A stretch of DNA of 64,000 nt from Stenopsyche tienmushanensis (taxonomy: Eukaryota; Arthropoda; Insecta; Trichoptera; Stenopsychidae). This document shows positions 1 through 64,000 of the stretch, one piece after another (position 1 is the first letter of the stretch; each line of letters begins with the position of its first letter). Where the stretch lies: NCBI GenBank assembly GCA_008973525.1, contig WACJ01000521.1:1984001-2048000 (forward strand), given 5' to 3'. The notes under the pieces are model-generated. The model saw only the letters and a program-made list of their open reading frames with translations. It was not told the DNA's origin and ran no database searches. A program made the position numbers and the translations under genes.

Positions 1-1999
1 AATCGCTCCTGGCTATCTTCCATCAGGACAGGAGATGGGTCCCGTGGTGTTATACATTGCCAACATAAATTATGAACAACCTGAGCACAAACTTTCTGGT
101 CCTTTGGTACTTTTGCTTCGAAGGTACACAAACGAAGAGATATGCAAATTGCTAATTTTAACCCTTTCCGCGCAGGCTACAAAACTGATGACAACAAAAT
201 GTATTTGAAACCGACGCTTAGGGAGGAATTATTCGTTTTTAAACAAAACTTGGAAACGATGGAAATAGCTGATACATGCAAGCCAAGCTTTAAAACTCTT
301 TAAAGTGGATTATAAAACACTTTGTAAAATATCGCCTTCCTCAAAATGTATTTAAATCTTGATTATATATATTTTGATGGGTTTTTTGCAATTCCTTCCA
401 TGGGATTATTGCCAAGCACTTTTAACACTTTTAAAAATCATCAGCAATAATAATTATTAAATAGCAAAATATAATAAAAATCTTCGAATTAAAAAATGAA
501 TGATCTACAAAACTTATGGTACATGAGACCCTCAATGACGGCTCATGAGTGACATTCATGGAAAGCTTCCCATTTCCAATGAAATATAAAATAACCCAAA
601 ACATTTACTATATCCATGGGCAATAACAACTTTACCCTGTAAATTTAGTTGCACGTGCATATAATACTGAGGTTCACATTATGCACTTTAGCTTATGATA
701 TGTACAGAATATTGGCGTGCAAATTCAAATAGAAGCATTTATGAATATTTAGTCCGAATTAGTCTAATATTGACGATGTTTATATCCGGAAATATATTGA
801 ACCGTTATAATGGCCATGATGTATGCCAAAATTGACGCATTATTTTCCACCAAATTGAGTTTTGATTGGTTCAAGGTGCAATTAGATGCATGTGAGCGTA
901 AATTATGATTTTGCCTGGTGCTTTTATTAATATACAAAAGCGATACGCCAATTTAATGAGGTAATCTGCAAATGTGCATAGGGAAAATGCACTTCATAAA
1001 TATACTGATTGATGCATGATTGATGTGATTGAAAAACATTAGGATTTATTTTAATGAAATTTCAATTTTGTTTGTTTGTGAATTCCGTGCGAACGCTCTC
1101 GATGGTGTTAATACTTTCAGTGCACAATGTGCTATTAGTTAATAAGTAACTAAATATGATCAATTATATATGACTTTGATTGATTGTTAAACGGAGGCTT
1201 GATAGTTGCTTAATAAATTCCACATAGTACAAGTGTAGGCTGAAAACTAATGCACACATGTTTGTATTAATAGAAAACATTTCTCCCAACTTCTCCCAAT
1301 GTTTTTATCATTCCGTCACTGAAAAATTCTTCCGACTTTTTTTAAATCCAGAGCTTAATAACAGCCTTCATCTTATCATCCGAGGTATAATAATTAACTA
1401 TGAGGTCCATCTTGAATAGAGGAAAAAGAGTGTGGAATGGTTCAAACTTCAGGTTTCGAATAGCCTCTTCTGCGAGATATATGGCGTGGTACCATATTGA
1501 GAGAGTTTTACGGTATACTAATTGTTTAATAGTGCCGATACATTTTTTGGAAAATTCAATCTAGTTTGCAATATGCTTTTGAGTGATTCACCGGACATTT
1601 TGAATCAAATCGTCAATGCCTGTTTGAGAGTTTCATCAACAATTACGGCTTTTCCAGGCTTGCAACTATGAAATTTTACCATTCATCAATTAACAGTAGA
1701 TTCATAAATAGTATCATTATCATAGACAACCTTTAAACGACAATGAATTTCAGTAGGAGTAATTTTTTCAGCGGTTAAAAATTTGATAAAAACACGCTGT
1801 TTATTTCGTATTGACATAGCAATAGAATATGTATACATACTTCTGCATCTGGAATAAACTGGATAAACCCAACAATCTCAAATTGAGAGGAATATTACTT
1901 CCATATGCCATTTAGGGAACTTCTGAAAATCATTTCGTTCGCCGTCTATAAGCATGTGTGCATTAGTTTTCAGCCCTCTCTTGTAATAATTCAAAATGT
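1..1999. other. AT-rich noncoding DNA
   Basis: No exon, transposase or repeat shared with the rest of the window was recognised. It is probably intronic to gene 1 or intergenic. Confidence 0.4.
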
Positions 2000-2089
2000 T
2001 GCTATTTGAAATTAATTCATGTAATATTTACATTTTCTAAAAAAGTACTTGCCACCGGTTCTCAAACTGGAGTTTAAATAATTGGCATT

Positions 2090-2330
2090 TTTGTTGATCT
2101 CTTGCGACATCCTCATTCCGGAACCCTTTCTCAGTACCAGATAATTATTTTTTTCCGTCGTTTATCACCGTCGGCTGGGGATCACTTTTTTGGACCACGC
2201 CATGAACAATGATCATGCTGGGACTCTTCCAGAAACGGGTCAACGGACAAAGAATGCGAAAACGCAACGACAAAGGCTGCTAGACCCGCACGCCAGGCGA
2301 CGCATCACTGGTGTCAGAAGTTGTAGCATG
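2090..2330 (+). mobile_element. LTR retrotransposon end with tRNA-Leu-type primer site
   Basis: GC-richer segment ending CACTGGTGTCAGAAG at about 2307-2320. TGGTGTCAGAAG is complementary to the 3' end of a eukaryotic tRNA-Leu, as expected at an LTR/primer-site junction. The rest of the element is not present. Confidence 0.45.
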
Positions 2331-2866
2331 GATCAAAATCTTGCCGTTAATATTTTATTTAGTTTAAAGCTTGTTAGTTTAAAGTCCAGACGAATAGTTA
2401 GAACTCCTGGGAGTCAGATAGAAGTTGGAATGTTGGCATCTTACGGTCCAAAAGCGCTCCACCTTGCATAGGGGCCATGTGCCTTGCAATCATCACAGCT
2501 TAGAGTGATTAAATTGACATACGCGATACTCTGAAGAATCACACCCTGATCGTCGCGTACGTCCGTCACTAACCGGAGGACGCGAAGCCTGCCATGGTGG
2601 CACTCCACAGATCCCTTGTGTTCCTTAGGGAGGGCGCACGCCGCGACGAAGGAGTGCGTCCATCCAGACAAGGAGCTTCGTTACAGCAATGATGTGATGA
2701 GTTGCTAATGTGCTTATTTTCAAGGTAGTGTAGAGTCTTACTAACTAAACCCTTCCCTTTTCCTTCTCTGTCCTCCTGGTATTGTTTATCACATTGTTTC
2801 TGGGGGACAGTTAGTCTGAACATAGATGTAGTCCTGTTCTAGTGTTGAAGAGCAACTCTGCATCCC

Positions 2867-2886
2867 CCTCTCTCTCTCTCTCTCTC
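2867..2886 (+). repeat. (CT)n microsatellite
   Basis: A run of CT dinucleotides beside a non-LTR retrotransposon fragment. Confidence 0.8.
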
Positions 2887-3125
2887 AGTGCCCTCTTTGA
2901 TAATCAGAATTTCTTCCACATATTCCCGCCAAAGGCTGTTGTCCTTGCTCATTGATTACCACAGTCATTGATGGTATCTTGCGCATCATCAATTCCGCTT
3001 GACAGTAGTGGCACGTCGTGGATGCTCCCTTGACTATCAACTTCAAGTATGCTCTAAAGCAGCTATGCCCCGTCAGAATTTGCGTCAGGTCGGCTCTCGT
3101 TATTTCTGGGCCCTCTACCAACCTA
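2885..3125 (-). mobile_element. Non-LTR retrotransposon ORF2 C-terminal fragment
   Basis: The minus strand encodes LTQILTGHSCFRAYLK followed by CHYC, matching the C-terminal region of R1-like non-LTR ORF2 proteins (LTGHGCF and a zinc-knuckle CxxC). Decayed; no reverse transcriptase remains here. Confidence 0.5.
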
Positions 3126-3189
3126 TGACCAATACAAGGATTGAATGTGTGGTTGTTCAGAGAAGGTCATACTGGTTCTTAAGACGAGA

Positions 3190-3905
3190 CAAAGAGTGGG
3201 AGAACATCGGTGATTTCTGACGAACTTATGCAAAAAATTGAATAACAAGTGCGAAAAAACTACCTTGTGACGCTTAGTGACCTTCAACAAGAATTTCCTG
3301 GTATTTTTCGAAGTCTCCTTGATGATTCTGTGTCGGAAAAACTTGGTTACGAAAATTTGTATATGAGATGGATGCCCAGAATGCTCACACCAGAGCACCG
3401 TTAAAATCGCATAATCGCTGCGCGATCTTTTTGCATAGGAGGGAGAAGCTTTTCTGAACTTTATCGTGATGGAAGATGAGAAGTGGATGTTTCACTTCAC
3501 TCTAAAATCCAAAAGTCAATCATTTCTGTGGCATCATTCATCTCCCCCAGGCACCAAAAAGTTCAAAATTTTCAGTCGGAAAAGTCATGGCATCTGTTTT
3601 TAGGACCGTAAGGAGGTCTTTTTATTCAATTTTATGCCTAAACGGATTACTATTATTACATAGGCTCTTTGCAATACCTTATAAAAACTCAGAAGAGTCA
3701 TTCAGAACTATATAAGGAGAATGCTGACCAACACCGCTCAAATTTCACAAGAGCTGCTACCTATTCACTCAATTTAGAGCCTTCAAACTTAACACCTTTT
3801 AATTAGACGTTTTTCCAACGATCAGAAAGTTGAGGAAGCTGCAATATAATAAATTTTCGATCTTATATAAATATTGTAACCTTACATTCTGGATGACCCT
3901 CGTAT
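3190..3905 (+). pseudogene. Mariner transposase remnant
   Basis: Broken frames read ISDELMQKIE, LQQEFPGIFRSLL, YMRWMPRMLTPEHR and SPRHQKVQNF. These follow the order of mariner transposase from helix-turn-helix linker to catalytic core. Several frameshifts and stops make it inactive. Confidence 0.65.
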
Positions 3906-3909
3906 ATGA

Positions 3910-5520
3910 CATGCTAATCATTGAAACTTTTAAACACAACTTTGCACTTCTTTTGATGAAATAAATCCCATGTGGAATATTAAGGGCTCCAAGTTAAAAC
4001 CGCTTTTTAATTAATTTAAAAGCGAGTTAAGAAAGCTTGTAAGTTTTTCCAATATTTAAGATTTAAATCCTTTAATTTTTGTAAGCTCCTGCGTTTATAA
4101 ATCAAGGTGACCTGATGTCTTAGAAATATTTCTTTCCAGACAAGGCGTGTTCTATATATTTTCAGCGGATTTACATCAACTTACCAGACAGAGTTGAAAT
4201 TTTGTCAACGTCAAAACAAAAAACAGCACCGATAACAACAGATTACCGAAGAAATAAGACGATAAATTTATTTCATGTCTGAATCTTGGCACGCTGAAAA
4301 TATTTAACCGAGTTTTCAGCATCCAAAAAACTTCCTCGCGAATGTTTTTGGTGTACATTCAGCAGTTATAGAATCTTATCATCCATCGTAAGGCCGTCGA
4401 TAGCTTGAATATTTCATAAATCTTTTCAGAAAGTTTGTCTTTGAATAACGTAGTAGACGTTTTTTACGCACGTTGCTTTTGAATCACATTTGAAAAGACA
4501 GTGTTGGTTTTAAAATATATTTTTTAATATGGAATTTAAGCTAATTTTAAGCAACGTGGCCGCCAAAAAACAATTAGATTGGGTACTATTTTTTTAATAT
4601 CGTTTTATTGTTAGTCTTAACTTTTGGGCGACCTTTTAAATTACAAGCCCTCGTGAAATAAAAGGACGCAGAAGCTATAACAGGAGGTGGCTTTATAATG
4701 AATGTAAGAGAGCACTGTTTCAGAAAATTTCTCTTGTAAAAACGGCTTTTATTAAATAAGTTTTTACTGTCGTGTTTTACGGCGTTTTTTCAGCGGCGGC
4801 TTTTTTATTACAGTTTAACGCTTTTAATCAAATCTTTTCATGGCGAGCCATGGAATTTGTCATTCGGAGGCGTAAAAACCACCCCCTGATTATCCGGCAC
4901 ATAAAAGTGTGTCGATCAACTGCGCGAATCGGCACAAAATTCGGAATCCCCACCGGAATATGCTTTTGAAGTGCGAATTTCATTCGTTGTTCCAGTTTTG
5001 AACTTCGATATTGCGATTACCACGCCGAATTTATTATTCATAAATTGCAAATTTTGACCATCGTCGCGCGTGTTTTGCCATAAATATCGCCATATCAGCG
5101 AACCGAATTTGTAAAATGTATGATCCATTGTTATTTACCACGAATTGCCAGAAAAACAAAATTAATATTATGCCATTCCATAAAAGGACTGCATTAGCAT
5201 AATAACAATGTATTTATCAATAATATTTAATTCATAAAAATCAATTTATTTAACATTCAGAAAGCCGATCTCGCGGCACTGCGGAAATATTCTTAAGCAG
5301 TTGACGCCTGGCCCGCGCGAACGCGGGTTGGCATATCGTTCAAAATCTGTCCATCTGTTGGCATTTTACATAATGTACTAAATATGAACCAACAAATTTT
5401 TATGGAAGTTAGGGGGTATTTTCAACGTTTCACGCATAAGCCTTATGTTCTAAGTTTTTCAAAATTTCTTTGGTGGGCACAAATTTCGCATAAATGAATT
5501 CTTTTGCACGTCCCTTGAGA
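3910..5520. other. Noncoding DNA without recognised genes
   Basis: The part at about 4640-5130 is less AT-rich, lacks similarity to repeats in this window and has only short spurious frames. It could be a conserved regulatory element, but I cannot test that. Confidence 0.3.
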
Positions 5521-5523
5521 AAT

Positions 5524-5757
5524 AATCCAGTAGTGTCAGGTCTGAAGACCGTGCGAGCTACAGAATAGGCCACATCCCTAGACAAAAAAATCCACTGGTG
5601 TCAGGTCTGGAGATCGTGCGAGCCACGAAATAGGAAACGTCCCCAAGTAAAAAAAATCAAATGGTTTCAAATCTGGAGATCGTGCGAGCTTCGGAATAGG
5701 GGAAGTTCTCAGACAAAAAATTCCAGTGGTGTCAGAAGACCATGCGAGCCAAACGAA
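5524..5757 (+). repeat. Minisatellite, about 65 bp x 4
   Basis: Four diverged head-to-tail units. Each has GTGTCAGGTCTGGAGATCGT-like sequence, GCGAGC, an AATAGG box and an A-run. Equivalent positions are 5534, 5599, 5665 and 5730. The same unit occurs inverted at 57016-57155. Confidence 0.8.
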
Positions 5758-5833
5758 TAAATATTTCTTAATATAAACACAGTTATTTCGATTTATTACG
5801 ATTATATATTTAAAATATATGACGATTTAAAGG

Positions 5834-5985
5834 TGAAATTTTGGATATTTTTAAAAATTTGATGAAATAAAAATTTATTTCGACAACCATGACACTTACA
5901 ACATAAGAGCTATTTGTAAAACGTAGCTAAATACCCACCCAACCAAAAAAAATTGGTCCATGTGAAAAACACCAATAAACAATGT
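5834..5985 (+). repeat. Dispersed repeat, copy 1
   Basis: Matches 29349-29505 on the same strand. Shared words include TTATTTCGACAACC and GCTATTTGTAAAACGTA. Type unknown. Confidence 0.6.
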
Positions 5986-5989
5986 AAAT

Positions 5990-7610
5990 TAAAACTAGAT
6001 AAAATAAATTAGTAAAATATATAGGTTTTATGGGTAAGGGAAAGTCTATTCGCGCTGACGATCTCATTTGGCGCAAGCTTCCTATGTAAATTAGCTTTTG
6101 GGATTTATTTATTGTTACTGCATGCATTTATCATTGAAAATATTACAAAAAGCCCTAAAAGGGGACGAAATGACCACAAGGTCCAACCGGTCCGCTTTTT
6201 GGATCGCTGATACGACAAATGAGCGCCTTACAATCAGATGCCATGCCCGAACATGTTCGTGTATATTCGTCAATTTTAGTTTTCCATTTTCCAAACTTAA
6301 AAAAATGGCTCTGTAGTAAAAGATATGACACTATAAACAAGGCATCGAAGCTATTGAACATCACTGGAAAAAAATGCTTCAAGCTGAAGGAAGACTATGT
6401 CAAAAAAATAAAAATATTTTTTTCCAAGTTTTTTGCATTTTCTCTGTTAAATTGGAACTACAATTATACTATAGAATAATCCAAAAATGACGCATAGATT
6501 TTTTTTTTGTAATGTTTTATTGAGTTATGTGAGATTTAGCGTCGTCTTGCTGAAAATGGACATCAAACACATCAAATATGATTCAATTGTGGTCATAAAG
6601 TCACTCAATAGTGATCACACAGTAACAGCATTTTCAAATGTGATCTAATGATTCTATTTGCCCAAAATGCATACCAAACAGTAATTTATACCATTAGATA
6701 TTTAAAATAAGGATAGCTCTTTATTAGACTAATAATTTGAACACGTCTGTGTATATGAATTTTACATAATTTATAAACAAGCTTTGAAACGCAAGTCAAC
6801 AAAGAGCCTGGAGCACAGGAATCGTTTATTATTCTGAAAAATTGGAGCAATTTTGAGGCTTCGTAAAATGAAACTACCGACCACATTACTCGCTAGGGTT
6901 TCCCATATCTCAATCATTAAAACCGGGAACAAATACGCAAACTTTACCATTCCGAACAATAAAGGTAAACACACGAATCGATTTATCAATTTTGAGTGAT
7001 GGTTTCATAATAAGGCACAATACATTAGGCGCCCCTACAAGGATATGAAAAAGGCTTCGGAAAATTTAATTAAATTGTTCGCACGGAAGCCGAGAGGCTG
7101 GAATTGAAAAATGGCTAAAGCTGTGAAACGGACGTGTGTTTATTTAATGAGCATGTAAATTCCAGAAGGATGTTGTCAATGTGCTACAAACAGTCTTTAA
7201 TAAGGCAAGCGCAAACAGGTAAGGAGAAGATATGCAAATGAACATACGTCCCTTAATTAAGCATCACTCTCGTATGAAATGTCGCAAGCCCACCTCACCC
7301 CACTGCATATTATATTACGCACAAAAAAGAAGATTAATACTGAGAGCACTGATATCTTGTTAGTATTGGGAACTGAGTCTATTCAATACGTCAAACATTC
7401 CCGTATAGACTCAGTTCATTGAATAACGAATGTGAAAATAGAAAACTTGTTCAACGATCTTTTTGGATGTGGTCCAAGTTTTTGATATATTATGGCGTCA
7501 AAGATTGGTACACAAATTAAATATTTTTCTATTAATTAATACTGTCAGCTAATAGATGACGCTAAGGCTATTTAAACGATAATTAATAATTACTCGTTGT
7601 GCAACAGAGG
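5990..7610. other. AT-rich noncoding DNA
   Basis: Only short open frames without family features. No exon or transposase recognised. Confidence 0.4.
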
Positions 7611-7615
7611 ATGTT

Positions 7616-7775
7616 ACTTCTCGCTGATGTTGCTGGACGAATGGATGGGAATATACGGACGTCGAATAGAAATACTCTCTTCTCTAAATAACTATTTATT
7701 CCACATCCATCGGTATGCAGGTGCAATATCTCCGTAGGGCCACAAGAGATGGCGCTGTTAAAGTAACCTTTTAAT
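7616..7775 (-). mobile_element. Gypsy-like LTR fragment, internally deleted
   Basis: Matches the LTR family best seen at 27586-27965. It keeps the Cys/Arg-rich-looking GGACGTCGAATAG and TTTATTCCAC blocks and the GCCACAAGAGATGGCGCTG block, but about 130 bp between them is missing. Confidence 0.6.
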
Positions 7776-7779
7776 TGCG

Positions 7780-9690
7780 CTGAAACAGCTCCAAACAGCG
7801 CTCTGAATTGTGGACGCCTTGTTGTTTTTGATCGATACTTGATCATCATTCGAATCCGAACGCATATATGCGCGATGACTCATCAACGGGTTAAGCAAGT
7901 ATTGATTCCAGATATGTAATTGAATTTGATCTAAATAGATAGCCTTTAAATGAGTGGATAGAATAACAAGTCGGATAAATAGAATTTTTGTTGATAAATA
8001 TAATTTAACAAGAGGAAATCGTTTTATTCGAATTCATCTTTAAAGCTATTAATTATATTTAAATCGAGTTTTCAAGCCGAAATTTAACAGAAATTATAGT
8101 TGAAGTGTGCTTGGCTTAAACTTGTGTGTGCTTCGGTGCTTGAATGTTCAAGTTAAACATTTCGGATAAATGAAAGTGCTACAGTTTAAAACGCTAACAA
8201 AAATCCGGACTTTTAGAGAGATTTTTAAATCGTATGAGGATTGATGATAAATTGCGTTATAAATATAATTTCTACCAACATTTCAGATAATATTAGATAG
8301 ATTTTACAAAACATCTTCAATTGAAATAATTTGTAAGTGGAGTATGTTTGAATCAATTGGCCAGTTGAGTGGATGACGATTAAAAAAGTAAATACAGAAG
8401 TACTTTTTTTAAAAAAGTCATTAAAGAAAAGTGTTCCAGCTGCGAGACTTCAATGACGAGCCATTTTCTTAATATATAATATATACACGTTGCGCAACAG
8501 TAAATTACAACAGAGACTTCTCGATGTGATGAAATAAATGTATTTTTAATAAAGGGTTTTTTTATTTATCACTAAAAATTGTACATCAAAATTCCGGATT
8601 ATATTTGAATTCTCCTCGTATTTTTTACAAGCCTAGCGATGCGTTTTATTTTTATATTCATAAATATGCCAAGTTCTTAGACATATTTCTTAAAATTGGC
8701 TTAAATTTATTGAACGTACGTCTAACGATATTGTAGCTTAAGCGGTTAAATGATGCACAATTTCACGCATATTTAATGATTTATGTTTTTAGAATTATGA
8801 CGATGTAACATCACACTCCAGTGAATTAATTTTTCTTTTGTAATATAAATATACTCGCTTGCCATATTTTGACATTGAAATATTATTTAGTTTTATGAGT
8901 ATATAATCAAAATCATAACCCGTGCTTAATTCGTGTTGTTTCAAATTAATCATGAGGAAAGCTTAAGCTGGGTTGTTTAAATATATTTCATTATTCTCTA
9001 CTGAAGACACCGCCAAGGAACGGCTCGAGCTCGAGCTTAGTGAGGCGTAAATCCTCGAGCAAGGATTTAACATCTCTTTCCTTTCATTTCACTTGCAGTT
9101 TCCTGCTAAACAGACATTTATCCCGGAGCTTTATTTGCAAGACAAAAAATCTGAAATGCTTCACGTTTGACGACGGTTCGCTTGTGAATCCGCACCTTTG
9201 TCGAGAAAGTGCTTTAATCTTTAAGTGCTGAAACAAGGAAGCTTATTTGTGAGGCATATCAGTAAAAGTGTAACCGTGTTTGGTGTCTAAGGGTAAACAA
9301 TTGACGGGGGAGGATAATGAGCTGTTGTCGCAACTGTGTCAACTTCACTCAATATCCCCAATTAGTTGTCACCTTCCTTTTATTCCGCTCTGGCAATTCC
9401 AGGGGAAGAAGATGCAGCCGTCATCAATTACGACTCCGATCAAAAGCGCTTTATTACATTTGCGAACCTTAATTAGAGTGGAGTTAAAAGCCCCCATGCT
9501 TCTAAAGACGCCTCCTATTAAAATGCTAAAAATGTTCAAATATTTGCAACCAAAAAAGAGCCCAATTAGTATTACCATATATCTGGAATGGATATATCAA
9601 ATAAGCCATTATGTATATAATTAACTGTACTATTATATATAAATTATCCTAACCCTCCTAAAACACATGCTATCATACGCGTCTTTCAAT
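7780..9690. other. AT-rich noncoding DNA
   Basis: Holds one inverted-repeat end of a MITE at about 8586-8625 (ATTCCGGATTATATTTG) and a CTGCGAGACT repeat fragment near 8440 that recurs near 12078 and 45170. No exon recognised. Confidence 0.4.
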
Positions 9691-9800
9691 GACACCTCCC
9701 ATCTTGAATGGTTTACCATTCGCGACCGGTAAATTCTGACACCAGTGAAGTGTGGGAGCGGGAGCGTACGCAGGGCAGAGTCCTTAGGCTATGATCCGCT
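9690..9800 (-). mobile_element. LTR end with primer-site fragment
   Basis: The minus strand reads CACTGGTGTCAGAA at about 9733-9746, the junction motif of the tRNA-Leu-primed LTR family. A GC-rich LTR tail lies at 9747-9800. Confidence 0.45.
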
Positions 9801-9829
9801 CCCATGTACTTACCAAGATTTATTATATA

Positions 9830-11532
9830 TTACACAAACACAGCTCAACAGCTAAGGAGTGTCACTTCTGTCGCGCGATTTTATATCAAAACGTGGTCTT
9901 GTGTTTTCATAACAACAAAGTGTTATCTAACCGAAATTTGCGTGGAGTGAAATACTAAAAAACTTCCCTCTGAATGAAATGTTTTCGCTGGTCCAAGAGT
10001 CGGCAGTGGGTGATATATCAAGAGTCTATCTGATTGCGTAAATCAAACACGTCATAAAATACCTAAGTAGCAAAATGAAAAAAGCACTAAAAACGTCAAG
10101 CAAGTACATTTTTCTAGATCTATTACATTAAAAATACACTATTATTTTCGCTTTATACATATTACGTGCCTGCGGGTACACATGTGGGAATAAAAGTGGG
10201 AAATATTATACCGTACGGCAACTTTGGAACTGCGCTTACAGCTCAAATATTTACATCAAAATGACTTTTGCCGCAAATTTATAGTTGTACGGGTTGTAAT
10301 ATATTAAGAGAGAGGGGTGCGTTATTACCGCGGTAATGTGTTTGGTAATACCCGGGTTAGTCCGTTAACTCTTTACCCGGATACTATCGCCACGACCAAC
10401 GCCGCTCATTTAACCGCTATCCGCATGTATATAGCCTTTTAAAATTACTCGTTTATTCCAATTATTAATTTCTTTTAAGCGTGTCTAATTAAATTAATCA
10501 TCTGTAAAGTGTAGAACGAGCCGTGTGTAGTACTAAACGTACGCGCGACTTTAAAACATTTTAACTTATATACAAACTTTTATAATGAAGACCGTATGAG
10601 ATGAACAACTTCGCAACTAAAATGAAACTTACATAATGGATAAATGGAATTATCAGTTCTTAATCTTGTTCCAGACTTTCAATTTGATTTAAGCATCAAA
10701 ATTACTGTGCGAGTCAAAATCTAATTTAGCAATGATATAAAATGATTTTAATTAAAATTATTTTTCGTTTAAAATTAATTTAATACGCATTTATTTTTTA
10801 TTTTTTTACAAATTTAATATCTTACCAGTAATTAATAAGTGTATTTTAATATATTTCAGTAAAATTTAATCTAAATAAGCTTACACATAGTGTGTTCTTA
10901 GACATGGAAAAAGCGTTCAATTCTGTTAGATATAATGTTTAAGCATTTAAATATTAAGCTTGAGCTGTAGGTAGTCTCGTGCTTGAGCAATTAGACTCGT
11001 AACTCATCATCGTAATCATCTTAAGTTCAAACTTACAGGAGATGTGGCTGGCGACCACATTTTTAAAAACATATTCACTATCAAAAACTTTGTAAAAATG
11101 GTTAACAATAAAAGCCACTCAAATAAACTAGTACAAACACGATACGCAAAATAAAATCACATGATTTAAATCTGAGTGGGGAAAAAAATGTAGAAACAAA
11201 ATGTCGAGTCAGACTCGACATAGGACCGCAAAGAGTTAATGCCATCGTTATATTAGTTTTATTTCGTTATGATTAGTTTTATGATTGTTAAATGTAGCAA
11301 ATACGGGACAAAGAGTCGAAACAATCTGGTTATTAATAAAAAAGTTCAAAAAGTAAGTCGCAATCGATAAACAGTCGACATTTATGGTAGCAAACACTCA
11401 GCAAAAATGCTTCCAAAGTTTAAAAGGTTTTTGAATTTCCTCTCCGTGAAAAAGCACCCTTTCAGCATTTAACATTTGTGCTACTTTTTGGAATAGAGTT
11501 GACTCAATAATGATCGTTTTGGTCTGTTTCAG
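9830..11532. other. Noncoding DNA before the first visible gene 1 exon
   Basis: AT-rich, no exon seen. A perfect 14-bp palindrome ATTACCGCGGTAAT at 10324-10337 and ACCCGGGTTA nearby stand out in an otherwise AT-rich stretch. Confidence 0.35.
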
Positions 11533-14500
11533 GGAGCAAGTCGTCGACTTCACGATGCCTTTCATGAACCTGGGAATCTCGGTGTTGTACAGGAAGCCGA
11601 TAAAGCAGCCTCCCAACCTCTTCTCCTTTCTCTCGCCGCTTTCTCTCGACGTCTGGATCTACATGGCTACGGCGTACCTCGGAGTATCAGTGCTGTTGTT
11701 CATCTTGGCACGGTATGTCTTGCTTCTTCCACTACAAAACTACAATAACACTATTCAAACCATTCTCAGTCAAATATTATCTGCATTCGGTTGCTTGTAT
11801 GGATGTAAACTTTTACGATTTGACACCGTGTCTGAGGGACTGTATTTGGTCTCCATTAAATTTTATCACCCCATGGGGCAAAAATATTGACACATTCGTG
11901 CGCAACAATACAGTTTCCTGCAATTGAACGACTATTTTTAAATTTAGTTTACATCTAAATTGAATGATGGGTTACATTGCACCATTAAGATATATGATCG
12001 AAAAACAAAATAAAATATGATATGTAAGTTATGTATGTCCCTAAATATCTATTTATAAGCCTTTAGATAGTTCCTACTGCGAGACTCCGATGGAGATGAG
12101 CCACTTTATCGGGCCGATCTTTGCCATTCTGAGAACTGTAATCATAATTTTTAATAACATAATCAATTAAATTTACTTTTTAATCGCATTTGGAATCCAT
12201 TTTTCATCAGAGTTTAAGTTATTACACAAGAATATTCATATATAATGAATTTAATCAACGTAATAAAATTATAATAATGTAAGCTTTTACTTGAATGTAT
12301 TAAATATGTATAATTAATTACAATTAACAAGTTCATTTTCTCAGAAAATCTAATTCAAAACTTAAATTAATAATGAAAAATAAGCATTGTTATAGACCAG
12401 CGCTCTTTTAATATATAACACATTAATTTTGAAAAGGAAAATGTAAAAAAATCTAATCTCGCTGAAAGCTTAATACCATTATGTAACAAATTATTTTTTA
12501 AAAGGAATTTAAAATCAGTCACTCCGCGAGATGAAAACTTCATTAAGATAATGTTAAATGTTGCAATTTACTAGATTAAAGCCACCTAGGAATTGACCAA
12601 ATATTTGCCTTTTATTCATTTATAAATAGGTTTACTTATAAATATATGGATGAAGACTGTATTTATGCGGTATAACAAGTATTCAGTCCACGCAAATATG
12701 TTGCAGTGTTATATTTGTACTAAATAGTATGCATCCCAAAAGTCATGAAATATATTTTTTTGCCATGCCTTTTTGAATTTGAAAATTTGAGCGTCTTCTT
12801 AACCGAAGAAGACCATGATGAGCAAAATCCAAAGTGAAAAAAATGTTGTTTGTATTTTTTGACACCAAAGGGGTGACCTACAAAGAGTGTGTATCTCAAG
12901 GAAGTGCCCACTAAGTGAATATTCTGATAAAATTGATGAAAAAAGCATGCATGTATATGCATGTAAAAAAACATTGCCATTACTTGGGTACTTCATCACG
13001 ACAATGCCCTAGTCCCGGCTGACTTCCCAAGGACATTGGGTTGGGGGTTTCACTCTACACAAAAAGCCCCAGGGGGAAGAGTAACCCTACGTCCGTGGGT
13101 AACATTCTTAGGATATTTATGTGGATGGTAGAGGTGGGCGAAAGCAGTGTCGTCAGTTTGCTCATCAAACGCTACTGGGATAGGCTAGCTAACATAAGTT
13201 GGGTGTGTGGCATACCCTGGATTAGGTGGAACTGCTGATGACAGAAGGAATAGGACGATTTTGTGCAAAAGGCACTACAAATAACCAAGACCAATACAAG
13301 TTCCAAGAAGAAGGAGGAGCCCTAAGCTCATTCCTTCTTCTGGTGCACATAGTCTGAAGTTGATCTTCTTCGTGGAGTCTCGCCTCCCCTAGAGGGCGCA
13401 GAGTGAAAAGTGTGGGCATCAGAAAACTCTGTACGTATTCCTCCTGGCGATTAAAATACTGATGGAAAACGCTCTAGTCCGGAAGCACTAAAGTCATACT
13501 TCACATCAACGTGGGACATGAACACAAAAAAACTGGTAAGTCACTGTATGTCTGATCTCAGATTCACAGCGACATCTTCCGTCTCTCTTCAGGTGCAATG
13601 TGTTACTTTAACAGCGCCATCTCTCGTGGCCCTACGAAGACATTGCACCTGCATACCGATGGATCACTTCTTGCGCACGCACTGTTGCCGGTTGGGTAAT
13701 GACGCGCAGGATGCGGGAGTCGGGAGAGTCTTCGGTTAACCTTGGCTTCGGGAGATCGTCCCTCCTGCAAGCAAGGCATGTGGAATAATAAGTTATTTAG
13801 AGAAAAGAGTATTTTTATTCGATACCCGTCTATTCCCATCCATTCATCCAGCAACATCACAGACCGGTAGAAAAACGAACCTGTGCATTAACGCGGTCAT
13901 CCTGACGAGCACGTGAGAGTGGGGATCCACCTGGATCCACCGGGGATCCACCTCTGCCTCCAAAAGCGCTCCCGCCTTAACTTTACACTGGTGTCAGATG
14001 TAGGATTGACGAAAAAATTGATCAAAGCAGCATTGATGATATCCAAGCGGCCATCATTTTAAAAATGATATATTTCATGACTTTTGGGACACTTTTGTAA
14101 AATGGTTTTTTTTTCAATTATAATCTGTTTTTATGTTAATATTGATTTTGCATATGCGCCCAACGTTAAAGCTCACCGATGAGTCGCTATGTTTTTCATC
14201 TAAAAACATTTTAATCCCTAAAAATTATTATGCCAGGGACACATATTAGCGAATCCAAATAAGGGGTTTCATCTTTTTTAAATATATTTAACACAGGTCA
14301 TCAGGGCTGCTACCCATTGAATGTTATTTGATAAGCAACTGAATCTATTCTGGGTCAACTCACCTTTAAATAATAATATATATAAGTCAAAGAACTTTTT
14401 ACGCAATATCTAATGTGTCTAAATTCACTGGTAGTTAAAGAATAGAGTGGTAGATTTTGCACAATTATAACTTTTTTTTGATAAATTGATAAAATATGTG

Positions 14501-17500
14501 ATATCGCCAATATTATTATTTTTTTATTGAATAAGATTTCATAATAATATTATATTACAGGATCAACAAGATTGTCTAGAAATAATTTTTGATGTGTATT
14601 TATTATTAAAAGGGTAGTTAAAGTCGGAAACCTAAATTAATATTTGTTTTTCAATAGCACTTCAATCATGAAGATCCCTTCCAAATTACCTAAATATAAT
14701 GAAAAGTTGCCTCTGGTCAAATATTGGCTTTAGTTAACAAGTAACTAATTGCTGAAGATTAATAACATCGCCGTAAACATTTAACAACTGGCGATCTCAA
14801 AGGTCTTTAGGTCTACAAATAAGCGCTCTGTATATTTAGGATCTACGTTAATTTTCATGTATTCTTTGTGTGGATGTTTTGAAAAATGTGTGACATTAAT
14901 AGTTTCACCCCGTACGAGTGGCACAAACCGAATCCGTGCAACCCTAACAACCCAGACAAGCTCGAGAATATCTTCTCAATGGTCAATTGTCTTTGGTTTG
15001 CCATCGGTTCGCTGATGCAGCAGAGTTGCGACTTTCTACCCAAGTAAGCAACACACGATCTGACGACAAAAGACGCCTCCGATATAAGCTTCCCAGCCGA
15101 ATAAATAAACGTGTTTTTGGGAGCCTTTTGTCGCGCAAGTCGTGTCTTTTGTGTGTCGTTTTTATTTTTTTAACGCCACCCCCTTTTTGTTTGCGTCCTT
15201 CGGCGCCCCAGCTTCAGCCCCTACGAATGGGACAACCCGCATCCCTGCCTGGACGAGCCGCAGGTTCTGGAGAACCAGTTCTCTCTGTTGAACTCGCTGT
15301 GGTTCACCATCGGCTCCCTAATGCAGCAAGGTTCAGATATAGCTCCGAAGTAAGTTCAACCGAACATCTTTTCCTATATTATATCAAAGCATACTTCAAC
15401 AGACAATTTAATCCAATATCAATGATAATTTTAAACAAAATATCAGCTTCAAATTATTAGAGCTTGGAGAATGCTGAAAAATTGTCTGATGAAATATTCA
15501 GTTATCCCGTAATTTCAATCAAATTGAAGCTTTATCTAAATTTTGCTGCTTTCCAAAATCCCAGGTTTAATTTATTTTTTTAACATATTTATTTATGTAT
15601 CCTATTTATGAATTATTCATGAAATATTTCAATATTTTATTTAACGTATATTAACACATCAATAAATGAATTTCAGAGCCGTATCGACAAGGATGGTTGC
15701 TGGAATGTGGTGGTTCTTTACTTTGATCATGATTTCTTCATACACTGCAAATCTTGCCGCTTTCTTGACAGTTGAAAGAATGGATTCCCCAATTGAAAGC
15801 GCTGAAGACTTGGCAAAACAGACCAAAATCAAATACGGAGCATTGCGAGGAGGATCCACCGCTGCATTCTTCAGGGTATAAATCTTACATCGCCTAACAT
15901 CAAATATGGAATTGAATATATTAATCAGTTTTTTTTTTGATAGGATTCGAACTTTTCGACATATCAACGCATGTGGAGCTTCATGGAATCGGCTCGCCCG
16001 TCTGTCTTTACATCCAGCAATGTCGAAGGTGTGGACAGGGTTGTAAAGGGAAAGGGAAGCTATGCCTTTCTGATGGAATCTACTTCAATCGAATATGTGA
16101 TCGAAAGGAACTGCGAATTGACTCAAGTTGGAGGAATGTTGGATTCTAAGGGATATGGAATTGCTATGCCTCCAAGTAAGTCAGATAAAATTTATTCGGA
16201 TTCATTGCTGTAAAACATTGCCAAACACTCAATTGAAACGTCTTCACGATGCTTTTTTTATTTAATTGTGAGCAAACGCGGTACCCATCTTACGCACAGC
16301 TTTCTCATGTGCAAATTTTCAGTCAATACTTGAATGCTATATCCAAGTTTTACTTTTATTTTTGGCTTGAAACATATAAGCACTCCACCTGCCAGATTTT
16401 CCAATGACGATAAGTATCTTCCTTAATCCAAGCTAGTTCTAAGACGGTTGAGAAAAGATGGCTCATCCACCCTCTACTAAATCTTTTTTTTTCCAAAGGC
16501 ACTGATTCTAATATCTTCCCCCTCTCTTCTTAGAGAGTTTTAATTTATCAGGGAGAAAGATCGCACCTTAATTTTATTAGGGTTTTTCAATAGGGACGAC
16601 GTCAAAGTTTATTTAATTATAGTGGCCATATTGTTAAAGAAACATCTATCAAATTTATTGGGGACTATACCAATCCACACGAGTTACATGACCTCAAATT
16701 AAAAATAAAAAAGTCTTAACTGAAAAAAAATCTTACTAACTTATTGAGTGATGTGTTATCTACCCTACCTAAGAATATGATTTTAAAATAATGGACTAGT
16801 TTCTGATACACTTATAATAATATATCTATATGTAAAGAGATAAAATTTAAATATTGTAAGTGTTCTATAATTATTTTCAGACTCACCGTATCGCACTGCT
16901 ATCAGTGGAGCTGTATTGAAATTGCAAGAAGAAGGAAAACTGCACATTCTAAAAACACGTTGGTGGAAAGAAAAAAGGGGCGGTGGTTCTTGTAGAGTAA
17001 GTATTATTTTTAAATTAACGGGTTTTTGGAATAAGTTATTTAATTTAATTTAAATAAAGTAAGTATCTCTGTAACGGGTCCGTTCTTCTATCGAACTGTG
17101 ATGTTGCTGGACAAATGGATGGGAATACACGGGCGTCGAATAGAAAGACTCCCTTCTCTAAATAATGATTTATTCCACACGAGAGAGAGAGAGATCTGGC
17201 TGCAGGAAGGACGACCTTCCGCAGCCAAGGCTAACTGACGACCGGCAACGGTGCACGGGCATGAAGCGATCCACCGGTATGCACATGCAATGTGTCCACA
17301 GGGCCACAAGAGATGGCGCTGTTAAAATAACACATTGCACCTGAAAAGAGATGTAAGATGTCGCTGTTAACAGTGCTAATACGTGGGAATGGTAATCGCC
17401 CATGCTATACCTCAATTTACACAGTTTTAAAAATTGCAAATATTTTTTTAAATGTTTATGATCTTAAATTTAAAAATAATTGAACTTATATTCAGATTTA

Positions 17501-20500
17501 AATTTAAAAAATGTTCCCATGAAACCCCAACGAGTAGAAAGATGGGAGCGTCCGCATCTTAAGTAGTGCAGGGCTTCGCTCTCGACTCGCACATTCAGTA
17601 TACGACGGTTCTCCCTCGGTCTTCAAGGCGAGAGCGTGATTCTTAATCTCCAGCCGTTCTTATTATTTCAAGCGATTTTAAAACAAGGAGTACCTTTAGA
17701 AGGGGAGGAAATAATTATTCAAATATCTTTTAATAATGTAGCTTATTTATCCATTTCAATGATACTGGCAAAGATCACTGCTGCAATAGACTAAAATATC
17801 TACAGCAACAAAACACAACTATTCCCGAAGGAATTCATAAACAAATAGGCCACACATTGTCCTACAACCCCCAAGTTTTACTCCCCATTAGTTTTGCACA
17901 GTTTCCAGAGAATGTTGCATTATTTCTGATGATGCAACATTGCATCACTTGCGTTCCAATCTAATCATATTTGATAGAATGTTGGTTTAAATATCATATA
18001 CCCCTACCAAATTATTCCGATTATGGGCTAAAACAATATTTCCTTTCACCTTTATCACACAACCCTTAACAATGATTTGGAATACACTTTGGTGAATAAT
18101 CTGGGTATTGTCATGCGTTTAGGGAACTTTTTTTTGTTTCTTCAAAACCTCCAGAAAACTATTTCTATAACATTCAAGATAGTTGATTTAAAGCATCCTT
18201 ATTTCGAGACGACCTCACGACGTACAGTAGCGGATACTTCTGGGAAAACGTTGGGCGACCAAATTTTGTATAAACTTTCATGACTTCTATCCAAGCGGTC
18301 GTTTCCGACAAGGCTCCGGGGCCGCTCTGGAACTTTGCTCTAAGAACATCCCCGCTCCTGCCCTTCACTGGTGTCAGAACTTTCTAAATGCTACACTAAG
18401 ACAAACACGATCATATGAAATATTATTTCTCTAGGAATATCTTTTATGGAAATTGTCCATATATGTGATTTTAAAAATAGGTCATTTTATTGGAAGTTTT
18501 GCATCGTATCTTATGCATTTTGATGAATTGTTTTCAGGATGAGACATCTAAATCTTCGTCAGCTGCCAACGAACTAGGGCTGGCCAACGTAGGCGGCGTT
18601 TTCGTTGTCCTCATGGGCGGAATGGGCGTCGCCTGCGTGATAGCTGTCTGCGAGTTCGTCTGGAAGTCCAGGAAAGTAGCCGTGGAAGAAAGGGTGAGCA
18701 CTATACTGAGTGACACTTAGCTCTAATATTAGTGACGTGTTCCGTGCTGGATACGAACTTATCTATAAAATAAGCCTTAACAACGTCCACGTCCATCTTT
18801 TGCCATTTCTCGACATACTCTTCGTGCTGCGGAGCTCTCAAACCCTATATACAATTTCGGATAAAAATACGCTTAAACGAAAACGATAGTGCATGGATAC
18901 GTGTGAACATTTTTGTACTTGTACATTTTGTATAGAAGCATAATTAAGTGACGTATATCGAATAAATTAAAACAACGAACCCACTACATGGAATGTATAG
19001 ATTCGAATTTTAAAATTAATAAGTTATGCACATATTTTACATTTTAATTGATGTGGAAGTTATTTTGTTATGCGTCCTATAAATATATATATAAATTATA
19101 TTCTCATGGAGCTATGGAATGCTAGGAACGTTTATGATCTGGATGAATATGAGCAGAACATGTAGCAAAACGAACGGATGATTGGTATTTAAATTGGTGA
19201 ATAAAATCGATATAAAATGTTTTTAATGAAGATTTATATTAGAGAATGAGAAGATGTTTATATGGAGATAATGATGATGTTGTTATATTAACAATTTACA
19301 GTCCGTAGTCGTGTTTACGTTTTTATGTTTATGTTTAAATATATGGATGCAATAAACACTTTTGTAGACAGCATTGAAATTTCGATTGAATCTATTGGTC
19401 GGCTAAAGAAATATATCAATTTTATAAAACGAGCTAACGAGTGAATTTCTTCCGAAATTTTCCGTATTTTGGGCGACGTTTAACGCGGACACCCGGGCTG
19501 TAAAGTGTTAAAATTGGACAGAACTTGAAAACAAATCATTTGTTGTACAAAAATTTTATATTCGTACTAGTAAAAATTTATTTTCAACGATTCTATGACA
19601 ATAAATGTATAGATAAAATATATTGTTAAAAACATATTTGTTTGTGATGAAATTGATGATTTTTATTGGCTTAAATAAAATATCAACTTCCAAGCATGAG
19701 ATAACACAATCGATAGATGGATTGTCGTCATTAATTTTGTTTTGTTGGTAATGTACCTAAGTTTGTTGAACAAACACATAATTGGTTTAAGATAAGTCCA
19801 TTCTGAGAATCTATGAATGGAGGAATCAATAAGAAATTATAAAATTTCATAAATTCGAATGGAAGATTTATAAAATTGTTATTTCTTTTCGATTCCCATT
19901 CAATATTTTTATACATTCAATGTTTCATATATTTATTTATTTTTGTTTATTATTGACGCACTCTATAAACAATACGAGGGGAGTCCCAGATGTATCAGCA
20001 AATGGTTAATCCATAGTTATGAATCAACGCAAAAACTCGGCTGTATTGCTGTGAAATATCACCAAACACTCAATTGAAACATCCCCATGACTCTGTTTTT
20101 ATTCCATTGAGAGCAAACGCGGCACCTACCTTGCGCACAGCTTTTTCGTGTGCAAATTTTTAGTCAATATGCAATGTGCAACATTTTTTGAATCTATCAC
20201 TGAAAGTGTTCACTATTGATAACTGCCAAATAAACACTAAACATCTATACATCGGGTCGAATACTTATGGGACTATCCTCGAAGCTACTGTTCTTAATAT
20301 TGTTTCATTGAAAAATATTTTAAAAACCGTTAAAAAATATGTTATTTTAATATTTTTGGGGCATACACGTCAAATGCATCGATAAAGATATTTCAAATGA
20401 GCAAATATTTATTATTATTTATTATGATTTATTAAGTAGAATATTATGATTTATCTATTTTATTTTTATTTGCATGCCTGAAGGACTTATGAAACGAATG

Positions 20501-22161
20501 TGTTTTGTTTCTGCACTTTATTTTAAAATATGGTAATTTTTTATTTAATTTTTTTTTAAAAAAATATTTCATTTGTTAAAATTGATGATACAAAATGTTG
20601 AATAGATATTTACAAAATGACTATGTTAGTTGTCTGCGTATTGTTTTTTGCCTTCCTTTCGGGATCTCGCGTGTACGGATATAGGAGGTGAGTATCCAAT
20701 TTAAAACTATTTACAATTATTATAATATATTATTCATTGTATTTATCATTTAGATCCATTTATCATTGGGTAAGCAACTATCAGAAATTCTTTTGATTCT
20801 GACCTATTTATATTCCTTATTAAAATGCCTATTATCTATACAAGTTATACAATCCCCCAAATCCATAAATTATATCCAAATCCGCTAGACCAATTCTCTA
20901 CAACCTGCTTTTCCTTGATAAAATGCACAATAAAAGCCCATTTAACAATGTTTCAGTATCACATGATAGTATTGGGATTACCCAAAATCGCTCGTATTAT
21001 TGGTATTCCCCGAAATCTCACACGATTTAATTGCTTTGATAGAACTGCTTTTTTTTTAAATGTGAAGTAAAATTAATCGAAAACCATATAAATGTACTGT
21101 AAGCGCATATCAAATGCACGGAGCTTAATCTCGACCTTGTTACCGAGGAAATGGTTCTCGGCCGTAGAGTCTCGCAGCTGGATCACTTGTCTAGAAATAT
21201 TTTAAATAGAAATCCTAAATAGATCATAGGCGTATACCAGTTCAATCAAAGTCTCTAATGGGGAACAGGGACGAGCTCATGGGTATAGATCGCTAATCAT
21301 TAGTCTCACAGACTAAATCTTCCCCGCTCAGTACCTTTCTATACAAGTAAATTAGTAACCCAAGCCTATTTATTGCACGTGCAATTCAATCGTCATCGTC
21401 AAATCAACAAATCTTCCTCGCGTATGGTCTGTCCCAAAAGTCATGAAATATATATTTTTTTAAAAGTTTTATTGACAATACGGAACAAATTGTTAATATT
21501 CTTAAAAGTACTGTCCACGAGGATCTACATATTTTTCCCGCCGACGAAGACAATAAATATTGTTTTCTGACGCCATAGACTTGCTTGACCAATTTGTGAT
21601 TCAAGATCTCGAAACAAAGATGCACTAAATCAGCTATCCAGATGTTATTGATGATTGCAGCAGGCTGCACTTTAGTGCGTTATAAAGCTAAGGGTCTCTG
21701 CCACCTTACTCAATTATTTATAAAACGCTGCGACCAGTAGAAGGGTGGTAAAAAAATATATTTCATGACTTTTGGGATACATCCAGTATAGTGACGGGTC
21801 TATTCAAAAATAGCATTAGTGATCTAGAAAGTTAAGAAACATCATAAATATCAATTTTAAACTGTATTTATGCGGTATTTTAATGGACTCTGTGAGGGAT
21901 AAGGGAAAGTAGTATTATTTTTAGTTGATGAAAAAAATGATATTGGCATGACTTAAAGAAATGTGATTTTTTCAGGCATCTCTCTGTTCTGAGATGGCTT
22001 CGGAATTGCGGCAGGCTTTACGATGTCAAGGTAGCGGTCGTTCGAGTTCTAGCCGTAAGAGGGCGGCCGCCCCCGCCCACACGGACTTAGGCTCTCAGCC
22101 TGCAGGACTCAGCTCTCCCTATATGCACTACGGCTTCGGGGCCAAGGACTCGCTCAATTGA
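11533..22161 (+). CDS. Gene 1: kainate-type ionotropic glutamate receptor, 5' part not in view
   Basis: Glutamate-gated cation channel subunit of the plasma membrane. Exons seen: 11533-11712 (end of S1, DFTMPFM, then M1), 14903-15043 or 15212-15349 (alternative pore loops), 15677-15875 (M3 with SYTANLAAF, start of S2), 15944-16175 and 16881-16996 (S2 up to the RWWKEK motif), 18538-18693 (M4), 21976-22161 (cytoplasmic tail ending KDSLN, stop). All junctions have GT-AG borders and the phases fit. Of the agonist residues, the GGST turn in S2 and the Glu of FLMES are present. The first exon starts inside a codon (phase 2), so exons for the signal peptide, amino-terminal domain and most of S1 must lie upstream. 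I found none in 1-11532, which is then probably one long intron. The family call is firm; the exact orthologue is not resolved. Confidence 0.93.
13010..13440 (-). mobile_element. Non-LTR retrotransposon fragment
   Basis: Resembles 48000-49100: both share TTTGCTCATCAAACGCT and the GGTGCACAT/GATCTTCTT segments. Decayed, with no intact domain. Confidence 0.45.
13525..13998 (+). mobile_element. Gypsy-like LTR with primer site
   Basis: Carries the family blocks in order: TTCCGTCTCTCTTCAG, AACAGCGCCATCTCTCGTGG, GTTGCCGGTTGGGTA and a polyadenylation-like GGAATAATAAG. It ends ACTTTACACTGGTGTCAGA with the tRNA-Leu-type primer site at 13989-13998. The 5' edge is worn. Confidence 0.65.
14903..15043 (+). 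CDS. Gene 1 alternative pore exon A
   Basis: 141 nt (47 codons), phase 2 in and phase 2 out, encoding FTPYEW, a Pro/Asn-rich linker and the pore helix and filter ending [11 protein letters not shown]. It joins the M1 exon (CG+T gives Arg) and the M3 exon (AA+A gives Lys) without disturbing the frame. The acceptor (acattaatag) has almost no pyrimidine tract; the donor is gtaagc. It aligns codon for codon with exon B, 168 bp downstream, apart from one extra residue in the linker. Compared with normal kainate receptors, the Gly two places after the Q/R-site Gln is Ser. It has no stop and no frameshift, so it looks functional rather than a decayed copy. Confidence 0.88.
15212..15349 (+). CDS. Gene 1 alternative pore exon B
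   Basis: 138 nt (46 codons), the same phases as exon A. It encodes [24 protein letters not shown] and the filter [11 protein letters not shown], which is the standard kainate-receptor pore with Gln at the Q/R site and Gly in the filter. The acceptor is strong (long pyrimidine tract, ccccag) and the donor is gtaagt. Either exon alone gives a full-length channel. Because both are multiples of three, including both would not break the frame, so exclusion would have to come from splicing control. Confidence 0.92.
16206..16345 (-). pseudogene. Mariner transposase fragment
   Basis: Homologous to the segments at 19990-20180 and 60225-60575, sharing AACACTCAATTGAAAC and GAGCAAACGCGG. In gene 1's intron between the two S2 exons. 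Confidence 0.55.
17072..17416 (-). mobile_element. Gypsy-like LTR, 3' truncated
   Basis: Reverse copy of the 27586 family. It begins (minus strand) TATAGCATGGGCGATTACC, close to TGTAGCGTGGG, and keeps all central blocks and TTTATTCCACACGAGAGAG. The end with the primer site is missing. In the intron before gene 1's M4 exon. Confidence 0.65.
18215..18385 (+). mobile_element. LTR end with primer-site fragment
   Basis: GC-rich LTR tail ending CCTTCACTGGTGTCAGAA (primer-site start 18369). Just upstream of gene 1's M4 exon. Confidence 0.45.
19990..20185 (-). pseudogene. Mariner transposase fragment
   Basis: Reverse-strand match to 60400-60575: GTTATGAATC, CACTCAATTGAAACATCC and GAGCAAACGCGGCA appear in inverse order. 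Confidence 0.6.
20617..20687 (+). CDS. Candidate first exon encoding a signal peptide, inside gene 1's last intron
   Basis: ATG at 20617 opens [20 protein letters not shown], a convincing signal-peptide profile, and runs into a good donor (gtgagt) after 71 nt. No following exon could be assigned. It might be the start of a small secreted-protein gene nested in gene 1, or chance in AT-rich DNA. Confidence 0.28.
21427..21783. mobile_element. Deleted mariner/MITE with terminal inverted repeats
   Basis: TGTCCCAAAAGTCATGAAAT at the left and its complement ATTTCATGACTTTTGGGATA at the right bound 357 bp. The same ends bracket the element at 12724-14096. No usable transposase remains. Confidence 0.7.
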
Positions 22162-22846
22162 CAATGATCCGTAACCTTCTCCGCCGACTTTGAAAGCGGC
22201 GGCTAAGGGACGAACTAAAACCACCCCATCGTCCCGAAGACAACCATACCGAAAAGAAAAAACATTTCGCTATTTTCACCCCTCATTTTCTCATCATCTG
22301 AGATCCGGGGTAAAATAATTATATCAGGTGAAGTTGTGACCAAATCAAATTTGAAACTAGTTAATTTATATGATTACAATTTAAATTTATTGAGAAACTC
22401 TTTCAAACTTTTAATAAATTGTATAATACATATATGACTAATTAATTTTTTGGGCATTTGGATGTCATGCAAGATTTTGTTTGCCAAATCCAAAAAAAAC
22501 ATACTGCCAAAAATGAACACAAATGATAAATAATAAACATCTTACGATAATAAATAATTTTAAAAAATCGGAGTAGAATTTTTATCTTCAACTACATCTA
22601 TAGAAATATATGAATGTTCTAGTTATACCTAAATAAATATTAGAATGATTTTTATTTTGTTAAATTCATAGAATTTACAACAAAATAAAATGTTATTATC
22701 ATTGATGTTGTATATTTTATTGTTATGTTATATGTTGAATAAATTTATGATATAATTCTGACGTGTATTCCATGAAAGTAATAAAATTTCTTTCTTATCT
22801 TACGAAGAATTCTGCAAATATTTTATTTGTATTTTTTTTTACATAC

Positions 22847-23055
22847 ACAATCAACCCTTCTATAGAATATTTTCTTATAGCATTTGCGGCGTCTTTTATA
22901 TAAGGACAAAATACGTAAATTCAATCTCCCTAACGCATTTTAATCAATTGTGCTAATTAACAAATGTATAAATATTGTGTGGGTGCCAAATTTTCTATAG
23001 CGTTCTGTTTATATAGCGTGGTCCCTATCTCGACGTTATAGAAGGGTTGACTGTA
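22847..23055. mobile_element. MITE with TCAACCCTTCTATAG ends
   Basis: Inverted ends (AATCAACCCTTCTATAG and TATAGAAGGGTTGACTG) bracket 209 bp. Family members lie at 37011-37103 and 49745-49816. Confidence 0.7.
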
Positions 23056-24156
23056 GATTATATATAAATAGCAAATTTTTAATCATCAATTCACTACAAT
23101 TGTATCATATTGAATGCTGTGTAATATATTAAAATATGTAAACTAATTAAGATTCCTTGTAAATAATAAAATAAATTTTTGATGATATTAAATTGTACAT
23201 ATATGAAATATTTTATTCTTTTTTATATTATTATATCTATATAATGTTATAATAAAATATTCTGAATGTCTCTGTTTCTATCGAATAGCTACGTTAAATA
23301 TATAAAAATATTGTAAAAATAGATATTAAAATATTTAATATAATTTTAAAAATATTCTAAATATGCATTATATACGTTTTGTATGTGCTTGTCGTTTTTA
23401 AACACAATTTTTATTTTTATTCCTCTTGACAATCTGTCTTTTTAAGGACAAGTCAGTACTATAGCGTTCATAACTTTCATATAAATTTGAGACAAGTACA
23501 TACATTAAAATCCAATCGTAATTATATATTTTTTATAATATCAGGGTGTCAATAATTGAATTACGATAAATACATATTAAATATAATGATAATCTCGAAT
23601 ACATTTACCAATTATTTGATACATTAAAGTAAAGCTATGCATAGCGTGGATTTCTATGATTCTGTATATGTAAATCCTTTGTTTTCCATCTTATTTGGGT
23701 GTATTTGTTGGTTTGAAAGCACAAAAGTGTGCATAATTGTATTTGAAGTCTCACCAAATCGAATGAGTAAGAATTGAGTGATTTTCGAAGTTGTGAACAT
23801 AAAAGTGAATCCATAATTAAAATGTATATGAAAATTGTGTAGTAACAATAAATGTTAAAATACTTTAAATTGATTATGTGAATGTATCATTTAAGAACAT
23901 GTCAAATAAATATTAAGTGTTTCATAATATATCTTTGCTATATTTCAAATAAATGCCCAAATATCCTTTTTAAACCTCCTTAATTCCATCCCGAAAATTA
24001 TGAAAAATTGATTTCGTTTTTTTGTTGCATATTTTCAAAATATATATTTATATATAATAATATCAAATATAATAGTATCAACTCAAATAATTTTTAAAAT
24101 TTTGATTATTTACGAAGTTTTTGCTATTTTAGTGACGCCATGACAAAGACAATCCT

Positions 24157-24345
24157 AGCAGAATGAAATTTTTCAACACGGTTGACATGATATCTCAAGT
24201 TCTAATCAATTGATTTGCTTTAAATTTAGTTTAAACCTTTTATATATAATTTTGTATTGTCTCTACCAGATTTATATAAAAAAATTGTTTTTAACTATTC
24301 AAATAAAAATTAAAACTGAAAAAATAAGGCCAAAAACTGGTGACT
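24157..24345 (+). repeat. Dispersed repeat, pair with 45367-45548
   Basis: Shared words include ATCTCAAGTTCTAATCAA and ATTAAAACTG with AAAATAAGG. The partner lies in intron 1 of gene 3. Type unknown. Confidence 0.6.
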
Positions 24346-24788
24346 TTTTTTTAAAAAAAAAGTCGCCATTTTCGTTTTTTGTTTTTTTTTAATAGTATTT
24401 TCAGATTACTACAAAGGTACAGATGAGTACAAAATTTGTGCCTTTAGACCTATATTTTATAATAAATTATTTGTTTGAAAAGATCCAGGCAGTGGAAGAT
24501 CATGGATGTAATCTTATAATATTTAGAAGAAATGCTGCAGTATAATTTTGTATTTATGCTAATTTAATAAAGTAAAAAGTATTATAAAATGTATAGTATG
24601 CATAAGTATTTAAAATAATTGATTCATAAATAAATCTGTGATGTTTTTAAAAAAAAATATTATTTTAAAAATTAGAATATTTAATATATTTATATTAAGA
24701 AAAAGTCGAATACCTGTAGGGAATATAAAGTAGTAAGATTCAGGAGTAAATTAATATTTTTAGATTTTTTTTATTGATTCCTTGTATT

Positions 24789-25195
24789 TGTAGCGTGGGC
24801 AATTTACAATCCCACTTCTGACACCAATAATACATAGGGAGCGGGGGCGCTCTCGGGGAAGTCCCCGGAGTTCCCAGACAGCTCCCCGCTCTCACGTGCT
24901 CGTCGGGATGGTCGAACGAGTCGTGTGTGTGTCTGGAAGAATAGTTGGGGATGGACGGGCGTCGAACAGAGAGACAGTCTTCTCTAAATGACTCTTTATT
25001 CACACGAGAAAAAGGGAGATCTTGCTGCGGGAAGGACGTCCTTCCGCATCCAATGCTAACCGACGACTCTTCTCGATTTTCACCTTCTGCACACAAACAT
25101 CCAAATGGCAACGGTGCATGCACAAGAAGTGATCGGTCAATATTGCATGTGCAATGTCCCGAAAGTGCCCTCGCTCCTATGTAATATGTTCATGA
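24789..25195 (-). mobile_element. Gypsy-like LTR with intact tRNA-Leu primer site
   Basis: On the minus strand the LTR runs from about 25195 to 24827 and is followed by TGGTGTCAGAAGTGGGATTG (24826-24807), an exact-looking complement of a tRNA-Leu 3' end. It carries the AATAAAG signal and the GACGCCCGTCCAT block. The bases beyond the primer site (24789-24806) spell, on the plus strand, an LTR start (TGTAGCGTGGGCAATTTAC). Confidence 0.7.
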
Positions 25196-25420
25196 ATCAT
25201 TCTAAATGTGAAATCCTATAATTGGCTTTGTAATATTTCTAGTCCATATTAGAATTTACAAAGCTAATTTACATATGTAAAGCTGTTGGGTTTCCATAAA
25301 TAAATCTTCATTGGAAATTTAATTTTGAGGTACTGCCCGCAGCGTGTGCGGATTAAAGAATCTTTCCGACCAGACTTTCCGATACTCCTAATATTTTACT
25401 TTTTTTGAAACCCAACACAG

Positions 25421-25639
25421 ATTTTATATTTCTTCTATGCTTCGCACAGTACGGTATTTTTAAGAAACCAAGCGAACGTGCTATACCGGATGCTTCAGTA
25501 CGATAATAAAACCGAAAATAAATATTTTAGTATCACAAAAATAATAAAATCAACTGACATCCCGAATCGCAATTCTGGTTTACTTAGCGAAGACAAATTT
25601 AGGGATAGTTCATCGTGCCAAGTAACGGGTGTTTACTAA
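25421..25639 (+). CDS. Orphan terminal exon, copy A (unknown protein, 72 codons plus stop)
   Basis: Open frame from a plausible acceptor (cccaacacag) to TAA. It begins with an aromatic, hydrophobic stretch (ILYFFYASHSTVFLRN) followed by a polar tail ending SSSCQVTGVY. A second copy of identical length at 42825-43043 is about 71% identical in protein, with no indels and the last 19 residues unchanged, which argues for past coding selection. The start resembles the end of a seventh membrane helix with helix 8 of a 7TM receptor, but this is a weak inference; the protein is unrecognised. No upstream exons were identified, so it may be a stranded fragment of a duplicated gene. It is not an alternative tail of gene 1 by any join I can defend. 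Confidence 0.5.
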   Translation: MLYFFYASHSTVFLRNQANVLYRMLQYDNKTENKYFSITKIIKSTDIPNRNSGLLSEDKFRDSSSCQVTGVY

Positions 25640-26009
25640 TATTGTTTTACACAATTGAATTCAAATAGAAATATTAAAATTGGATAAATTAGGTCGGTCT
25701 TATATTTAATATGACTTAAAACTTATCTCACTAAGCACGAAATAATAAAAGTAATCCATTCTGAATAAAATTAAATATTTAGAAAAAGTCATGCCATATC
25801 ACCGAGCGAATTATATCATAAGTGTACTCCGTCGTTCATCACAGCCAACTCGCGGGTCGGGACCATTTTTACGGATTGCGGCGCGATCGATCTCGCAATT
25901 GATCATGTATAACGCCGAGATGCTCTCAACAGCGGGTTCAACGTATACTCCTGTATGCCAAGTGGGGCTCCATGTTCACTACAATATTTTAATTCAAAGT
26001 TATAACTAA

Positions 26010-26250
26010 AATAAACTGCTAAGATACATCGTAAATACCCAGTTACTTTTCATATTTATATGATCATTGATGCCAAATTTTAGTAACAAACATTTCTCAG
26101 ATAGCATTCAGTGGTTTGGTCTTGTTCAATATTGCCGAATTTTCGACTGTGGAATGTCGGGAAAGAATGTGAGACGACTTCAGTTGGCTTTTATTATAAA
26201 TTCACAATAGAGAAAGCATAATAACATTTGCACAAATATCAAATTTTCGT
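26010..26250 (+). repeat. Duplicated spacer block, copy 1
   Basis: Matches 43998-44240 (AAGATACATCGTAAA, TATGATCATTGATGCCAA, AATGTCGG). Part of the spacer duplicated with the receptor genes, or a shared mobile element. Confidence 0.6.
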
Positions 26251-26269
26251 GTATCCACCTTTTTATAAA

Positions 26270-26480
26270 GTATCCACCTTATTCTCCTGACTTAGCCCCG
26301 TCTGGGTTTTACTTGTTTTTATCTCTACAAAATATTTAAATGGAAAAAATAAAATAAAAGATGAGGTGAAAACAGCACCAGACACGTTTCTTGGATCGAA
26401 ACCCCGAAAGCATTTTTTTTTCTGAAAATATCAAATTTTGTTTTCGTAAAAAAATACGACGTTATTTATGCATCAACCTA
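26270..26480 (+). pseudogene. Mariner transposase C-terminal fragment
   Basis: PPYSPDLAPSGFYLFLSLQN is readable, the conserved third-catalytic-residue region of mariner transposase (YSPDLAPSDYHLF type). Stops follow. Confidence 0.7.
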
Positions 26481-26539
26481 ATAGATTTCCATTAAATTCG
26501 AACTCTTAAAATTTTAATTTCATCTCACGGTTGAATAAA

Positions 26540-27130
26540 TGCAAAAATATTTTAAAGTTACACTGGTGTCAGAATCGGCGGGTTGTGAATGCTGAGCGTT
26601 TTGAATAGAAGGCGACGACAAACGACGCACGCCGGCAACGTGAAGCGTTAGGAGGTTAGGATGGCGGAGAATCCATTAGCATCCAGCCTCGAAACGACGA
26701 TGTAGATGGTGCGTCGGCATCATCGCACGCGGCGCACATAATAAGAATATATTTGAAAGGTCGTAGATCTGTCAGCCTCCAACCGACAAGACCATGCGCA
26801 CCGTCGACCACGTGGAGGAGTTGATCGGTCATAGTGGGTGCCAACTCCTGGGCGATGATGTGTCACAGGAAACTGCTGCGTGGGAGTGTGAACCGTGGTG
26901 AACGAAGTTGTTGTGTATTAGATGTTTTTGTTATGAACACGATACTTTGTGTCAACACTAGGCGCTGGTGAGCTAGAAATGCCACCAGGCTAGTAGTATG
27001 TCGTGAGATACTTAGTGTGAGCCGCGATGCTCTGGGTGAGTACTAGTAGTAGGTCGCGTGCAGGACGGATTGAACCACGACGGTGGGGCTAATCTCTGCT
27101 ATCACTATCCTCTGAGAGGCGCTGGCTGGG
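26540..27130 (+). mobile_element. LTR-retrotransposon junction and internal fragment
   Basis: GTTACACTGGTGTCAGAAT (primer-site start 26564) is followed by a GC-richer stretch with ATG at 26660 opening MAENPLASSLETT before a stop. Possibly the start of a gag frame, but this is uncertain. Confidence 0.4.
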
Positions 27131-27585
27131 TTCTCAATGTATGAGAATTCCACGAAATTCAGTGATTTAGGGTCGGTTCCTGGAACTTATAGTTTCGCAT
27201 AGGTACGGAAATCTAGGGAAAGATTGTCAGAAAAATGTCATGTACCGAGGGGCATCCATATAAATCTTGTCAATTAAACTTGTAGCGTGCGTAAAAGCGG
27301 CATTGGCATTTGTCTAACGGTACTAATTTTGAAATAAATATATAAACTTAATCGAACTTTTATGGTTGAATTATGTAAATGAGGTAAACAATGTTGTTGT
27401 TATTATACTGGTTAGACATCCGGTATATATTATGTTATTGCTTATTATTATGTTAATGTGTTACAAACTATTTGGATTTATTTTGAGAGAGAGGAACAGC
27501 TGTGAAACCTTTACTATTGTTTTGGAAATTTGTTTTATATAAAGCACATGTTCGACCGAGGATGGTCTAAGTTAAGGGAGGAAGA

Positions 27586-27965
27586 GTGTAGCGTGGGTGA
27601 TTTACCATCCTCACGTAGTAGTGCTGATAATCTGGTAGATTTAATTCGCCAGATTAACAGCAATATCTTCCGTCTCTCTTTAGATGCAATGTGTTATTTT
27701 AACAGCGCCATCTTTTGTGGTCCTATGAAGACATTGCATCTGCATACTGACAGATCGCTTCTTGCGGGTGCACCGTTGCCGGTTGGGTAGTGACGTACAG
27801 GATGCGGGAGTCGGGAGAGTCTTCGGTTAGCCTTGGCTGTGGGAATATGTCCTTCCTGCAGCCAGATCTCTTTTTCGTTTGAAATAAATAGTTATTTAGA
27901 GAAAAGAGTAGCATATGGGGACGGGGAGCCACCCAGGGACTGCCCACAAGGGACCGCCTCAACGT
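27586..27965 (+). mobile_element. Gypsy-like LTR, reference copy with 5' end
   Basis: Starts TGTAGCGTGGGTGATTTACC and keeps TTTTAACAGCGCCATC, GTTGCCGGTTGGGTAGTGAC and GAAATAAATAGTTATTTAG. The 3' end has been replaced after the AGAGAAAAGAG block. No coding region attached. Confidence 0.65.
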
Positions 27966-27966
27966 T

Positions 27967-28215
27967 ACATTATCAAAGAAGTACACTAAAAACTGATTTA
28001 ATGAAAAATTAAGCTACATTTATTTATTTTTATTTAAAAAATCATTGAATTTCCACGCGTTTAAAAGTCGAAAGCTCTGAAAAATATAACGCTTGAGCTT
28101 TTTAAAGCTTTCGTCGGAAAATTTTGGCAGTTAGTTCGTCTGTTCTATTAGACTGCTTTAATAAATATAAAAATAGTACAAATACAATTAAACTATTGTA
28201 CGTTATGTGCTTTAT
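27967..28215 (+). promoter_or_regulatory. Duplicated upstream block, copy 1 (candidate promoter/5' UTR of gene 2)
   Basis: Closely matches 44300-44610, which sits directly in front of gene 3. Shared landmarks include TTGAGCTTTTTAAAGCTTTC and AGTTCGTCTGTTCT. Compared with the gene 3 copy it lacks about 50 bp in the middle. It now lies 3.2 kb from the gene 2 start, with transposon remains in between, so its link to gene 2 would need a 5' UTR intron. Confidence 0.4.
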
Positions 28216-28819
28216 ATTGTACTGTTTAAAAAAAATATAACTCACTAATTAAATGCTTAATTTTTGCAATCTATGCTAAAATCGATATCATAAAAATACA
28301 TATTTATGTTATTATTACACAATTGTTTATCAAAGTTATACCTCGAGAAGACTTTTTTTTTGGATGATTGATTTATTTTCTTCAACAGAAGCAAACATGA
28401 TAAGAATTATTTTTTAGTCGGCAAGGTGAAAGGTGATGAAATATAATTATAAATGCGTGTTTATCATTCATAGTTCTTATCTAAATAAAGTCAATATTTC
28501 AATAGCAAGTATTAATGATCAGTCGTTAGTTGTGCTTCTTCGATAGGACACTGTCAAATTCCTGTCTAAGGATAGTTGGCGAATTGATGTATGTATTTAT
28601 TCTGGCTTTTATATATTATTTCTAATTGAATTGATTCATATTGCTCAAGATAAAATTATCGTATCATGAAAAAAACTTCGTTCTTACGGAAGAACAAACA
28701 TGTTATATAACATGATTTTAATAATAGTCTCACTTTAATGTGCTTTAGATTAAGCTATTGTTATACAAAAAGGTATAAAGTGTTTTTGTTGCAAATTTTT
28801 AATTAATACGAGTTGGATT

Positions 28820-29575
28820 CGAATATAACCCTGAATTTTGCTGTACAAATGAAGTGTCTTATTTTTCTATATAGGGTATTTTGCACATAGAGCGAAAAAA
28901 TTGTTTTGGCGTTTGACGACATTTTGAAAAAATACCCAAAATACACTTTTAATTCATCATATTTTTTTTTAAATCTGTAATCATAATAGCACAAAATAAC
29001 TGTTTTTGTATTTAGAAATTTATTTTTGATCTAAATAATTGGTTTAAAAAATATTACTAGGTTTTCAAATTCACAAAAAATGTGGAAACGAATGAGAAAT
29101 GTCAACTTCTACATTCTCTAAAGAAAAAAAATTAACATTTATTTTGAACAAAATTTAATATTAAAATTTTCTCTATTTTGTACCCTTTCCAACAATATGT
29201 TACATGTTATACAAATCATTCAATAAGTTGTTAAACTTGAAGAGGTTCCAGTTTGCCAGCATCAGGATTAAGAAAACATTTTTTTTTATATTCTAGAAGT
29301 TTTTGTAAAAATTTACAAATAAAGATAAATTTTAAAAATACTTTTTATGAAATTTTGGTTATTTTTTCAAAATGTTGAAAAAAAATTATTTCGACAACCC
29401 TGACACTTAAGACATAGGGTCTATTTGTAAAACGTAACAAAAGACCCTCCCTAACCCCCAAAAAAATCAAAAAAAATAGTCGGCCCATGTGCTAAACACC
29501 CTTATTGCGCGTTATCATTTGTTTTCATTCAAGTAACCTTAGCGTAAAATTCCGGATTATATTTGAATCTTCCTC
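28820..29575. mobile_element. DNA transposon remnant with CCGGAATTTTG-type ends
   Basis: The left end GAATATAACCCTGAATTTTG and the right end AAAATTCCGGATTATATTTG are inverted relatives of the perfect MITE in gene 2's intron 9. About 750 bp, no coding frame. Confidence 0.4.
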
Positions 29576-30712
29576 GTTTTATGAGCTATTATGTTTCCAT
29601 ACTTAATTCAATGTCTCATGAATTCATATGTCCTTGCTCTTAATTCCGATATAACATCACGTATCCATTTCACGCGATCATTTTTCGTCTTTTATGACCA
29701 CATCCGTTGTTCATACTTGCTCTCGTTTAAATTTTTAATATCATTCTGTTTAAATAGTCGGTACCTCGATGATACACCAGCATTCCATCATGTGATTCGT
29801 CCAAAGTAGTCCCTTTCCATAATTCGTATATAAAACATTCCCTAACCATAATACACACGTATAACTCCCCTCTTGCGTATTAATTTCATCAATCCTATCG
29901 AGCATAAGGATTGCTGCAGTGACCACACGTTAATTCGGCACAACTCATGACCAGGGTTGCCAACTTTATCGCACCGTAATAAATTATACTTTTAAATGAA
30001 TCGAACAGTAAGGGCAATTTAGGCAAATTGCATCCAAATATAGTGTATAATATGTGAGTAAAGTGATTTTCTTTTTTTGGGAGTCATTCAGAAGATACAA
30101 ACAGTGTAAAGTATCTTACATACGTCAGTGATGGCGATAGCAAAACATTTAGTGGTTAGTAGTGATATAATAATATGTAGAACACGTTGAGAAGAAAATT
30201 GATACAGAAAGAACTCGATGTAAGGATTAAAAGAAGAAATTTGGGCTACTTTCTACCACAAATATTCTACAGACGCAAATTCTCAACATCAATCGAAGAT
30301 AGGTAGTATTTTGTATGTTTTAGTTACAATCGAATCTCAAACCAAAGCTTTCACCCATCGCCGTATCTATCTTTCCAAACGATATCGTTAAAATAATTGG
30401 TTCTGATATCAGTGAGCAGCAATCAGCTTTGCAGAATTTTTGAAAACACTAAAGGTTCACTTCACGGATCAGATAGCGAAAAACAAGAACCTTGAAACGG
30501 GATGACCCCCTTGAAAATAGACGAAGCTATTATATAATCAAGTGTTTAATTGCTCATTAGCCTACTAGCAATGACGCTTGGTGACCCTACGAATAGGGTC
30601 ACTACGCGTCACGGTCAACTGACACATTCCCATATCAAAATTAACTATATCACACCTTCATTTTAAATATCTACTATTGTATCCTCATAATGATGATAAA
30701 AAACGTCTATGG

Positions 30713-30935
30713 CAGTAGTCTCCAAACTTTTTTGATCGCGTATCACTTAGATGAAAATAGTTTTAAGTTGTACCCCTATAATGTAATATATTTGTGTACA
30801 ATTTGTACATTGAGTGCGGAGATTAGTGAATCGGAAACAGAGACGAGTGTCTTGCGTCTCATCATACAATCGTACATCGATGGCAAGATCCTACTGTAAA
30901 GGCACCCCTACACGTCTAAATATTTTTAAGCATAG
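30713..30935. mobile_element. hAT-type element remnant
   Basis: CAGTAGTCTCCAAACTTTTT followed by GATCGCGTATCACTTA is a typical hAT terminal sequence. The other edge, ACCCCTACACGTCTAAATAT, recurs inverted at 57803-57860. Confidence 0.55.
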
Positions 30936-31424
30936 CGTTTTTATTTTCAATATCATGCTTCTATATCTAATACACATTTTTACACACAGTTTTACAAACA
31001 CAAAGAATCACTTGTATTTATATAAAGGAATGCAATTCATTAAAATTATAATGAAATTTATCCAAATCTGGATGAAAAACATTTGGTATGAGGTCTTCTT
31101 ATATCGCCGGTGTCCTTCTTAAAATCATAATAAAAAATAAAAATCCACATGAACCAATTATATACTTAATCAGCGTGTCAACAAATTTGCTTTACCTCGG
31201 TGCGATAGAATTGGCAGCCCTTGAGTCACGAGTAGTGCCAATTTAACGTGTGGTCACAGCAGCAAATAATGTGTATTCTAAATTTATATCACCACCACCA
31301 TTTACACTCATAAAAACATTACACCCTCAATTTGGAGTCTGTAACATTAATTTTGACGCAGCAGCTGACAGATTCTCGTTAAACTCGCTGTTCATAACAG
31401 AGCATATGTTGAAGAATTTAAAAA

Positions 31425-34400
31425 ATGGATATTAATAAGGGGAGAATGTGGAAGCTATTATCAGTATTTTTAATTTTAACTCTCAATCTCCAAAAATGTC
31501 GAGCAAATCACCTAAAACTTGGTAAGTCTAAATTAAATACATTAATTAAAACATTTTTTTGAATACTGCACAATATTGAATTTGTTAAATATGCCCTTTT
31601 CAGGAGGTATATTTGATGTCGATGAACAAAAGGCGGCTTTTGAATTTGCCATCGATAAACTAAACGAAAATGTAAAAAACACAAACAAACACAAATTTGT
31701 CGGCTTCGCCAAAATTAATGACACCGCGACGGTATCAAAACAAGCTTGCGGCTTATTAGAGGTTTGTGATCTTTATTTGGTATATTGCGTCATAGTTCAA
31801 TGTCTAACGGATTTATAATAATTAGGAAGGCGTTGTTGCTATTTTTGGGCCTGGGTCTTCCAAATCATCATACGTCGTAGATTCGATCTGCGAATCAAAG
31901 GATATTTCGCATTTGGAGACCAGAATTGATGCTTATCAGCAGGGTGGACCAAACCAAATCAATTTTTATCCACACCCATCGGGCATTGCTAAGGTATTAC
32001 ATCAAATCATTTAAAAAATGATCAAATCATCATCATTTATTTTAAATAAAAATATGATCGAATGTATTTTCAGGCGGTCACCGATTTGATTACGAAATTG
32101 GACTGGCAATATTTCACACTATTTTATGAGAATGGTGAAAGTCTTGCTAGGTTATCAAAATTAATTGAAACTACGACAGGAGGACTGTCTCCCTTTACGA
32201 TAGTTTTGCGACAGATTGACTTCGGAATGGGAAAAGATTATAGGTTTGTTCTAGATTTTGCAAATCTTTTGACGTAAAATTGTTATTAATAATTCGACAA
32301 AATACATCCCAAGTCAGATTTTTTGTATTAATATTTGTTTTTCTACAAAAAACATGATGACTCACCGGTGAGTCATTGGCACTGATATGGTACATGAGTT
32401 GCCGCTTCTAAATTAGCCATCAGCAATTTTTATTTTTTGGCGTTCCTACAGTAAAACATGTTTAAAAAATTAATGAAAAAAGATTTTTAAATTAAATAAT
32501 TTTCAGGTCGATTCTTAATGCTGCTAAAAATCAAAGAGAAAGCAACTTTATAATTGATTGTTCAACACAATTCCTGAAGGATTTCCTAGCTCAAGCACAA
32601 CAAGTTGGACTCATGACTGATGAAGAAACCTATATTATCACAAATCTTGATATGCATACAATAGACTTGACACCATTCCAATATTCAGGAGTCAACATTA
32701 TGGGTATTTTATCATCATTTTTAAATAATTAAGGGGGTATTCTTGTTTCGACATGGAAATTTAATTTCCCGATTTTGCACCATGCTGTACACTTTGCTCG
32801 CGGGCTGGCGCGAGGGTGAGAGCAAGTTCCTCGTGTTGCTTAGGCCGTGCTAATAAAGTGCTTTTAGATTCACAATATTTTTCCGTATGATGCGTACCGT
32901 CTGGCAATAAATGATTTGGGCGTGAGCAGCCCACATACAGCTGTCCATGTGAGAAGCATGCACGCATACCCTGTGTATTTCTGTTCTTTTTTGATGCTCG
33001 CACCGAAAACTGCACACGTTTCAATTCGATATTCGATCAGTCTGATATTTAATAGTAGTGTAGTGATATTTAATTAAAATTGACTTATAATAGTGGATTT
33101 GTTCTTCATACACCCTATTTAAAAAATTGATTTTAAATAAAAATATCTATATAAGGTTGTGTTTTTATAGTCTATTCAATACTTTTTTTTCAAATTTAAC
33201 CTTATTGAGCTATCATAAATTAACAATTGATCTTGTTTTGATGAATATAGGCTTCAGACTTTTTAATTCCAAAAACAAAGCTGTTGAAGATGCTGTCAAT
33301 GATTTCAATAAATACATTAGAGATAAAAACTCATACAGGATTAATATGCCAACCGTTGATAAGTTATCGACCGAATCTGCTCTCATAATTGATGCAATCA
33401 AAGCTTATGCGTCAGTATTGGATGCTAATTTCCCACAACTGAGCTTCACCGACAAAATGAGTTGTAGCGATAGTCGCACTTGGAATCATGGCAAAAGGAT
33501 TATAGATCGTTTGAAAGGGGTATGCATTCTTTAAAATTGCAATATATCAAACCAAATTAATATCTTAATGGACGTTAAATTACAGTCTACCAGCGTAGGA
33601 CTCACAGGAAAAATGCAATTTGAAGACGGGCTTAGAACCAAATTTACTCTATATATCGTCCAGCTTACCAAAACTGGAACCAAACAGGTATTTAAATGTA
33701 TATGTATGTATATATATATATTTTAATTTTCAAAAAGTTTGTAAAATAACGGGCATTCGATCGCGTTTTTTAAAGTTTTTAAAGGCAAAAATTATAATCG
33801 AATTTTTACCTTTGTCCGATATTTTGAACCATTGCGCTCAATAAGCGTGACTGGTGTCTACGTGGATCAACTTTCAAAGTAAGGTTACAAGAGCTCCTGA
33901 CACCGGTGGAATATTTTTATTTCGAGGTTGGCGTACCTGCTGTGTAGGAAAGTTGCGTGCACCTACTGTGTTAGTTTGTTTGGTTCCACGTGTTTGTCGG
34001 CCATTTTGTTCAGTCACAGTAAATTCTTCCGATGGAGAAGTTGTCATGCGTTCCCACTATTTCCCGTCCGTGCAAAACTCTCACCACTGATGATTTGGGG
34101 CTAAGTAAACTAAGTAAGCTAAATACTTTTCAACAGGTGATCAGAAAGGAGGGGGGAGGTATTTAATATATCTACTATAAGGGCTTAATCTATTAATTTG
34201 AACTCGACAGGTATACTGTTTGAAATAGGAACCATCGAATGCGCATTTGGCGCCGATACTAGAGCAAAAGATTTTAAAGGCGGTAAAAGGCACCGGGGCA
34301 GGTCACTAGGTCTTTGTGTCTAACAGGTTCACGGCAGGGGCAAAGCTCTCTAACTCTACAACGAAGTTGTTTACTCGGTGCTATTGTACGGTGTGCCAAT

Positions 34401-37400
34401 ATTGGCCGAGGTACTACGTGTTGAAAGGGCCTGGCTCAACCTGGCCAGAGTCCAAAGAAGAAATACGATCAGGGTGGCTGCTGCGTATCGCACAGTATCG
34501 GAAGATGCTAACCCGGCACTGACTGCTATTATGACAATTGACCTGCTCACCCAGGAGAGACTGGCTGTATAAAAAGGAGAAACAAAGAAGGCAGCCGGAG
34601 AAACTACAACGGCGGTGTGGCAGTCTCGATGGGACAGCTCTACAAAAGGTCGATGAACACATGAACTAATACCAAACCTGGAATTGTAGATGGCTAGGCA
34701 ACATGGACAAATGTATTATCACTTGATCCAAATTCTCACCGAACATGCTTGCTTTGGCAGCTACACCAAGAGAATATATAAAAATACAAGCCCGGAATGC
34801 CATTACTGCTTAGCTGACAATGATGATGCTACACACCCGGCATTCATGTGTCCAGCGGGGAGCATTGAAAAGGATACCCTATGCAAGGAGCTGGGGGAAA
34901 ATTCGTTCTCGCCCAACAGCATGATGCTTTCAATGCTCAAGAATGCTAGGACTTGAATGCGTGGTGCAAATACACAAAGTGCGTTATGCAGCAGAAGGAA
35001 AACGCCGGACGTGAGAGGCAAAGAAGAAATTCTGAAGCACCCCCTTAGTGCAATACTTAATTAGTAGCATGATGGTAGCAGAATAGAAGGGGGGGTTTTA
35101 GTGGGAAGAAATCCCACACTACCACATAATAGTGGTGTCTATTGAACATTTCCCTTTGAAGAAGACAAAATCAGGTCCAAGACGGGGATCTCGAACATGG
35201 TACAGGAGCGCTTCTCTCTTGGAAGCCATGCCCAAACATTCTGCGCCCATGAACGAATCTTTGCAAGAACACTCCGGACTATTAGCAATACTTAACTTCG
35301 CTTGGTACGCAGTGAAATAGTCATGTCCCGTCAATAACTGCAATCAGGAAGTTCAGCGATGAGCTACTTACTTTAATAATTTACGCAGATGATCACCTCG
35401 AAGATCTGTAAGGGTGATTCCTCATGGTATTCGTATTGTTTCGGTAATTTATAGTACCTAGCCATGGAAACGAGTCGCCGTTCGAGCTGCCAAAAGCCGT
35501 TCTCCCCTATATAGACTAAGCTGTTGAAGCTAGTAGTGTTGACTTTTGTAATCGGTAGTTCCACATTCCACTTTAGGACTACACAGCACAGGGCACGCTG
35601 CGCACCCAACTTATATTAGCTGGGCTACCCCAACAGCGTTTGATAGAAAAATCGACGAGGCTGCTTTCGCGTACCTCTAGGAATTATACTGTTACCTACG
35701 GCGGTAAGGTTGCCACCTTCTTCTGGGGTTTTATAGGTGGATACCGTAGAGTGAAATACCCGCCCGGATGAAGTGGGTTAAGTTGTAGTAAAAAAATTCC
35801 CCTACACGAAAAAAATAGTGGGTGTTAGGTTAGGGTGAGACGTGGGTGTATCACTACGCCCTATATTTATACAATTTTTTTTCCAGATTGGAGAATGGAA
35901 TTCAGAAGCTTTAATTTTAAATCAAAATTCAAACGATCAACAATATTCATTTGAAGATGACAATATCGCAAATAGAAATCTACGCATCGTAGTACTCCCA
36001 GTTGGTTACATTTTATTTCTATGATACAAATATAATTATAATAAAATTTAATCGTGTTAAAGACATGTTATTTATTGTGCAGAATATGCCTTATGTTGGC
36101 TTGAAGCCGTCTTCGGATGTTCTTGTAGGAAACGATCGCTTTGAAGGTTTCGGAGTTGATTTGATCGAAGAAATATCCAAAATTGTCGGATTTAAATACA
36201 CTTTCTTCGTACAATCGGACAGAATGTACGGCGTGTTACACCCCGCAACAAAGAAGTGGACTGGAATGATCAGAACGCTATTAGATAATGTAAAATTTAC
36301 ATACGATATGCTTACATCAAATCCAAATATAACCCGGAATTTTGCCATACAAATGTATTAATGATATATAAAGATGCAAATGGATTATCTTATTATTTTG
36401 CATAGCTTTCTACATTAGAAATATATTTATTCAATTGAATAGGAAGCTTTTTGATCGCGCAACTGAAGAAAAAAGGCGATGGGTAGCAAAATTCCGGGTT
36501 ATATTTGAATTGTCCTTGTGCTCAATTAATTTTAATCTTGACGTAAATCTTTCAGAAAGCTGATCTTGGCATTACTGACATGACAGTAACCGCAGATCGT
36601 AGCAGTGCTGTAGATTTTACGATGCCTTTTATGCAACTCGGAATTAGTATATTGGCCAAAAGGCCAGCGAAAGATCCCCCTAGTCTATATTTTCTCCTGA
36701 CCCCATTTACATCACAGGTTTCAATCGATTCACTTATCTTTATAAAATCCTTAATGTGTATTTATACCAATATTTTTTTTAGGTTTGGTTTTATCTGGGC
36801 ATTGCATATTCAACAATACCAATCTTAATATTTATACTATCTAGGATGTCGCCAAAAGAGTGGCGAAATCCTCATCCTTCCATCCAAGAGCCAAAACAAT
36901 TAGAAAATCAATTCAGTGTCTCTAATTCAATATTTTTTACAGCCAGTAGTGCATTTCAACAGGGTTCAAATTTGGCACCAAAGTCAGTAAAATTATTTTT
37001 AAGCTGTCATCTTCAACCCTACTATAGCGTCCACAATTTTGTACGGGTGCCTAATTTTTTATAGCTTGGTCCCTATCTCAACGCTATAGGAGGGTTGACT
37101 GTATTCAATTTAACCAAGCAACGAACCTTTTAAAAATACTTCATATTCATCGACAGAGCGATTTCAACCAGAATCATGGCCGAAATATGGTGGCTCTTTA
37201 CCCTTGCTGTGGTGTGTTCTTATATAGCAAATTTAGCTGCAATTTTGTCTTTTGGTTTAACTACCTATTTAATCCCTATTAACAGTGCAGATGATCTTTC
37301 TAAGCAAGATACAATTAAATATGGAGCAGTGATGGGTGGCGCAACATTCGCCTTCTTCAAAGTATTAAATCATTTAAATCGAACTCTATTGAATAATTTC

Positions 37401-40400
37401 AAAAATGTATTTTTTAATATCTTAAAATTGAATTATTTGATTTTAAGAATTCAGATCATCCAACATATAAAAAAATATATGAATATATGGAATCACATCC
37501 AGAAGACATGTGTGCAAGTTATAGTGAAGGTGTTGAAAGGTGATTTTTGACATATGTTAACACAAGATGCGGCAAAAAAAATATCTATTACTATTAAACT
37601 CATATTATAATTAACGTTAAGTTTTAATCTTTTAAATGAGCTACATTTTACTCATTTTAAAATAAATATCGCTTCATGGCGTGTGTTTAAAATAAGGAAA
37701 TTTCCCTGTCGCACCCTGTAAATTCTTGATTTTTTTATTATAGTTCAATCTGTTGATAAATTTGCCTAATAATTTTAGGGTAAAAAACGGAAAATATGCC
37801 ATGTTTATGGAATCAACCACCATTGAATATTTAGTAGAAAGAAATTGTGATCTACAAATGATTGGCGGGTCTCTTAATGATAGATCATATGGAATTGCAA
37901 TGCCGAAAAGTATAATTTCAACAAATTAATTTTTCAAATAATCAAATACACATCCAGTCATATATGACTTTAATAATCGATTGCATCATTTTTGTATTTC
38001 AGATTCAACTTACAGAAACGCCATAAATGGAGCCGTGTTGAAATTACAGGAAAACGGAGTTATATCATCACTCAAGTTCAAATGGTGGAAAGAAAAGCTC
38101 CGTGCCGGAGATTGTGTCGTAAGATATCATTTTGAATACAATTTGAATACAAAATCATGCAAATAACGCTAAAATCTGACAAAAAATGGTAATAAAAGGA
38201 AACCATAGGGTCTTTCAATAATGGCTTTCTAAATTTGTTTGATCAATATGGTCAGTTTTCGAAAACATAACGAACGCCATTGAACAATAGCAAAGTCATT
38301 GAAAATTGGGCCTACCGAATACGTGCCAACAAGCAAAGCCGCGGCGGACATTTGAAGGACGCTATATTCCAATATTTGTTGCCATGTGCAAATATACTTG
38401 CATATGAAAAAAATTGAACGGATATTTCACACACAGCTTGTTTTAATAGACTGTCCAGTCGAAAATGTCGTTTTTTAAATGAAAGAGTTAAATTCAAGCA
38501 AAAAACTTTTTAGTGAATTTCGTCGATATAATGTATTTCGCTTCAGTAGATACAACATTTTCCCATCTATTTAATATTTTTCAATTCCAAACAAATAAAA
38601 TTCAACGGGTTTTGATATAAAATATTTTTCGATTCCTTTTTCCACTTCTTCTATATTTATCGTTTTTTTCTAATAAATTATGCTGCATCGGTCTAAATAA
38701 ATGATAATCGGTAGGAACAAGGTCAGGAGAATACTTAAAAAAAAGAGCTTTTACTTTATAAATATATACTGAATTATCTATTCGGGGCCATTTGACATGT
38801 CAATGGTCCGAAAAGCGGACCAGTTGAACACAGCGGTAATAAACCTTGAACCGGGGCATTCTATTATTCTTTTTTTTTTGCGCGAGGAGGGGAAATGTTT
38901 TAAATTTACATATCGGACCAGTACTCGGCAGTAATGTGGAAATCCGGATTAAATCTAAAATTAAACTAATTCCAAAATTGTAAATCCAGATCCGGCTACC
39001 CACTAAAACCCCTCCTCTCCTTCGACTTCCACCCGGCTACTAATTAAGTATTGTTCAAGAGTGGCAACTATGTTTCCCTCTCGGGTTGTCCTTTGTCCCT
39101 GTCATTCGGTCAGGTCGACATTAAATCAGCAATTGAGGATGTTTTCACTTGCCTTCTTCTCTTTATTCGTTCAGCGTCTTCTTTTTGCTGCATAACTCAC
39201 TTGATAAACCTGTTCCACGCACTCCATGTCCTGACATCCTTGAGCATTAAAGGGATCATATTGTTGGGCAAGAGCGGATCACAGTCGAAACCCATTGGGG
39301 GAAATTATCCCTTTCAATATGCCATGCAGGGCAGATGAAAGTCGTATGTTTAGCATCATTGTTATTTTCTTCGCAGTGATGGCACTCCGAGCCTGTTTCC
39401 TTGCCTATTCTATTCAGGTAGCGACATTGAAATGCGACCATGCAGCCGTTTAGGTTAATTTGGAGAACGGTGGCCATTTATCTGCCGTTTCACGATCTCC
39501 CTATATTCGGGGCACTTCTTGGTCACCGTGCAATTATCCGCGTTGACTCTTTTTGCTTCGCATGTCTGGCAACAGGGATCCTTGGTACAAGCAGCTGCCT
39601 TGTGGCCTGCCTCCTCACACCAACGACATGCCGCGGAGCAATCCGGGTTGAAGCAATCTTTGGATATGTGGATATGCCTGGATAGGCACAGTGGCAATTG
39701 CCAGTTGGGTGCCCCACGACCCCGCCTTCAGATATCGCACCCTGACCGCCTCCTCGTTTGTAAGGTTGCTAGCTCTGCACAAGACCGTGGCAACGTCGCC
39801 CTGATCTATTTCGAGGATCGTGAGAGTTTTCACTTGCACCAGCTGCCTAATCTCTGTTTCCGGTCCCAGTGAGCCCGTTATCGCCTTAACGAGAGTGACT
39901 GGCTCTTTTGAGCCCCTTTCCATCTCAATGATTGCATCCCCTTTCCTCTTCTTCCTTATGGATGCAATCTTGGATCCTAGCTCGTCAGACTTCAGGTCGT
40001 TGCAGGGGGTCTTGAGAGTTTCGGCACACGTGCTTCCCCCCTTTTTCCCCTCTTCAAGACTGATGATAATGGCGTCGTTCCTAGGTTTGCGCGGTTTCTG
40101 TTTCCCCGTCGTCTTGGCCTTCCTTCGAGGTTTCTGTTCCCATCTCCGTTTCTTGCTGCCGACTACCGTCCACTCGTTTATGGTCGGTGTGGCAGCTGAT
40201 GTTCCGGCAGGCTGTGTGAGTATCAGTATATTCGTCTAAGGTAGTGACAACGTAGCTTTTGGTTTAGGATGCTTAGCCTGCGGTGGTGATGGCTTTCCTT
40301 TGGAGCTCCTGGCTACCTCGTTCCTCAGTTCGAGAACGACCTTCTCGGCATTAACCAGACTCCTTAGTACTTTCGGCGGTACCGCTTCTTGTTTGTGGAT

Positions 40401-41749
40401 GTCATCTGCTCCTACTTCAGGTGCCGATGTTGTCGCAGTCTGCGTGATCTTGCCGATGTGGCCTGCTCTTATTCCGGGTGCTGCTGCCGCAGTCTGCGTG
40501 GCGTTTAGTTCTAGCGTCAGCTGTTGTTGCAGCTGTTGCTGCAGGGAATAGAATTACCTTTCCCATCCTTGTTCTAACTCGTCCAACGCTTCTTTCATTC
40601 TATTGTATGCGCCCGTTACCGTTTCAACACATTCCCTCATATCACCGCGAAGGTTCTTTTTCATCTTCTTTGATGACGATAGCTTCTCCAAGACCTCGCG
40701 TGGTGCGCAACAACCGTAACCATAAAATTCAAAAATTATAACAAAAAAGAAACTGTAAACAGATAAACAGGTAATTATAATCTGTAAGAAATCAATAATA
40801 TTAATAGAAATAGATAAAAAAAAATTGGCTGAAATGACAACTGAAAGAAAATCAATAATGTAAACAAACAAATTCAAACAAGCCAACGTTTCTAAGGGCC
40901 CGATAATCAATAATGGAAAAGTTTATATTCAGCTACTTAGTTGGAACTTTAACATCCCGTGATGCATCAATTCACTTAAAATGAGTTCCCTCTTTGGTTG
41001 CACAATGTGCAATACGACCTCCAGTCTGGCAATCACTTCTCGCAGCGGCACAATCGATGTCATACGCCGCTTAACCGATCGGTAATGGCATCAACAGCCG
41101 CCTAACAACCGGCACCTCGATCAAACTTGCTCGCATATCTCCCAAACAAAAGGTCACTCCAGCTCCTTTTGATCCCCGATGTATTGCTCTAGGCACTCTT
41201 CATTCGTGTGCGTAGCATTTTCATCGCAAACACAACGAATCCCGCATAAACACGCTTTTAGTGCCCCCCCCCCACATATAAAAATTATATATTTATAAAT
41301 CGAACTAAATTTTAGTTTTAAGTTACAAAATCTAGCTTGTAAACATGTGTCAATTTATTTGAACTATAATTTCAGGAAGACATGAATTCATCTTCTGAAC
41401 TCGGATGGGAACACTTCCATGGTGTATTTCTTGTACTCATTTGTGGAAGTTTTGCCGCCATTCTTGTCGCCTTCGCAGAAATGCTCTTGGGAGTTTACAG
41501 AAGATCGAAACAAGAAAAGGTAATAATTGCTTAAAATAATGAACGCATATCGATACAATGTATGCGGATACAATCTTATCAATTATTTACATAATTCAAT
41601 TCAAATTTCAGGTGAAATTCGGCGATGTGTTTGCACAGGAATTGAAATTTGTTTTTAAACTTAGTAAAACAAAACCTGCTGGTTGTCATGGGGGCAATTT
41701 TAAATCATCTGATATTGAATCAAAGAATATACCCAAGGAGTTTGATTAA
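31425..41749 (+). CDS. Gene 2: complete kainate-type ionotropic glutamate receptor, 889 aa
   Basis: Exons: 31425-31521, 31604-31761, 31826-31993, 32074-32243, 32507-32703, 33251-33519, 33586-33687, 35887-36000, 36083-36289, 36556-36717, 36783-36982, 37157-37361, 37448-37539, 37779-37909, 38003-38118, 41376-41519, 41612-41749. They total 2670 nt with no stop or frameshift. The chosen Met gives a hydrophobic signal peptide; a second Met at 31446 is equally possible. Domains: amino-terminal domain about 34-400, S1 about 415-548 with agonist Arg509, M1 549-569, pore about 592-615, M3 about 622-646, S2 to about 796 with Ala677/Thr678 and Glu725, M4 about 808-832, short tail ending KEFD. Oddities: the pore reads FFTASSAFQQGSN instead of [13 protein letters not shown], and the gate reads SYIANLAAI instead of SYTANLAAF. 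Introns 7 and 15 are swollen by retrotransposons. Confidence 0.95.
33840..34300. other. Transposon debris in intron 7 of gene 2
   Basis: Short matches to primer-site-like GGTGTC words on both strands, with no identifiable family. Confidence 0.3.
34310..35050 (+). mobile_element. Non-LTR retrotransposon 3' fragment
   Basis: Frames read VLLYGVPILAEVLRVERAWL, then further on LIQILTEHACFGSYTKRI and SPECHYC with FMCP. This is the end of reverse transcriptase plus the C-terminal CCHC-like region of an R1-type ORF2. Frameshifted; inserted sense in intron 7 of gene 2. Confidence 0.6.
35119..35640 (-). mobile_element. Second non-LTR fragment in intron 7
   Basis: The minus strand begins MQLLTGHDYFTAYQAKL with NSPEC, again the ORF2 C-terminal motif, but from a different copy. 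The rest has no clear features. Confidence 0.4.
36324..36508. mobile_element. MITE with perfect 22-bp inverted ends, intron 9 of gene 2
   Basis: The left end (36324-36345) is the exact reverse complement of the right end (36487-36508), built on ATAACCCGGAATTTTGC. It starts 34 bp after the exon 9 donor. Its integrity suggests a young insertion. Confidence 0.75.
37011..37103. mobile_element. MITE with TCAACCCTACTATAGCG ends, intron 11 of gene 2
   Basis: 93 bp bounded by TCAACCCTACTATAGCG and CGCTATAGGAGGGTTGA. The RNA would fold into a hairpin between the pore exon and the M3 exon. Confidence 0.7.
38211..38735 (-). pseudogene. Mariner transposase fragment, intron 15 of gene 2
   Basis: The minus strand reads YSPDLVPTDYHLFRPMQHN near 38640-38730, the mariner catalytic region. 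GGGTCTTTCAATAATGG at 38211 resembles an element end that also occurs at 47493. Confidence 0.6.
39250..40910 (-). mobile_element. Internally deleted non-LTR retrotransposon, intron 15 of gene 2
   Basis: Antisense to gene 2. From the 5' side (40910 down) it shows a helical gag segment (MKEALDELEQGWER), then frames overlapping with a shift that carry zinc knuckles (CRWCEEAGHKAAAC, CCQTCEAKRVNADNC). Next comes the ORF2 start MATVLQINLNGC, jumping directly to the C-terminal RIGKETGSECHHC. The endonuclease and reverse transcriptase are therefore deleted. Gene 2's intron is enlarged to 3.3 kb by this and a mariner. Confidence 0.65.
40911..41375. other. Rest of intron 15 of gene 2
   Basis: Includes GC-rich 5' sequence of the retrotransposon and a C-run near 41266. 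Nothing coding seen. The acceptor at 41374-41375 is standard. Confidence 0.4.
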
Positions 41750-41753
41750 TACC

Positions 41754-41759
41754 AATAAA
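41754..41759 (+). terminator. Polyadenylation signal of gene 2
   Basis: AATAAA starts 5 nt after the stop codon; a second AATAAA is at 41858-41863. The second would leave a more usual 3' UTR length. Confidence 0.5.
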
Positions 41760-42824
41760 TGACGAGAAATATGGATGGTTATGGATTTAAAATGCCTTGG
41801 TTAGATAATTGTATCGAAAAGTGCACAATTTCTATGTAAACAAAGATAATTTATTTTAATAAAAACGAAACAATTATTGCATATACGTAAAATGTTGTTA
41901 TTTATTTTTATTATTCCCGCTTTGTATTTAATGCCTTTCATCTTTTCTTCAAATTTTCTATTAAATATTGTATCTTTTGGCTGACTTATCAAGCCCTGCG
42001 TTGCCTTCGTCGCTACGGTAATTACCGATTGCTGCACTATTCGGTTGCAGAAATTGCACCGGATAGTCACTTGGAGCACTTTATATTTTTATAGGATCAA
42101 AAAACTTCCTATCATACCATATCGATATTGTTGCAACATGTTTTATTTATGTTTTAAAATTGAGCGTCCTTATCAAAAGATTCTGTATCTGCAACTAATC
42201 TCGATCTGTTATATCAATGATCTGTTTTAAGACTTGTTGCCTAATTTATAACCTGCACATATGTAACTCATTTCATATTAATATTCAAACGTCATACAAT
42301 ATGACGAAAATAACCGATGCTATCATCTGCTCAAAATAACCATCCATTCATCATTGGGTAAGCAAAGATCAAAGAGCTCTTTGCACAAATCAATTCACAG
42401 AATTTTAAATAAAGCATTTTAAGTTCAAGCATCAATCAAAATATGATTATTCCAAATATTGCTATATGGATATGCCAACTCGTTTTAATGTATTTTTACC
42501 TATTTTATAAAAAATCATTAGAGACCTAATTAATCATATTATTTATTGCAACTAATGTATTCTTACAGCACGATTCTTAGATCGTTGATGGCATTTTTAA
42601 AATGCGTATAAATGAAGGAATATTGTGTGTTATCGACAGTGTTAAGGTTCATTTATTGATATACAAGCTTCATTCACGCTGCGCGCTCTGGAAAGAAAAA
42701 TTGATTTACGTGGACGATAAGTGGGGGACTCAATTTAAAATTAGCTCACTAATCAAAAGGGTTAAATGACATTTTTAAGCATTTTACAATTTGAGACGAA
42801 TGCTGAATGCCCTAAATTACACAG

Positions 42825-43043
42825 ATGTTGTACTTGTTCTATGCTTCATTCAATATTATATTTTTAAGAAATCTAACGATTAGACTATACAGGATGCTCC
42901 AGAATGATAATGAAACCAAAAATAATTATTTTGGTATTTCAAAAATAATAAAATCAACTGACATCCTGAGTCGCATAGCTGCTTTACTAAGCGAAGATAA
43001 ATTTAGGGACAGTTCATCGTGCCAAGTAACGGGTGTTTACTAA
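42825..43043 (+). CDS. Orphan terminal exon, copy B (unknown protein, 72 codons plus stop)
   Basis: Same length and frame as copy A at 25421-25639, with the acceptor attacacag directly before the open frame and the same stop. It begins MLYLFYASFNIIFLRN and ends SSSCQVTGVY. It lies about 1.1 kb after the stop of gene 2 and 1.6 kb before gene 3. DNA similarity to copy A continues for tens of bases past the stop, so this is a segmental duplicate and not chance. In the 1.1 kb upstream I see only a 57-codon open frame from 42602, with no recognisable domain. Confidence 0.5.
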   Translation: MLYLFYASFNIIFLRNLTIRLYRMLQNDNETKNNYFGISKIIKSTDILSRIAALLSEDKFRDSSSCQVTGVY

Positions 43044-43339
43044 TATTATTATACACGATTTAATTCAAATACGAAGATGAACTTAAATTTGATAAATTAA
43101 GCAGTCCTAATAGTTAACATAACTTAAAACTTACCTAAAGAAAAAGTATCATCCAAATGTAATTCTTATTTTTTAATACTATATAATATTTATACGCGAA
43201 ATCTTTTCAAATAATATAAGCCATTTTGTTTTAGTAGAAGATAGAACAGTTTGAATTATGAATAATACATTTATATTATTATTGAAAAATGAACTACAAA
43301 TCCATTGTTTTCAAGCAAAATGTTGTTTAACTTATTTTA

Positions 43340-43640
43340 TTTAATAGTGCCATCTCTTGTGACCCTGCGGCGACATTGCACCTACATACCGACCAATCGC
43401 TTTTTGCGCATGCAGCGTTGCCGGTTGGGTAGGGACGCGCAGGAGGCGGGAGTCATCAGTTAGCCTTGGCTGCGGGAGGTCGTCCTTCCTGCAGCCAGAT
43501 CTCTCTCTCGTGTGGAATAAATAGTTATTTAGAGAAGAAAGTCTTTCTATTTGATGCCCGTTTAATTCCATCCATTCGTCCAGCAACATCACGGTCCGAT
43601 AGAAGAACGGACCCGTGCGCATGACAACGCTTAGTCGCAT
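43340..43640 (+). mobile_element. Gypsy-like LTR, truncated at both ends
   Basis: Contains the LTR family blocks GTTGCCGGTTGGGTAGGGAC, CAGCCAGATCTCTCTCTCG, GGAATAAATAGTTATTTAG and CCAGCAACATCACGGTCCG. It lies between the orphan exon and the gene 3 promoter-like block. Confidence 0.65.
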
Positions 43641-43679
43641 ATTGCATTGGTGGTCAAAACCTGTTAAGATACAATAAAA

Positions 43680-43870
43680 TTGGAAGTTTTACCCTATTCG
43701 CCGTACTTTCTTGACATTTATCCATCTGATTACCACTTTCCAACCGATGACTTATGTCCTGGCTGGCTAAGAGTCGATTTTTTGGATAGCTGCAAAAGAT
43801 GCTGTTGTCGGTTTTTTGACGTGGAATTCAATTCAATTGGCTTCCAGAAAGATGAGCAAAATTAATGGCT
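43680..43870 (+). pseudogene. Mariner transposase C-terminal fragment
   Basis: LEVLPYSPYFLDIYPSDYHF is readable, matching the mariner motif around the last catalytic Asp. It ends FQKDEQN and a stop. Confidence 0.65.
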
Positions 43871-43997
43871 AGCAATGGGGAAAAATTTAATTATTACTTT
43901 TTTTTTAAATAACGGATTTATTTTCACTAAAAACGGCAAAAACTTATTCACACACCCAATGGATACATATCACCCAAAAGTATAATTGAAAAAAAAT

Positions 43998-44240
43998 GCT
44001 AAGATACATCGTAAACACCCAGTTATCTGTCATTTTTATATGATCATTGATGCCAAAATTTTAGTAACAAACATTGCCCGGATAGCATTCATTGGTTTGG
44101 TCTTATTCAATACATTTCGCCGAATTTTCGGCTAAGGAATGTCGGTAAAAAATGTGAAACGACTTCAATGGCTTTCATTGTAAATTCGCAATTGAGAAAG
44201 CATGTTGGCATTGGCACAAATATCCAATTTTCGTGGAAAA
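43998..44240 (+). repeat. Duplicated spacer block, copy 2
   Basis: Partner of 26010-26250 in the same order relative to the orphan exon and the promoter-like block, supporting a segmental duplication. Confidence 0.6.
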
Positions 44241-44299
44241 AGATTTCCAGTAAATTCAGTCTATAAAAAAATTAATTTCATTGCACGTTTATAGCATTT

Positions 44300-44610
44300 T
44301 ATTATCAAAAAAGCGCACTAAAAACCGATTTTATGAAGAATTAAGCCGTATTTGTTTATTTTTAATAAAAGATCATTGAATTTCCACGTGTTTAAAGGTC
44401 AAAAGCTCTGAAGCAAACCGCGCTTGAGCTTTTTAAAGCTTTCGTCGGAAAATCTTGGCAGTGTTCCGTTTGTTGACACACATATTCAGTATAGCGATGC
44501 TTTTAAGCGAGTTAGTTCGTCTGTTCTGTTACACTGCTTTAATAAATATATAAATAGTACAAATACAATGTAGAAAAAAAAGTTTACTATGCGTAGTGTG
44601 CTTTTTGTAA
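44300..44610 (+). promoter_or_regulatory. Duplicated upstream block, copy 2 (candidate promoter/5' UTR of gene 3)
   Basis: Ends about 60 bp before the gene 3 start codon and is conserved with 27967-28215. An insect-initiator-like ATTCAGT lies within the part absent from the other copy. The promoter role is inferred from position and conservation only. Confidence 0.45.
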
Positions 44611-44670
44611 GCTTGTGAATAAATAACATGACTATAAATTGAAGAACTTGTGGAGTGAATAAACATAGTT

Positions 44671-47600
44671 ATGGAGAAAACGTGGGCGCTGCTGTCAATA
44701 TTCTTATTTTTAACTCATCAATGTCTGGCGCAAGAAATAAAAATCGGTAAGTCCAAACAGATGTACATCGAAACTGAAAGTTATGGCTATTTTTAATAAT
44801 CCAGAAAGAGATCCATGCCGAATTAATCGTTGATCATCATTTGATCTGTTTATTAAAATGTTATGCTATTTAAATGTGCACATTATTGTTAAAGCATGCA
44901 AGATGCACTCATTAAGATAACTATTTTAAGATTGCGTTTCATTGCGCAATATTGCAAACGTCGGCCAAATTACAGGAATGTATTATTTTGCGCCTGAATT
45001 GCTATTTACAACATGCAAAACCAAAGGCTATCAATTTTCTTAATGTATGCCAGATTGTTTGCTTGTCTGTTCACTATTTGAACCAAATGTAGACGTAGAT
45101 CAAATTAAGTGTTTATATTGAGATGTCTAGTCAATTTCCAAGCATCTGGAATAAGAGAGAGGCGCCCAACTGCGAGACTCCGTAGCGTTGAACCATTTTA
45201 TCGAACATGACTAAATGAGGTATTCTAATCTAGATTTTTGATAAAATCGATTGTGTTTTTTGATATATTTTCAAAGATTAAACTTTTAAGACTATATCCT
45301 CCAAAAAATACTAATATTTATGGAGATACAACTATTTTTGTGAAGCTGCAACTAAGCCGGTCCAGTACCAGAATGAAATTTCAACACTATTGATATTTTA
45401 TCTCAAGTTCTAATCAAATGATTTACTTTAAATTTGGTACAAGCTTTTTGTATATAACCTTCTATCGTTTTTACCAAAATATATATCAAAATTTTATTTT
45501 TATCTATTAAAAAAAATTAAAACTGCAAAAATAAGGATAAGAAATTACTTTTTTTAAACAGTATTTTTTTCTTTGAAGTAGAAACCATAGCCACATATTT
45601 AAATATTAAGAACCTTTTTTTATAAATAATTTTATATGAGTAGAAGAGTTCAAATCATGTCAACTAGGACAAGCTCCTTTTTTACCACTTGCAGTTTATC
45701 AGTCTATAACTTTTTTTAAAAAAATCTAAAAATATCTGATAAAACGCCCAAAGTTTGTGCATATAGACTAGAATACTCCCTAAAGCCAGCTCGGATTTTT
45801 TTAAAAATACATTTTGATTGTTCAGGTAAATTTAAATTTAGTTTGTTCAATTTATAAAAATAAAAAAATGACCTATATATCGGCACAGGGTATTTTTTTG
45901 GCAAAAAATTGACATTAAAAGGGTTAAGCCTCGCTCTCAATCGAATGCTGGTTTAATCCCCTTGTCTTGAAGAATCGTTGGATAGCCTTGAATGCGGGAG
46001 GACATCCTTCCCGCGGCCAGATCTCTCTCTCATGATTAATAAAGAAGCTATCTAAGATGATAGACTTTCTATTCGATGCCCGTCTACCTCCATGCCATTC
46101 GCCCTCGGTCCTATGCTTCATATGTATAATAATATCTAATTTTATCCATTTATAAAGGGGGCATATTTGACACTGAAGATGAAACCCAGGAAAAGGCTTT
46201 CAAATTCGCTGTCGACGCAATTAACGAAGAAGCATCATTTTTGCCCGACCATAGATTGGTCGCCATTACGAAAAATATACCATTTGATGATGCATATGCG
46301 GCATCACAAGAAGCTTGCCATTTAATACAGGTTTGTATCCAAATTTCATATCATCCTATTTCGTAACAATATCATTTTAATATACAATTTTTTTTATAGG
46401 ACGGTGCTATTGCTATTTTCGGACCAAGCTCAGGAAAATCATCATATCATATAGAGTCGATCTGCGAATCTAAAGATATTTCTCATTTGGAGTACAGAAT
46501 CGATGCTAATCAGCAAGTGGGAAAGAATCGAATCAATTTTTATCCACATCCCTTGAGCTTGGCTAAGGTATTGATCGACATTGAGAGCTTATAAATAATC
46601 ATAATGTTTACTAAAAATGAATGATTTATAGGCCGTTGTAGATTTGATTACGAGATTCGATTGGAAAGAGTTCACTATACTGTATGAAAATAATGAGAGT
46701 CTCGTCAGGCTGACAAATTTATTCGAAATTGAATCCAATACAAAACCATTTACTATAGTTCTACGACAATTAGATCTTGGAATGGGTTTAGATTATAGGT
46801 ATGTTTTATTTAATTATTTCATGCCTGCTTATTGATGGTATTGGATATTGATGGTGCAATTTTCAGAATGATTCTTTATACGATCAAAAGCAAAAAAGAA
46901 AGAAATTTCGTCGTCGATTGCTCGACGAAAGTCCTGGAAGCTTTAATGGTTCAAGCTCAGCAAGTAGGTCTTGTGACCGATGAACAAAGCTATGTTATAA
47001 CAAATCTTGATATGCATACACTAGATTTGACTCCATTCCAATATGCTGGTACTAACATCACAGGTATACAAATGTATATTTTTTAATCGATGTTTTCTAT
47101 AAAAATTGAACTTATAAATCAGCAATGATCGAATGCAGGTTTCAGGCTTTTCACCCCTGATGACAAGGACGTCATAGAAGCAGTTGATGAATATAACGAA
47201 TACTATGAAAAAAGAAAAGATGAACCCACAGATGATATGGAGTACTCTGATACTCCAATAGTTTCTGTCCCCAACGATCAAGAAGAAGAAGCATTGTCTT
47301 CAGATGCATTATCGACCGAAGCTGCACTCATAATGGATGCAGTTTACGCTTATGCATCAGTATTGAACTCTGAATTGCCACATCTGAATTATACCAGTAA
47401 TATTGTAGATTGTGATGATCTTCAATCTTGGCATCACGGATCAACAGTTATGAACTATATCAAAACGGTAAATATTAATATAAATATACTAATGGGTCTT
47501 TCAATAGTGATGCTCAAACTTGGTTATGGGATAGCGATCATATTATTAATTCAACGTCTGTTAAATTTATGATATATTGATAAATAATATATGACAAATT

Positions 47601-50600
47601 ATTGTAGAAAGTAATAGCGCAAGTCGGGAATGGGGTTTGTTCTGAATAAAAACTCTGGCATCTATGTTAAATTTTAACCCTATTAACAACAGAATATATA
47701 CGCTGCTTATAAGAAGCAAAGTGCATGACTTATCCGGACCTTATCGGTGTGTATGTAAGCTCCCACAGAGGAGACAGGTGACAGTATCAAGGATATAAGG
47801 AGGCACACACTTCATTGCCCTCTTACGATGCCAAAATAGTTTTAGAGGATTTGAATGCGAAAGTTGGTAAATAAATCTTCTACAGTCTCACAATCAGAGC
47901 CCGTGGTTTCACAGCACCAATTTTGAGCACAAATGCACGTGGTAATCTGCTGACGAGGTCACCCGAAATCAGATTGACCATGTGTTACCGGGTGGGTGTT
48001 ACACTCCACGATGCCCACCCCTGCGGTAATAAAATGGAGTAAGTTTGCTCATCAAACGCTGCTGGGGTAACCCCGCAAACATGACTTGGTTACGCAGCTC
48101 ACCCTGTGCGGTGTACCCATAAAGGGGAATGTGGAACTGCTGTAGCTCTATTCAAACTGAGGTTGAACTCGTGGACTCGTAGTGACCCCGCTGGATTGCA
48201 TCCTTTGAATCTACAGTAATCTCTTTTTTTTCGAAAGAGGGGAATCTTTTCAAAACACCGTCAATTTGGGGTAGTGTGAGATATGACTCACTAAACCCCT
48301 TCCTCCGGTTCCGCCGCCACCCGGCTAACGTACAGTATTGACCTAGGGTGGCGGAACGTATCCTTCTCGGGCTTCATGTTAACACTTAGCGTGTTGTCGT
48401 ATTCTGGACCAGCCTCCTTTTGAATTTAAACAAGTAGCTATCATAACAACCGTGTCCAGTGAGTGCCTGGGTGAGATGGTAGCACAGCTGACCGTGTTTC
48501 CTGGATGCCCATGTCCTCAGGTCCGGAATGAGCCGATGTATCCATCGGCCTTTGGCGGAGCTGTCCCATCGCGACTGTCATTCCGCCATGATGTGCTGCC
48601 TGGCGCTCTGTCTTGTAATATATAGGCCATCGTACATTGCCTTCCACAAGGTGGATCCGAGCACCGAGCCGACTCCCACAGTGACTGATCTTTGTTTGCT
48701 CGTCCTGTCGGCTTCTGTATATATCAATGTCCTGTTGTGCAGGTAGCTCTCCACCATTCTGGTTAAGTATGGTGGGACGTCAATTTCCTTCAAAGCCCTG
48801 TTTATCAAGTCCCACCTTGCAGATCCGACGGTCTATAAGCCGACGGGTCATCCCTTTGAGGATGAGCACCAGCTTCTGGCGCTTCCAAGGTGCTGGGAAT
48901 ACCTCGAACCTCTCTCTCTCTTACCATAACCTCTGTCCTTCCTTCTCCAACGCACCTTCGGGTGCACATGATCTGAAGCTGATCTTCTTGCGGGAACTTC
49001 GCCTTTTTTGGATCGCGCAGAGCAAAAGGGGTAGGCGCCTGGATGCTCTGCGCGTAGCGTTTCTTGTGGGACAGATCAATAGAGGACACTCTCCGCTAAT
49101 CCGGGAAAACCTGGAACAGATCACACGGCACTGCCAGTAATAGGATCTGTATTTCAAGTCCATACACGCCTGTAAGACACTGTCTGTTTGTTATTCTGCA
49201 TTGACCATGTGTTCGTAGATAGAAGACATACAAGTAATATGGCGGACGTCAGAATAATGTATGGGATGAATTGCGACTCCGATCATTATCTTGTAAGAGC
49301 AAAATATGCTTTTAGGGTAAACTTTATTTACATTTAAAAATTTAGCGTCCTTATTGAAAGACCCCAAGTCCTGCATGGAATTGTTTAATAGCTTTGTTTG
49401 TTTACAAATATGAAATTGTTTTGTTACAGGCCACTATTGATGGACTTTCAGGATTAATAAAATTCGACGATGGACTTAGGACAGATTTTACACTTTACGT
49501 TGTCCAACTTACCAGAACTGGAATCCAAAAGGTCATTAATTTTAAATAATTTTCAAATCACTAAATACTCATCTCATATAGATTTAATGCATTTATTCCG
49601 TATGATTTTAGATTGGCGAATGGAATTCTACAATGTTGGTTTTGAGCGGTGATTCAAACATTCAGCAAATACCGTTCGAAGATGGCATATTGATGAACAG
49701 GACTTTCCGAATCTTGACGGCCATTGTTGGTTTTATTTTCAATTCGGTCAATTCTTCTATAGCGTCTAATTAGGGACCACGCTAAGTAAATAGACGCTAT
49801 AAGAGGATTGACTATACTATGAATTATGTTAAATATTATTATATTTAAATTATTATATTGTTGATTAGAGTAAGCCTTATGGCTTGAGGAAAGAATCTTC
49901 AACTACTTTAGAGGGAAATGATCGCTACGATGGCTTCGGAATAGAATTGATCCAAGAAATATCTAAAATTCTTGGATTTAACTACACATTTTCATTGCAA
50001 TTGGATGGCAATTATGGCAACATAGATAAAGTGACCAAGGAATGGACTGGAATGCTCCGAGAAGTGATGGATAACGTATGCCAATCGATGCAATACTGCT
50101 TCAAATATAAAAAAAATACATTTTGATATCATTTTTCTGTATATTTTATAGAGAGCAGACCTTGCCATCACTGATTTGACAGTGACTGCAGATCGCGATA
50201 GTGCAGTGGACTTTACAATGCCATTTATGCATCTCGGAATCAGTATATTGTATAAAAAACCGACAAAACAACCCCCCAGTCTATTTTCTTTCATGTCACC
50301 GTTTTCAAACGAGGTTTGACCGATAATTTTATTTGTTTTAATTTTTTTATACATTCATATTAATACAGTGTTTATTTTTAGGTATGGTTCTATCTGGGTA
50401 CTGCTTATTTAGGCGTGTCAGTATTGACATTCTTATTAGCCAGAATTTCACCGAAAGAATGGCAAAATCCCTATCCTTGCATCCAAGAACCGGAACAATT
50501 GGAGAATCAATTCAGCATGGCTAATTCTCTTTGGTTTACAGTCGGCAGTGTGCTACAACAGGGGTCTGAATTAGCGCCAATGTCAGTACAATTGTGGATA

Positions 50601-51491
50601 AGTATTTAATTTAGCAGGGAAACGAACCATTTTTAATTTGGGAATTCTTCAACAGAGCGATTTCAACAAGGATGATGGCCGGCATGTGGTGGTTTTTCAC
50701 CCTCATTTTGGTATCGTCTTATACTGCGAATTTGGCTGCTTTCTTGACTGTTGAATCTCTATCGTCCCCAATTGCTAGTGCTGATGATCTCGCCAATCAG
50801 GATGCTATTGCATACGGCGCAAAGAAAGGCGGTGCAACATTTAACTTTTTCAAAGTATTAACAACTTTTTTCTCTTTTATTTTTTTCATAGCGCCTACGT
50901 TCTAAGAGTGAGTTTAATACGCAGATTCTGTTTTCTTATATAAATTTACTTTTCTCTCAGGATCGCATAGTGTAAATTAAGCATGTATATCAATAAATGA
51001 ACCTTAACAATATTGATATTGTGTGTGTTTTGCATTAGCATATAATATTCGTTAATTTCTTCCGAAGATTTGGTCGCGTTTATTTTCCCATGATACTCTG
51101 TTCACAGCATATGCGTGATTACTCATCAACGAGTTAATGCAGCTTATTTTTGTTGAAATAAATAATAATTTATATTTTTTAAAGGATGCTGATCATCCCA
51201 CATATCGCAAAATGTACGAATATATGAACACACATCCAGAAGCAATGTGTGCAACTAACGATGAAGGAGTTGAAAGGTGAATTATTTTCTAATTATGCAC
51301 GAAATTATGAAACGAAGCTATTCAGCGCAAAAACGTATTTAATTCAATTCATAATTTCAGGGTTCAAACTGAGAATTATGCATTCCTCATGGAGTCAACT
51401 TCCATTGAATTTGTAACAGAAAGAAAATGTGATATAACTATGGTGGGAGGACTTCTAGACGAGAAGACGTACGGAATTGCAATGAGAAAAA
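44671..51491 (+). CDS. Gene 3: kainate-type ionotropic glutamate receptor, 3' end not found
   Basis: Exons: 44671-44746 (signal peptide [17 protein letters not shown]), 46158-46330, 46400-46567, 46632-46798, 46867-47063, 47139-47467, 49430-49531, 49612-49725, 49869-50075, 50152-50313, 50382-50581, 50656-50854, 51185-51276, 51361-51491. These give 772 codons in frame, with phases identical to gene 2. Amino-terminal domain about 27-415, S1 with Arg526, M1 566-586, pore with [15 protein letters not shown] (Q/R-site Gln624), intact SYTANLAAF gate at 653-661, S2 with Ala692/Thr693 and Glu740. The last exon ends in phase 1 at a good donor (gtgagt), so the final S2 exon, M4 and tail should follow. 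None is recognisable in 51492-64000. Either the gene runs past the window across an intron of more than 12 kb, or it has lost its end. An acidic insert of about 20 residues sits in exon 6. Confidence 0.9.
45367..45548 (+). repeat. Dispersed repeat in intron 1 of gene 3
   Basis: Partner of 24157-24345. A short CTGCGAGACTCCGTAG repeat also occurs at about 45170. Confidence 0.6.
45965..46120 (+). mobile_element. Gypsy-like LTR fragment, intron 1 of gene 3
   Basis: CGGCCAGATCTCTCTCTCAT, TTAATAAAGAAGC and ATTCGATGCCCGTCTACC match the middle of the LTR family. It ends 40 bp before the exon 2 acceptor. Confidence 0.6.
47493..49367. mobile_element. DNA element with inverted ends and nested non-LTR debris, intron 6 of gene 3
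   Basis: GGGTCTTTCAATAGTGATGC at the left and the complement of GGGTCTTTCAATAAGGACGC at the right bound 1.87 kb that fills nearly all of intron 6. The interior is mostly non-LTR retrotransposon remains. Confidence 0.5.
48240..49160 (-). pseudogene. Non-LTR reverse transcriptase fragment
   Basis: The minus strand reads [13 protein letters not shown] in one frame and later [19 protein letters not shown], then [20 protein letters not shown] (the VPQGSVLGPTLWN motif of reverse transcriptase). Frameshifts throughout. Confidence 0.6.
49745..49816. mobile_element. Tiny MITE in intron 8 of gene 3
   Basis: 72 bp with GTCAATTCTTCTATAGCGTC and GACGCTATAAGAGGATTGAC ends. It makes up half of a 143-nt intron and would form a hairpin about 20 nt after the donor. 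Confidence 0.65.
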
Positions 51492-53344
51492 GTGAGTTTT
51501 TATACATTTAATATTTAGTTCTTGTACTCTTCTTGCTTTCTGAAAGTCCTGATACTTTCACCTAGATAGACTTTCCATGGACAGTTTGCGCAAACTCCAG
51601 AAATCGAATGGAAACGCCCATTATCAGTCCATTCCTCTCTTCAGACTTCTCTTTCTATTCAGCAATAAGCAGTCCCTCTTTCTCCTGATACTATTATACA
51701 TAATATTCTCAAATGATTTCATAAATATAATTATATTTTCCTCATTTTCATTTAACTTCTTTAAATTCAATCCTTCTATAAATGTTATCGAAATAAATTT
51801 TGCTTAACTAAATTCCAAATATTAGCCCTCACTATCAAAAAAATATATTTAATTTACATTTTTTTTACTTGTTGTTCATTGATATTTTCAAAAAAATATT
51901 TTTAAAAAAATGCTAAAAAACTTGTAGGCTGGTAAAGTGTTAGTAATGACGTCGCTATAGTCCCTAACTAAAAAAAAATATTTTGAAAAATTGAAGGAGT
52001 CTTACACTATGATTTAAAAATAAAATCAAACATGGGCAATGCAATGGGACAACACTAATGATTAACACATGTTATTCTGGGCGATATAATTTTACTTGTA
52101 GTGGCCATCTCCGCGGCGCGCGTAATATCTATACTATTAGAGAGACTCAAAAGTATTCACGTATTTTAAGTAAAAAAAGTTCTAGTGTATTAATACCAAA
52201 AACGCATTGTACATCATCCCACCATATGCACAAAATAATCCCTTTTTATAGTCAATCCTTTCTATAGAATATTAACATAAATCACCCATTTCTCATCACC
52301 AGTTACAATGCTATTGAAAAAGATACTTGGGATTGTCTTGTCATGAAGGCATAGCTTGATTCGTTTTTATTGTCTTCGGTGTGCAGCTAATAGTACACAT
52401 CCTACTCCATAACACGCATCCTATTCGTTTTGCCGATGATTTTTAAATATGCGATAATTCCTCAGTTGTTTGTCATGGATTTGACATGTGGAAATTTTAC
52501 CCTTAATAATTAAAATAATGTCAATATTGTCTGAAAAAATGACAGCACGAAAGTTTGTTGAAAAAACAAAACGTTTCTGCGTAATATATTTTTTCCACAT
52601 GGTGCATCCGCTAAACGTCTCGCAAATAAAATTTTATAAACATACATTGTTAGTATGATTTCAAAAATGTTCACAAAGATGCGCATAAAAATTCCTAATA
52701 GTTTCATCACAATCAGATGAATGGTATAGGAACGTATACGAGACAAACAAACAGACAAGACGACAAACAAACATACATTTTTATAATTCTTCGATTCATA
52801 TTTTTGCAATTTTTTTGTAATGAAAAGTTGATTTTAATACCTATCTAAGATCGATTTACAAATATAAATATTTTTTTAAAATTAATCATCGACAATTATT
52901 AATAAAACAAATATTATTTGTGAATGTTTGAGAACGATTTCAGTCTATGTCGTGCATAAAAACTGAACCTCCATATATCATATGCTTCCCTAATACATTG
53001 GAGAGCAACAAGACTCCCTCGCTAATTTCCCTCTCATACGAAAACTTATACAAGAGGACCAATTCAAACTATTTGTAAAATATTTTATTTTTTATTTAAA
53101 TATATTATGAATTTATTCCAATCAAAAACACCGTATAATCAGCCTTTTTCACAAAAATGAAAAAACAATTGAATATTATTTCAATCGATATTTAAATTGT
53201 TATATAATATTCCTCATATGCTCATTCCAATAAAATATTTTTTAATTTAATTTAATTTTAATTTTATTTTATTATAATAAAATATTATAAGAGTGCGTCC
53301 AAGTGTATTTGGTCGCGTAGAAAAGTTGAATGACCCCATTAATA
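51492..53344. other. AT-rich DNA after the last visible gene 3 exon
   Basis: No exon for the RWWKEK segment, M4 or tail was found. A mariner fragment (minus strand, NSIVTGDEKW) lies at about 52270-52480. A long minus-strand frame at 52510-52809 is not convincing as a gene. Confidence 0.45.
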
Positions 53345-53540
53345 TTATACGCAAGAGGGTGTCCATCGGCACGAGGGTGATAACACTCTATGGCGATGCG
53401 TAGGGCGGTATTCCATTGAAAAGCGGGGGTGTAAACATTGTAAGGAATTGTAGGAGTCGAAAACGCTACGAATGCACCAGGACAGCATGACCATTGAAGA
53501 AGTATCGATTTTCCCGGACAGGCACATGTCTTCGACGTTC
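53345..53540 (-). repeat. Inverted outlying satellite unit
   Basis: The complement contains the satellite core (TTTTCGACTCCTACAATTCC, then TTTACACCCCCGCTTTTC). It is the only inverted unit and lies 1.9 kb from the array. Confidence 0.75.
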
Positions 53541-53989
53541 ATTGCGCCAGTTCGTCTACCCCTTAAACAGCGCTCTCTTATAAAATGGGGTGAAATTCAC
53601 CCTAAAAGATTGCATCGAATTAAATTATGCCCATTCATTGCCGACTGTAAATCTTTCATGAGCGCTCTTGTCGTATGAAATATGTTTATGCAAATTTTTA
53701 TAATCAACCCTTCGTTTTAACAACGTTTATCTAATGCAAATTCCGAATGTTAAGGGCTCAATTTGAACTTATAAATATATTTTAATAGTAAAAATATTAT
53801 AAATTTATAATATTTATGATAAAATCGAATTGACATCAAATGCCTTGTACATTAAATTAACACAACACTCAATAAGTTCTTAGGATGACTAATAAAATAG
53901 CAACCTTTTTAATAAAAAAACAACAACTTCATTCATCAACATATTCTTATTCGATAGTTATATTGTTATTCCAACGTTTTTCTAATATT

Positions 53990-54070
53990 TCAACTGTGAG
54001 CAAACGCGGTACCCTCTTTAGGTAAAGCTTTCTCATGGACAAATATTGAATATATTTATCCTTCTGTAGT
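53990..54070 (-). pseudogene. Short mariner transposase fragment
   Basis: GTGAGCAAACGCGGTACC and CTTTCTCATG match the other mariner remnants. Confidence 0.5.
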
Positions 54071-54109
54071 CTTCTGATATCTTAATGATGTTAGCTATCT
54101 CATGCAATT

Positions 54110-54182
54110 TTATTCGCCAGATTAACAGCGACATCTTCTATCTCTCTTCAAGTGCAATGTGTTATTTTAACAACGCCGTGTA
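54110..54182 (+). mobile_element. Short gypsy-like LTR fragment
   Basis: TTCGCCAGATTAACAGCGAC, CTCTCTTCAAGTGCAATGTG and TTTTAACAACGCC match the 5' third of the LTR family. Confidence 0.55.
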
Positions 54183-55394
54183 GTAAATACATCACCGGTA
54201 GGGAAAAGTTAATACAACAATTTGAAAAACATATATATATATACTAAATATATGTATACATAGATTAGACAGTTACCGCCCCTAGGAATTGCCCGACAAT
54301 TAGAAGTTACGCCATTGTTTTCAAGCGTCTAGATTTTGACGAAAACGTCTTGATTTAGTAACCTTCAACGTGCTGGTGAGTTGTACGATTTCTGTTAGTT
54401 GAAAATTTTAAACCCGATTTTTTCGGGATTACGTTTACTAGTCCCGGGATTGGCCGCCAGGGTCTCCAGCGTTAAAAGCATTTAAATTTAAATATTATAT
54501 ATTGTTCCTTGGTTCCATGGTTGAAATACTTTAACTTGAGGGGTGCGAGTTTCTTGTAAGTTACATGAGGGTTGCGAGAAAGCAGCGAGCCCTCAACGAG
54601 GTATGCGACCCTAATACAAAATTTTCCCTTTTCCCTGGAAGCAAATGGAACTTCCGCTTTTCTCTGCGCCACTTCCGCCTTTTTTCCCTTCCACTCGCAT
54701 CGAGAAAAGCTCAGCTGCTCCAAACTATCGGTTCGCATTGCCGTAGCACATCAATGCACTCGAATTATTCAACTCAAAATGGCACATTTTTCAAACATCA
54801 TACCATGTCATTGTTTCGATTGCGTATCAGTAATAAAATTTAATTTCAAAACTGTAATTAATATTATTTCATAGTTGGATAGTTTGGATTTAAAGGTCAA
54901 ACTATAAGTTTCAATTGCTTCGGATAGATAGTTTTGATATTACGCGAATAGTTATAGTTCGTGGTACCAAGACTTGATGTTTAAAAGAGATGTCTGAAAA
55001 CTGAGTCGAGTAACATCATAATTTAAAGACCGATATTAATGGCGTCCGATGTATAAGAAGAGCAGCAACGAGAGGAGTTGGCAGTTAGCCGAAAGTTTTA
55101 AACAATATTTACTTAAATAACTATGATTTTATAAAATCGATTGATTGACAAAATGCAATGATATATTGAAAATTATCATAATGTCGATATAGATAATAAT
55201 ATTTTAAGCAATTGAGATTTAAAATAATGCAATTGAATAAATGCATTTCAATTGCATAATATAATTATTGTATTTATTGAATGTTTTAATGTAAAAATTC
55301 AACCCTCGTGTTTTAGAAGCGCAACGAATTTCAAGTGTGTATTAATGCTGACATCTCAAACCGTTTGATAGGGTGGAAATCGAAACCTCTCAGT
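54183..55394. other. Noncoding spacer
   Basis: AT-rich with one GC-richer patch (54540-54740). Overlapping open frames there have no family features. Confidence 0.35.
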
Positions 55395-56586
55395 GGGGTA
55401 TGTCTTCCTGGTCAGTTCGTAGCATTGTCGACTCCTACATTCTCTATCATGTTTACACCCCCGCTTTCCAATAGGCTCCCGGCAGTGTGTGGTTTAGACT
55501 ATGACGAGCTGGAGAGTTTGTGCGGGGTCAGGTTTATACGATCAATAACGATGCCCGCCCTGTGAGTGAAAAGTTCACCCCTATGCGGAAGAGAGATGAA
55601 GCGTATCGTGTTCAACCCCTTCGGCCCTCGGGTACGAGACCACCGAAAGGATATGCTGCTCTGATACGAAAGCAGGATTTTCGACTCCTACAATTTGCTA
55701 TCGTGCTTACACCCCCGCTTTGAACGGACTTCCGCCTACGTATGCTTGGGTGAGGATAATCAATGGGGTACTTCCGGTACGAGATTTTAGAAGCTCACCG
55801 CTGGAGGGGCGCGTGGCGCATAGGGGTAGAGAATCTGCGGTAGAGTGTTCGCCAACCCTCAGCATAGCGCACAAAGATCCCTCCTGATGGTTCATGTTCC
55901 TCTGGGAAGTTCACACAGTTTTCGACTCCTACAATTTCTTATTGCGCCTACAACCCCACATCCTATGGCATACCACAGGCATTAAAATGATGCTATTTTT
56001 TCACAAAAATACTTTTTTACATAAACACATTTTTCTCGCAATTTTTCCCCTCCATAAAATTAATATTGCTTTATAATTTAACACATTAAATGCAGGGGAA
56101 TTTCAAGCACCAAGTATTCTACTACCAGTAAGGGTACTATAAAATTATGAAAGCTATTTTTAATTATACCTAACACTATTTTTTGAATTGAAGTGTTAAT
56201 TGATTTATTGTTTTATTAGCATCCCTTTTTTGTTTTATTAACATCATGTTTCCCTTTCCCACACGTATATACATATTAATATGTTACCTAATAGGACTAA
56301 TAATTACTATTCAGAAATATGATATCATTTTTTTAAATAAATACATTGACTATGCATATTTATATCTTTCTATGTTGGATGTGATCAGGTGTTCGTTTGA
56401 TAAAATCATTATCAAACTAGATTAAAATATTATATTACATGTCCGTTTAAAGTTGGACACTTTTCAAACTTATTAATCCTCCTTACAGCCTCTTAATATT
56501 GAAAATTCTGATATTATGAAATGTATATTACATGTTTAGTAAATGCCATTAAATTTTCCACCACAAAAAAAAGAGTTTACATATCG

Positions 56587-56640
56587 ATAGTGCCAAAAAT
56601 ACGTGCCGTTTTAACATTTCTGCTTAGAAAAGTTATAAAA
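56587..56640 (+). mobile_element. Single end of a GTGCCAAAAATACGTGCCG element
   Basis: ATAGTGCCAAAAATACGTGC matches the ends of the element at 60741-61263. No partner end was found nearby. Confidence 0.5.
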
Positions 56641-57015
56641 AAAACAGTTTTGTATTTTTTTTCCTATGGGCTTTGAAAGAGTCATTGTTAAATATATATT
56701 CTGTTCAATATCGCCGTCTGAACATGTATAATTTACTCTTTTTTTGTGAATTTGTAAGATATAACAAAAATCTAGAGATCTAAAATTTAGAGACTGTTAT
56801 CGAAAATAATGAGTTTTGTGAATATTTAGAAAATATCAAACGGCATTGACGGGTTAATCTAGAGTTGAATCAACCTAGATGATTTGTATAATATAAAAAA
56901 CATTTTTTTTTTATTTCAATAATTCCATACATTTAGGTTGAATACTTGTTTGCTAATTATTGGATGTACATAAGGCTTAAGCAAGTTCTGATATTGTCGA
57001 AATATTTTTTCTTTG

Positions 57016-57155
57016 TCTGAGAACGTGCTCTATTTTGTGGCTCGCACGATCTCCAGACCTGACATCACTAGATTTTTTTGTTTGGGAATGTGCCCTATTT
57101 CGTGGCTTGCATGATCAACGGTTCTGACACCACTAGATTTCTTTATCCAAGGACG
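57016..57155 (-). repeat. 65-bp minisatellite, inverted copy
   Basis: About two units, complementary to the array at 5524-5757 (GGCTCGCACGATCTCCAGAC, CTGACATCACTAG, then a T-run). Confidence 0.75.
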
Positions 57156-57802
57156 TGTGAAAGGTTAATCCCCAAACAAAAGTCTAAAAAATTAAAAGAG
57201 TTAATCCTTGAAAATAAATCTGATCTGAAATATCAGAAAAAGGTAATTTAAAAGTTGAAATCAAAACATAACTACAAAAAGATAGTCATATTTCAATAAA
57301 TAAAATTTCAAAAAAAAATATTTGTAATGTTTTTAGAGAATTTTAAAATATTTTAGAAATCCATCCACTTAGATTAAAACTTTTAAAAAATAAAAAAGCA
57401 CATATTTTTTTAGGACTGTATTGTTTCTAAAATACTAAATAAATGTCTCAGGTATGTTATGTATATTTTCGGTTAAACAAAAAACTCTTAAAAAATATTT
57501 TAATTTTAAGTAGAAGGAATAAAAATGCGAGTAGAAGAGTTGAGTAGCGAGTGCGTTAAAAAAATAAAAGGGCTTATAATTTAATTGTTTTTAAAATACG
57601 AAATAAAATTTGAATATTAACCCTTTGATCAATGAGTTAATATTAAATTTAATTCGTATATCGGATACGTATAAATTCCCTTGAAATTTTAATGTTTATT
57701 TTTGATGATTGATGTGATGACTTGCTATTTTGTACGCTATATAAAAAAAGTTAATATATTGTATTCCTTTGTAGAAATACAAGTATTTTTTGTGTTTTAA
57801 TA

Positions 57803-57905
57803 TTTAGACGTGTAGGGGTACGTTTACAGTACGACGTAAGACACCGGTCTCTTTCTTCGATTCATAATCTCCACAATCAACGTGCCAGAATGCTCTTCCT
57901 GTATC
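57803..57905 (-). mobile_element. hAT-type element edge
   Basis: ATTTAGACGTGTAGGGGTAC is the inverse of the edge of the hAT remnant at 30713-30935. Confidence 0.45.
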
Positions 57906-60119
57906 ACTTGAATCCATTCGCAGCATATGCGGGATTCCTCAACAACGGGTTAAAATTGATTATTTATTTAGGGTTGTCATTACAATGTCAATTTTTTTTT
58001 TGGGGTTACATAAAAACCATTTTGGTCACAGGCCTAAAAATTTCGTTCAAGCGGTGAAACGCTCCCGACGTTAACAGGATAAAAGGAATTGAGCTCTGAA
58101 ACAGCGTTACGAAGGAATTTATCAAGACGCTGATATACTTATGCAATCCTGATAGCTCCGAAGCCTTGTCGACTCCTACAATTCCTTATTAAGTGTACAC
58201 CCCCGCTTATCACAAACCTTGTATTGATTGTAAACATTCGATGTGGGCGTTTAGGGGTGGAGTTTCGTCGTCCGAGCCTCCGATGTGTTCATTGAGTCCT
58301 GGTGCGATAGCAGCATTCTCGACTCCTACAATTCCTTGTCATGTGCGCTTTTCATGAAACTTCCAGCTGGTCTACTGAAATAGTTACGCCTCGATTTTAT
58401 TCCGTAAGCGCATTTCTGAGGAAGGGAGTAAAACGAGGCGGTGAAAATTCTAGGATGGAGTGCCGTTCTAACCCCTCGGGAGGGCTGTGACGGACACTTC
58501 CAAGCGTATCATGTTATCCTGAATGTTCAGAGCGTTTTCGACTCCTACAATACCCTATCGCGGGTTCGCTTTAGACGGCGAATATTTCGAAGATATTGTT
58601 TTATTCGATGTTTGAAACTCGTCGGTGGAGGGTTGCGCCACCCCTCTGTTAATGAAGTCGACCCGAATCCCGTTTGTCGTGTATGATCTCCGCATACGTT
58701 CCCAGCGTTTTCGACTCCTACAATTCCCTGCCATGCTTACACCTTCGATTTCCACATGTGCAATCAAAGAAGCTAATTCCAATCGCGTGTCCATTGTTCA
58801 AAAGCGGTGGAAGGTTGAGGTGGAAAATTTAAGTCTTCATGTGGATCATGTTATCCTGGTAGGTTCGCAGCATTTTCGACTCCTACAATTCTCTATCATG
58901 GTTTAAACTCCCATTTGATGCGCGCAAGCCACGCCTATATATTGATTTTCAGATTTGTAGGGTTGAAGAGTGGAGGGCTTCGCAATTAAATTTCTCCTCC
59001 GTAACTATGCTATCCTAATACGATGGCAGTGTTTTCAACTCCAACAGTTCTCCATCGTGTTTACACCCCCGCTTCTCGTTACGTACTGAAAGAACTCAGA
59101 TAGTTGAATAAGCCCTCCGTCGCCGTATCGATTTTAGAGGCTCGTAGTCGGAGGGGTGTAATTTTCATAGGGGTGGAAATGTGCACGACGCGAAAACTCC
59201 TCGCGCAACGTGCAACCCTGATACCCTCGCAGCGGCTTAGACTCCTACAATTCTCTATCATGTTTACACCCCCGCTTCATGATAGAGTCTTCTTTGTGCT
59301 GAAAATGCTGTATTTTGAAGGCACGCCCCTAGCAGCGTTCAAAGGGTGATACTCCAGGGGCGTGACTAAATACTATACCTTCATCCAGCTCATGTCGCCT
59401 TGATAGCATAGCAAGCTTTTCGACTCCTACAATTCTCTATCGTGTTTCCTCCCCCGCTTTGCAATAGGTCTATCAATGTACATATAAAACTGAATGGCAA
59501 CTGTGCTTTCGTATTGATCTCAAGTGGAGGGTAGAAAACCAAAGCGAGTAAATGTTAGCAACACGAAACCACCCCGCTTATTATGTCGCCCGGGTATCTT
59601 GGCAGGCTTTGCGACTTCTACAATTCTCTATCATGCTTACACCCTCGCTTCACAACAAATTCCTCCCAAGTTGAAAGACGGCTCCTCCTATTTATCGATT
59701 TGTAATGTTAAATTTTCCGAGGGCGCTACGAAACACCCCTTTGTGGTTTATGATATCCTTGTGCATTCGCAGGGTTTTCGACTCCTACAATTCTCTATCG
59801 TGTTTACACGACCGCTTCGCAACGGGCTCTCGGTTGTTTGTAACTGAAAACCATAGCTCGTCTTCGTCGTCGACCGCAAAGCTCCGCCTCCTGAAGGGTG
59901 CAAGACGTGAAGGGTGAATTTTCCAAGGGGAGAAATGTGCGCAAACGGATACCTCCACGAGGGTTCTGCTACCCTAACCCGATAGCAAGACTTTCGACTC
60001 CTACAATTTCCTATCGCGTTTCCATCCCCACCTTGCTATTTCTAACACATCACCGCCATGCATATACGAAAGTAGTCTCATAAGTGCCCGATGTGATGTA
60101 TACTTTTTTTAAAAAAATA

Positions 60120-60195
60120 TAGAAAAATAACCCTTCTATAGCGTTGAGATATGGACCGTACTCTACAAACAAATCACTATAGAAAGTTAGGTACC
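60120..60195. mobile_element. Degraded MITE related to 22847-23055
   Basis: AACCCTTCTATAGCGTTGAG at one end and CTATAGAAAGTTAGG at the other. Imperfect. Confidence 0.4.
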
Positions 60196-60224
60196 CAAAA
60201 AAAATGTTTATGTGTTTAGTTTGT

Positions 60225-60575
60225 AAACAAGTGCAAATGGATGAGTCTACTCGTTCGTTTACAATAGTAAAATATTGGGTGGCAGAACTTAAACGAAGCC
60301 GTACGAGCTGCCAAGACAAACATCGAAGTGTTCCACCAGATGGTTTTGGACAACCATCAATTGAAAGTGCACAAACTAGCTGACATGGTAGGCACTTTAA
60401 AAAATGCTTTATTCATATATTGACTGAAAAATTGAACATGAAAAAGCTGTGCGCAAGATGGATGCCGCGTTTGCTCAAAGTGAAACAAAAACAGCGTCAT
60501 AAGGATGTTTCAATTGAGTGTTTGGGGGCGTTTCACAGCAATAAATCCGAGTTATTGCATCGATTCATAACATTT
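60225..60575 (+). pseudogene. Mariner transposase N-terminal remnant
   Basis: ATG at 60237 opens MDESTRSFTIVKYWVAELKR. Past a stop and shift it continues ILTEKLNMKKLCARWMPRLL and KDVSIECLGAF, the helix-turn-helix and linker region of mariner transposase. Inactive. It splits the satellite array. Confidence 0.7.
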
Positions 60576-60740
60576 GAGTGACGAAATTCTTTGTGATGTT
60601 TTCATTTTTCTTGGGTTTCTTTGATAGGTCGGATACTCCTGGGACAGCCTCATAGCATGATATTCCCTAAAACAATGCAAACGCATTTAAGGAGGTTTTG
60701 AATAATAGGGACAATATAACGAAGCTCTTTACTAAAATCG

Positions 60741-61263
60741 GTAGTGCCAAAAATAAGTGCCGTTTTTAGTTTAACATCTTTATAGATGAAACAATACAGT
60801 TTTAATCAACAATATTTTCTTTTTCTCTACAGCTTCTATTACAGTTTATCTTCTGCTAACAGTTTTTATATTCCCGTGTTGTAAAAATTCTTCAGTTTAG
60901 AAGATCTTCAATCTAAAAAGTTGTTGAGTGAGTTGATCCAAATCTCAGCTAATTCATCAATACAAAGACCTGAATTTTATACTTTAGATTATACACTATC
61001 TGTCCATCTAGCAGGATTGCGACTCAGAGACAGATTAATCTATTTTTGAAAAAAAAATGAGAACAAATATCGAATACAAGTTTGATTTGTTTCTATTTTG
61101 AGGAATATTTTATGCGAAAATTTTACACGTCCTAGCGGCAAAATTGATCAGAATAAATGCAACAATGACCGTTTGTTAATTCAAAGCAAAAAAAACAACA
61201 CAAAACATTTTGTATAACTTTTCTAACCAGAAGTGTGAAAACGGCACGTATTTTTGGCACTAT
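60741..61263. mobile_element. Non-autonomous DNA element with GTGCCAAAAATA ends
   Basis: GTAGTGCCAAAAATAAGTGC at the left and the complement of ATAGTGCCAAAAATACGTGC at the right enclose about 523 bp of AT-rich DNA without a coding frame. Confidence 0.65.
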
Positions 61264-61329
61264 CAATAATAAATTAGTCAGCCTGATTCACGCTTGGCGA
61301 CTAAAGTGTTAATGCGTATATTGTCTTGG

Positions 61330-63480
61330 TATTATAGAGGGGTGCAAGACGTGATGCGTGATTTTCCCGAGGGGAAAAAAGTACGTGGTCGAATACCTAC
61401 GTGAAGGTTATGCAACCCCGATATGATAGCAGGGTTTTCGACTGCTACAATTTCCTCTCAAGTTTCCACCCCCACTTTATAATGTTTTAACACGTACGTA
61501 AACTGTATTGCTTTAGTATTATAGAGGGGTGCAAGACGCGAAGGGTATATTTCCCAAGGGGAGGAATTTGTGCGACCAAATACTTCTCCGACATTTATGC
61601 AACCCTTACACCATAGCAGGATTTTCGACTCTTACAATTTCCTCTCATGCTTCAATCCCCACTTCTCAAAATGTTTTCAGGTACATACGCTTTTTTAGTG
61701 TTATAGAGGGGTGCAAGACGTGAAGGGTGAATTTTCCAAGGGGAGAAATGTACGTAACCAAATACCTCCACACATTTTATGCAACCCCGAGACGATAGCA
61801 GGATTTTCAACTGCTACAATTTGCCATCATGCTTCCATCTCCACTTTGCAATGTGTTCAAATATATGTAATATGTATTGCCTTAGTATTGTAGAGGGGTG
61901 CAAGACGCGAAGGGTATATTTCCCAAGGGGAGGAATGTGTGCGATCAAATACTTCCTCAACATTCATGCAACCCTGATACGATAGCAAGATTTTCGACTC
62001 CTACAATTTTCTATCAAGCTTACGCCCCCACTTTGTGATGTTGTTACCCATACACTATCGACAAATTAGAAAATACTCATATTATCGAATAAAAATCTAA
62101 AAAATATTAAAACTGTTTAACATAATATAAACATTTAAATGATGATGAAAAATGGATAATAAAATATAAGGGTAATTTTTTTTTTTCTATAAAAAGATAG
62201 CGACTCACCGATGAGTCGTTGATTCAAAGAGTCAATGTCGATACATTAAATGATCCGCTTTCATTCAATTTTGCGGCCAACTAGGAAGTTTTAGGACGAT
62301 AAAAATATAAATTTATCTTCGACATCTATAATAGATTTTGGATGGTTTGGTATTTTTCTATCCTTTAAAGCCTCACTCTGCTGATGTTTTATAATGATAT
62401 AACGCACCTTTTTGATGAAAATCTTCAATTTTATATAGCAATTACTTGATTGAACTCTTTTAGTTCGTAATGTAATGATTGTCTTTTAACCCGTTGATGA
62501 GTAAGCACGGACATGTGGTGTTCACGTTTCAATTAAATTTCCAAACAAATTTTACGATTGGAATTTGAATTATTATCGATGGTGTATATGGGTATTTATA
62601 CTCTATATATATATATATAAAGGGCCGTAAGACGTGAAGGATAAATTTTCCAAGGGGAAAAATGTACGTGTCCAAATACCTCCACGAATGTTATGCAACC
62701 CCAACACGATAGCAGGATTTTCAACTGCTACAATTTGCCATCATGCTTCCATCCCCACTTTGCAGTGTGTTCAAATGTATTTAAGCTATATTTTGCTTGG
62801 TATTGTAAAAGGATGAGAGACTCGAAGAGAAAATTTTCCTAGGGCGACCAAATACCTTCACGAGTCTTATGCAATCCCGACACGATAGCACAATTTTCGA
62901 CTCTTACAATGTTCTCTCATGCTTCCATCCCCACTCCCCAATATGTTCTCATGTTTATAAACTCGTTTGGGTTCGTATTATAGAGGGGTGCAAGACGTGA
63001 AGGGTGAATTTTCCAAGGGGAGAAATGTGTGCGACCAAATACGTCCTCGACATTTATGCAACCCTGATACGATAGCAAGATTTTCGACTCTTACAATTTC
63101 CTCTCATGCTTCCATCCCCACTTCTCAACATTTTCCCATGTATAAAAGCTCTATTGCCTTTGTATTATAGAGGGGTGCAAGACGTGAAGGGTGAATTTTC
63201 CAAGAGGGGAAATGTACGTAACCAAATACCTCCGCAAATGTTATGCAACCCCTATACCATAGCAGGATTTTCGACTCCTACAATTTCCTATTGTGTTTCC
63301 GTCTCCACTTTGCAATATTTTTTATGCACTCGAATATAAAGGCGATGTCTTCTAAGGGATGTTTCGGGTCGACACGTTAAAAAATATCCGCTAATACTAT
63401 ATGCCCTCCCGATTGAGTCGCCGTTGTTTTCGACTCCTACAATTCCCGATCGTGTTGATAACACGCTTTCCAATATATTT
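61330..63480 (+). repeat. Satellite array, younger part (9 units, 176-187 bp)
   Basis: Core positions 61440, 61627, 61809, 61996, 62723, 62899, 63086, 63273, 63432. Most steps are 176, 182 or 187 bp; the 62041-62620 gap is an AT-rich insertion. Here the whole unit is conserved: AGGGGTGCAAGACGTGAAGG, TGAATTTTCCAAGGGGAG, ATGCAACCCTGATACGATAG, then GCAGGATTTTCGACTCCTAC and the CCATCCCCACTTTGCAA end. Short open frames in it (QDVKGEFSKGRNV) follow from repetition and are not treated as genes. Confidence 0.88.
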
Positions 63481-63481
63481 C

Positions 63482-64000
63482 TGACAATGGACAGCCTTAT
63501 ATAAATCCGATTTAAGGATAACTCATTAATAATTCTTCAAAATTTTTGACAAATATAGATTAAATAAAATTATTCCCCATGTATTTAATTATTATATTAT
63601 GGTATTTATTATTGGTGTTTATGATTTTAAAACATGTTCAAACCACGGTCTGAGACGGAACAAATATCGATGTGCGCCGGACAGAGCGTGTTAAAGAGAG
63701 CGTTGGTAACAATAACCCTCAGGCTGTCGTGGTCTCCTGGTGTTATTAGACGATTTCCTCCTCTGACGTTACCGCGTTCCGACGGCGGGGAAAATTCACC
63801 AACGATTTTCCACCGCCCTGGGAAAACTATCCACGGCACGGCTTGCATTAGAAAAGTGAACGAGCTCCAAGGCGTGGGAAAATCGCGATTTTTCCTATTC
63901 TCAAAGGCACTGTCTCGCTCGAGGGTCGTAGTTGGCCACGAGAGTGAGGGAGACGACGGAAAAGATGACGTTCCCCTTCAAAAGCACAGCGTAAGGGTTC
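63482..64000. other. Window end, GC-richer last 350 bp
   Basis: From about 63640 the composition becomes GC-richer, with no recognised gene or repeat. A 73-codon minus-strand frame (63627-63848) has no family features. It could be the edge of another element or a gene outside the window. Confidence 0.3.

Follow-up and report, generated by a model that had tools for sequence, protein, structure and literature searches.

Two homologous pore exons in a caddisfly KaiR1D-type kainate receptor gene: a candidate splice choice at the selectivity filter

In this study we characterized two neighbouring exons, A and B, in a 64,000-nucleotide stretch of the genome of the caddisfly Stenopsyche tienmushanensis (the window). 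Our best explanation, to which we give a probability of roughly 0.7, is that they form an old alternative pore-exon pair in a KaiR1D-type kainate receptor gene. Splicing would put either A or B into the mRNA, and the resulting subunits would differ only in the 46-47 residues that make up the M1-M2 linker, pore helix and filter. Exon B would keep a nearly invariant filter, QQGSD, and exon A would be the copy in which individual lineages alter the filter: from Gly to Ser two residues past the Q/R site in Lepidoptera, Trichoptera and leafhoppers, from Gln to Arg at the Q/R site itself in Hymenoptera, and in both ways in a louse. The choice of exon would thereby set Ca2+ permeability, conductance and polyamine block, as Q/R-site editing does in vertebrate GluK1 and GluK2.

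The gene that holds the pair (gene 1) lies on the + strand and only its 3' part is in the window; no exons 5' of 11533 were found within the 64 kb, and the gene runs off the window, with its 5' half outside. The exons were placed by splice reading and by alignment with P0021, a protein of Arctopsyche grandis (Trichoptera, Hydropsychidae), as follows.

11533 to 11712, + strand: constant exon, end of S1 and M1 (EQVVDF...LFILAR), ending in phase 2; aligns with P0021
14903 to 15043, + strand: exon A, M1-M2 linker, pore helix and filter QQSCD; 47 of 47 residues identical to P0021
15018 to 15020, + strand: exon A Q/R-site codon CAG (Gln), with the Ser codon at 15024 to 15026
15044 to 15211, + strand: intron between A and B, 168 bp
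15212 to 15349, + strand: exon B, M1-M2 linker, pore helix and filter QQGSD
15324 to 15326, + strand: exon B Q/R-site codon CAG (Gln), with the Gly codon at 15330 to 15332
15677 to 15875, + strand: constant exon 3' of the pair, M3 with SYTANLAAF and the start of S2; splice reading and alignment with P0021
15944 to 16175, + strand: constant exon, S2; splice reading and alignment with P0021
16881 to 16996, + strand: constant exon, end of S2; splice reading and alignment with P0021
18538 to 18693, + strand: constant exon, M4; splice reading and alignment with P0021

Exons A (141 bp) and B (138 bp) are each preceded by AG and followed by GTAAG. Both are in phase 2 at either end, completing a split Arg codon at their start and opening a split Lys codon at their end, and either one splices 11712 to 15677 in frame. 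Their proteins are 58.7% identical over 46 columns (tblastn E 1.3e-14 within the window), a sequence likeness far beyond chance, and the Pfam domain Lig_chan is matched by A (E 8.7e-08) as well as by B (E 2.2e-09). In being homologous neighbours of similar length and equal phase, they resemble a mutually exclusive pair. The original prediction had described two intact, homologous, same-phase exons 168 bp apart, each encoding linker, pore helix and filter, with Gly in the filter of B and Ser in that of A; its coordinates proved exact and its description is borne out on every one of these points.

By its sequence, gene 1 is a KaiR1D-type kainate receptor gene. It has the Lig_chan domain and the expected sequence motif, and kainate receptors are its nearest relatives of solved structure: GluK2 for the B form (E 7.3e-112) and, for the A form, a chain named 'Glutamate receptor' followed by GluK2 in second place. 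Furthermore, P0021, which matches closely over the shared exons, is annotated as 'kainate-type ionotropic glutamate receptor subunit 1D isoform X2'. Outside exon A, the shared exons differ from it (tblastn) by one mismatch per exon, at exon ends where codons split; in the first of them P0021 reads EQM and the window EQV. An A isoform is therefore already predicted in public annotation, for Arctopsyche grandis. The search that returned P0021 was built from exon A alone, and we infer that isoform X1 of the same species carries B. AlphaFold modelling of the A form (P0021, 40 sequences) gave a mean pLDDT of 60, and that of an A+B form (P0014, 35 sequences) a mean of 59; in both, most of the pore region was below 50. 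M1, the pore helix and M3 appear as helices in these low-confidence models, from which we draw no conclusion.

Several other features of the window touch on gene 1 and its surroundings. Read-through of the M4 exon donor (18694-18720, + strand) gives the tail VSTILSDT and then a stop, and at least 13 of the 287 fetched proteins finish with a similar sequence (VSSILRDT, VRNILQDT, VSSILHDT, VRNILEDT or VSKILQDT), suggesting that intron retention yields a conserved alternative C terminus. Further downstream, an open frame at 21967-22161 (+ strand) ends in SPYMHYGF and resembles the usual C terminus of gene 1 isoforms in other insects; gene 1 therefore probably extends to about 22.16 kb. The intron 5' of exon A contains a segment (about 13600-13900) with further copies near 7.6, 17.1, 27.7 and 43.4 kb; it gave no Pfam match and is probably a piece of a dispersed mobile element. 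Arrays of a 187-bp tandem repeat occupy 61329-63321.

Two more kainate-type receptor genes stand in tandem with gene 1, at about 31500-38200 and 46130-51510 (both + strand). Each has one pore segment, near 36849 (SAFQQGSNLAP) and near 50445, and no second pore exon was found for either of them within the window. In both, M1 and the pore lie in a single open frame, uninterrupted by the intron seen in gene 1.

For the wider comparison, three protein searches contributed the best 120 of 145 matches, the best 120 of 7,457 and all 117 matches, respectively. The entries are clusters at 90% identity, so that isoforms of one species can be hidden. From the 287 proteins fetched, the 197 of pancrustacean origin (P0001-P0197) were classified by exon type; the remaining 90, from fish and one nemertean, were not included. 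A- and B-type exons recurred in many insects. A alone was present in 104 of the 197 proteins, B alone in 63, and A followed by B in 30.

Is one exon used in place of the other? In all 17 of the same-species A/B isoform pairs that we picked, the predicted isoforms are identical before and after the pore exon; these pairs were chosen by hand, on species name and length, and are not exhaustive. Spliced sequence also supports the swap. P0073 is a complete A-only protein of 903 residues on a contig of 3,662 bases, a length that leaves no room for the introns, and A was therefore spliced there without B; P0142 is a B-only protein on a contig of 3,579 bases. Similarly, A occurs alone in P0086 (Hedya) and P0110 (Lobesia), which have no genome contig and which we take to be antennal transcripts. 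Together with the annotated A isoform and the recurrence of the exons in insects, the 17 pairs uphold the original reading of an alternative pore-exon pair in a kainate receptor gene.

However, the 30 proteins with both exons mean that exclusion may leak or may not be the rule, and as most of the isoforms used here are predictions, strict A/B exclusion is putative. Exon A could instead be a cassette that is often included together with B, giving a two-pore A+B product that does not conduct, so that inclusion of A would mainly lower the amount of working receptor. One of the 30, P0196 (Aulacocentrum), for which there is no genome contig, may be a transcript. Neither frame nor space would block A-B splicing: both exons are multiples of three, A joined to B also reads in frame (the original remark that frame cannot enforce exclusion was right), and in the intron between them 130 nt separate the A donor from the best branch-like A, which precedes the B acceptor by 38 nt; steric exclusion is therefore unlikely. 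Against a role as cassette, A stands alone in more than half of the proteins (104/197), in the chosen pairs the A form differs from the B form only by the swap, and a repressive cassette need not have retained a pore helix and filter for so long. We consider this explanation unlikely.

The acceptor tract of A is 35% pyrimidine at positions -20 to -4, tied lowest among 19 acceptors of genes 1 and 3, and that of B is 71%, tied highest; a pyrimidine-poor acceptor would fit regulated use of A. The original contrast of a weak A acceptor with a strong B acceptor stands on this measure, but a leave-one-out matrix built from the same sites ranks them in the opposite order (A 3.2, B -15.8). We give this matrix little weight, as it comes from 18 mostly AT-rich sites, each placed at the nearest AG, and is too small to rank A against B; even so, it lends the contrast no support. 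Folded as RNA, 14860-15400 is more stable than most shuffled versions (z -2.4; 2 of 100 as stable), which, without orthologous introns, is uninformative on exclusion.

The clearest difference between the two exon types is in the filter, whose positions we count from the Q/R site (621 in GluK2). Gln-Gln-Gly was found in all 93 B units, and 90 of them read QQGSD, all as QQGSDIAP; the exceptions have Asn at +4, Ser at +4 or Cys at +3 (one each). Among the 134 A units, 78 read QQSCD (Lepidoptera, the caddisfly, two leafhoppers and one other) and 44 read QQGCD. Ser replaces the filter Gly in 79 A units and in none of the 93 B units, and Arg occupies the Q/R site in 12 A units and, again, in no B unit, although the third search was begun with an Arg-bearing exon, which favours Arg. 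These 12 comprise all 11 hymenopteran A units (P0128, P0137, P0146, P0151, P0190-P0194, P0196 and P0197) and that of the louse Menopon gallinae (P0136), which has Ser two residues further on as well. Lepidoptera dominate the sample, and the proportions of filter types are not frequencies in nature.

Within this sample, the aligned proteins place the filter changes in A only. The Ser of the caddisfly exon is, on this comparison, lineage-specific; the original prediction of a Gly-to-Ser swap is thus true of the caddisfly, but it is no general property of exon A, given the 44 QQGCD units and the 11 hymenopteran units with Arg. Judged by taxonomy, the Ser and Arg changes would each have arisen at least twice. 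On a tree of pore peptides the Ser-bearing units were joined weakly (83/77), and they may group there because of the Ser itself. Arg in A against Gln in B at the Q/R site, as a genome-encoded switch would require, is seen with the 11 hymenopteran A units and the louse unit, and not in the caddisfly, where both exons encode Gln.

The swap might nevertheless act on something other than permeation. Two alternative exons could be in use while their exchange alters linker packing, assembly, gating or partner binding, the filter differences being secondary. A and B do differ in the linker and pore helix too (NCLWFAI in A, NSLWFTI in B), and A keeps both Gln and Gly in many orders (the 44 QQGCD units). 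However, Ser or Arg appears in the filter of 90 of the 134 A units vs none of the 93 B units, and the Arg position is known to control Ca2+ permeability; we regard this account as quite improbable.

The pair appears to be old. Among the matches listed, A units came from mayflies, Orthoptera, stick insects, a termite, true bugs, leafhoppers, psyllids, a louse, a lacewing, beetles, Lepidoptera, the caddisfly, Anopheles, Hymenoptera and malacostracan crustaceans; the malacostracans contributed A units only, with no B units among the matches listed, and no Drosophila proteins are named among these matches. In a tree of 65 pore peptides (46 columns), the 32 A units formed one clade (97/96), and this phylogeny shows a single origin for A. 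B was not one clade: the pores of genes 2 and 3 of the window nest within it, and a mosquito B-type unit is placed beside the A clade. Outside the insects and malacostracans, one gene model of the ostracod Notodromas monacha (Oligostraca) contains an A-like unit followed directly by a B-like unit. Its first unit, which the search pattern missed and which is not among the 134 A units, scores better with A than with B when compared with the mayfly units (213 vs 194), but better with B than with A when compared with the exons of the window (187 vs 170); its second unit scores higher with B in both comparisons. This single model suggests that the exon pair predates the split between ostracods and insects.

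Such conservation bears on whether A is simply a decaying duplicate that the caddisfly does not use. A has diverged more than B (mean identity 75% vs 87% in the 30 A+B proteins), and its acceptor in the caddisfly is pyrimidine-poor. However, the caddisfly exon is open and of full length, has A-specific residues in common with crustaceans and belongs to an annotated isoform, and A-type exons recur in many insects, which contradicts the condition originally set for refuting the pair, decay of A in orthologues. Decay was rejected on this conservation, and we judge it extremely improbable.

Published work bears on whether such a pair would affect permeation. According to PMC12580572, selectivity is set by the M2 loop, and GluK1 and GluK2 receptors with Arg at Q621 are impermeable to Ca2+; PMC8257547 likewise has Arg at the Q/R position controlling Ca2+ permeability. 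Against both, the review PMC3391646 states that Ca2+ permeability may rise when kainate subunits are edited. In a placozoan receptor and in GluA2, Ca2+ permeation is lowered by a Ser at the Q/R site (PMC12226733), but the caddisfly Ser is two residues beyond that site, which makes this only a hint; we found no test of a Gly-to-Ser change at that distance in the literature searched. PMC12226733 also describes an Asp four residues past the Q/R site as necessary for polyamine regulation, and this Asp is present in both caddisfly exons.

We think of B as the default pore, and of A as one that each lineage has re-tuned; the pair would be a genome-encoded Gln/Arg switch in Hymenoptera and a milder change of either sign in the caddisfly. 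The choice between A and B is presumably regulated by cell type, and the swap would be expected to alter permeation. With about even confidence we propose, more widely, an ancient pancrustacean splice switch of the filter that does by exon choice what Q/R editing does in vertebrates (literally Gln/Arg in Hymenoptera, Ser in caddisflies, moths and leafhoppers, both in a louse). It would control Ca2+ entry, would have been re-tuned repeatedly and would predate the divergence of ostracods and insects.

The filter residues of a kainate receptor govern Ca2+ entry, and if exon choice sets them in insects, this would be a second, independent route to an outcome that vertebrates reach by RNA editing. 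As the A and B forms are otherwise identical, the exon, or Ser or Arg alone, could be assessed for its effect in single steps, and RNA could serve to type neurons as A or B. It is also a warning that insect KaiR1D should not be treated as one channel. By title and the start of the abstract, we found no paper on alternative pore exons of kainate receptors in the open-licence literature, a scope that leaves aside most subscription papers and all supplements; this is not a claim that such exons are unpublished.

Finally, the pair can be compared with known systems. The Drosophila Cav2 channel cacophony is likewise an insect channel with mutually exclusive exon pairs absent from vertebrates, in the accessible text of PMC11828482; it is, however, a voltage-gated channel of another family, and we liken the two by description only. 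The predicted fish GRIK1 proteins among the matches listed share Arg at the Q/R site with the hymenopteran A units, but have a single pore segment per protein, with no exon pair seen. For GluK1 and GluK2, the splice variants described in the available part of PMC12580572 differ at the N or C terminus. The flip/flop exons of AMPA receptors, as set out in PMC8257547, are also tandem homologous exons of which one or the other is used. They encode the last part of S2, ahead of TM4, and influence gating, whereas the gene 1 pair encodes the pore itself. Furthermore, double inclusion of flip and flop shifts the frame, and the product should be degraded, whereas double inclusion in gene 1 is in frame; junctions joining flip and flop reach up to 12% in human data (same source). 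Q/R-site editing of GluA2, GluK1 and GluK2 also changes the filter within one gene product, and its Gln-to-Arg change is the one that the 11 hymenopteran A exons encode at the homologous site. Here the change would come by exon choice instead of base editing and would bring some 12-19 further residue changes with it, and in the caddisfly the site is Gln in both exons, with the Ser of A two residues on.
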